36,244 nucleotides of DNA from Nostoc sp. GT001. Its GTDB lineage: Bacteria; Cyanobacteriota; Cyanobacteriia; Cyanobacteriales; Nostocaceae. This document shows positions 1-36,244 of the stretch, piece after piece (position 1 is the first letter of the stretch; every line of letters begins with the position of its first letter). The DNA lies in the NCBI RefSeq assembly GCF_030382115.1, contig NZ_JAUDRJ010000003.1:336257-372500 (forward strand), given 5' to 3'. The position numbers were made by a program, and so were the translations under genes. The notes beneath the pieces are model-generated. The model ran no database searches. It had not been told where the DNA came from and saw only the letters and a program-made list of their open reading frames with translations.

Positions 1-1950
1 CCCCGCCTGAGTATTATTCGTGCCATTCCTTATGACAGATGTAATACCAGTATGTCTGCGTTTGCCATGTGTTCAGAATGTGCAAAAGAATACCATGATG
101 TCGAAAACCGTCGTTTTCACGCCCAACCTGTAGCTTGTCATATTTGCGGCCCCGCAGCTTGGTTAGAACGCGCTGATGGGAAATCGGTTACTGCTTCCAT
201 GTTTTCGATGTTGGATGATGTCGATGCTGTTTGTAGCTTGTTGCAAAAAGGTGAGATTGTGGCAATTAAGGGGTTAGGTGGTATTCATCTAGCTTGCGAT
301 GCAACACAAGAAACCGTTGTACAAAAATTGCGTCAGCGAAAAAAGCGCTATCATAAACCCTTTGCTTTAATGGCGCGAGATATTGAAATAATTGAACAAT
401 ATTGTATTGTCAACGCCAAAGAAAAAGAATTATTAACCAGTTCTGCGGCACCAATTGTTTTATTACAAGCTTCAGATAAAAAACAATTAGCATCGTCAGT
501 TGCATTAGGGCAAAATACCCTTGGCTTCATGCTTCCTTATACGCCCCTGCATCATTTAATTCTGCGACGGATGAATCGCCCAATGGTTTTAACAAGTGGC
601 AATCTTGCTGATGAACCACAATGTATTGACAATGACGAGGCAAGAGAAAAATTAAGAACAATTGCTGATTATTTTCTCTTTCACAATCGAGAGATTATTA
701 ATCGGGTAGATGATTCGGTTGTGCGTGTTGTTGGTGATAAAGTCCAAACAATTCGCCGTGCCAGAGGATATGCACCAGCATCAATTAGTTTACCTGCGGG
801 ATTTGACAAAGTACCGCAAATTTTAGCAATGGGCAGTGAGTTAAAAAATACTTTTTGCTTATTGCGTGAAGGAAAAGCAATTCTCTCTCAACATCTAGGG
901 GATTTAGAAAATGCCACGGCTTTCAACGCTTACCAAAAAAATTTAAATTTATACTTAAATTTATTTGAACATCAACCAGAAGTAATTGCCATTGATAAAC
1001 ATCCTGAATATCTCTCAAGTAAACTTGGTAAAGAACTTGCAGACACAAATCAAATCAAAATTTATCCAATTCAACATCATCACGCCCATATCGCCGCTTG
1101 CATGGCAGAAAATGGTATTCCTTTAGCTGCACCTCCAATATTAGGTATTGCTTTAGATGGTTTAGGTTACGGCAATGATGGTAAGCTCTGGGGTGGAGAA
1201 TTTCTTTTAGCAGATTACCGGAAATTTAAACGACTAGCAACATTTAAACCAGTAGCAATGATTGGTGGCGAACAAGCTATTTATCAGCCTTGGCGTAATA
1301 CTTATGCCCAATTAGTAGCTGCTAACCTTTGGGATGATTGTGAACAAAAGTATACTGACTTAGAAATCGTAAAATTTCTGAAAAACCAGCCACTCCAACT
1401 ACTAAATCAACTTATAGAGAAAAGAATTAACTCTCCTCCAGCTTCATCAGTGGGGCGATTGTTCGATGCAGTGGCGGCGGCTATCGGTATTTATAGAGAA
1501 GAATGTAGCTATGAAGGACAAGCTGCGATCGCAATGGAAGCTATAGTAGATGTTAGCAGCTTAAATAATGATAAAGAAACGCTAATATATCCTTTTAGTT
1601 TTAGCATTTCAGATAGTATTTACTGTATAGACCCGCGTCCAATGTGGGAAGCCTTGCTTAATGACTTACAGCTGCAAATCCCACAATCTGTTATGGCTGC
1701 CAAATTCCACAAAGGTTTAGCGAATACGATTGTGCAAATGGTTAAGCATCTGTCTCAAGAAAATCTGATTTATCAGGTAGCCTTAACAGGAGGAGTATTT
1801 CAAAATTGTATATTGTTAGAGCAAGTTACCAAAAAATTACAAACATTGGGAATAAAAGTACTTACTCACAGTTTAGTTCCAGCTAACGACGGCGGCTTAT
1901 CTTTAGGACAAGCAGTTATTGCAGCCGCACAATTAATAGATGAGTGTTGA
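1..1950 (+). CDS. hypF: Carbamoyltransferase HypF, 5'-truncated by the window edge
   Basis: HypF converts carbamoyl phosphate to carbamoyl-AMP and passes the carbamoyl group to the C-terminal cysteine of HypE, the source of the CN ligands of [NiFe] hydrogenase. The frame is open from base 1 and the residues before the ATG at 52 (IIRAIPYDR) match the middle of HypF, so the gene starts upstream; the N-terminal acylphosphatase domain and first zinc-finger half are outside the window. Visible parts are two CxxC pairs (about nt 70-150), a YrdC-like nucleotide-binding domain (about nt 210-760), then a Kae1-like domain with the metal-binding HHHAHIAAC stretch (about nt 1075), ALTGGVFQNC (about nt 1780) and the terminal ANDGGLSLGQA. 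It is the first visible gene of the hyp cluster, 74 nt before hypC. Identification is very secure. Confidence 0.97.
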   Translation, partial: PRLSIIRAIPYDRCNTSMSAFAMCSECAKEYHDVENRRFHAQPVACHICGPAAWLERADGKSVTASMFSMLDDVDAVCSLLQKGEIVAIKGLGGIHLACDATQETVVQKLRQRKKRYHKPFALMARDIEIIEQYCIVNAKEKELLTSSAAPIVLLQASDKKQLASSVALGQNTLGFMLPYTPLHHLILRRMNRPMVLTSGNLADEPQCIDNDEAREKLRTIADYFLFHNREIINRVDDSVVRVVGDKVQTIRRARGYAPASISLPAGFDKVPQILAMGSELKNTFCLLREGKAILSQHLGDLENATAFNAYQKNLNLYLNLFEHQPEVIAIDKHPEYLSSKLGKELADTNQIKIYPIQHHHAHIAACMAENGIPLAAPPILGIALDGLGYGNDGKLWGGEFLLADYRKFKRLATFKPVAMIGGEQAIYQPWRNTYAQLVAANLWDDCEQKYTDLEIVKFLKNQPLQLLNQLIEKRINSPPASSVGRLFDAVAAAIGIYREECSYEGQAAIAMEAIVDVSSLNNDKETLIYPFSFSISDSIYCIDPRPMWEALLNDLQLQIPQSVMAAKFHKGLANTIVQMVKHLSQENLIYQVALTGGVFQNCILLEQVTKKLQTLGIKVLTHSLVPANDGGLSLGQAVIAAAQLIDEC

Positions 1951-1980
1951 TATTTGACAAAATTTCTTTCAACAATAATT

Positions 1981-2001
1981 CTCTCTGCGTTCTCTGTGGT
2001 T
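1981..2001 (+). repeat. CTCTGCG-type intergenic repeat in the hypF-hypC gap
   Basis: The gap contains CTCTCTGCGTTCTCTGTGG, a short degenerate run of the CTCTGCG/CTCTGTG motif. Longer versions lie between hypD and hypE and after hypB. Runs of this kind are common between genes in Nostoc-type genomes; a function is not established. Confidence 0.55.
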
Positions 2002-2024
2002 CATTTATCTTAAAAAATAAAAAA

Positions 2025-2285
2025 ATGTGCTTAGGAATCCCCGGACAAATTATAGAAATAACCAACGTTGACCACAAATTAGCCATAGTTAACATTGGTG
2101 GTGTTAAGCGCGAAGTAAATATTGCTTGTATCGTAGATGAACAACATCCCCCCGAAGCTTGTATTGGGGATTGGGTATTAGTACATGTTGGCTTTGCCAT
2201 GAATCGAATTAACGAACAAGAAGCAGCAGAGACATTACAACTATTCCAAGAATTAGCAGCAGCACAAGCAGGGATTGGTACTTAA
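2025..2285 (+). CDS. hypC: Hydrogenase maturation chaperone HypC/HupF family
   Basis: Small chaperone (86 residues) that, with HypD, carries the Fe(CN)2CO moiety and delivers it to the hydrogenase large-subunit precursor. I place the start at the ATG at 2025 because the protein then begins MCLGIPGQ; the cysteine after the initiator methionine is the essential iron-binding residue of the family. An upstream in-frame start at 1944 would add 27 residues encoded by the repeat-bearing spacer and is rejected. The gene lies between hypF (74 nt gap) and hypD (52 nt gap) on the same strand. Confidence 0.95.
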   Translation: MCLGIPGQIIEITNVDHKLAIVNIGGVKREVNIACIVDEQHPPEACIGDWVLVHVGFAMNRINEQEAAETLQLFQELAAAQAGIGT

Positions 2286-2337
2286 TTAATACTTAACTAA
2301 GCCATATTGACATAAAACCTATTATTTCCCAATCCTT

Positions 2338-3516
2338 ATGAAATATGTTGACGAATTCCGCGAACCGGAAAAAGCAGAAGCCTTATGCCGCGAAATCGCC
2401 AAATTATGCAATCGGCTAGAAAAACCTATCAAAATCATGGAAGTATGTGGTGGACATACACACTCCATATTTAAATACGGTATCGAAGAAATATTACCCC
2501 AAACCATCGAACTAATTCATGGCCCTGGTTGTCCAGTATGCGTTATGCCAAAAGGGAGATTAGATGATGCGATCGCAATCTCTCAAAATCATAACGTCAT
2601 TTTTGCCACCTTTGGCGACGCCATGCGAGTTCCCGGTTCCCAAACCACTTTACTGCAAGCTAGGGCACAAGGTGCAGACATCCGTATGGTGTACTCTCCC
2701 CTAGATAGCCTACAAATTGCCAGAGATAATCCTGACAAAGAAGTAGTCTTCTTCGCATTAGGCTTTGAAACCACAGCCCCCAGCACCGCCTTCACTATTC
2801 TGCAAGCAGCAGCCGAAAAAATTCATAACTTTAGTATGTTTAGCAATCACGTCCTCGTGATTCCCGCCCTCAAAGCACTACTAGATAATCCCGATTTACA
2901 ACTAGATGGATTTGTTGGGCCTAGCCATGTCAGCATGGTAATTGGCAGTGACCCATACCAATTTATTTCCCAACAATATAATAAGCCGATAGTCGTCTCA
3001 GGATTTGAACCCTTAGATATTCTGCAATCAATTTGGATGCTATTGCAGCAGTTAGTAGAAAATCGTTGCGAAGTCGAAAATCAATATAACCGAATTGTAG
3101 AAAAAACTGGGAACACAGTAGCCCTACAAGCCATAAATAAAGTTTTCGCCGTCCGAGATAGTTTTGATTGGCGTGGCTTAGGTGATATACCCTATTCAGG
3201 ATTACAAATCAAACCTGAATATGCTCAATTTGATGCCGAACTGAAATTTACCATTCCTAACCTCAAAGTAGCCGACCATAAAGCTTGTAAATGTGGAGAA
3301 ATTCTCAAAGGAGTCTTAAAACCTTGGGAATGTAAAGTATTCGGTACAGCTTGCACACCAGAAACACCAATCGGTACTTGCATGGTATCTTCCGAAGGTG
3401 CTTGTGCAGCCTATTACAAATACGGGCGACTCTCCACAATTGCCAAAAGAACAATCGCCCAAAAACCAAAAATAACTCAAGAACCTCTCCCCGCCTGCGG
3501 TTTCTCCTCAGAATAA
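2338..3516 (+). CDS. hypD: Hydrogenase formation protein HypD
   Basis: The 392-residue HypD is the iron-sulfur scaffold on which the Fe(CN)2CO unit is assembled together with HypC and HypE. Diagnostic motifs are present: CGGHTHS near residue 37, HGPGCPVCV near residue 61, GFETTAPS near residue 141, and the cysteine-rich C-terminus (CKCGE, WECKVFGTAC, GTCMVSSEGAC) that binds the [4Fe-4S] cluster. Length is normal for the family. The start MKYVDEF fits the usual N-terminus. It is followed after 57 nt by hypE; that gap is filled by a CTCTGCG-type repeat. Confidence 0.97.
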   Translation: MKYVDEFREPEKAEALCREIAKLCNRLEKPIKIMEVCGGHTHSIFKYGIEEILPQTIELIHGPGCPVCVMPKGRLDDAIAISQNHNVIFATFGDAMRVPGSQTTLLQARAQGADIRMVYSPLDSLQIARDNPDKEVVFFALGFETTAPSTAFTILQAAAEKIHNFSMFSNHVLVIPALKALLDNPDLQLDGFVGPSHVSMVIGSDPYQFISQQYNKPIVVSGFEPLDILQSIWMLLQQLVENRCEVENQYNRIVEKTGNTVALQAINKVFAVRDSFDWRGLGDIPYSGLQIKPEYAQFDAELKFTIPNLKVADHKACKCGEILKGVLKPWECKVFGTACTPETPIGTCMVSSEGACAAYYKYGRLSTIAKRTIAQKPKITQEPLPACGFSSE

Positions 3517-3518
3517 TA

Positions 3519-3559
3519 CTCTGCGTACCTCTGCGCTTCCCTCTGTGTTCCTTTGCGTT
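3519..3559 (+). repeat. CTCTGCG-type repeat in the hypD-hypE gap
   Basis: About 40 bp made of imperfect copies of CTCTGCGTAC, CTCTGCGCTTC, CTCTGTGTTC and CTTTGCGTT. It fills nearly the whole gap between two co-directional genes that should be co-transcribed. Confidence 0.7.
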
Positions 3560-3573
3560 AAAAAAATTTTAAT

Positions 3574-4674
3574 ATGAATATTCCCTCCCAAAACTCAATA
3601 ACAAATCCCCTATTCCAAAAAATAGAAAAAGTCCGCCGCCAAACTAAAATCCAAGACACTCATATAACTCTCGCACATGGCAGCGGTGGTAAAGCCATGC
3701 GCGATTTAATCGATGATATCTTTGTCAACAATTTTGATAATCCAATTCTCTCCCAACTAGAAGACCAAGCTAGCTTCAACCTAACCCCTCTCCTCCAACA
3801 AGGAGACAGACTCGCATTTACAACAGATTCATACGTTGTAGACCCGTTATTTTTCCCCGGTAGTGATATAGGAAAATTAGCGATAAACGGTACAGTTAAT
3901 GATTTAGCTGTAAGCGGTGCTAAACCTTTATATCTAACTTGTAGCGTAATTTTAGAAGAAGGATTACCTGTCGAAACCTTACGCCGTGTCGCAAACAGTA
4001 TGAAAGCAGCCGCAGAAAAAGCTGGTATTCAAATTGTCACTGGTGACACAAAAGTTGTACATCGTGGTGCTGCTGATAAACTCTTTATTAATACTGCTGG
4101 TATTGGTGTCATCCCGCGAGGAGTTAACATTTCCGCCCAAAATATTAAACCTGGAGATGCAATAATAATTAATGGTGAAATAGGCAATCATGGGACAGCA
4201 ATTTTAATTGCCCGTGGAGAATTAGCCTTAGACACTAATATTGAAAGTGATTGTCAGCCGTTGCATAATTTAGTAGAAAATATTCTGCGTGTATGTCCCC
4301 AAATTCATGCTATGCGAGATGCTACACGCGGTGGTTTAGCTACAGTCTTAAATGAATTCGCCCTTACTTCCAATGTGGGAATTCGTCTCTTTGAAGAATC
4401 TATTCCAGTGCGTGAAGAAGTCAACGGAGTTTGTGAAATTCTCGGTTTAGACCCATTGTATTTAGCTAATGAAGGGAAGTTAGTTGTAGTGGTTCCAAAA
4501 GAGAATGCTGACAACGTTTTATCAGCTATGAAATTACACCCAGCAGGTAAAGATGCTTGTATTATTGGCGAAGTTATTCCTTCACCCCCAGGTATCGTAT
4601 TGTTAAAAACAGTTTTTGGTGCTGAAAGGATTGTTGATATGTTGGTAGGCGACCAATTACCACGAATTTGTTAA
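3574..4674 (+). CDS. hypE: Carbamoyl-dehydratase HypE
   Basis: HypE (366 residues) accepts the carbamoyl group from HypF on its C-terminal cysteine and dehydrates it with ATP to a thiocyanate, the donor of the cyanide ligands. The sequence belongs to the PurM/AIR-synthase-like fold: LAHGSGGKAM near residue 33, TDSYVVDPLFFPG near residue 88, GTVNDLAVSGA near residue 107, TGDTKVV near residue 155, and RDATRGGLATVLNE near residue 248. The chain ends LPRIC, the canonical carboxyl-terminal cysteine. The segment before residue 28 is somewhat longer than in many homologues, so a later start is possible, but none is clearly better. Confidence 0.96.
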   Translation: MNIPSQNSITNPLFQKIEKVRRQTKIQDTHITLAHGSGGKAMRDLIDDIFVNNFDNPILSQLEDQASFNLTPLLQQGDRLAFTTDSYVVDPLFFPGSDIGKLAINGTVNDLAVSGAKPLYLTCSVILEEGLPVETLRRVANSMKAAAEKAGIQIVTGDTKVVHRGAADKLFINTAGIGVIPRGVNISAQNIKPGDAIIINGEIGNHGTAILIARGELALDTNIESDCQPLHNLVENILRVCPQIHAMRDATRGGLATVLNEFALTSNVGIRLFEESIPVREEVNGVCEILGLDPLYLANEGKLVVVVPKENADNVLSAMKLHPAGKDACIIGEVIPSPPGIVLLKTVFGAERIVDMLVGDQLPRIC

Positions 4675-4693
4675 TCTTCAATATATTTATAGT

Positions 4694-5035
4694 ATGCACG
4701 AATTTGGAATTACGCAAAATATTCTGGCAATTGTGACTGAACACGCCAAAGGTGCAAAAGTGCAGCGAGTTTTATTAGAAATCGGTAAACTTTCAGCCAT
4801 TATGCCCGATGCTATCCGATTTTGTTTTGATATTTGCACTCAAGGCACTATTTTAGAAGGGGCGACATTAGAAATTTTAGAAATTCCCGGCTTAGGGCGA
4901 TGTCGCCAATGTGGTGCAGAAGTTTATTTAGATAAACCTTATGGAATTTGTAATTGCGGTAGCGTGCAATTAGATTTAATTACTGGTGAAGAACTGAAAA
5001 TTAAAGAAATAGAAATAGAGGAATTATGTGTGTAA
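4694..5035 (+). CDS. hypA: Nickel metallochaperone HypA
   Basis: HypA (113 residues) works with HypB to insert nickel into the hydrogenase large subunit. The N-terminus MHEFGIT supplies the conserved Met-His-Glu nickel ligands. The structural zinc site is CRQC (near residue 74) plus a second pair written CNCG (near residue 92), which is CxC here rather than the CxxC found in E. coli HypA. It begins 19 nt after hypE and its last 10 nt overlap hypB, indicating translational coupling. Confidence 0.95.
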   Translation: MHEFGITQNILAIVTEHAKGAKVQRVLLEIGKLSAIMPDAIRFCFDICTQGTILEGATLEILEIPGLGRCRQCGAEVYLDKPYGICNCGSVQLDLITGEELKIKEIEIEELCV

Positions 5036-5841
5036 CCTGTGGTTGTTCTGATGATAGCGAAATAAAAATTACAAATTTAGAAACAGATAAGGCGGAACAT
5101 AATCATACTCACACTTTACCAGATGGAACTGTCATCACTCACTCCCACAGTCATGACACTCATATAGAAGCACCTCAAATTCATGCAAAAATACACAATA
5201 CAACGATATCTTTAGAACAAGACCTATTAGCAAAAAATAACCTGCTAGCTGCCCAAAACCGTGGATGGTTTAAAGGTCGAAATATTCTCGCCTTAAATTT
5301 AATGAGTTCTCCCGGTGCAGGTAAAACAACTCTCTTAACGCGAACCATTAATGATTTAAAGCATCAATTATCTATCAGTGTCATTGAAGGCGACCAAGAA
5401 ACTGCTAACGATGCCAAAAAAATTAAAGAAACAGGTTCTAAAGTCATCCAAATCAACACCGGAACGGGCTGTCATTTAGATGCATCAATGATAGACAGAG
5501 GTTTACAACAACTGAATCCGCCACTAAATTCAGTTGTGATGATTGAAAATGTCGGAAATTTGGTTTGTCCAGCCTTATTTGATTTAGGAGAACAGGCAAA
5601 AGTGGTGATTCTCTCAGTCACGGAGGGAGAAGATAAGCCGCTAAAATATCCGCATATATTCCGTGCTAGTGATGTAATGATTCTCACGAAAATTGATTTG
5701 CTACCTTACCTGCAATTTGATGTTCAAAAGTGCATAGAATATGCTAGAGAAGTAAATCCCAAAATTCAGATTTTTCAGGTTTCTGCAACTACTGGTGCTG
5801 GGTTAGAGAATTGGTATGCGTGGCTATCTGCATCATTATAG
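5026..5841 (+). CDS. hypB: Hydrogenase nickel incorporation GTPase HypB
   Basis: HypB (271 residues) is the SIMIBI-class GTPase that drives nickel delivery to the hydrogenase precursor. The N-terminus MCVTCGC is the high-affinity metal motif; it is followed by a histidine-rich stretch (about residues 25-55, HNHTHT and HSHSHDTH) likely to bind or store nickel. The P-loop SSPGAGKTTLL is at about residue 90, with downstream GTPase elements including NTGTGCHLD and ILTKIDLLPY (NKxD-like). The start overlaps the end of hypA and has GAGG 4-8 nt upstream. It is the last gene of the visible cluster. Confidence 0.97.
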   Translation: MCVTCGCSDDSEIKITNLETDKAEHNHTHTLPDGTVITHSHSHDTHIEAPQIHAKIHNTTISLEQDLLAKNNLLAAQNRGWFKGRNILALNLMSSPGAGKTTLLTRTINDLKHQLSISVIEGDQETANDAKKIKETGSKVIQINTGTGCHLDASMIDRGLQQLNPPLNSVVMIENVGNLVCPALFDLGEQAKVVILSVTEGEDKPLKYPHIFRASDVMILTKIDLLPYLQFDVQKCIEYAREVNPKIQIFQVSATTGAGLENWYAWLSASL

Positions 5842-5847
5842 TAAAAA

Positions 5848-5887
5848 CTCTGCGCCCCTCTGCGCTTTCCTTAGCGTACCTCTGCGT
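5848..5887 (+). repeat. CTCTGCG-type repeat after hypB
   Basis: Imperfect tandem copies of CTCTGCGCC, CTCTGCGCTTTCCTTAGCG and CTCTGCG directly follow the hypB stop. Same family as the run in the hypD-hypE gap. Confidence 0.7.
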
Positions 5888-6047
5888 TTAAACTAAAACC
5901 TGTCAAATTAAGTCACTGACTTACGAAATACCTCTGGAAGTTCATCAAAACTGGAAGTATTTTTTCTAATAGGATGATCGCTATATCTCTGTAATCTTGC
6001 TATCACGTTGAAAAATTTGGAGTAAGAAGCTGAAAAAATGCAAATAT

Positions 6048-6061
6048 GAGAGAATTCTCTC
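6048..6061. other. 14-bp perfect palindrome upstream of the pentapeptide-repeat gene
   Basis: GAGAGAATTCTCTC is a perfect palindrome 20 nt before the ATG at 6082. It could be an operator for a dimeric regulator; a TATAAT hexamer at 6068-6073 follows it but is only 8 nt before the ATG. The rest of 5888-6081 shows nothing else I can name. Confidence 0.3.
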
Positions 6062-6081
6062 GAATTGTATAATGAACTACG

Positions 6082-6769
6082 ATGCAGTTAAACATTTACC
6101 AAGCTTTTCTGCTTATTAGTGTTAGCACTTCTACTCTTTTAACTACTCCCGGATATGCTGCCAATCCTGAACACGTTAAGCAGCTGCTGAATACCAACAA
6201 GTGTGTGAGCCTGCGACTTATCAGGAGCTAACCTTCAGGGAGCTAACTTGTCGCAAGCCAACCTTCTGGGAACCAACCTTCAGGAAGCTAACCTTCAGGG
6301 AGCTAACTTGTCGCAAGCTTTGTTGGGCAAAGCAAACCTTCAGGGAGCTAAACTTCAGGGAGCTAACTTGTCGCTAGCCGACTTTCTACAAGCAAAGCTG
6401 TCAAAAGCCAACCTATCAGAAGCGAACCTTGAGGGAGCTTACTTGTCGCAAGCTACTTTGTACCAAGCAAACCTTCAGGGAGCTTCCTTGTTGCAAGCAA
6501 ACCTTCGAGGAGCGAATCTATCAAAAGCGAACCTTCAGGGAGCAAGCCTTCAGGGAGCTAACTTGTCGCAAGCAAACCTTCAAGGAGCTAACTTGTCGCA
6601 AGCTGAATTGTTCCAAGCGAGCCTGTCAGAAGCGAACCTGTTAAAAGCGAACCTTCAGGGAGCTAGTTTGACGCAAGCTAACCTTCTAGGAGCCAACCTT
6701 CTAGGAGCCAATCTTCAAGGAGCCATCTTGCTAGGAACAATGATGCCTGATGGGAAAATTCATCCTTGA
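6082..6769 (+). pseudogene. Exported pentapeptide-repeat protein, split by a +1 frameshift
   Basis: Two reading frames make one protein. Frame 1 from the ATG at 6082 encodes a signal peptide (MQLNIYQAFLLIS...PGYA) and NPEHVKQLLNTNKCVS, then runs into a stop at 6229. The +1 frame, open from 6209, continues CDLSGANLQGANLSQANL and then about 35 A(N/D)Lxx pentapeptide units up to the stop at 6767. Removing one C from the CC at 6210-6211 joins them as KCVSCDLSGANL, the signal peptide plus CxxCDL layout known from cyanobacterial pentapeptide-repeat proteins. The product would be a periplasmic right-handed beta-helix of about 228 residues; its role is not known. It may be a real mutation or a single-base sequencing error. 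The downstream frame has a TTG at 6248 that could allow an internal start, without the signal peptide. Confidence 0.85.
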
Positions 6770-6786
6770 TTTTTGTGGTGGTTTTA

Positions 6787-6915
6787 GCCTTAACTGAACC
6801 GTATTGACTTATAGGGTTAGAACTGGCGGTGCGATTAGGGGTGGGTATTCGTTGCAAAGAGTGCGATAATCGCGCTACGCCAGTTTTAGTTTTTGGCCTT
6901 AACCCAAGCGTATTG
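6787..6915 (+). repeat. Pair of 20-bp direct repeats flanking a short inverted repeat
   Basis: GCCTTAACTGAACCGTATTG (6787-6806) and GCCTTAACCCAAGCGTATTG (6896-6915) match at 17 of 20 positions. Between them AACTGGCG (6821-6828) and CGCCAGTT (6878-6885) form an inverted repeat. The arrangement looks like a small inserted or duplicated repeat element downstream of the pentapeptide-repeat gene. Confidence 0.55.
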
Positions 6916-6961
6916 TGGTATATCTCTAAGTGAAAAAATCACAAGTTTTTTTACCAGTAAA

Positions 6962-7810
6962 TCAATCACAAACTCGCTGTAGTTCCTCAACTGTATTTAG
7001 GGTTTTGATAGCCTGTTGAATTACTTTTAATCGCTGTAAATCTGTGATTTGGTAAATGATTGGCATTAAATCTAAGCCAGGAGTCCCAAATTTAATCTCC
7101 AGTGCCAATTCAATACCTGAATATAATTCCTCTCGTCGTCCGCGTGTTTCTCCTTCACGTAAAATTTCTTGATACCAAGGCGACTCACGCAACACAGCCA
7201 TATCCCACCTCATGATTTCTTGGACTAGGGCACTCTCTATTACAAACGTAGCAAAAAAAGCCAAAACTGTTTCAAGTTGATTTAATTGTTCATCCTGACG
7301 CAGAATTTGCAAGGCTTCTCGAATTACAACCTCGTTTTCACCGCCTTTGAGGATGGGTACAAATGGAATTAAGGATGGTAATGGTGTCTCAAACACAGTA
7401 TTTACATCAACTTCCCATAGGTTAATCACCCGATAATCTTGAGTTGCTCTTAAACCTGCAACATTTGATGTATATGTTGTAGGTATGTCTGTGTTACTTC
7501 CTTTAAGAATGTTGATTAATACTGGATAGGTAGGTAAATTATATTTTTCTTCAGCTAGAGCTGCATAAGCACGCATCCGTCGTGGCATTTCCGGTTTATA
7601 GCGCAGTTGTAATTCATTGACAATTAGAAATTTTCCATACTGCGGATTCTCGACACGGATAAGTACATCACTTTGTCTACTAACCCACTGAAATTCTGAG
7701 TTGAGAATTTCACCTACAATAACATCGGGAATTTGTGTTACCCATTTTACCCAGTTATCGGGAGCAAGACTGATTAGGCGTTTAGTGCTGATATCAGCAG
7801 GTTTGGACAT
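6962..7810 (-). CDS. Rpn/YhgA-like PD-(D/E)XK family protein (putative recombination-promoting nuclease)
   Basis: A 282-residue protein of the large cyanobacterial Rpn/'DUF4351-type' group, related to PD-(D/E)XK nucleases. The core shows SDVLIRVE followed by FLIVNELQLRYKPEMPRRM, which fits the D...ExQ/K active-site layout, then YPVLINILKG; the C-terminal half is helical (ILREGETRGRREEL), as is usual in this group. I use the ATG at 7810 (MSKPADIS); a TTG at 7816 would add two residues. Such genes are numerous and mobile in Nostocales and the cellular role is mostly unproven. It stands alone, transcribed toward the pentapeptide-repeat gene. Confidence 0.75.
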   Translation of the reverse strand: MSKPADISTKRLISLAPDNWVKWVTQIPDVIVGEILNSEFQWVSRQSDVLIRVENPQYGKFLIVNELQLRYKPEMPRRMRAYAALAEEKYNLPTYPVLINILKGSNTDIPTTYTSNVAGLRATQDYRVINLWEVDVNTVFETPLPSLIPFVPILKGGENEVVIREALQILRQDEQLNQLETVLAFFATFVIESALVQEIMRWDMAVLRESPWYQEILREGETRGRREELYSGIELALEIKFGTPGLDLMPIIYQITDLQRLKVIQQAIKTLNTVEELQRVCD

Positions 7811-8001
7811 AAGCAAGTAGGTACGTTTAGATCAGCGCTACTGCACTTTTAATTAGACTACCACTGAGTGTAGACATAGCGATCGCCTAAATATTTCTGT
7901 CTCAAAATACAAAAATAAACCAATATTACAGTAGTTATTTCTACTTCAATAACTAACTGTATTCAATTTAAAAAATGAATTCTACTTCTCATAAAATACA
8001 A

Positions 8002-8028
8002 CACCCTGCACTTTAAAAGTACAGGGTG
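8002..8028 (-). terminator. Rho-independent terminator of the 8068-9439 gene pair
   Basis: CACCCTG (8002-8008) pairs with CAGGGTG (8022-8028), and the inner ACTTT/AAAGT extends the stem after one mismatch. On the minus strand the hairpin is followed by TTGTATTTTAT, and it lies 40 nt after the stop codon at 8068. Confidence 0.7.
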
Positions 8029-8067
8029 GAAAACAGCGATAAGGATGATTCCCAGTTTATATTTACC

Positions 8068-8442
8068 TCAAAGCCAATCTCGATAAGCTGATATTTCATT
8101 TACGCTGATTTCAAACGGCGTTCCTTTACCGAATGGCGGATAAACGCGGATTTTACCATTGCTAGCAAACCGCTCTAACCTATTACCCAACTGGGGAATA
8201 TTGCTGACAATATGCCAGTAAGATACTAAGTCAGGGCAATCAATAATTAATGTGAGGATGCTAGCATTTGTTGTGAGATACCACTGACAATTAGATAACA
8301 GGACTCGCGTAATGCGATCGCAGGCTAGATAAAAGCATCTGCCAGCAGACTGTTCTAACTCCATTTGCAGCATTCCATCCTGTTTTGTTACCTCAGCGGG
8401 AGGTAAATCATCGGGAGGAAGCTGGTATAGTTTAGAAGACAT
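8068..8442 (-). CDS. Conserved-looking hypothetical protein, 124 residues
   Basis: I do not recognise the family. The protein is soluble-looking, with no signal peptide or membrane segment. It contains aromatic-rich strands (CQWYLTT, SYWHIVSNIPQ) and ends with basic and polar residues (KIRVYPPFGKGTPFEISVNE). Its start overlaps the last 11 nt of the upstream luciferase-like gene, and GAGGTG lies just upstream on the minus strand, so the two are very likely translationally coupled and may work in one process. A terminator hairpin follows. Confidence 0.7.
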   Translation of the reverse strand: MSSKLYQLPPDDLPPAEVTKQDGMLQMELEQSAGRCFYLACDRITRVLLSNCQWYLTTNASILTLIIDCPDLVSYWHIVSNIPQLGNRLERFASNGKIRVYPPFGKGTPFEISVNEISAYRDWL

Positions 8443-9439
8443 AATTTCGCACCTCTTGGTTGTAGCGCGTCAAACTCTCTAGGTTTTTTTGCAAATCCGC
8501 AGACGAGGGTTTGAGTGCTAGCGTACCTAAATTTAATTCGTCCTGAAATTTCTTGATTCTGTCTCGACAAGTCTCCACATCACCGATAATTGAATTCTCA
8601 ATCAAATAATCTTCATCGAAACAAATATTTGTGCGGTCGAATGGTTTTTGGTTGGGATTCGCACTATTTTGCAATACTTCAGCCGAATTAGCTTTCATTT
8701 TCTGGCTAAATTTGCGAACGAAAGGTAACGCTTCACTCACCGCCTCATCGTATGTTTTGCCAACAAAAAAGAAGCGTGCCAGCACTAAGTTTTCCGCACC
8801 ACTAGAATTTAAGGCTCGATATTTGGTAACAGTATCCTTCAATCTGTGTAGGGAGAATGGCGGCCCACCCATCAAGCTGAAGGAATGTTTAGCAGCAAAT
8901 TCGATACCGTCATCACCGCCAGTGGCAACATACACTGGTATTTGACTCTGCAATGGTTTTGGGTAAATTGTTAAGCGATCGCATTGATAATATCGCCCAT
9001 TAAATGATACATCAGTTTCATATAAGAGCTTTTGAATCAGTGCGATCGCCTCTAGCATCTTGGGACGGGCTTCACTTGGGAGTGTCGCAAAATGCTTGTT
9101 TTGTTGCGGGAAGGGGCCGCCTTTGGCAACTCCAAACAATAATCGTCCATTGCACAGGTTATCCAAAGTGGCAATATCTTCCGCCACCCGAATCGGGTTA
9201 TGGAACGGCAGCAATACCGCCGCAGTGCCTAATTGGATAGTTGAAGTCAATCCCGCCAAATGTGCCATTAACACCAACATAGACGGGCTGAGATTAGATT
9301 CACTAAAATGGTGTTCACTCACCCACGCTTCCTCAAAACCTAAGCTTTCTGCCTGTTTTACCAGTGCAACTTGCTCAAAGATGGCACGACGAGCATCTTG
9401 GTGAAAATTATCGTAATTGCAGAAAATTCCAGTTTTCAT
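8432..9439 (-). CDS. LLM-class flavin-dependent oxidoreductase (luciferase-like monooxygenase)
   Basis: A TIM-barrel flavin-dependent monooxygenase of the bacterial luciferase superfamily; substrate unknown. Signature parts include IFCNYDNFHQDA near the N-terminus, QAESLGFEEAWVSEHHF (the HHF active-site/flavin region), IQLGTAAVLLPFHNPIRVAEDIATLD, GRLLFGVAKGG, and PVYVATGGDDG later in the barrel. I choose the ATG at 9439 (MKTGIFCNYD) because family members begin just there; a GTG at 9511 would add 24 residues without family character. About 335 residues, normal size. It overlaps the downstream 124-residue gene by 11 nt. Confidence 0.88.
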   Translation of the reverse strand: MKTGIFCNYDNFHQDARRAIFEQVALVKQAESLGFEEAWVSEHHFSESNLSPSMLVLMAHLAGLTSTIQLGTAAVLLPFHNPIRVAEDIATLDNLCNGRLLFGVAKGGPFPQQNKHFATLPSEARPKMLEAIALIQKLLYETDVSFNGRYYQCDRLTIYPKPLQSQIPVYVATGGDDGIEFAAKHSFSLMGGPPFSLHRLKDTVTKYRALNSSGAENLVLARFFFVGKTYDEAVSEALPFVRKFSQKMKANSAEVLQNSANPNQKPFDRTNICFDEDYLIENSIIGDVETCRDRIKKFQDELNLGTLALKPSSADLQKNLESLTRYNQEVRNYVF

Positions 9440-9588
9440 TACTTGCGTTGATACTTTATATTCACCGTAGGTGCTGGTTATTCTAGTGGTCGATAGGTTT
9501 GTAGTAAGCACAAAGCGTGCTTAAATATTTGAGGAATAAAGTCCTCTCTACAAAAGAATTTACCCCTCTCAATTAATGCGATGAATCA

Positions 9589-9951
9589 CTAAGTTGCAAC
9601 CCACTGCAACTCCAACCATAGACGTGGGTTGTTCTCTTTGACCTTCGACATCGGATCGCGCAACAATCGCTTGGCATTCATACAGACAACCTGGATTAAA
9701 CCCATGTTGTCTGCAACTTCTCTGAGTATTTCTTTTTGAGCTTGCACACAGGAAATCATTTCGTCAGAGCAATAAATTCCTATATATTGCAAACGTCTAG
9801 CAGGTCGTCCCCAAAAACAGGTGATGACTTTCACATAACACCCATCCAGCAATTCTCCAACTTGCGGGTAGTAATGGTTGACGACTCTTGTGAATTCTTT
9901 GGCTAAGATATCTTCAGCAATCATTGGAACAGATATTTCTGTAGCGTTCAT
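9589..9951 (-). CDS. Hypothetical protein, 120 residues
   Basis: I do not recognise this protein. It starts MNATEISVPMIAEDILAKEF (an extra GTG codon at 9954 is an alternative start) and shows alternating hydrophobic strands (YVKVITCFWGRP, LQYIGIYCS) and a C-terminal WLELQWVA. There are four cysteines but no metal-binding spacing. It is separated by about 150 nt from the downstream luciferase-like gene; a weak GAGGA/TCCTC hairpin lies in that gap at about 9531-9546. Codon usage and length look like a genuine small gene. Confidence 0.6.
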   Translation of the reverse strand: MNATEISVPMIAEDILAKEFTRVVNHYYPQVGELLDGCYVKVITCFWGRPARRLQYIGIYCSDEMISCVQAQKEILREVADNMGLIQVVCMNAKRLLRDPMSKVKENNPRLWLELQWVAT

Positions 9952-10042
9952 CACGCTATTTAATATAACATAATTTTATCAATTAAATATGACAAAATAG
10001 CTTATTAAGCTTAAATAAAAGCTTAAATATTACATAAAAAAA

Positions 10043-10069
10043 GAGGTGTGCCTCATTTGGCATCACCTC
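10043..10069 (-). terminator. Rho-independent terminator of the 10267-11326 cassette
   Basis: GAGGTGTGCC (10043-10052) pairs with GGCATCACCTC (10059-10069) around a short TCATTT loop. On the minus strand the hairpin is followed by an uninterrupted run of eight T, the textbook arrangement, about 200 nt after the last gene of the cassette. Confidence 0.8.
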
Positions 10070-10104
10070 AAATTTGCGTAAAGCATCTTTATACAATTAA
10101 CTCT

Positions 10105-10158
10105 TGTAGGGTAGGCCGAAAAGCCCGTTTATATGGCGGGCAAGATGCCCAACCCACA
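10105..10158. repeat. Imperfect palindromic intergenic repeat
   Basis: TGTAGGGTAGGC opens and GCCCAACCCACA closes a 54-bp imperfect palindrome, with an inner GCCCG (10123-10127) / CGGGC (10137-10141) stem. This type of GC-rich palindrome, TGTAGGGTGGGC-like, is a dispersed repeat in filamentous cyanobacteria. The rest of 9952-10266 contains only the terminator. Confidence 0.6.
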
Positions 10159-10266
10159 ATATTGGATAATTTTTTTCTTGGATTTTCCTAATCGCCAGGT
10201 ATATTTGTAAAGGTGAGATGCTCCCAAATCCTATGATGTTGAATTCCAACTTTTGAATTTTAATTA

Positions 10267-10578
10267 TTAGCGAGCATTACGTTCACAAACTAAGACCTCT
10301 GCGATGATTTCCGGTACATTTACAAAGTCCGTAAATCCTTCAGAACCACGAATTGGTGAAATAAATGTATAGTTTGGATCGCACACTCCAGTGTCATATA
10401 CTTGAATAAACCACCGATCGGGAAATCCTTCTATACCTAGTTCCACAGTGTACCAACTCTCGCCAATCAGACGAGAGCTAAAAATTGTGAACCACTCTCT
10501 GTTCTCTTCTGAAATATTCCAATCTGCCATCAGCAGTTCTAAAGCTATTTGTCCTGCATCCGTTGAAGTCAACAGCAT
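10267..10578 (-). CDS. Hypothetical protein, 103 residues, last gene of a three-gene cassette
   Basis: Unrecognised, acidic, soluble-looking protein. It begins MLLTSTDAGQIALELL and contains a W/Y-rich central sheet-like region (REWFTIF, SWYTVELGIEGFPDRWFIQVYDTG), reminiscent of immunity or NTF2-like small proteins, but I cannot assign it. A good Shine-Dalgarno (AAGGAG, 6 nt before the ATG) supports the start. Only 2 nt separate it from the stop of the preceding gene, so the two are co-translated. The common terminator is at 10043-10069. Confidence 0.65.
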   Translation of the reverse strand: MLLTSTDAGQIALELLMADWNISEENREWFTIFSSRLIGESWYTVELGIEGFPDRWFIQVYDTGVCDPNYTFISPIRGSEGFTDFVNVPEIIAEVLVCERNAR

Positions 10579-10580
10579 TT

Positions 10581-10868
10581 TTACTCCTTACTTGCAACTT
10601 CAGTATTTGCAACTTCAGTACTGGGAACTTCCGGGTATAAACCTAATTCTTTAGCTAGCTCACGCGCCACAAAAAATAAAAATTGGGCACCATCTTGATT
10701 GCCTTCATGGGCAAACATAGTAGCTACTTGTAACATTGTTTCTACTAAACCGGAATCAATCAATTCGGGTTTAGATTCCAAAACTTCTGGTTCTTGACCA
10801 TTAGGACATCTGAGTAACTCATCAATCAGATTAAAATACAGGCTTTGGCGTTGTTCTTGGTCTGTCAT
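10581..10868 (-). CDS. Small helical protein resembling the N-terminal domain of cyanobacterial TPR/CHAT proteins
   Basis: The start is set at the ATG at 10868 (MTDQEQRQSLYFNLIDELL), giving 95 residues; the longer frame to 10928 begins at a poor start and would overlap the upstream gene. The block DELLRCPNGQEPEVLES followed by LIDSGLVETMLQVATMFAHEG and FVARELAKELGL resembles, from memory, the helical segment that precedes TPR repeats in Nostoc CHAT/TPR proteins; here it stands alone. The C-terminus is a short degenerate repeat (STEVANTEVASKE) reflected in repeated bases at 10588-10625. It lies between a membrane protein gene and a small soluble protein gene. Confidence 0.6.
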   Translation of the reverse strand: MTDQEQRQSLYFNLIDELLRCPNGQEPEVLESKPELIDSGLVETMLQVATMFAHEGNQDGAQFLFFVARELAKELGLYPEVPSTEVANTEVASKE

Positions 10869-10903
10869 GGTAATTTTCTTGATTTTAGTAAATTGTGAAT
10901 AAG

Positions 10904-11326
10904 TTACTGTTCGATACTTTGGTGCCACAGCCTTTCCAACATTTCAACTTGTTCTTTTAAAACAGCAGCACGATGAACTAGATATCTGTCATAAAAAAGA
11001 ATCCCTAACCCAACACAAATCGGGGTTAATAAGAAGAACCATTGTAGGATAGTGGCAAATTTATATTGTTCAGCAACAGCAAGCATTTGATGAACCACAT
11101 TACGATCGGCGGATTGAATGCTAGTCTGAGGGGAATGTGTACCCTCTGTTTGGGGAGCCAAGGCGGGAGCATCTGTAGTTGTGTTGTTAACTTCGTAAGC
11201 TAAATTCTGAGATTTTACTAACTCCAGATGTCGCTCCCAAACGATACCAAATACTACTAATTCTGGTGAAAGCACTGCTAATGTAACGACGCAAACTGTA
11301 AGAACATTTAAAAGTTTGGCTTTCAT
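10904..11326 (-). CDS. Small two-pass membrane protein, first gene of the three-gene cassette
   Basis: A 140-residue protein with an N-terminal hydrophobic segment (about residues 7-28, LTVCVVTLAVLSPELVVFGI) and a second one (about residues 93-111, LQWFFLLTPICVGLGILFY). Between them is a Ser/Thr/Pro/Gln-rich linker, probably periplasmic, and the end is a short coiled-coil-like tail (HRAAVLKEQVEMLERLWHQS). A strong Shine-Dalgarno (AAGGGAG) precedes the ATG. I do not recognise the family. The two following genes, 35 nt and then 2 nt apart, suggest a small membrane-associated complex. Confidence 0.65.
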   Translation of the reverse strand: MKAKLLNVLTVCVVTLAVLSPELVVFGIVWERHLELVKSQNLAYEVNNTTTDAPALAPQTEGTHSPQTSIQSADRNVVHQMLAVAEQYKFATILQWFFLLTPICVGLGILFYDRYLVHRAAVLKEQVEMLERLWHQSIEQ

Positions 11327-12255
11327 CTTGGCTCTCCCTTGCTAGGTAGTATGCACCCAGTAAGAAAATATCTTTTGCTGTTTATCTAAAGTAGTTATAT
11401 AATTTCTACCTCTCAAACAGTTTTGATATTAAAATATGTGTAATCGGTAATTTTTACAATCATTAGTTGCCAGTTATTTTTCTCGTTACTACTGACTACT
11501 GACTAATAAAAAGTTACCACCCTTTTTGCAAAACATAGGATTATTCAGTCAGAAAAAACGCACTTGATTCGGGAATCTGGTTTCTTCTTACTCTCAAAAG
11601 GGAGATTAAGAAGTCCCCCCTAGTTCACTAAGCTTTCGCTCAGGAATGTTGGGGGGTAGAGGGGAATCTCTGCGTAAATCCTATACGATTTATATCAGCC
11701 GCTCTCCACCAAACAGTTTACCCCAGCCCTGTTAAGATTATTAAATTCATTAGAGTAGTACTCAAAGCCTGTAATCCGCACCTGATAAGTCTGATAAAAA
11801 TTCATTGGGGTATGGGTGCTAGTGTTTTTCAGACGGGGTTCTAGTATTTTCGAGGTGGGGTTCTGGAGTTTTTGCACTCAATCTCAAAGCAATGTAGGCA
11901 ATGGTTAAAGACTGTTTTAGATGTAATTTGGGATTGATAAAATCTGCACTCAAAAGAAAATATCAATGTCTCTTGATAAAGATAGACTAATAAATTAGAA
12001 AAAGCAATTAAATATTTGGAAAGTAAATTATATTTCCAGAACAAAGAGAAAATAATTTAAAAAATATTCATATATACAGAATTATAAAAATTTAATCTCA
12101 ACCAAAGAGACAATAGTTAGCAGTTCCAAATGGTAAACTAGAAGAATAGTGAGCTAGCCTCTTATAAAGTGAGAATCAATGGGAATATCTCATAAAAGTT
12201 CTTCCTAAACTTTCATATTTTGTGGTTTAGTTAGAATACATAGTATATGCACTCA
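11327..12255. other. Long intergenic region without a convincing gene
   Basis: This AT-rich stretch holds a GC-rich inverted repeat around 11611-11660 (TCCCCCCTAG ... TTGGGGGGTAGAGGGG), a pair of about 20-bp direct repeats near 11835-11876 (ACGGGGTTCTAGTATTTTCG and GTGGGGTTCTGGAGTTTTTG), and the ACTACTGACTACTGACTA motif seen as filler DNA in Nostoc genomes. Short open frames on the minus strand have no family character or ribosome-binding site. Confidence 0.4.
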
Positions 12256-12284
12256 TTGACATTAAACAACAAAATAAATACATC
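12256..12284 (+). promoter_or_regulatory. Candidate sigma70-type promoter of cysK
   Basis: A perfect TTGACA (12256-12261) is followed after 17 nt by TACATC (12279-12284), a weak -10 match. Transcription from here would give a leader of about 55 nt before the cysK ATG at 12345. Confidence 0.35.
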
Positions 12285-12344
12285 AAAGCTTATTGTTATA
12301 AGTAAATACTCTGTACTAAGATTTAGGATTTTAGGGGTTAAATA

Positions 12345-13304
12345 ATGCGGATTGCTCAAGACATAACAGAACTGATTGGACGAACTCCTTTAGTTCAACT
12401 GAACAAGATTCCTCAAGCTGAGGGAGTAGTAGCAAGGATAGTTGTTAAATTAGAAGGGATGAACCCGGCGGCTTCGGTGAAAGACCGCATTGGGTTAAGT
12501 ATGGTACTCTCGGCGGAAGCTGCTGGTTCAATTTCCCCAGGAAAAACCATTTTAGTTGAGCCTACTTCCGGTAATACAGGTATTGCTCTAGCAATGGTAG
12601 CAGCAGCGCGTGGCTATCGTTTAATTTTGACCATGCCAGAGACTATGAGCCAAGAACGACGCGCTATGCTCAGGGCTTATGGTGCAGCTTTAGAGTTGAC
12701 ACCAGGTGCTGAGGGAATGCGGGGAGCAATTCGCAAAGCCGAAGAAATTGTGGCTAATACTCCTAATGCTTTTATGCTGCAACAGTTCCGCAACCCTGCT
12801 AACCCCAAAGTTCACCAGGAAACCACCGCTGAAGAAATTTGGACAGATACAGACGGGGAAGTAGATATCGTCATTGCTGGGGTAGGTACTGGTGGGACGA
12901 TTACTGGGATTGCAGAAGTACTTAAGCAGCGCAAGCCGACTTTTAAAGCGATCGCAGTTGAACCCAGCAATAGCCCAGTCCTCTCTGGTGGTGAAGCTGG
13001 GCCACATAAAATTCAAGGTATTGGGGCTGGATTTATCCCAGATGTCCTCCGTTTAGAATTGGTTGATGAAGTAATTAGAGTCAGCGATGAACAAGCGATC
13101 GCCTATGGGCGACGTTTGGCAAAAGAAGAAGGCTTATTATCTGGGATATCCTCTGGTGCAGCTTTGTGTGCTGCAATTCAAGTCGGTAAACGTCCAGAAA
13201 ATGCCGGACGTTTAATCGTGATGATTCAGCCTTCCTTTGGCGAACGTTATCTCAGCACACCCATGTTTCAAGATTTGTCTTTAGAAACTGCTGGCGTGCG
13301 TTAG
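12345..13304 (+). CDS. cysK: Cysteine synthase A (O-acetylserine sulfhydrylase)
   Basis: A PLP-dependent enzyme that makes L-cysteine from O-acetyl-L-serine and sulfide. The 319-residue sequence has the family landmarks in order: IGRTPLVQL, the PLP lysine in ASVKDRIG (K46), the substrate loop PTSGNTGIA, the phosphate-binding [10 protein letters not shown], and SGISSGA near the C-terminus. AGGGG lies 8-12 nt before the ATG, supporting the start. The gene stands alone; no sulfate-assimilation neighbours are visible. Nostocales often carry several CysK/CysM paralogues, so this may be one of them. Confidence 0.95.
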
Positions 13305-13897
13305 GCAAATAGAGGGACAAGAGAGCAACGAATCATCTCTGTCCTTCTCATTTGGCTCTTATATAAATTAATACAACTTACTTTTTGAGTTACCTTTTGA
13401 GGTGCGATCGCATCCCATATTACGTTATTAGTGCTTCTAACTCTTTGACACTCCCACAGCTGCGTAAATATTGCTACGCTCATTCCCCCTAAAAGCAGTG
13501 GGATTCTTGTGCGGAATTTGCTTATGTCGGGTTGCCCCTATTACAGGTCTTACAGTTCATGCCTACGCAATTATAGATATAGTGCTTCTGGATTGAGTGC
13601 AATACAGACCTAACAAAAACAGCCCTTACCCTGACAAAAAGATTTATTTTATCGAAACTCTTGCTGTCTCGGTGGGTAAAGATTAACATATCTGTGGGCA
13701 GAAGCAATATCTCGTTGAATCAACCACAACAATAGTGAAAACCTTGCGCTGTCTATTTTTAATCTTGTTTAGCACCAGTTAAACTTATCTGCATATAGTG
13801 ACTTAAGACCATTACCTGCTAGGTTATAAATCAAGCACAGACTATACTATAGAAAATTTAGTCAAAATTCTTTACAGCTTTAAAATCAGAGGTATCA
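13305..13897. other. Intergenic region, no supported gene
   Basis: Between cysK and the LabA-like gene there is one HIP1 octamer (about 13404) and an inverted repeat TCCCAC (about 13452) / GTGGGA (about 13498) enclosing GCTACGCTCATTCCCCC. The frame on the minus strand around 13522-13707 has no recognisable protein. The inverted repeat might be a decayed insertion-sequence end, but nothing confirms it. Confidence 0.35.
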
Positions 13898-14593
13898 ATG
13901 ATTATAACTAATTTTAGCAAACAAAGAAATGAATTTAAGGAATCGAAAGTACTCAAAGCGAAACCACATTGGCAAGGGCAAAATTTGAGCGATACTGCTG
14001 TCAAAGGTAAAGATACCAAGATGCGAGATCCTGCACCTGATAGTTCGATTTTGAATAACTTAAATCGTGGTCGAGTTGCTATTTTTATTGATGGCTTAAG
14101 CCTGTTCCATACAGCCTTACAACTCGGCATAGAAATTGACTACGTTAAATTGCTTTGTCATTTAACCAGTGGTTCCAGACTATTGCGTGCTTTTTTCTAT
14201 ACTGGGGTTGATATCAGTAATGAAAAGCAACAGGGTTTTCTTTTGTGGATGCGTCGTAATGGCTATCGCGTAGTGGCAAAGGAACTGGTTGTACCAGCAG
14301 AGAATTTCAAAAAATCAAATCTGAACGTAGAAATTGCTGTAGATATGATAACTTTAGCTCCTTACTATGACACAGCGGTTTTAGTCAGTGGCGATGGAGA
14401 TTTAGCTTATGCGGTGAACGCTGTCAGCAGAATGGGGGTTCGGGTGGAAGTAGTCAGTCTGCAAACAACGACTAGTGAAAGTTTGATTGATGTTGCTGAC
14501 TGCTTCATTGATCTTGATAGTATTAAAACACACATTCAAAAAGATTCTAATCTTGGCTATAGTTACCGCACGTCGTCAAATTCAAACCTCTAA
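13898..14593 (+). CDS. LabA-like NYN (PIN-like) domain protein
   Basis: A 231-residue protein of the NYN/LabA-like family, a PIN-type fold with conserved acidic residues and presumed RNase activity. The first strand with its aspartate is RVAIFIDGLSLFH (about residues 58-70) and the second acidic cluster is LVSGDGDLAYAVNAV (about residues 163-177). The roughly 55 residues before the domain are polar and poorly conserved-looking; a later start at the ATG at 14021 is possible. LabA in Synechococcus elongatus affects circadian output, but LabA-like proteins are a wide family and this one should not be equated with it. The gene stands alone before a palindromic repeat. Confidence 0.85.
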   Translation: MIITNFSKQRNEFKESKVLKAKPHWQGQNLSDTAVKGKDTKMRDPAPDSSILNNLNRGRVAIFIDGLSLFHTALQLGIEIDYVKLLCHLTSGSRLLRAFFYTGVDISNEKQQGFLLWMRRNGYRVVAKELVVPAENFKKSNLNVEIAVDMITLAPYYDTAVLVSGDGDLAYAVNAVSRMGVRVEVVSLQTTTSESLIDVADCFIDLDSIKTHIQKDSNLGYSYRTSSNSNL

Positions 14594-14615
14594 GGATCGT
14601 GGATTTAATAACCTG

Positions 14616-14687
14616 TGTAGGTTGGGTTGAGTCTGCGAAACCCAATATCTCTGGGGCGTTGGGTTTCGTGCCTCAACCTAACCTACA
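14616..14687. repeat. 72-bp cruciform-type palindromic repeat
   Basis: The outer arms TGTAGGTTGGGTTGAG (14616-14631) and CTCAACCTAACCTACA (14672-14687) pair at 15 of 16 positions plus a G-T pair. The inner arms CGAAACCCAA (14636-14645) and TTGGGTTTCG (14659-14668) pair perfectly around a short loop. It is typical of a dispersed palindromic repeat of filamentous cyanobacteria and could also act as a transcription terminator for the LabA-like gene. Confidence 0.8.
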
Positions 14688-14739
14688 AAAGTCGATGTTA
14701 TTTAATTCTCATTCCTAATTAAAAAGAGGTGGAGAGTGG

Positions 14740-14776
14740 GAGACACAGGAACGCATAAAAGATATCTCTGTGTCTC
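14740..14776. promoter_or_regulatory. Inverted repeat upstream of the response regulator gene
   Basis: GAGACACAG (14740-14748) and CTGTGTCTC (14768-14776) are perfect 9-bp inverted repeats, 43 nt before the chosen ATG of the two-component pair. It could be a leader hairpin or an operator; similar GGAGACACAGG filler also occurs elsewhere in Nostoc DNA. Confidence 0.3.
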
Positions 14777-14818
14777 CGTGTATTTCCTGTGCCAATTTTG
14801 CTCGACCCTATATTTCAG

Positions 14819-15529
14819 ATGGATATTTTAATAGTTGAAGATGAACCAGAAATTGCTCGTTTAATCGAACTATCTTTAGAAAAAGAAGGATTTTTTTGTC
14901 GCACTAGCCGCGATGGCATGAATGCTTTGCGGATGTTTCAAGAGCAACCACCGGATTTAATCATTCTAGATTTAATGATTCCTGGTTTGGATGGGTTGGA
15001 AGTTTGTGCCCGAATTCGCCAGAAACCAGGTGCAAAAGATCCTTACATTTTAATGCTCACGGCTAAGGGTGAGGAAATAGATCGCGTCATTGGTCTATCT
15101 ACTGGTGCTGATGATTATATGGTCAAACCCTTTAGCCCCAGAGAGTTGGTAGCTAGGGTGCGGGCACTATTACGGCGTAGCCTCCGCCAAGGGGGACAAC
15201 ACCAAGTCAATCGTACCCAACACTTTATTGTTGATGTAGACCAGCGCACTGCCAGTCGCCAGATAAATTCTCAAGAAGTTGAAATTTTGGACTTAACTAC
15301 CCTAGAATTTAACTTGCTAACCACCTTTGTCAGTAATCCTGGTCGAGTTTGGAACCGGACTCAACTAATTGATAAACTTTGGGGAGATAATTTTTTTGGC
15401 GATGAACGAGTGGTAGATACTCATGTAGCTCGGTTGCGAAAAAAGATTGAACCCGATCCGGCAAATCCGACTTTTATTAGAACTGTTGTTGGGGTGGGCT
15501 ATAAATTTGAAGATCTTCTGGTAGCGTAA
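14819..15529 (+). CDS. OmpR/PhoB-family response regulator
   Basis: A DNA-binding response regulator of 236 residues from the ATG at 14819 (MDILIVEDEP); a GTG at 14789 would add ten residues. The receiver domain has the acidic pocket EDEP, the phospho-acceptor aspartate D51 in IILDLMIPG, the conserved Thr/Lys positions in LMLTAKG and DDYMVKPFSPREL. The C-terminal winged helix shows LTTLEFNLLTTFVSNPGRVWNRTQL and the recognition-helix region RVVDTHVARLRKKIEPDP. It lies 5 nt before its cognate histidine kinase. The stimulus and targets are unknown. Confidence 0.93.
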   Translation: MDILIVEDEPEIARLIELSLEKEGFFCRTSRDGMNALRMFQEQPPDLIILDLMIPGLDGLEVCARIRQKPGAKDPYILMLTAKGEEIDRVIGLSTGADDYMVKPFSPRELVARVRALLRRSLRQGGQHQVNRTQHFIVDVDQRTASRQINSQEVEILDLTTLEFNLLTTFVSNPGRVWNRTQLIDKLWGDNFFGDERVVDTHVARLRKKIEPDPANPTFIRTVVGVGYKFEDLLVA

Positions 15530-15534
15530 ATGTT

Positions 15535-16623
15535 ATGAAGATGGGGCTGAGAGGACGGCTATTTTTCTCCCATTTAGTAGTAATGATCGTGGGGGTAGCT
15601 AGTCTGGTGAGCATCAGCAAAATCTCTTCCCCCCGCTTATTTGTCTTGCATTTGGAAGGATTAGAGAATCAGGGGTTCGACTTAATCGATGTCCGTGCGG
15701 AATTGGTTACAGGATTTGAACTTGCTTGGCAGCGCAGCACTATTTGGTCAGTCTTAGTCGGTACTACTGCCGCCGGAGGATTGAGTTACTGGGTGTCCAG
15801 ACGAATTATGCAGCGATTGACCGAGATGGAACAAATCACCCAAAAATTTGCTGCTGGTCAAATGGATGCACGACTACCTGTGTCTGACATTCCAGAACTA
15901 AGTGGACTGAGTGCTAGTTTCAACCGAATGGCTGCCAGTTTAGAAGGGGTAGAAGCACGGCGGCGAGAAGTAATTGGGGACATGACCCATGAACTACGTA
16001 CACCATTAACTGTGGTGCGCGGTTACTTGGAAGAACTGGCTGATGGGGAAATTGAAGCATCTCCTGAAATCTATCGGCGTTTAGCGAAAGAAACTAGGCG
16101 TTTAGAGCGGTTGGTGAACGATTTACAAGAATTATCTAAGGCAGAAGCAGGTTATCTACCAATTAATATCCAACGGGTAAATTTATATCCGTTGTTAGAG
16201 TCATTAGTGGAGAAATTTACCGACCAACTATTAGAAGATGGGCCAGTTATGCTCTTGCAATGTCCATCAGTGCTACCTCCTGTATTGGCAGATATTGACC
16301 GCACGGAACAGGTATTGGTTAATCTGCTAGGTAATGCAGTTCGTTATACTAACGAAGGTTCAATTACCATTACTGTTGGGATTGACGCATCTCAACTCTG
16401 GATTGCGGTTAGTGATACAGGCATTGGTATCGCTCCAGAAAATTTGCCTCATGTGTTTGAGCGCTTCTGGCGAGCCGACCAATCGCGCGATCGCCATTCG
16501 GGAGGTACTGGTATTGGTTTAACTATTTCCCGCCGTTTGATTGAATTACAAGGCGGTCAAATTCAGGTTGAAAGCGAATTGAAAGTTGGTAGTACGTTTC
16601 GCTTTTTTCTGCCTTTGGCTTGA
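15535..16623 (+). CDS. Membrane sensor histidine kinase paired with the preceding regulator
   Basis: A 362-residue HAMP-type histidine kinase. There are two membrane segments (about residues 8-28 and 70-88) enclosing a short periplasmic loop of some 40 residues, too small for a known sensor domain. Then come HAMP (about 88-140), HisKA with the phospho-acceptor H152 in DMTHELRTPL, and the ATPase domain with N box NLLGNAVRYTNE, G1 DTGIGIAPE, F box FERFW and G2 GGTGIGLTISRR. It starts 5 nt after the regulator's stop, so the two are one operon. The small loop suggests sensing in or close to the membrane. Confidence 0.93.
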   Translation: MKMGLRGRLFFSHLVVMIVGVASLVSISKISSPRLFVLHLEGLENQGFDLIDVRAELVTGFELAWQRSTIWSVLVGTTAAGGLSYWVSRRIMQRLTEMEQITQKFAAGQMDARLPVSDIPELSGLSASFNRMAASLEGVEARRREVIGDMTHELRTPLTVVRGYLEELADGEIEASPEIYRRLAKETRRLERLVNDLQELSKAEAGYLPINIQRVNLYPLLESLVEKFTDQLLEDGPVMLLQCPSVLPPVLADIDRTEQVLVNLLGNAVRYTNEGSITITVGIDASQLWIAVSDTGIGIAPENLPHVFERFWRADQSRDRHSGGTGIGLTISRRLIELQGGQIQVESELKVGSTFRFFLPLA

Positions 16624-16664
16624 GTTGAGTTTAACCCTCTCTGAAGAAACACTTTGCGTAAAGC

Positions 16665-18095
16665 TTATGTAGCAAGGGTAGGAGAGGATAGAGTATTTTG
16701 CTGCTCTGGAGAAATTGGGACAATTTCAAGACCAAGAGCATGAGCTTTGTTCCTGAGATTTTTGAGAATCAGTTCCTGATATTTTTGCTCATAGTAGTCC
16801 ATACCAGGGTCGGTATATTGCCCAGCAGTCGCCCACATTTGGTAAAACAAGCGTGCCAATTTATGGGCAGTAGCGGTGATGGCTTTTGGAGCACCCAAGC
16901 GCGATCGTAAACGCCTGTAAAAAGCACCCAAAGCAGAACGGCTTTGAGTTAGAGAAAAAGCAGCCATCCGAAAAGCCGAAGCTGCACGATTAACAACTCG
17001 ACGAGTCTGAGAACTTTTGACTTTACCACCAGTAATTTTTTGACCAGGGCATAAACCCAACCATGAGGTAAAGTGCTTAACAGTGGGAAATCGTTTGGGG
17101 TCTAATCCAACTTCTGAGAAAATGGTTTGCACAGTCAAAACATCAAGGCCATCAATCAGGGTAAAATCTACGCCAGAAATGTGATAAAGATATTTACGTA
17201 AATCAAAATTGGGATTATTGCCTACGGGCTTTTTTCTGCGTTTTCGCTTGCTGGGAGGTGGTTCATCCTGTACTTTAATTTCAAACGTATTTAAACATTT
17301 TTCAATTTCTTTATCTATGGCAGCTATCTGTTGTTGATAAACCTCATAAAGGGTTAACTCTTGATTGAGGACAAACAAATGTTCTGGACGATAGTCTCCA
17401 GTTAGGGCTTTAGCAATGTCTGTTTTACTACTTTTAATTCTAGGGTCTTTGAGGGCAGCTAACTTTTGTGGGTCTCGTTCACTAGCGACAATTGCCTTAA
17501 TAATTGTCATTCCAGTTAAACCACTAATATCGCTAATCACTTGATGTAAATGTAGATTCATTTGAATCAGTGCTTTTTGCATTCTTTGCAAATGAGTTCC
17601 AGCACTTTTAATCAAGCATTCTCTTTGGCGAATATAACTACGTAAGATACAAACTTGATCTTCTGGGCGGAAAGAGCCAGACAATAGCCCATAGGTGTGT
17701 AACTGTTGTAACCATTGACAGTCTTTGACATCTGTTTTACGTCCTGGCACTGTTTTCAAATGGTGAGCATTTACCAGTTTGACCTCAAACCCTCTGGTTT
17801 CCAAAATTTGGAACACCGGAATCCAATATACTCCTGTTGCCTCCATTGCTACAGATGTTACGCCACATTGACTCAACCAATCAGCCATTGCCATCAAATC
17901 TGGGGTAAAACATCCAAATCGCCGCACATTTTTCTCGTCTCTCAGAGGCGGAACACACACCCAATGTTCTGCACTACCCAAGTCAATTCCTGCCGCATTC
18001 TCATTTATTTGCGCTAAATGTGAAGCATTAGATGACTCTAGCCTTTGTTCTTGACCACTAAATGGATTTTGATCTTGGTTTATTGGCAATTTCAT
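16665..18095 (-). CDS. IS110-family transposase
   Basis: A 476-residue DEDD transposase of the IS110 family. The RuvC-like N-terminal domain has AGIDLGSAEHWV (about residue 35), the acidic VAMEATGVYW, and GRKTDVKDCQWL. The C-terminal Transposase_20 domain has ISGVDFTLIDGLDVLTVQ, FTSWLGLCPG and the serine-bearing KVKSSQTRRVVNRAA. It is longer than many family members because of a basic, proline-rich linker (PPPSKRKRRKKP) between the domains. The frame is intact, so the element may be active. It ends 41 nt from the histidine-kinase stop, leaving little room for its downstream end; the larger noncoding flank is on the start side. Confidence 0.92.
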   Translation of the reverse strand: MKLPINQDQNPFSGQEQRLESSNASHLAQINENAAGIDLGSAEHWVCVPPLRDEKNVRRFGCFTPDLMAMADWLSQCGVTSVAMEATGVYWIPVFQILETRGFEVKLVNAHHLKTVPGRKTDVKDCQWLQQLHTYGLLSGSFRPEDQVCILRSYIRQRECLIKSAGTHLQRMQKALIQMNLHLHQVISDISGLTGMTIIKAIVASERDPQKLAALKDPRIKSSKTDIAKALTGDYRPEHLFVLNQELTLYEVYQQQIAAIDKEIEKCLNTFEIKVQDEPPPSKRKRRKKPVGNNPNFDLRKYLYHISGVDFTLIDGLDVLTVQTIFSEVGLDPKRFPTVKHFTSWLGLCPGQKITGGKVKSSQTRRVVNRAASAFRMAAFSLTQSRSALGAFYRRLRSRLGAPKAITATAHKLARLFYQMWATAGQYTDPGMDYYEQKYQELILKNLRNKAHALGLEIVPISPEQQNTLSSPTLAT

Positions 18096-18230
18096 CTTGG
18101 CACCCCAGTTTGATCATTCCAATATGTCCTGACCTGGGTTGGTTATATGTAGATAATCTCTGAAACGGGATAGGAAAATTTTCCTTCACCAATGCCATAA
18201 CCATTCAACCCAGAACCATGCTTTCAATCA
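18096..18230 (-). ncRNA. Candidate bridge-RNA region of the IS110 element (left flank)
   Basis: IS110 elements encode a bridge RNA in a noncoding end. Upstream of this transposase CTGGGTTGGTTAT (18134-18146) pairs with ATAACC...CAACCCAG (18197-18213, with a 3-4 nt bulge), making a long stem over about 80 nt, and short hairpins lie between the arms. The position fits the IS110-proper subgroup. The exact ends of the element and of any RNA cannot be fixed from this copy alone. Confidence 0.4.
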
Positions 18231-18464
18231 GGCTTTTTTTAATACACTATTGTGGGTACGGTTTTAACTGTCAGGATACTTATAAATGTATCTGGTATTT
18301 CGCCCATGCGCCCATGCTTATTGTTTCTTTCATCCATAACGGGCGGAAAACGCCGCCAGTGCGGTGCTTTCAAGAAACAGAAATGTTTCTTTACATCCAT
18401 TGGGAATGTGATCGCTTTCCTTGGGCGCTTTTATCACTCTCGGCAAAGTATAATTAAGGGCGAG

Positions 18465-18489
18465 TGCCTCCGGCACGCTACGCGAACGC
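18465..18489 (+). repeat. Short GC-rich dispersed repeat (TGCCTCCGGC... type)
   Basis: TGCCTCCGGCACGCTACGCG followed by AACGC matches, at 22 of 25 positions, the repeat found inside the ispE coding sequence on the minus strand (33275-33299). The stretch 18231-18464 around it contains only an AAGAAAC/GTTTCTT hairpin (about 18373) and no supported gene. Confidence 0.7.
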
Positions 18490-18509
18490 AAAAACACTAG
18501 AAAGAGAGT

Positions 18510-18891
18510 ATGGTTGAGCCTCGCCCACCCGCACCCACAGTAAAATTTGTGGACGAATACTGCCAGTTGTATCAAAACCTCTTTCCAGAAGTTATACCAT
18601 TTCTTTGTGAGGCTGCGCCAAACCCTTTTAACTTCTTTCTTTGTGTCCAACTCTTACGAGACGCTGCGCGAATGCGTCCTTCTCCCAAGGGGAGACGCTA
18701 ACGCGAATGCGGTTTGTTTCTCTTTCTTATTTCTTGTACTTCAATATGGTTTAGCGCATCTTCATACAGAATTGGTATTAGAAGCTTTGAAGCTTTTAAG
18801 TACCTACATATGGGATGTGTTTCTGATATAAAACGTAAAACTCTACCGGAAATAGCGAAAATTTTAGGGCTAGAAAATCATCAAGCATCTC
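18510..18891 (+). pseudogene. IS701-like transposase remnant (N-terminal part), split by a MITE
   Basis: The ATG at 18510 begins MVEPRPPAPTVKFVDEYCQL and runs to FPEV at 18593; after the inserted MITE the same protein resumes at 18781 as RSFEAFKYLHMG and continues DIKRKTLPEIAKILGLENHQ to about 18891. This is the N-terminus of an IS701-type cyanobacterial DDE transposase. Sequence similarity to the family then stops, so the rest (some 300 residues) is lost. The remaining 18892-19159 shows nothing I can name. Confidence 0.75.
18592..18780. mobile_element. MITE of about 183 bp inserted in the IS701-like remnant, TTA duplication
   Basis: The host gene reads GAAGTTA at the left and TTAGAAGC at the right, so TTA (18592-18594 and 18778-18780) is duplicated around an insert from 18595 to 18777. 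The ends are inverted: TACCATTTC at the left and GAATTGGTA at the right. Excision restores the frame ...PEV-RSFEAF.... The interior includes TCTCCC/GGGGAGA hairpins and a GACGCTGCGCGAATGCG repeat. It encodes nothing, so a transposase must have acted in trans. Confidence 0.75.
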
Positions 18892-19159
18892 AACTGCTTT
18901 GTTGCAGCTTCAAGGCAACTTTTGATTTGGGAGGGAAGGAGTTAAGCACAAAATTTAATTGACAATGGTGGTTATAACTTCACAACTTAAGGAGGTTTGG
19001 TGATCGTGCAAAGTCGGATATGATGCATGATATAAATTTTGCGACAATGAGTTGGAGTTCGCGCAATTAGAGCGTAGTTGTGTCCAGCAAAGATAACAAT
19101 ACCCAACTTTGGTATTCTAGAAATTAGAGAATGCGAAAACTTTCTGGAGAAATTAGATT

Positions 19160-20659
19160 ATGTCACAGTCATGCAATTTTGATAGCAAAGCACGCACATC
19201 TAACTTAGTTTCGTTTAAGTTAGAAGACATTCGACTTCAAGTGGAGAATAAGGAAGTTGTTGATGTTACAGTTAACTTGGATTATATCGATGGACTGAAT
19301 CCAAGTGAATTAAAAAATGTTGTACCCATTGCTAATAATATCAAAGATTACTTGACTAATTATCCAAATAATCCTAATAACTTATTTGAAGTTATCAATC
19401 GCAATCTCACCAATAAATTGCTAAATGATGAGAATCTAGGGCTTTCTAAAATATTGGACTCATTGAGTGTTAATTTGGATGTGTCACCAAAAGTTATTCC
19501 TTTCCCATTTAATAATACAAATACTCGTACCTCAGATGGAGACATTAACGATATTGTCTCGTTTCAGTTAAAAGATATTCAGCTTGATGTTACAAATAGA
19601 GAGAATGCGGATGTCACCATTACCCTTGATTATATTAATGGAGTAGACCCTAGTGACTTTAAAGAAGTCGGAGTGATAGCTGATCAAGTCAAAGATTATT
19701 TAACTAATTATCCAAATAATCCCAATGACTTGTTTGAAGTCATCAATCGCAATCTCACTCAAGAATTGCTAAGTGATGACAATCTAGGGCTTTCCTCCGT
19801 GCTAGACTTTTTAAGTGTGAATCTTGATGTCGCACCAGCCATTATTCCTTTCCCATTTAATAATACAAATACTCGTACCCCAAATGGCGACATAAACGAT
19901 ATTGTTTCATTTCGTTTAGAAGACGTTACATCTCCAATTGATGGTGGTATAGTTACCGATGTCACTGTTAATTTAGATTATGTTGATGGAATCGACCCAA
20001 GCGCCTTAAAAGATGTCATACCCATCGGTAATTACATTAAAGATTTCTTGGCAAATTATCCAGTAGAAGCAGGCTTGTATGAAGTCCTCAATCGCGACCT
20101 TACCCAAGGGTTACTAAATGATAGCACTATAGGACTATCTGGGGTGTTGGACTCATTAAGCGTTAATCTGGATGTGTCACCAAAAATTATTCCTTTCCAA
20201 TTTGACACCACAATTACCCGCACAGCCAATGGTGATATTAACGATATTGTCTCATTTCAACTAGAAGATATTTTACTTCCGATTGATGGTGCTAGTGTTG
20301 CTGATGTCGCCGTCAACTTGGATTATATTGATGGAATTGACCCAAGCGCATTCAAAGATGTCATCCCCCTTGGTAATTTCATTAAAGATTATCTCACAAA
20401 TTATTCTCATCCCAATGACTCTTTTGAAGTCGTAAACAACAATTTAGGCAATGCATTGCTAACTAATTCTAATCTAGGACTTTCCTCAGTGTTAGACTCA
20501 CTAACTGTTAAGTTAGGTGCATCACCAGGTGTTATTCCTTTTCAATTTAACAATACTGTCACCCTTACCCCAATTGGCACTACAATGTTTGGAGGAAGCG
20601 AATTTACTCGATTTTGTGATATCGACGGTATTAGTGTAATAAACCGGGTTTTGCTATAA
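19160..20659 (+). CDS. Unrecognised protein of four ~116-residue tandem repeats
   Basis: The 499-residue protein consists of a 14-residue lead, four direct repeats starting near residues 15, 131, 247 and 362 (spacing 116, 116, 115), and a 22-residue tail. Each repeat follows the plan VSFxLEDI, then VxVNLDYIDGxxPSxxKxV, IKDYLTNYPNNP, FEVxNRNLTxxLL, LGLSxVLDSLSVNL and IPFxFNNTxTRT, ending GDINDI at the next unit. There is no signal peptide or membrane segment; Asp/Asn-rich loops (NLDYIDG, GDIND) might bind calcium. Repeats 1 and 2 share long identical DNA stretches, so duplication is recent. GGAGA 9 nt before the ATG supports the start. I cannot assign a family; a cell-surface or secreted role via a non-classical route is speculative. 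The tail (FGGSEFTRFCDIDGIS) is unlike the repeats. Confidence 0.8.
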   Translation: MSQSCNFDSKARTSNLVSFKLEDIRLQVENKEVVDVTVNLDYIDGLNPSELKNVVPIANNIKDYLTNYPNNPNNLFEVINRNLTNKLLNDENLGLSKILDSLSVNLDVSPKVIPFPFNNTNTRTSDGDINDIVSFQLKDIQLDVTNRENADVTITLDYINGVDPSDFKEVGVIADQVKDYLTNYPNNPNDLFEVINRNLTQELLSDDNLGLSSVLDFLSVNLDVAPAIIPFPFNNTNTRTPNGDINDIVSFRLEDVTSPIDGGIVTDVTVNLDYVDGIDPSALKDVIPIGNYIKDFLANYPVEAGLYEVLNRDLTQGLLNDSTIGLSGVLDSLSVNLDVSPKIIPFQFDTTITRTANGDINDIVSFQLEDILLPIDGASVADVAVNLDYIDGIDPSAFKDVIPLGNFIKDYLTNYSHPNDSFEVVNNNLGNALLTNSNLGLSSVLDSLTVKLGASPGVIPFQFNNTVTLTPIGTTMFGGSEFTRFCDIDGISVINRVLL

Positions 20660-20667
20660 CCCGGTTT
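20641..20667. terminator. Hairpin overlapping the stop codon of the four-repeat gene
   Basis: AAACCGGGTT (20641-20650) and AACCCGGTTT (20658-20667) pair perfectly around a 7-nt loop. The stop codon of the four-repeat gene lies in the hairpin, and the rubredoxin-like pseudogene converges from the other side, so a bidirectional terminator is likely, although no strong T-run follows on either strand. Confidence 0.55.
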
Positions 20668-20676
20668 GGCAAATTC

Positions 20677-21087
20677 CTAAGCAGCTACAGCTTCTTCGTA
20701 AGGAACAAACGTTTTCTTCGTAGCACCACAAATCGGGCAACGCCAATCTTCAGGAATAGCCGCAAATGGTGTACCAGGAACAATACCCGAATCAGGATCG
20801 CCTTCAACTGGATCGTAAATCATTGAACACTGGCAGCAAATCCATTTCTGAGTCGCCGGATCGTTGCTGCCTTGACTGCACTCGCCACTTCATCTAAAGC
20901 TTGGAGTGCTTCTGAATACTGACGGGCATAATGGAGAAGGCAGGAGGTTGAAATTTATCTATTGCGGCCTCTCTGGTTAAAGCCTTTGAGATACAAGGGA
21001 TTGACACAAGGTAGTCATGGCTGTGTCATAGCCAATTGCTAATTTGAAAGTATCCAAAATCTTGGTTTGTTGATGAATGCCAGGATT
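20677..21087 (-). pseudogene. Decayed gene with a helical N-terminal part and a C-terminal rubredoxin domain
   Basis: The C-terminal 60 residues are an intact rubredoxin fold: WICCQCSMIYDPVEGDPDSG, then EDWRCPICGATKKTF, giving both CxxC pairs of the Fe(Cys)4 site, and the stop at 20677-20679. The open frame reaches only to 20889, where an in-frame TGA stands, and no start codon precedes the domain. Upstream, other frames continue the protein: HYARQYSEALQALDEVASAV (20862-20933), NFNLLPSPL (about 20940-20965) and DTFKLAIGYDTAMTTLCQSL (about 20995-21060). At least two or three frameshifts and a stop separate them. The original was probably a fusion of a helical domain of unknown family with rubredoxin; it is now nonfunctional unless the rubredoxin part is made alone. 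Confidence 0.75.
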
Positions 21088-21112
21088 TTAGAAATGCATA
21101 GAGTGTAACATT

Positions 21113-21214
21113 ATGTCTACTTTTATTTTGGCTGCTTTTTTGGTTAGTTTACTCAGTGCTTGGGGTTATGCTGCGATCGCCTACCTGTTCCCTCAAAATC
21201 GTTCATTAAAATAA
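21113..21214 (+). CDS. Possible 33-residue single-pass membrane peptide
   Basis: ATG at 21113 to TAA at 21212 encodes MSTFILAAFLVSLLSAWGYA followed by AIAYLFPQNRSLK. One hydrophobic helix and a short polar/basic end resemble the size class of the small photosystem, cytochrome b6f and NDH-1 subunits, but it matches none I can recall (PetL, PetM, PetN, PsbX, PsbY, Psb30, PsaM and others were compared). The ribosome-binding site is weak. The HIP1 octamer GCGATCGC lies inside the frame. Only homologues elsewhere would make it convincing. Confidence 0.4.
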   Translation: MSTFILAAFLVSLLSAWGYAAIAYLFPQNRSLK

Positions 21215-21240
21215 TTCGTAATTCGTAATTCGTAATTCGT
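21213..21240 (+). repeat. STRR: four tandem copies of AATTCGT
   Basis: Four perfect heptamers run from the stop codon of the 33-residue frame; AATTGAATTACGAA just after is a partial inverted copy. Short tandemly repeated heptamers are characteristic of heterocystous cyanobacteria. Confidence 0.85.
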
Positions 21241-21271
21241 AGTTAAGAATTGAATTACGAACTTGTATTGA

Positions 21272-21303
21272 GCGTAGCCGTAAAGCCTGCGGCATAGCTA
21301 CGC
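21272..21303. repeat. GC-rich hairpin repeat
   Basis: GCGTAGC (21272-21278) and GCTACGC (21297-21303) are perfect inverted repeats enclosing a GTAAAGCCTGCGGCATA loop. It lies downstream of the sucD-like gene and belongs to the GCTACGC-containing dispersed repeats. Confidence 0.6.
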
Positions 21304-21338
21304 TTCGGGCACAGCCTCTCGTAGAGAAGTATTAGTAA

Positions 21339-22220
21339 TTAGTTAATCTCCTTTCGCAATAATTCTGGAATCTGAGAAGGGCGTTCGGCTACTGTAACTT
21401 CTGCTTCTTTTAAAGCGGCTAATTTACTTTGGGCTGTGCCAAAGTTAGGATCGCGTCCAATAACCGTTGCTAAAGTCCCAGTTTGACGCCAACTTTTTCC
21501 TGGCGGTGCAAGTCTACCTGCAATGTAGGCAATTACTGGTTTATCAATTGCCTCAGCAATGTACCGCGCTGCTGCTTCTTCACTACCACCACCGGGTTGA
21601 CCGACTAAAACGATCGCTTGTGTGGTTTCATCCTCATCGAGAATTTGCAGCCATTGCAAAAACGAGGAACCAACGATCGCATCACTACCAATACTGACAC
21701 TAATCGACTGCCCTAAACCTGCTTTTGTTAATTCGTAAGCAATTTCGTAGGTGAGGGTGCTGCTACGACTAACGATTCCCACTGTTCCAGGGGTATAAAA
21801 TTCGCTGGGTTGAGTCCCTAAGAGAATTTTTCCCGGTACGATGATCCCCGGACTATTTGGCCCGATTACCAAAGTTTCACAAGCTTCGGCTTTGCGGAGT
21901 AATTGCACCATATCCAAAGGCGGCACACCAGCAGTAATAATAATAATCTGGCGAATCTTAGATGCGATCGCTTCTAATGCCGCATCCAATACGTCGTAAG
22001 GATCTACACAAATAATTGTTGTGTCAATTGCCCCAAATTGTTCTATTACCTCCTCTACTAAATCAAATACTGGCAGTCCATGCAGTTCCTGTCCGCCGCA
22101 TCCAGGATTGACACCAGCTACTAAATTTGTGCCATAAGCTTTCATTTGAGCAACATGAGTGCTTGATATAAATTCACAAAAGCCTTGAATTAAGACTTTA
22201 CTTTCTGGCGTTAGGTTCAT
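21339..22220 (-). CDS. Succinyl-CoA synthetase alpha-subunit-like protein lacking the catalytic histidine
   Basis: The 293-residue protein aligns throughout with E. coli SucD: VLIQGF, AYGTNLVAGVNPG, GLPVFD, the GPNxPG turn, VGIVSRSSTLTYEIAYELT, and AGRLAPPGKS. Yet the residues that define the reaction differ. The segment GKRMGHAGAI of E. coli reads GKSWRQTGTL, so the phospho-histidine H246 is glutamine; GEIGG reads GQPGG, replacing E208 by glutamine; and the CoA-site GPNCPG reads GPNSPG. The Rossmann CoA-binding part looks intact. The enzyme therefore probably cannot form phosphohistidine and may bind acyl-CoA for another purpose or regulate. Its partner gene lies upstream, with a 272-nt gap that contains only a CCCAG/CTGGG hairpin. 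Confidence 0.85.
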   Translation of the reverse strand: MNLTPESKVLIQGFCEFISSTHVAQMKAYGTNLVAGVNPGCGGQELHGLPVFDLVEEVIEQFGAIDTTIICVDPYDVLDAALEAIASKIRQIIIITAGVPPLDMVQLLRKAEACETLVIGPNSPGIIVPGKILLGTQPSEFYTPGTVGIVSRSSTLTYEIAYELTKAGLGQSISVSIGSDAIVGSSFLQWLQILDEDETTQAIVLVGQPGGGSEEAAARYIAEAIDKPVIAYIAGRLAPPGKSWRQTGTLATVIGRDPNFGTAQSKLAALKEAEVTVAERPSQIPELLRKEIN

Positions 22221-22492
22221 AAAAAATTACCGTAAATTTGGCAACCCAGCGCCTTCAACCACTGGGCATATTGATTCAATTTTTACTGAAATTCCAAAAA
22301 CTAGTTTTGAAGCCGAGTGTTCCAAAAGTCAGAAAACGCGCCTCTAGATAGGAATATCCAGTTTGAATGTACTATATAATTTAGTTCCAAAAAGCAAAGC
22401 TTTACTTGATTTGAGCATCAAATTCAACAATTTATACCTGAAGGTAAAAACTAATAATTTTTGATTTTTGAATTGGAACAAAATGACATTCA

Positions 22493-23719
22493 CTATCTTT
22501 TATTAGCCGTTGGTTTAGCAAGGAGAACTGCTGCTGCAACTGCCTCATCTAAATTTTCTACCACGACGAGCGCATCGGTGTGGGTTTTTAGTGTTGTCAA
22601 ATATTTTCTCGCAGTGTTAAATTCAGAACCCGCAAGACGGACAACTAAGGATGGAAAATTAAGCTGTCGCCGAACTTTACTACCATTAGAACGTACAACC
22701 TGTGATTGAAGTTCGCTGTTGTCTTGCTGCACAACTCTAGCTATAACTTCAGCCACTTCCTCAGTTTGCGGAATGCTACCCAGAAAGTTAATTAGTATTA
22801 CTTGAATGCTTTTATCAGCCTCCAGCATTTTCAAACCTGTTTCTAGGCGATCGCGGAAGGTAGTTGGTGTAGTATCTGTAAGGAAAGCATGACGTAGATT
22901 CAAACAAACACCTGGGTTGCCACCAGCATTCGCAACTAAATCTAAAGTTGCCATCACTGAACCAGTACCATTACCTAAAATACCGATTTTTCCATGCATT
23001 TGCACACCATCCCAGTCACCCAAAATACCGTTAATTTCAGTAGTGGTATGACGACTGATAATTTTTGCTGCCATCTCGGCCAGATCGGGATGACGCTTGA
23101 TCGCCCGTTCGTTGACCCTGACTTTACCATTAAGGGCCATAACTTGACTAGTAGTACTGACTGCCAAGGGATTAATTTCGACTAAATCCAGGTCTTTTTG
23201 GACAAATAAGTGGTACATCTTCTCCACAACGCTGCTTACCGACTGCATCAGCGTTCCTTGCAAACCCATTTTCAAAGCCAATCGTCGCGCATAAAATGGC
23301 GAGAATTCCTGTTCCACAACAACATGGTGCATTCTTTCTCCAGCCGATTCCCAATCGATGTCTGCTTCTTTGCAACCTAAAAGTACTAGTCGGCAGACAG
23401 CTGTATCTAAAACTACTGCTAGATAAAATTCTTGGTTGGCGTCGTATCTAGATTCTGCCAGTACAACTTCCGGCAATTCGCCCCATATTGGTAAACTAAA
23501 GATATTTTGAGCAGCTGCTATCGCATCGATAGTTGTTTGGGCAAACCTGACTCCGCCCGCTTTTGCCCGTTCTGCTCCGTGGACTTGAGATTTCAGTACA
23601 ATTGGAAAGCGAATTTTTAACCGTTTCAAATCTGTAGGATGGTCAATTCGTTGGGAAGGCAATACCGGAATGCCTATCTTTGCAAACCATTCTTTAACTT
23701 GGTACTCTAATAAATCCAT
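22493..23719 (-). CDS. Succinyl-CoA synthetase beta-subunit-like (ATP-grasp) protein, divergent
   Basis: About 408 residues from the ATG at 23719, chosen because MDLLEYQVKEWF matches the SucC N-terminus and AAGGTG lies 5 nt upstream; a GTG at 23740 would add seven residues. The ATP-grasp half has IVLKSQVHGAERAKAGGVRF and DLDLVEINPLAV. However, the Mg ligand aspartate of E. coli (LDGK) is asparagine here (LNGK), the GGGAT loop of the CoA-ligase half is replaced by LRHAFLTDTT, and NIFGGI reads NFLGSI. The changes parallel those of the alpha-like partner and suggest that both subunits drifted together to a different role, perhaps in the same complex. Nostocales can close the TCA cycle by other routes, so a canonical SucCD need not be this pair. 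Confidence 0.82.
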   Translation of the reverse strand: MDLLEYQVKEWFAKIGIPVLPSQRIDHPTDLKRLKIRFPIVLKSQVHGAERAKAGGVRFAQTTIDAIAAAQNIFSLPIWGELPEVVLAESRYDANQEFYLAVVLDTAVCRLVLLGCKEADIDWESAGERMHHVVVEQEFSPFYARRLALKMGLQGTLMQSVSSVVEKMYHLFVQKDLDLVEINPLAVSTTSQVMALNGKVRVNERAIKRHPDLAEMAAKIISRHTTTEINGILGDWDGVQMHGKIGILGNGTGSVMATLDLVANAGGNPGVCLNLRHAFLTDTTPTTFRDRLETGLKMLEADKSIQVILINFLGSIPQTEEVAEVIARVVQQDNSELQSQVVRSNGSKVRRQLNFPSLVVRLAGSEFNTARKYLTTLKTHTDALVVVENLDEAVAAAVLLAKPTANKR

Positions 23720-24368
23720 TGATACACCTTGTATTGACACTTTCCAAGATTTTGGTTATTCCTGTCTTGATATTTTGCAGCACCTTTATTGCAGAATTAA
23801 CCTTTTTGCAGCTATAAAAACTTATTTTTCACGGATCAATTTTATCGAATTCAGCAAATGAAGCATATTAATTTTGATAGTCAACTTGTTTGTGCCGGAG
23901 CCACAACACATAATTAATCTCCTCAGCAAGTTTCCCAGCATAGAAGATAACTAGCTTTTTTGTCAAAACCCTCTGACATAGCATCGTTTTCTTAACCTTT
24001 AGATAATTTGGTAAAAATTGCTCTGCAACTAGAATTTCGCAAAGCAGTAGCTTTTGTGAATTTAATTATCGCAAAGTAATGCAGTGAAAATACTCAAGCC
24101 TTCTATTATTCCCATTTTTTATTTGTAATTTATATCTGAAGACAGATTATTTAATTTTGCATCTAGTGCTGTAAAAATGTATTGTTACGAACAATATTTA
24201 CTTTTTTAATTTTTGGTGAAAAGTCAGAATTTGTGTTAGAAAGTTGGTCGTTCAGATTCTCAGGCTGTGGTTGGTTAAATTGTGCATTTGCATTCAACAA
24301 ACCTAAAAAGTTCATTTCATCCCCTTAAAGATAATCAAAACTATATAGAAGTTCAGCGGGAAAGCTCT
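23720..24368. promoter_or_regulatory. Divergent intergenic region between the sucC-like and membrane-protein genes
   Basis: About 650 bp, AT-rich, separating divergently transcribed genes, so it should carry both promoters. I see no clear -35/-10 pair, no HIP1 site and no repeat. A frame from a GTG at 24282 runs into the downstream gene and may be part of it. Confidence 0.4.
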
Positions 24369-26120
24369 ATGAAAGTAGCAGTCCAGCAGGAAGATTTACA
24401 GCTTTTAGCCAAAACTTTGCAAGAACAATTACTTGTAGAAGTCTCAACGGCTGAAGTCTTCGAGGTTAAGTGCGTCGTCAATAAAGGCGAGTTAATGATT
24501 TTAACGCAACACGCGTCAGATGTAATCGTTGACGCTCAACTAATTTTTGCAGTCATTGAGGAGGTACTTCAGTCTCTAGCACCCCACAAAGAGCAGCGGG
24601 TGCAATGTTTCCTCAGAGTTTTTGGCGAACAACTCCCTTATACTAAATGTTTCTTGGCATTGAAGCCGACGGGGGGATGGGTAACAGAGGGAGATGAGGA
24701 AGTACAAGGAGATGAGGAGGTAATATCCTCCTCATCATCTCTGACATATTCTCCATTAATCAATGAGAGCGAAGAAGAAGAAGAACTGTTTGACCCGTTT
24801 GCAGATGTGCCGAATTTGTCGGCTTCAAAGCCAGGATTTCAGGTCAAACCTATCCTACTGGGTGCTGTGTTGGTGGGAATTATAGTTTTAGGCGGTGGTG
24901 CTTACTTATTGACTCGCCCTTGCGTGATGTCTGAGTGTAAGGAAATACAAAATGCCAAGCAATTAAAAACAAAATCTCCACAACTGATGCGCCGCGCCAA
25001 GTCTGAAAAAGAATTAATCGCTGTACAACAGCAACTTGCAGCAGCCAGCACAGACCTGAATGTAATTCCTAGTTGGTCGCCTCGCTACCAGCTGTCACAG
25101 GAACTAAAAGCAAGTTTGTCTGGACGAGCAGAAAAAATCAATCAGGTGGTCAAAGCTTTGCAAATGGCATCTTTGGCGACACAAAAAGTTCAAACTCCAG
25201 CATCTAGCTTAGAAGAATTACAAACTAGGCAACACTTATGGCGACAGGCTATAGCGCCACTAGAAAGTATAAGTTCCAGTAGTGAACTTTATGGGCTGGT
25301 GCAGGGTAAATTACTGAATTATCGTGTTCGTTTGCACGCTGTAAATCAACAGATATTTATTGAGGAAAAATGGCTGAAAAAACTAACGGCGGCAAAAGGT
25401 GTAGCCGTTGCAGCCCAGAAGCGGGAAACTGCTGCTAAATCCTTAAATGACTGGCGAAAGGCGCAGTCTACTTGGCTGGTGGTAATTAATGCCTTGAATA
25501 CCATTCCCCGAAATAGCGTTGGATACCAAGAAGCCCAAAAGCTGTTGGTAGATTATAAACCTAAGTTAGTATTAGTACGCGATCGCGCTACTAAAGAACA
25601 ATTAGCTGTTAAAACCTACCAACAGGCCTTTAGCACTGCCAAGCAAGCCAAAGTTTATGAACAACAAAACCAATGGCAAGCAGCGGCGATATATTGGGAA
25701 CAGGCTTTGCAAACTGCTAAAAAAGTTCCCCAAGATAGCTTGTACTACACTCAGGCTCAGTCTCTCATCGAACCCTATTCATCTGCGCTCAAACAAGCAC
25801 AAGAAAAACTACAAGTTGTTAGTAGTTTGCAACAAACCCGCACTGACTTGGATAAGACCTGTACTAATGGAATTCGGATTTGCACCTTTAGTATGGACAA
25901 TGCAGAAATTATTGTCCGACTAACCCCTGAGTATGACCAAATCAGGCAAAATAACTTGGCTAATCCTTATTCTAAGAATTCGGATACTGCTGTTGATGTT
26001 ACCAATCACTTGCAAATCTTACGCGAAGCCCTAGCCGTAATTGGTGAAAATGCCAATCTATCCCTTTTTCTTTATGATTCCCAAGGTCAGGTAATTTATA
26101 CGCGGACTTTAGGCGGGTAA
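24369..26120 (+). CDS. Single-pass membrane protein with long helical periplasmic part, unknown function
   Basis: From the ATG at 24369 the protein has 583 residues. Layout: an N-terminal cytoplasmic domain of about 100 residues (MKVAVQQEDLQLLAKTL ... RVQCFLRVFGEQLPYTKCF), an acidic low-complexity linker (GDEEVQGDEEV, SEEEEELFDPF), a membrane helix (about residues 160-180, ILLGAVLVGIIVLGGGAYLL), then a long helical region with repeated W-containing segments (WRQAIAPLE, WRKAQSTWLVVINAL, NQWQAAAIYWEQAL) like irregular TPR or coiled coil, and a compact end. The GTG at 24282 would add 29 residues without family character. I do not recognise a family. It stands alone. Confidence 0.75.
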   Translation: MKVAVQQEDLQLLAKTLQEQLLVEVSTAEVFEVKCVVNKGELMILTQHASDVIVDAQLIFAVIEEVLQSLAPHKEQRVQCFLRVFGEQLPYTKCFLALKPTGGWVTEGDEEVQGDEEVISSSSSLTYSPLINESEEEEELFDPFADVPNLSASKPGFQVKPILLGAVLVGIIVLGGGAYLLTRPCVMSECKEIQNAKQLKTKSPQLMRRAKSEKELIAVQQQLAAASTDLNVIPSWSPRYQLSQELKASLSGRAEKINQVVKALQMASLATQKVQTPASSLEELQTRQHLWRQAIAPLESISSSSELYGLVQGKLLNYRVRLHAVNQQIFIEEKWLKKLTAAKGVAVAAQKRETAAKSLNDWRKAQSTWLVVINALNTIPRNSVGYQEAQKLLVDYKPKLVLVRDRATKEQLAVKTYQQAFSTAKQAKVYEQQNQWQAAAIYWEQALQTAKKVPQDSLYYTQAQSLIEPYSSALKQAQEKLQVVSSLQQTRTDLDKTCTNGIRICTFSMDNAEIIVRLTPEYDQIRQNNLANPYSKNSDTAVDVTNHLQILREALAVIGENANLSLFLYDSQGQVIYTRTLGG

Positions 26121-26348
26121 GTAGCATCCCCAGTGAAGTATAAGTGCTGATTCGTAAAGAAAATCTTAAGGATACTCAACTTCTTACTAGGTCTGAGTTT
26201 CAGCGAATAAGTGCTTTATTGACTCAAATTCTTGAAACCCTTACAAGACAAGTACTTTACTTGAGTTTACAAATTAGCTCTAAGCCTGGGTATTTGGCTA
26301 CTATCCCAAATTTGTCCATTTGACCGATTATCCTTGGAGTTGCTCCAT
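26121..26348. other. Flank to the left of the insertion sequence, no gene seen
   Basis: There is no trace of the 5' part of hsdM here, although its 3' part lies right of the insertion sequence. A TTGGAGTTGCTCCA hairpin directly precedes the left end of the element. Confidence 0.4.
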
Positions 26349-26489
26349 ACTGGAGTTTAGACTAAAAGCGATATGAGAGAACGCAAATCAAAAGGAATTA
26401 GAGGTTAAAAATATTATCTTGTCAGCCTCAAAGCATCCGCGACCTTGAACAATTTTTGTGTAGTATGCTTGCCGAGAAAATAATACAAT

Positions 26490-26566
26490 AATGATAATCA
26501 TGAAAATGGTGGGAGAGAAACGAGCATCGCTCGTTTCTCTCCCACCCCCCTTATTCGATTATCATT
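26490..26566. promoter_or_regulatory. Very strong hairpin in the transposase leader
   Basis: GGTGGGAGAGAAACGAGC (26508-26525) and its exact complement (26529-26546) leave a loop of only three bases; AATGATAATC (26490-26499) and GATTATCATT (26557-26566) form a second perfect 10-bp outer stem. It would block incoming transcripts or fold the mRNA leader. Confidence 0.75.
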
Positions 26567-26585
26567 ATCAGATAATGAGCAAGAA

Positions 26586-26620
26586 AAAAGGGGTGTCTAA
26601 TTGAATACAGCCCCCCTTTT
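26586..26620. promoter_or_regulatory. Second hairpin in the transposase leader
   Basis: AAAAGGGG (26586-26593) pairs with CCCCTTTT (26613-26620), 42 nt before the transposase ATG. With the preceding stem it could act as a terminator against read-through from outside promoters. Confidence 0.55.
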
Positions 26621-26662
26621 GGCAGAAAGTGAGAAAAGAACTACCATTACTCACCTGCCAAC

Positions 26663-27970
26663 ATGAAAAATGCCAGACTTGAAGAGTTTCGTCAAGTAGC
26701 TTACAAATATTTAGGTAGAGCTAAAGATGCGACGTTTGAATTAACAGATGCCATATTGCTGACTCGCAATGTTTATTCCTTAGCAGATTTATCCTTATCA
26801 CCAGTATTTAGACGCAAGTGGCCAAGCATCTATGAAGCCTTACAAGATAGCAGACCACAAAGACAAAAATTGATGCAGCTATACATCAAACAGATCCCAG
26901 CAGAGGGACGACCATTGTTAGCAGGAGACCATACAAACTGGTCACGCCCAGATGCAGTAACGTTACAAGAGAGAACTTATGAACATAGTGGCACATCCAT
27001 AGCTGGAAATAAACCGATTACCATTGGTCAAGGATATAGCACAATTGCCTGGATACCTGAAAAATCAGGCAGTTGGGCATTACCTTTGAGACATGAGCGG
27101 ATCACAAGTGGGGAAAGTCCAATAGGGAAAGCGGTTTGGCAACTTAAACAGGTGTGTAAATATTTACCTGTTAGACCGATTTCAGTTTGGGATAGTGAAT
27201 ATGGATGCGCCCCTTTTGTCTTAAAAACTGCCAGTATTCCCGCAGATATTCTCGTTCGGTTGCGCTCAAATTTGTGTTTATGGGGTGAACCAGGAGCTTA
27301 TCCAGGGATTGGCCGTCCCAAGAAGCATGGTGATAAATTTAAGCTCAATGAACCAATAACATGGAGTGAAGCCACATCTGTGTTGGAAATGAATGACCCA
27401 AAATTAGGGCGTGTGCGTGTTAGCTTGTGGAAAGATTTACACTTCCGTCAGGCTGCTACACGCCCAATGTTACTCCTGCGGGTTGAACGTCTCGACGCAC
27501 AAGGCAATGAACGAGTATCCAAACCTTTGTGGTTAGCTTGGGTAGGAGAAGAAATCCCACCATTAGAGGAAGTTTGGTGTCTCTACTTGCGTCGCTTTAC
27601 CATTGACCATTGGTATCGCTTTTTAAAGCAACGTCTACATTGGACAGTGCCACAGTTCAGTACTCCAATACATTGTGAAAGATGGAGTGACCTCATGCCT
27701 CTGATGACTTGGGAATTGTGGTTAGCCCGTGATATTGTAACTGACAATCCTTTACCTTGGCAGAAGTCTCAGGGTAATTTGACCCCTGGAAGAGTTGCTC
27801 AAGCTATGGGTGGAGTTTTCGCGGCCATTGGTACTCCCACCTCTGCACCCAAACCTCGTGGAAAGTCCCCTGGTTGGCAACCAGGAAAAAAGCGTCACCG
27901 TAAAAACCGATGTCCGATTGTTAAAAAAACTGTAACACGACCACGCAAAGAACCATCAATTGCAGTTTAA
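26663..27970 (+). CDS. DDE transposase of the insertion sequence (IS4/IS701-like)
   Basis: A 435-residue transposase, intact. Likely catalytic acids are the aspartate in LLAGDHTNWSRPDA (about residue 89), the one in ISVWDSEYG (about residue 178) and a glutamate in the C-terminal helix (MTWELWLARD), the RNase H-fold D-D-E order. Other family marks are TYEHSGTSIAGNKPITIGQG and RRFTIDHWYRFLKQRLHW. The C-terminus is basic (PGKKRHRKNR). I believe this is the group often filed as NF041680, but that was not checked. It lies 314 nt inside the left inverted repeat and 70 nt from the right one. Confidence 0.88.
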   Translation: MKNARLEEFRQVAYKYLGRAKDATFELTDAILLTRNVYSLADLSLSPVFRRKWPSIYEALQDSRPQRQKLMQLYIKQIPAEGRPLLAGDHTNWSRPDAVTLQERTYEHSGTSIAGNKPITIGQGYSTIAWIPEKSGSWALPLRHERITSGESPIGKAVWQLKQVCKYLPVRPISVWDSEYGCAPFVLKTASIPADILVRLRSNLCLWGEPGAYPGIGRPKKHGDKFKLNEPITWSEATSVLEMNDPKLGRVRVSLWKDLHFRQAATRPMLLLRVERLDAQGNERVSKPLWLAWVGEEIPPLEEVWCLYLRRFTIDHWYRFLKQRLHWTVPQFSTPIHCERWSDLMPLMTWELWLARDIVTDNPLPWQKSQGNLTPGRVAQAMGGVFAAIGTPTSAPKPRGKSPGWQPGKKRHRKNRCPIVKKTVTRPRKEPSIAV

Positions 27971-28056
27971 TACTCAAGATTATTGATAATTTCACTAAGT
28001 CTCTGATTAACTCAGCCCTGCTGGGTCATTTTGCATGGCTTAGTCTAAACTCCAGT

Positions 28057-28708
28057 CACCTATTCCACTTCAAATAAGCAATTGGCATTTTTGCAGCACA
28101 TATACAGGTCACTCAAACCGGAAGGACGAGCTGCGGTGGTTTTGCCGGATAACGTACTGTTTGAGGATGGACAAGGAAAATCAATTCGGGCTGATTTGAT
28201 GAATAAGTGCAATTTGCATACCATTCTTCGGCTACCCACAGGTATATTTTATGCCCAAGGTGTAAAAACGAATGTCTTATTTTTCCAACGTGGCACAACG
28301 GAGAAAGGTAACACCAAAGTAGTTTGGATCTATGATATGCGAACCAATATGCCCAGTTTTGGTAAGCGATTTCCTTTAAATCGTGAGCATTTCGCTGAGT
28401 TTGAGCAATGCTATGGAGATGACCCTAATGGCAATCATCCTCGTGTAGATTTAGGAGAGAATGAACGTTTTCGCTGCTTTACGCGGGATTATATTGAAAA
28501 ACGTAATGAAAACCTAGATATTTCCTGGCTACGGGATGAGAGTTTGCAATCAGGTGATAATTTACCTGAGCCAGAGGTAATTGCTGCTGAGATTATGGAG
28601 AAACTGCGAATTGCAACCAAGGAGATGGAAGCTTTAATGATATTGCTGGAAGGGGAAGAAGCAGCAGAGGCTGTTAGTTCTTCGGTGGGTATGCCAACTT
28701 TAGAATAG
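28057..28708 (+). pseudogene. hsdM: Type I restriction-modification methyltransferase (HsdM), C-terminal remnant
   Basis: The frame is open right from the insertion-sequence end. TSNKQLAFLQHIYRSLKP, GRAAVVLPDNVLFEDGQGK and ILRLPTGIFYAQGVKTNVLF are the part of an HsdM-type N6-adenine methylase that follows the NPPF motif, and the C-terminal helical tail is complete. The SAM-binding motif I, the catalytic NPPF motif IV and the whole N-terminal half are missing, and they are not found to the left of the insertion sequence. The remnant cannot methylate DNA. A broken hsdS follows about 470 nt downstream. Confidence 0.85.
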
Positions 28709-28746
28709 GAATATGATGCGCGAGTTTCACTCTAGGGAGCAGTTAA

Positions 28747-29001
28747 ATGACCATCGAGCAAGCGATTTTAGAAAAAGTGCGGGTATTATCACCAGAGAAG
28801 CAACAAGAGGTACTGGCCTTTATCGACCTATTGCAAGCTGACGAGTGGAAAAAGTTATACAAGGGAAGATTTAAGGAACTACAGCAAGAAATTCAAGTTG
28901 GAATAGAAGCAGCTGACCGGGGTGAACTAGTGGATGCTGAAGAGGTATTTCAACGGTTACGCGCGAAACTGCAACAAAAACGCGCTCAGGCTGGTCAATG
29001 A
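28747..29001 (+). CDS. Type II antitoxin, ParD/DUF2281-like
   Basis: An 84-residue antitoxin-like protein. The N-terminus MTIEQAILEKVRVLSPEKQQ with EVLAFIDLLQ is the DUF2281-type motif, and the C-terminal half (EIQVGIEAADRGELVDAEEV, FQRLRAKL) resembles ParD tails that embrace ParE. GGGAG precedes the ATG. The stop overlaps the start of the ParE-like frame by the ATGA arrangement typical of toxin-antitoxin pairs. It is intact, although its toxin partner is truncated. Confidence 0.75.
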   Translation: MTIEQAILEKVRVLSPEKQQEVLAFIDLLQADEWKKLYKGRFKELQQEIQVGIEAADRGELVDAEEVFQRLRAKLQQKRAQAGQ

Positions 29002-29756
29002 GCAACATTTGTAGGTTTACAGTTACAGCAAGTCGGGATATTGAGGCTATTATCGATTACATTGCTGACAATAGTAGTTTTAATGCTGCGGAAAGCCTTC
29101 TCAGCAAAATTAACAGCAAATGTGAAAGGTTAGCAAAATTTCCTGGTATGGGACGTAGGCGAGATGAATTAGCTCTGAACGATCGCACCCAAAAAGCGAA
29201 GGAAGCACTAGACAGTATACCTCAGTTGTGCGATCGCTTCCGCCAATCCGTCCTCGCCCCTGCCTTTCGAGGTGATTTAACAGCAGATTGGCGTGAACAA
29301 AACCCAGACATTGAAACTGCTTCAATTCTGTTGGAGAGAATGAAAAATCTGAAACTAAGGGATAAAATTCGACGAGGAGTTCCGCAGGAAATTGCAAAGC
29401 CAGAAGCTATTGCAAATTGGGAAATTCCTGAAACTTGGACTTATGCTTCTGCTGCTGAACTTCCCAGAATCGGAGCGTTTTTAGATTTGAAAGATGGCAA
29501 TCATGGAAGTAATCATCCAAAAACTGTGGATTTTACTCCTATAGGACTTCCTTTTATTACAGCAGCACAAGTCAAAGAATTCAAAATTGATTACGACAGC
29601 GCATATAAAATTTCTGGTGAGCCACTCAAAAAACTTAGAGTAGGTTTCTCAAAACCTAGCGATGTTATCTTTACTCACAAGGGAAGTGCTGGAAGAGTTG
29701 CAGTAACAGATAGAGAATGTATTCTCACACCCTTGAGGGGGGACAAAATACCCTGA
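28998..29756 (+). pseudogene. In-frame chimera: ParE-type toxin N-terminus fused to HsdS specificity-subunit fragment
   Basis: Residues 1-59 are a ParE/RelE-family toxin start (TASRDIEAIIDYIADNS, then LAKFPGMGRRRDELA). At about nt 29175 the sequence passes without a frame break into the central conserved region of a type I specificity subunit (TQKAKEALDSIPQLCDRFRQ, AFRGDLTADWREQNPD), followed by a second target-recognition domain (WEIPETWTYASA, GLPFITAAQVKEF, VIFTHKGSAGRVAV). The HsdS part is cut at ILTP by the end of the IS4-like element, whose bases encode the last residues before the stop. The toxin lacks its C-terminal catalytic half, and HsdS lacks its N-terminal recognition domain and its end. 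A deletion between a toxin-antitoxin locus and hsdS explains it. Confidence 0.85.
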
Positions 29757-30108
29757 AATAGATATAGCGCAACGAGTATAGCAATTTGTGGTAAAACAAA
29801 AAAAGCATTCATTGGCAACAAGCTCTATTTAATGATAATATTACCTGAATTCTACGAAACAAACCTCAAGCGAGAATTGGGACGTGCAGAATATTTATTA
29901 CTAAAAATCCTGATAAATTTATTACAATCTATTAAAACTGTTAGCATTGAAGCACTGGCTACTGCTTTACCTATCCCCATATTTTTTGAAAGTAGAAGAA
30001 AAAGACTTCAGAGATTTTGGTCTTTATAAGCGTAAGTACTATCAGCAAGGAGAGAGGGCTATGAGGCTTATTCTATCTGCGTCCTAGCCCTTTTTGTCCC
30101 CCCGTAAG
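29732..30108 (+). mobile_element. Internally deleted IS4-like element (about 377 bp)
   Basis: The ends are inverted: CCTTGAGGGGGGACAAAATA at the left and, read on the other strand, CCTTACGGGGGGACAAAAAG at the right. Inside, the ATG at 29832 encodes the first 65 residues of an IS4-type transposase (LPEFYETNLKRELGRAEYLL, ALATALPIPI, FESRRKRLQRF). The end is the last 19 residues of the same kind of transposase in another frame (KRKYYQQGERAMRLILSAS, stop at 30085-30087). About 250 internal residues are deleted. The left end lies in hsdS, the right end in an integrase gene, and no duplication is visible. Confidence 0.8.
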
Positions 30109-30453
30109 GTTAGGGCTACACTGCTGTCGCTTATATTCAATAAATTGTTCCCAAAGGTCTGCTAGTGATGTTTTAACAGTGATACTACGTGTTATTTCTG
30201 TTGCAACCTTACTCAGTGCAGCCTGTGGTTTGTATTTAGCTAGGGTAGGGTCAAAATTTCCAGAAACTATGTCTAGCTCAATTTGCCTTGCCTTTGCTTC
30301 TGCTGCTTTACGGTTAACAGAGTTATCTGCCAAACCTATGCTGAGATAATGACGTTTATCTGCGAACCTGAACCATAATTGTAATCGGTCATTGGAAGAG
30401 ATGACTTGAACAGTACCTTTAGAAGCTTTACTATAGTTGGGTTTGGAGTACAC
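30109..30453 (-). pseudogene. Tyrosine recombinase (integrase) N-terminal fragment next to tRNA-Gly
   Basis: From the ATG at 30453, MYSKPNYSKASKGTVQVISS and the following LWFRFADKRHYLSIGL ... RQIELDIVSGNFDPTLAKY are the arm-type DNA-binding domain of a cyanobacterial phage/island integrase; TSLADLWEQFIEYKRQQCSP is the start of the core-binding domain. At SPN the IS4-like element begins, so the catalytic domain with its R-H-R-Y residues is missing from the window. The gene points away from tRNA-Gly, 177 bp off, which is the usual position of an integrase at attL of an integrated element. Confidence 0.85.
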
Positions 30454-30482
30454 AGGTTTATCCTTCTTATTACCTTTTTTAG

Positions 30483-30513
30483 TACACCAACTTTACACCC
30501 AAGTTACACCCAA
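30483..30513. promoter_or_regulatory. Candidate integrase arm-binding sites
   Basis: Three near-direct repeats at 11-bp steps: TACACCAAC (30483), TTACACCCAA (30493-30502) and TTACACCCAA (30504-30513). They lie 30 bp upstream of the integrase start and 120 bp from the tRNA 3' end, where arm-type sites are expected. Confidence 0.45.
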
Positions 30514-30607
30514 AAGTACCTAAAAAGAGCTAATATTTGTTTCTAGCAATAAACAAATATACCACCCTCAATGGAAGAGGTTATAGAAAAAATCGTTGAA
30601 AAGCTTG

Positions 30608-30627
30608 TTAAATAAGGCTTTATTTAA
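30608..30627 (-). terminator. AT-only hairpin after tRNA-Gly
   Basis: TTAAATAA (30608-30615) and TTATTTAA (30620-30627) pair around GGCT directly downstream of the tRNA on the minus strand. The stem is weak, so it is only a possible terminator or part of an attachment site. Confidence 0.3.
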
Positions 30628-30629
30628 AA

Positions 30630-30701
30630 AGCGGGCGATGGGACTCGAACCCACGACGTTCACCATGGGAAGGTGACATTCTACCACTGAATTACACCCG
30701 C
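30630..30701 (-). tRNA. tRNA-Gly (anticodon CCC)
   Basis: On the minus strand the 72-nt gene folds fully: acceptor GCGGGTG with CGCCCGC (one G-U pair), D arm with AGTGGTAGA, anticodon stem TCACC/GGTGA around the loop TTCCCAT (anticodon CCC, reading GGG), and T arm GTGGG-TTCGAGT-CCCAT. The discriminator is U, as usual for bacterial tRNA-Gly, and CCA is not encoded. An integrase fragment lies beside its 3' end. Confidence 0.96.
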
Positions 30702-30871
30702 AGATTGCTAAGATAAACTTATACCTAAAATTAACCATACCACTATTTACATCTGTTTTCAATTGGCTAGAAAATACACTATTTTGACAACTACTGATGC
30801 ATGAGTCCTGTGGCTGTTCAGATTAGGAAATTTTTTAGCTAGCTGATGACGGTACTTACTACCATATTTAA

Positions 30872-31477
30872 CTAAAGAACAATGTCCTCGCCTCGCTCCG
30901 TGAAGCGAACCTCTTTAATATTCCATTGAGCATTACTCGTTAAGGTTTTGCGGAGACTGCCAAACAGAGCAAACTGTTCACAACTAGAAAGAGAAGTTAT
31001 TTGCCGCTTTGACTCAGGAGATATGCGTAAATCAACTGTAGCAATGCCATTTTTGATGTTGACACGATACCCAGACAAGCTAAAGTCGCTTGTATCGCGT
31101 TTTTCTAAGATTTTACTCACGACATTTGTCACTGGTTCCTCAGCTGGTACTGAAACTTTTTCTGGAATTAGTTTTTGACACTGGGTATCACTTGTGTATA
31201 GTGTTACGGTAGTTGTTTTGGCAGTGGCAACCTTAGAAGTTGGTGAGGAAGGCGCATTTTCCTTAGAAGATTCTTCATTAGGAGATTTTTCTCTCAACTG
31301 AGCTACGCTAGGAATTTGGCTGGGAGCCTGAGAAGGTAGGCTATTCGTCGGTGATGTGGTAGGGGATGGCGTTTTGCTGTCTAAATTACTCGCGGTAGGA
31401 TTAGAACTACAACTACCAAGGCTCAAAACCATTGTCACAAAAATAGGGGGTAAAAAATATCTCTTGATTGTGTTCAT
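30872..31477 (-). CDS. Lipoprotein with GerMN domain
   Basis: A 201-residue exported protein. The N-terminal signal ends in a lipobox (VLSLGSC), so Cys23 should be lipidated. A Ser/Pro/Thr-rich linker (about residues 25-85) follows, then the GerMN domain: VTLYTSDTQ, then SGYRVNIKNGIATVDLRIS, LSSCEQFALFGSLRKTLT and a final WNIKEVRFTERGEDI. GerMN proteins outside spore formers are cell-envelope proteins of unclear function; in cyanobacteria this single-domain lipoprotein form is common. It is transcribed toward the tRNA, alone. Confidence 0.87.
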   Translation of the reverse strand: MNTIKRYFLPPIFVTMVLSLGSCSSNPTASNLDSKTPSPTTSPTNSLPSQAPSQIPSVAQLREKSPNEESSKENAPSSPTSKVATAKTTTVTLYTSDTQCQKLIPEKVSVPAEEPVTNVVSKILEKRDTSDFSLSGYRVNIKNGIATVDLRISPESKRQITSLSSCEQFALFGSLRKTLTSNAQWNIKEVRFTERGEDIVL

Positions 31478-31879
31478 AAATTTTGCTTATAAATGTTGTT
31501 GTTATCGATTTCAGTGTCGTTGGTATCAATTCCGTATAAATTCGTGAATATTGAGCCAGTCCCTAAAGTGTCAACCCAAAATCTCTTAAAGTCAAATTTT
31601 ATACTATCTACCAAAATTACAACATTTGTTATTCAAGGAGTCATACATATCCGACAACAAGCCACTTTGTGTCTACGTCAATCCCAAAAAGCTTGACTAA
31701 AACAAGTAGGGATACAGTAAACTAGAGAATTTCTGCAACTAGTAGCACTGCATCTACGTCTGCTGCTCGTGCTAGATAAATTTGGCAACAGTAAAATCAA
31801 CTCCTTGTACAGTATGGATAAGTTGTTCTGCCTTAGTAGAAAAACTTGTGCTTTTAGATTACTGATTAAAAGCAAATTA
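31478..31879. other. Intergenic region, nothing recognised
   Basis: AT-rich, about 400 bp between the GerMN lipoprotein and the DUF3082 gene. Short open frames have no family character, and I see no repeat, promoter or RNA that I could defend. The lipoprotein promoter should be at its left end. Confidence 0.35.
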
Positions 31880-32209
31880 CTAGTTTTCACTACTTTTTTG
31901 CTTAGTCAATTGCTGTACTAATAATTGTACTCCCAAAGCCAATAAACCAATTGCCACTATACCAAAAATCCCGCTACCTAAAGCAACTACACCAACAACC
32001 AGAGTGCGGACAGCAGAAGAAATCTTCACTACCAATGGATTGATTGAATGGATCGGTTTACTAGCAAAATTTGTCGCGATCGCAATCATCAGCGAATACG
32101 CTGCAAATCCCATTCCTCCAGAAATCACCGCCCCAGTAAAACAGCGTAATGGACTAGCTGTTACCTGTTCTTTAGCATCTGTTTGCGGCGTTAGATTTTG
32201 GTCATTCAT
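31880..32209 (-). CDS. DUF3082 family membrane protein
   Basis: A 109-residue protein typical of cyanobacteria and plastids. After a polar N-terminus (MNDQNLTPQTDAKEQ) come TGAVISGGMGFAAYSLMIAI, a central FASKPIHSINPLVVKISSAV, and a second hydrophobic segment RTLVVGVVALGSGIFGIVAI with GLLALG. Two to three membrane helices are expected. No function is established for the family. It precedes the GerMN gene by about 400 nt and is not coupled to ispE. Confidence 0.85.
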   Translation of the reverse strand: MNDQNLTPQTDAKEQVTASPLRCFTGAVISGGMGFAAYSLMIAIATNFASKPIHSINPLVVKISSAVRTLVVGVVALGSGIFGIVAIGLLALGVQLLVQQLTKQKSSEN

Positions 32210-32386
32210 AATATTTAGATTTTAGATGTTAGATTTGGGATTGAAACATTAGGAATAACTATTTTCATCAGCTTGTTGTCATTCAAATTGCATCTTTGCG
32301 TCTTTGCATTTTTTTGGCGATTTTAACTATGCAACTCAAAAGCTCATCAGCTTATTGCCCATACTCTATTAACAATAAAGATTTAT

Positions 32387-33361
32387 TTAAACTGAAGATG
32401 CCACCTGAATACCATGTGTAATTGTCCGAGTCACAAACAATTCTAAGTCTTCATCAAGAATTGCTTCCCTGACTTGCAGTTTCACTTGCTCTGCCTGCTG
32501 CTGAGACTCAAAAAGAGCAAATACTGTTGGCCCAGAACCAGACATCATTGTTCCTAAAACGCCTTCCTGATTAGCAAACACTTCTCGCAACTGCAAGACT
32601 TGGGGATAGGCTGGCAATACCACGCGCTCTAAATCATTGTGCAGTTTTTGGGCAATTTCTCTTGTATTTTTATCCAGGATCGCTTTTACTATTTTTCCTG
32701 AATGAACTGCATTAGCACGTGCTGCCAAGTTGTCACTATCTCTAATATAAGAGTGACCAAACTGCTGTCGATAGGTTTTGTATGCCCAAGGTGTGGAAAC
32801 TTCGAGACTGCGGTATTTCGCCAATACTATATATATGTTATCTAAACTCGGCAGGGGAGAAAGTTGCTCACCCCTACCTGTTGCGATCGCAGTTCCACCC
32901 GCCACACAGAACGGTACATCTGAACCGAGTGTACCTCCCAGCTCCTCTAATTCTGACTGAGTTAACCCCAACTTCCACAGTAGATCTATCCCCACCAACA
33001 CAGCAGCTGCATTTGTCGAACCCCCAGCCAACCCAGCAGCGACAGGAATCTGCTTGTTGACGGTAATCTCCACACCTCCATATTTAGCCAAGGCTTCGGG
33101 AAATTGCCTTACCATTAATTCTGCTGCTCGGTATGCCAGATTACTTTTATCTGTCGGTACTTGTGGGTGGTTGCAGTGAACACGGATATTGTCAGTGCTG
33201 ATGGAACGCACATCAATCTGGTCTGCAAGCCCGATACTTTGAAGTATCATGGCTAACTCGTGATAGCCATCGGGGCGTTGGCGTAGCCCGCCGGAGGCAT
33301 CGCCAATGATTTCCAGATACAAGTTGATTTTAGCAGGGGCAATTAGGCTGTAAGAACGCAT
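32387..33361 (-). CDS. ispE: 4-diphosphocytidyl-2-C-methyl-D-erythritol kinase
   Basis: IspE, the GHMP-type kinase that phosphorylates CDP-methylerythritol in the MEP isoprenoid pathway, which feeds carotenoid and phytol synthesis. Family marks: LIAPAKINLYLEI, RPDGYHELAMILQSI, the ATP-binding IPVAAGLAGGSTNAAAVL, TLGSDVPFCVAGG, NDLE near residue 240, and MMSGSGPTVFALF. The length, 324 residues, is slightly over the norm because of seven extra residues (ASGGLRQ) between GD and RPDGYHE, encoded by a dispersed GC-rich repeat. The frame is kept. It follows rsmA by 67 nt on the same strand. Confidence 0.96.
   Translation of the reverse strand: MRSYSLIAPAKINLYLEIIGDASGGLRQRPDGYHELAMILQSIGLADQIDVRSISTDNIRVHCNHPQVPTDKSNLAYRAAELMVRQFPEALAKYGGVEITVNKQIPVAAGLAGGSTNAAAVLVGIDLLWKLGLTQSELEELGGTLGSDVPFCVAGGTAIATGRGEQLSPLPSLDNIYIVLAKYRSLEVSTPWAYKTYRQQFGHSYIRDSDNLAARANAVHSGKIVKAILDKNTREIAQKLHNDLERVVLPAYPQVLQLREVFANQEGVLGTMMSGSGPTVFALFESQQQAEQVKLQVREAILDEDLELFVTRTITHGIQVASSV
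33275..33299 (-). repeat. Dispersed GC-rich repeat inside the ispE coding sequence
   Basis: On the minus strand TGCCTCCGGCGGGCTACGCC followed by AACGC matches the intergenic copy at 18465-18489 at 22 of 25 positions. Twenty-one of these bases (33278-33298) encode the extra residues ASGGLRQ of IspE. Confidence 0.8.
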
Positions 33362-33372
33362 TTTCTCGGAGT

Positions 33373-33393
33373 GGGGAATGGGGAATGGGGAAT
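33373..33393 (+). repeat. STRR: three tandem copies of GGGGAAT
   Basis: Three perfect heptamers lie in the 67-bp gap between rsmA and ispE, so in the leader of ispE on the minus strand. The rest of the gap is a purine-rich/pyrimidine-rich run (CTACTCCCTACTTTCTACTC). Confidence 0.85.
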
Positions 33394-33428
33394 GAAGAAG
33401 GAGAAATGGGAAAAATCTGCCTTGTTCC

Positions 33429-34271
33429 CTACTCCCTACTTTCTACTCCCAATTCATTTGCTAAAATTACCCATTGCTGAACGCTGAGGTCTTCGGCTCT
33501 GGCTTGGGGATTTATTTTTAATTGTTCCAGTAAGTGGCTCAAGCGATCGCGTTCTATAACAGATTGCAAATTATTTCGTAACATTTTGCGCTTGGCACCA
33601 AACCCCAACTTTAAGAAATTTTCTAACTGTCGGGGATTAAGTGCTGGTATCTCTATTTTTCGGGGGCGCAATCGCACCACTGCTGAATCGACTTTTGGCG
33701 GTGGATGGAATGCGGCCGCTGGGACTGTGCAGATTAACTCACACTCAGCCAAATACTGTACCCGCACACTCAAAGCCCCAAAAGCTTTTGAACCTGATTT
33801 AGCATATAACCTTTCTGCTACTTCTTTTTGTACCAGCAACACTATTGAGTCAAATGGTTCGGGATTTGGGTTAGCGATCGTACCCAATAGTTTCTCAATG
33901 ATTGGCCCTGTAATATTATATGGAATATTGGCTACTACCTTATTTGGCTGTTGGAAATTGGGAAAGGCTGCCAGATAAGATGGTAAATCTAGAGTCAGAA
34001 AATCACCTTGCAGCAGTAAAAATTTTTCAGTCTTACCAAGCTGCTTTGACAACAGTTGGCATAAGTCGCGGTCTATTTCAACTGCAACCAGAGATTGCAC
34101 TAAGGGTAATAAACGACGAGTCAGAATGCCAGTTCCAGGCCCAATTTCCAGGACGCGATCGCCTTTGGGGGAGCGATCGCTTTCTGTACACTCAGCTGCT
34201 TTAATTATTGCGTCGAGCGCCTTTTCACTTTTGAGCCAATGTTGAGCAAAGACCTTACGCGGTCGGATCAT
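33429..34271 (-). CDS. rsmA: 16S rRNA dimethyladenosine transferase RsmA (KsgA)
   Basis: RsmA dimethylates the two adjacent adenosines in the 3'-terminal hairpin of 16S rRNA. The 280-residue sequence shows the start MIRPRKVFAQHWL, SAM motif LEIGPGTGILTRRLL, motif VAVEIDRDL, the catalytic motif IV VANIPYNITGPI, PPPKVDSAVVRLRP and the C-terminal NPQARAEDLSVQQWVILAN. Between AAECT and VLEIG the protein carries ESDRSPKGDR, encoded by DNA with two HIP1 octamers (34155-34162 and 34173-34180); this may be a small repeat insertion. It lies next to ispE on the same strand and diverges from the rRNA operon. Confidence 0.96.
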   Translation of the reverse strand: MIRPRKVFAQHWLKSEKALDAIIKAAECTESDRSPKGDRVLEIGPGTGILTRRLLPLVQSLVAVEIDRDLCQLLSKQLGKTEKFLLLQGDFLTLDLPSYLAAFPNFQQPNKVVANIPYNITGPIIEKLLGTIANPNPEPFDSIVLLVQKEVAERLYAKSGSKAFGALSVRVQYLAECELICTVPAAAFHPPPKVDSAVVRLRPRKIEIPALNPRQLENFLKLGFGAKRKMLRNNLQSVIERDRLSHLLEQLKINPQARAEDLSVQQWVILANELGVESRE

Positions 34272-34714
34272 CTGTATTTATTGCCTAGTCTAGTTTTTAG
34301 CTTTTTCTCAAAAATTCATTATAAATTTTGAAGCCCTTCTACAGCGCTAGACCCACTGTAACTCCTATCTTCTCTTCCAAAGGCTCCACGAACGTAGTGA
34401 TGGCGATCGCGATAAATGCCGATACAAGCGTTATTTGTAGAATGGCAGTCTTAAATCGCAAGCTCTGCAACAATTATGCTCTTATATTATAGTTAATTCA
34501 GGCGTAGGGATTCAGGATAAATCCCTTCAGAAAGATTACCTCCTGCCTTTTTCCATAATCACTCCACCTGCATCAGATTCCATTTGGAGACAAGCAGCCA
34601 GGTTTAGCCACTTCGTTCTTTCGTTCTCGCCTCCTCATGCCGCTTAAGTCATTCTACTGAAAGTAATGCCAGTCAAGTGATTTGCCCATTTAGAAAAAAA
34701 AATAAATTTACCCC
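34272..34714. other. Divergent upstream region of the rRNA operon and rsmA
   Basis: No gene is seen. It contains one HIP1 octamer (about 34401) and the stretch around 34600-34640 that is rich in CTTCGTTCTTTCGTTCTCGCC, possibly a processed leader or repeat. The rsmA promoter should be near its left end. Confidence 0.4.
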
Positions 34715-34744
34715 TTGACAAACTAAGGGATGAATAGTTACTCT
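34715..34744 (+). promoter_or_regulatory. Candidate rRNA operon promoter
   Basis: TTGACA (34715-34720) is a perfect -35; TACTCT (34739-34744) at 18-nt spacing is the best -10 nearby. A start here would give a leader of about 180 nt before the 16S gene, a usual length in cyanobacteria. Confidence 0.45.
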
Positions 34745-34931
34745 AGTTAAGTCGGAAGGCAAAAGACGCCAACGACCGCTGAACCTAAAAAACATAATAC
34801 TTTGAAAGCTTAAGAAAAAACCAATCCTCGTCAAAAGATTTTGTTTTTGGGAAATCCCAAAAAGACAATCGAAATTATAGATAGGATTCCGGGAAATATT
34901 TTTTTCGGAGCCACAAACTCGAAACACAACA

Positions 34932-36244
<1,313 letters not shown>

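What the first reader, a model, noticed from the sequence alone, without database searches (positions are those of the whole stretch)
21339..23719. SucC/SucD-like pair without the catalytic residues of succinyl-CoA synthetase
Seen: both proteins align from end to end with SucD and SucC, but the alpha-like subunit has Gln at the phosphohistidine position (E. coli H246; GKSWRQTG for GKRMGHAG), Gln for E208 (GQPGG for GEIGG) and Ser for C123 in the CoA-site turn. The beta-like subunit has LNGK for LDGK (a Mg ligand) and has lost the GGGAT and NIFGGI loops. Known: H246 carries the phosphoryl group in all ATP/GTP-dependent members. Inference: the pair kept the fold and gene pairing but cannot run the classic reaction; it may be an acyl-CoA sensor, a regulator or an enzyme with another mechanism.
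Basis: partly seen in the sequence, partly recalled or inferred. Interest (0 to 1): 0.8.

Follow-up and report, generated by a model that had tools for sequence, protein, structure and literature searches.

The report
Succinyl-CoA synthetase pair without phosphohistidine
A cyanobacterial gene pair labelled as a citric-acid-cycle enzyme lacks the histidine that this enzyme needs, yet nearly all sampled members of its family keep both genes intact, so the pair has probably been turned into something other than that enzyme.

Summary
In this Nostoc-like genome a SucC/SucD pair has Gln at alpha-H246 and alpha-E208, Asn at the beta-D213 Mg ligand, and altered CoA and acid loops. No other sucCD was found in the genome. 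It is not error or decay: among close relatives Q208 is in 213 of 213 distinct alphas, Q246 in 203 of 213, N213 in 87 of 87 betas; alpha is kept in 182 of 185 good family genomes; median dN/dS is 0.085 (alpha) and 0.12 (beta). Most other cyanobacterial relatives keep H246 (80 of 128 rows), so the loss is derived. A second clade (Synechocystis, Crocosphaera, Picosynechococcus) has Asp or Asn there. Joint alpha+beta data reject one clade for both (p 0.0013); alpha alone does not (p 0.83). Ser123 and the GGGAT loss are also seen in H246-bearing relatives, so they are not diagnostic. ATP-site residues stay invariant, which fits a nucleotide-binding pseudoenzyme better than an acyl-CoA sensor. Beta lies beside one divergently transcribed gene in 16 of 16 family genomes, 0 of 52 H246-bearing ones.

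The parts
21339..22220 (-). SucD-like alpha subunit, 293 aa, without phosphohistidine
   Evidence: AF2 model pLDDT 89.6, Foldseek to 3ufx_A TMq 0.93
22493..23719 (-). SucC-like beta subunit, 408 aa (ATP-grasp), upstream of alpha on the same strand
   Evidence: AF2 model poor, pLDDT 50.6
21483..21485 (-). codon of Gln246 (E. coli alpha-His246, phosphohistidine)
21597..21599 (-). codon of Gln208 (E. coli alpha-Glu208)
21852..21854 (-). codon of Ser123 (E. coli alpha-Cys123); not diagnostic
22164..22178 (-). residues 15-19 CEFIS in place of the E. coli CoA loop TGSQG
23129..23131 (-). codon of Asn at the E. coli beta-Asp213 (Mg ligand) position
23570..23572 (-). codon of Glu at the E. coli beta-Gly53 (ATP loop) position
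22850..22894 (-). RHAFLTDTTPTTFRD stretch in place of the GGGAT loop
22775..22792 (-). INFLGS in place of NIFGGI
24282..26120 (+). divergently transcribed 612-aa protein with one apparent membrane-spanning stretch and helical repeats; linked partner candidate
   Evidence: found in 70 of 80 loci; linked to the pair in 16 of 16 family genomes with a match and 0 of 52 H246-bearing ones; Pfam and NCBIfam only sub-threshold hits

Best explanation
The pair is a SucC/SucD-derived heterodimer that has given up phosphoryl-shuttle chemistry and is kept as a pseudoenzyme. Shown: the catalytic His and its Glu partner are replaced by Gln, the Mg ligand Asp by Asn, and these states are fixed or nearly so under purifying selection. 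Inferred: the beta ATP-grasp site still binds an adenine nucleotide, because K46, R54, E99, E107 and E197 are invariant, and the E->Q and D->N swaps keep shape while removing charge, as in laboratory trap mutants that hold a ligand without turning it over. The bound state would then be read by a partner through conformation or assembly; the divergently encoded 612-aa protein is the first candidate.
For: Q208 213 of 213, position 246 Q203/E4/P3/N2/K1 (entropy percentile 61), N213 87 of 87, K46/R54/E99/E107/E197 87 of 87. Median dN/dS alpha 0.085 (78 of 80 pairs), beta 0.12 (63 of 76 pairs). Alpha in 182 of 185 and beta in 181 of 185 good family genomes. D213->N was seen only together with a His-less alpha: all 17 N213 rows are of the Nostocaceae type, against 97 D and 1 G of 115. 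Linked neighbour gene in 16 of 16. Related precedent: inactive, His-less NDP-forming acyl-CoA synthetase domains of GNAT acetyltransferases act as ligand sensors (PMC8556138, passages).
Against: No binding, expression or partner data. Gln246 is still 95% conserved, so the position is not free. ATP-loop glycines 53 and 55 are changed, which may weaken nucleotide binding. Beta could not be modelled well. dN/dS is about twice that of H246-bearing pairs (0.098 against 0.054 in alpha; the latter from 16 of 19 hand-picked pairs). The published sucCD knock-out phenotype in Synechococcus 7002 was read as enzyme activity (PMC5160925, passages).
Confidence: 0.5

Rival explanations
1. It is still an acid-CoA or acid-activating ligase with another mechanism: the ATP-grasp site makes an acyl phosphate directly, as other ATP-grasp ligases do, without a histidine shuttle.
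For: Most ATP-site residues are invariant (87 of 87); alpha Y158, R152 and S153 are invariant (213 of 213).
Against: Mg ligand D213 is Asn in 87 of 87; the CoA loop and acid loops are altered; in SCS the ATP and CoA sites are far apart and the His loop carries the phosphoryl group (recalled).
Confidence: 0.2
2. It is an acyl-CoA sensor like the His-less acyl-CoA synthetase domain of Pat acetyltransferases.
For: Precedent with acetyl-CoA KD 290 nM (PMC8556138, passages); Pfam CoA_binding E 3.9e-19 in alpha.
Against: CoA-loop glycines 18 and 21 and Lys43 are lost; no GNAT fusion here.
Confidence: 0.17
3. A different residue became the phosphoacceptor (Asp246 in the second clade; Thr or Ser next to Gln246 in Nostocaceae; a His one residue earlier in some relatives).
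For: Asp246 is the commonest state in the second clade (136 of 316 retrieved proteins have D); 5 of 6 named Picosynechococcus-group rows have His just before it; 12 of 213 Nostocaceae-type alphas have His at 245.
Against: Asn occurs repeatedly at 246 in the second clade; the window has Arg at 245 and no His after residue 47; Thr247 is Ser, Gly or Met in 27 of 213.
Confidence: 0.08
4. Decay or sequence error.
For: In the second clade some alphas sit on very long branches or are truncated.
Against: dN/dS near 0.1, fixed replacement residues and 98% retention in the window's family.
Confidence: 0.03

Closest known systems
ADP-forming succinyl-CoA synthetase SucCD (E. coli, Thermus, mitochondria)
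   Same: Two-gene arrangement, alpha fold (3ufx_A TMq 0.93), ATP-grasp residues K46, R54, E99, E107, E197
   Different: No phosphohistidine, E208Q, D213N, changed CoA, ATP and acid loops; scores 289.1 of 353.2 and 197.1 of 375.55 needed bits on TIGR01019 and TIGR01016
H246-bearing cyanobacterial SucCD-like family
   Same: Closest relatives; already altered CoA loop (E at G18 in 61 of 80) and GGGAT loop
   Different: Keep H246, mostly E208 (74 of 80) and D213
His-less acyl-CoA synthetase domain of Pat/PatZ/PatA GNAT acetyltransferases
   Same: Same superfamily, catalytic His lost, regulatory role (PMC8556138, passages)
   Different: Single chain fused to GNAT; here a free two-subunit pair
Second His-less clade (Synechocystis PCC 6714, Crocosphaera, Gloeothece, Picosynechococcus PCC 7003)
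   Same: Pair kept, E208 lost, some with the same divergent neighbour gene
   Different: Asp or Asn at 246, D213 kept, alpha on long branches

Membership tests
Succinyl-CoA synthetase (SucCD) | Phosphohistidine H246 in alpha | tested here: not met
   Gln in the window; Q203/E4/P3/N2/K1 of 213
Succinyl-CoA synthetase (SucCD) | Glu208 of alpha | tested here: not met
   Gln, 213 of 213
Succinyl-CoA synthetase (SucCD) | Glu197 of beta | tested here: met
   87 of 87
Succinyl-CoA synthetase (SucCD) | Mg ligands N199 and D213 of beta | tested here: not met
   N199 kept in 79 of 87, D213 is Asn in 87 of 87
Succinyl-CoA synthetase (SucCD) | ATP-binding K46, R54, E99, E107 of beta | tested here: met
   87 of 87 each
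Succinyl-CoA synthetase (SucCD) | CoA loop TGxxG of alpha | tested here: not met
   CEFIS in the window; G18 in 19 of 19 outgroup rows
Succinyl-CoA synthetase (SucCD) | Acid-site loops GGGAT and NIFGGI of beta | tested here: not met
   (11 of 11 outgroup betas have both)
Succinyl-CoA synthetase (SucCD) | Curated family cut-offs TIGR01019 and TIGR01016 | tested here: not met
   289.1 < 353.2; 197.1 < 375.55 bits
Succinyl-CoA synthetase (SucCD) | SCS alpha fold | tested here: met
   only the loop around 241-260 is low confidence
Succinyl-CoA synthetase (SucCD) | SCS beta fold and heterodimer | tested here: inconclusive
   beta model pLDDT 50.6; complex not modelled
Succinyl-CoA synthetase (SucCD) | Succinyl-CoA forming activity | not testable with these tools
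   needs an assay
Pat-type GNAT acetyltransferase | GNAT domain fused to the acyl-CoA synthetase domain | tested here: not met
   no GNAT domain in either protein

The most novel reading that the evidence does not exclude
In heterocyst-forming cyanobacteria, and separately in a Synechocystis-type clade, the annotated TCA enzyme SucCD is a natural trap-mutant pseudoenzyme: a nucleotide-gated heterodimer, coupled in Nostocaceae to the divergently encoded membrane-type protein, that reports energy state instead of making succinyl-CoA.
Probability: 0.22. Interest if true: 0.82.

Novelty: new variant of a known kind. Interest (0 to 1): 0.64.

Why it matters
Cyanobacterial genome annotations and reviews treat this pair as succinyl-CoA synthetase (for example PMC7133116, passages, which says it 'probably catalyses' the reaction). 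If the pair cannot do so in Nostocaceae and related clades, models of the cyanobacterial TCA cycle and the reading of the sucCD knock-out in Synechococcus 7002 (PMC5160925, passages) need revising. It would also be a rare case of a two-subunit central-metabolism enzyme that loses catalysis in at least two lineages while the gene pair stays under selection. In the open-access literature searched I saw no listed paper that reports this loss.

Tried and rejected
Acyl-CoA sensor as the first choice: downgraded, because the CoA loop is degraded while ATP-site residues are invariant. C123S and GGGAT loss as evidence: rejected as non-diagnostic. A single loss of H246: the alpha tree left it open (quick tree, parsimony 5 changes, 2 forced by well-supported branches; AU p 0.83 with the one-clade tree 32.8 log units better). 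The joint alpha+beta tree of 36 chosen rows puts H246-bearing L020 beside the Nostocaceae clade (100/100), gives one loss in 0 of 200 bootstrap trees, and rejects one clade at p 0.0013. Shared linkage to the neighbour gene in both clades would also fit an older common ancestor, so I call two losses likely, not proven. A backup canonical sucCD: none found; the one other relative in the genome is a single-chain acyl-CoA ligase-GNAT protein with an intact His motif. DNA pattern search for GQPGG: too many chance hits to use. Beta model: too poor for a fold search, so none was run. A low-confidence alpha loop at 241-260 may only reflect a mobile loop; no H246-bearing control was modelled. Literature searches gave nothing on SCS activity in Nostocaceae. 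dN/dS of the second clade and of the outgroup (medians about 0.33 and 0.32 in alpha) come mostly from distant pairs and were not used; four near pairs of the second clade gave 0.04-0.10. Rows dropped: alpha L186 and betas L016, L025, L142, L181, L183 as too short, 3 alpha and 1 beta duplicates; L264 and L025 from the joint tree for want of beta; pairs with dS outside 0.15-1.5. Fisher's test on co-occurrence ignores relatedness.

Full report
What is there. The window lies in a Nostoc-like genome of 7.9 Mb in 6 contigs (nearest named loci 99% identical, Nostoc). On the minus strand a SucC-like gene (22493-23719) is followed by a SucD-like gene (21339-22220). They match SCS subunits over most of their length but fall below the curated cut-offs (289.1 of 353.2 and 197.1 of 375.55 bits). 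On alignment with E. coli SucD/SucC (L214) the window has Gln for E208 and H246, Ser for C123, Asn for beta D213, Glu for beta G53, Ala for beta G55. The alpha protein has only two His, at 22 and 47 (read).

The genome has no other pair. Searches with each protein and with TIGR01016 found only the pair and one distant 917-aa frame, which is an acyl-CoA ligase-GNAT fusion with an intact His motif. A 2-oxoglutarate dehydrogenase E1 (TIGR00239) was not found in the genome; the control rang in 7 of 14 genomes.

The state is conserved. Among 213 distinct close relatives of alpha (window, loci L004-L019 and L033-L112, proteins P0001-P0120) Q208 is in 213, W244 in 213, and position 246 is Q 203, E 4, P 3, N 2, K 1. 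Among 87 distinct betas K46, R54, E99, E107, E197 and N213 are in 87, N199 in 79, and G53 is E 82, D 4, G 1. Proline or lysine at 246 cannot act as a phosphohistidine, while Q208 and N213 do not vary at all. Median dN/dS against the window is 0.085 for alpha (78 of 80 pairs) and 0.12 for beta (63 of 76). In the wider set the His-less clade gives 0.098 and 0.145, H246-bearing near pairs 0.054 and 0.074, so constraint is strong but somewhat looser. In the family, alpha is in 182 of 185 good genomes and 55 of 56 genera, beta in 181 of 185; both are missing from the same six genomes of 192, and beta from one more.

The loss is derived. In a class-wide sample (291 genomes) alpha was found in 117, beta in 118, both in 116 (E under 1e-20). 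Of 128 cyanobacterial alpha rows 80 have H246, of which 74 have E208. Only 1 of 291 class genomes passes the SucD cut-off, whereas 18 of 146 in the phylum-wide draw do, all of them from outside the class. So the cyanobacterial family as a whole departed from canonical SCS: E replaces G18 in 61 of 80 H246-bearing rows and the GGG loop is in 1 of 115 betas against 11 of 11 in the outgroup. That one is L167 (G020), the first branch in the alpha tree. The histidine went later. L020 (75% identical alpha) has E208, H246 and D213 and stands beside the Nostocaceae clade (100/100 in the joint tree).

A second clade. Synechocystis PCC 6714, Crocosphaera ATCC 51142 and WH 8501, Gloeothece PCC 7424, Rippkaea PCC 8801 and Picosynechococcus PCC 7003 have Asp at 246 and Gln or Arg at 208. 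Over the 316 retrieved proteins the states are D in 136 and H in 35, the rest mostly Q. In this clade D213 is kept and branches are long. The joint tree rejects one clade for both groups (p 0.0013); alpha alone did not (p 0.83). Other scattered His-less alphas exist (L137, L165, L172, L178, L180, L189, L190).

A link to published work. The sucCD operon was deleted in Synechococcus 7002; the mutant could not be grown under the specified high-CO2 sparging and had about 60% (light) and 40% (dark) of wild-type succinate and malate, read by the authors as succinyl-CoA synthase activity (PMC5160925, passages only). I did not see the PCC 7002 sequence. Its congeners have Asp at 246 (P0121, P0122, P0125), but five of six named rows of that group have a His one residue earlier and one has Tyr, so a shifted phosphoacceptor is not excluded there. 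It is excluded by sequence in the window.

Neighbour gene. A 612-aa protein is encoded divergently upstream of beta (24282-26120). It is present in 70 of 80 fetched Nostocaceae loci, some of which are cut short, and has no family assignment above threshold. A profile of it finds relatives in 185 of 291 class genomes. Among genomes with a listed match the gene lies within 10 kb of the pair in 16 of 16 Nostocaceae, 2 of 6 of the second clade, 0 of 52 H246-bearing and 0 of 5 other His-less genomes (only listed matches were typed in). Three more second-clade genomes (G377, G358, G362) have it beside the pair. This association was found after the fact and is limited by shared ancestry.

Structure. 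The alpha model is confident (pLDDT 89.6) except for residues 241-260, the phosphohistidine loop (block means 53 and 60), and matches SCS alpha chains (3ufx_A, TMq 0.93). The beta model is poor.

Reading. Shown: loss of the phosphoacceptor, its partner and a Mg ligand, fixed under selection, in a pair that is nearly always kept. Inferred: a nucleotide-binding pseudoenzyme. The precedent for His loss with a regulatory role in this superfamily is the acyl-CoA synthetase domain of Pat-type acetyltransferases (PMC8556138, passages). Recalled, not from a call: the roles of the numbered E. coli residues and the distance between ATP and CoA sites.

Noticed in passing
G000:C3 about 1262 kb (L002:1-2367 minus): Single-chain NDP-forming acyl-CoA ligase with GNAT-like end and an intact His motif (ASHTG), the only other relative found in the genome.
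   Followed up: partly
19160-20659 (+): 499-aa protein made of four repeats of about 116 residues (starts at residues 13, 129, 245, 360 counting from 0); no Pfam or NCBIfam family above cut-off; no match in the 80 Nostocaceae loci.
   Followed up: partly
16665-18095 (-) and 26663-27970 (+): Two transposase-like genes flank the region on either side; neither was found in the 80 related loci. Transposase naming is from sequence look, not from a family search.
   Followed up: no
28082-28708 and 28998-29756 (+): Fragments matching type I restriction-modification HsdM and specificity subunits, far below cut-off.
   Followed up: no
52-5841 (+): Run of genes that look like HypF, HypD, HypE and HypB hydrogenase maturation factors (recognised by eye, not searched).
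   Followed up: no
L207, L208 (G059, G010): Beta-like genes with lost E197/N199 or D213 in genomes where no alpha was found at E under 1e-20.
   Followed up: no
L123, L132, L140 (G254, G066, G247): Alphas with H246 kept but Lys at 208.
   Followed up: no
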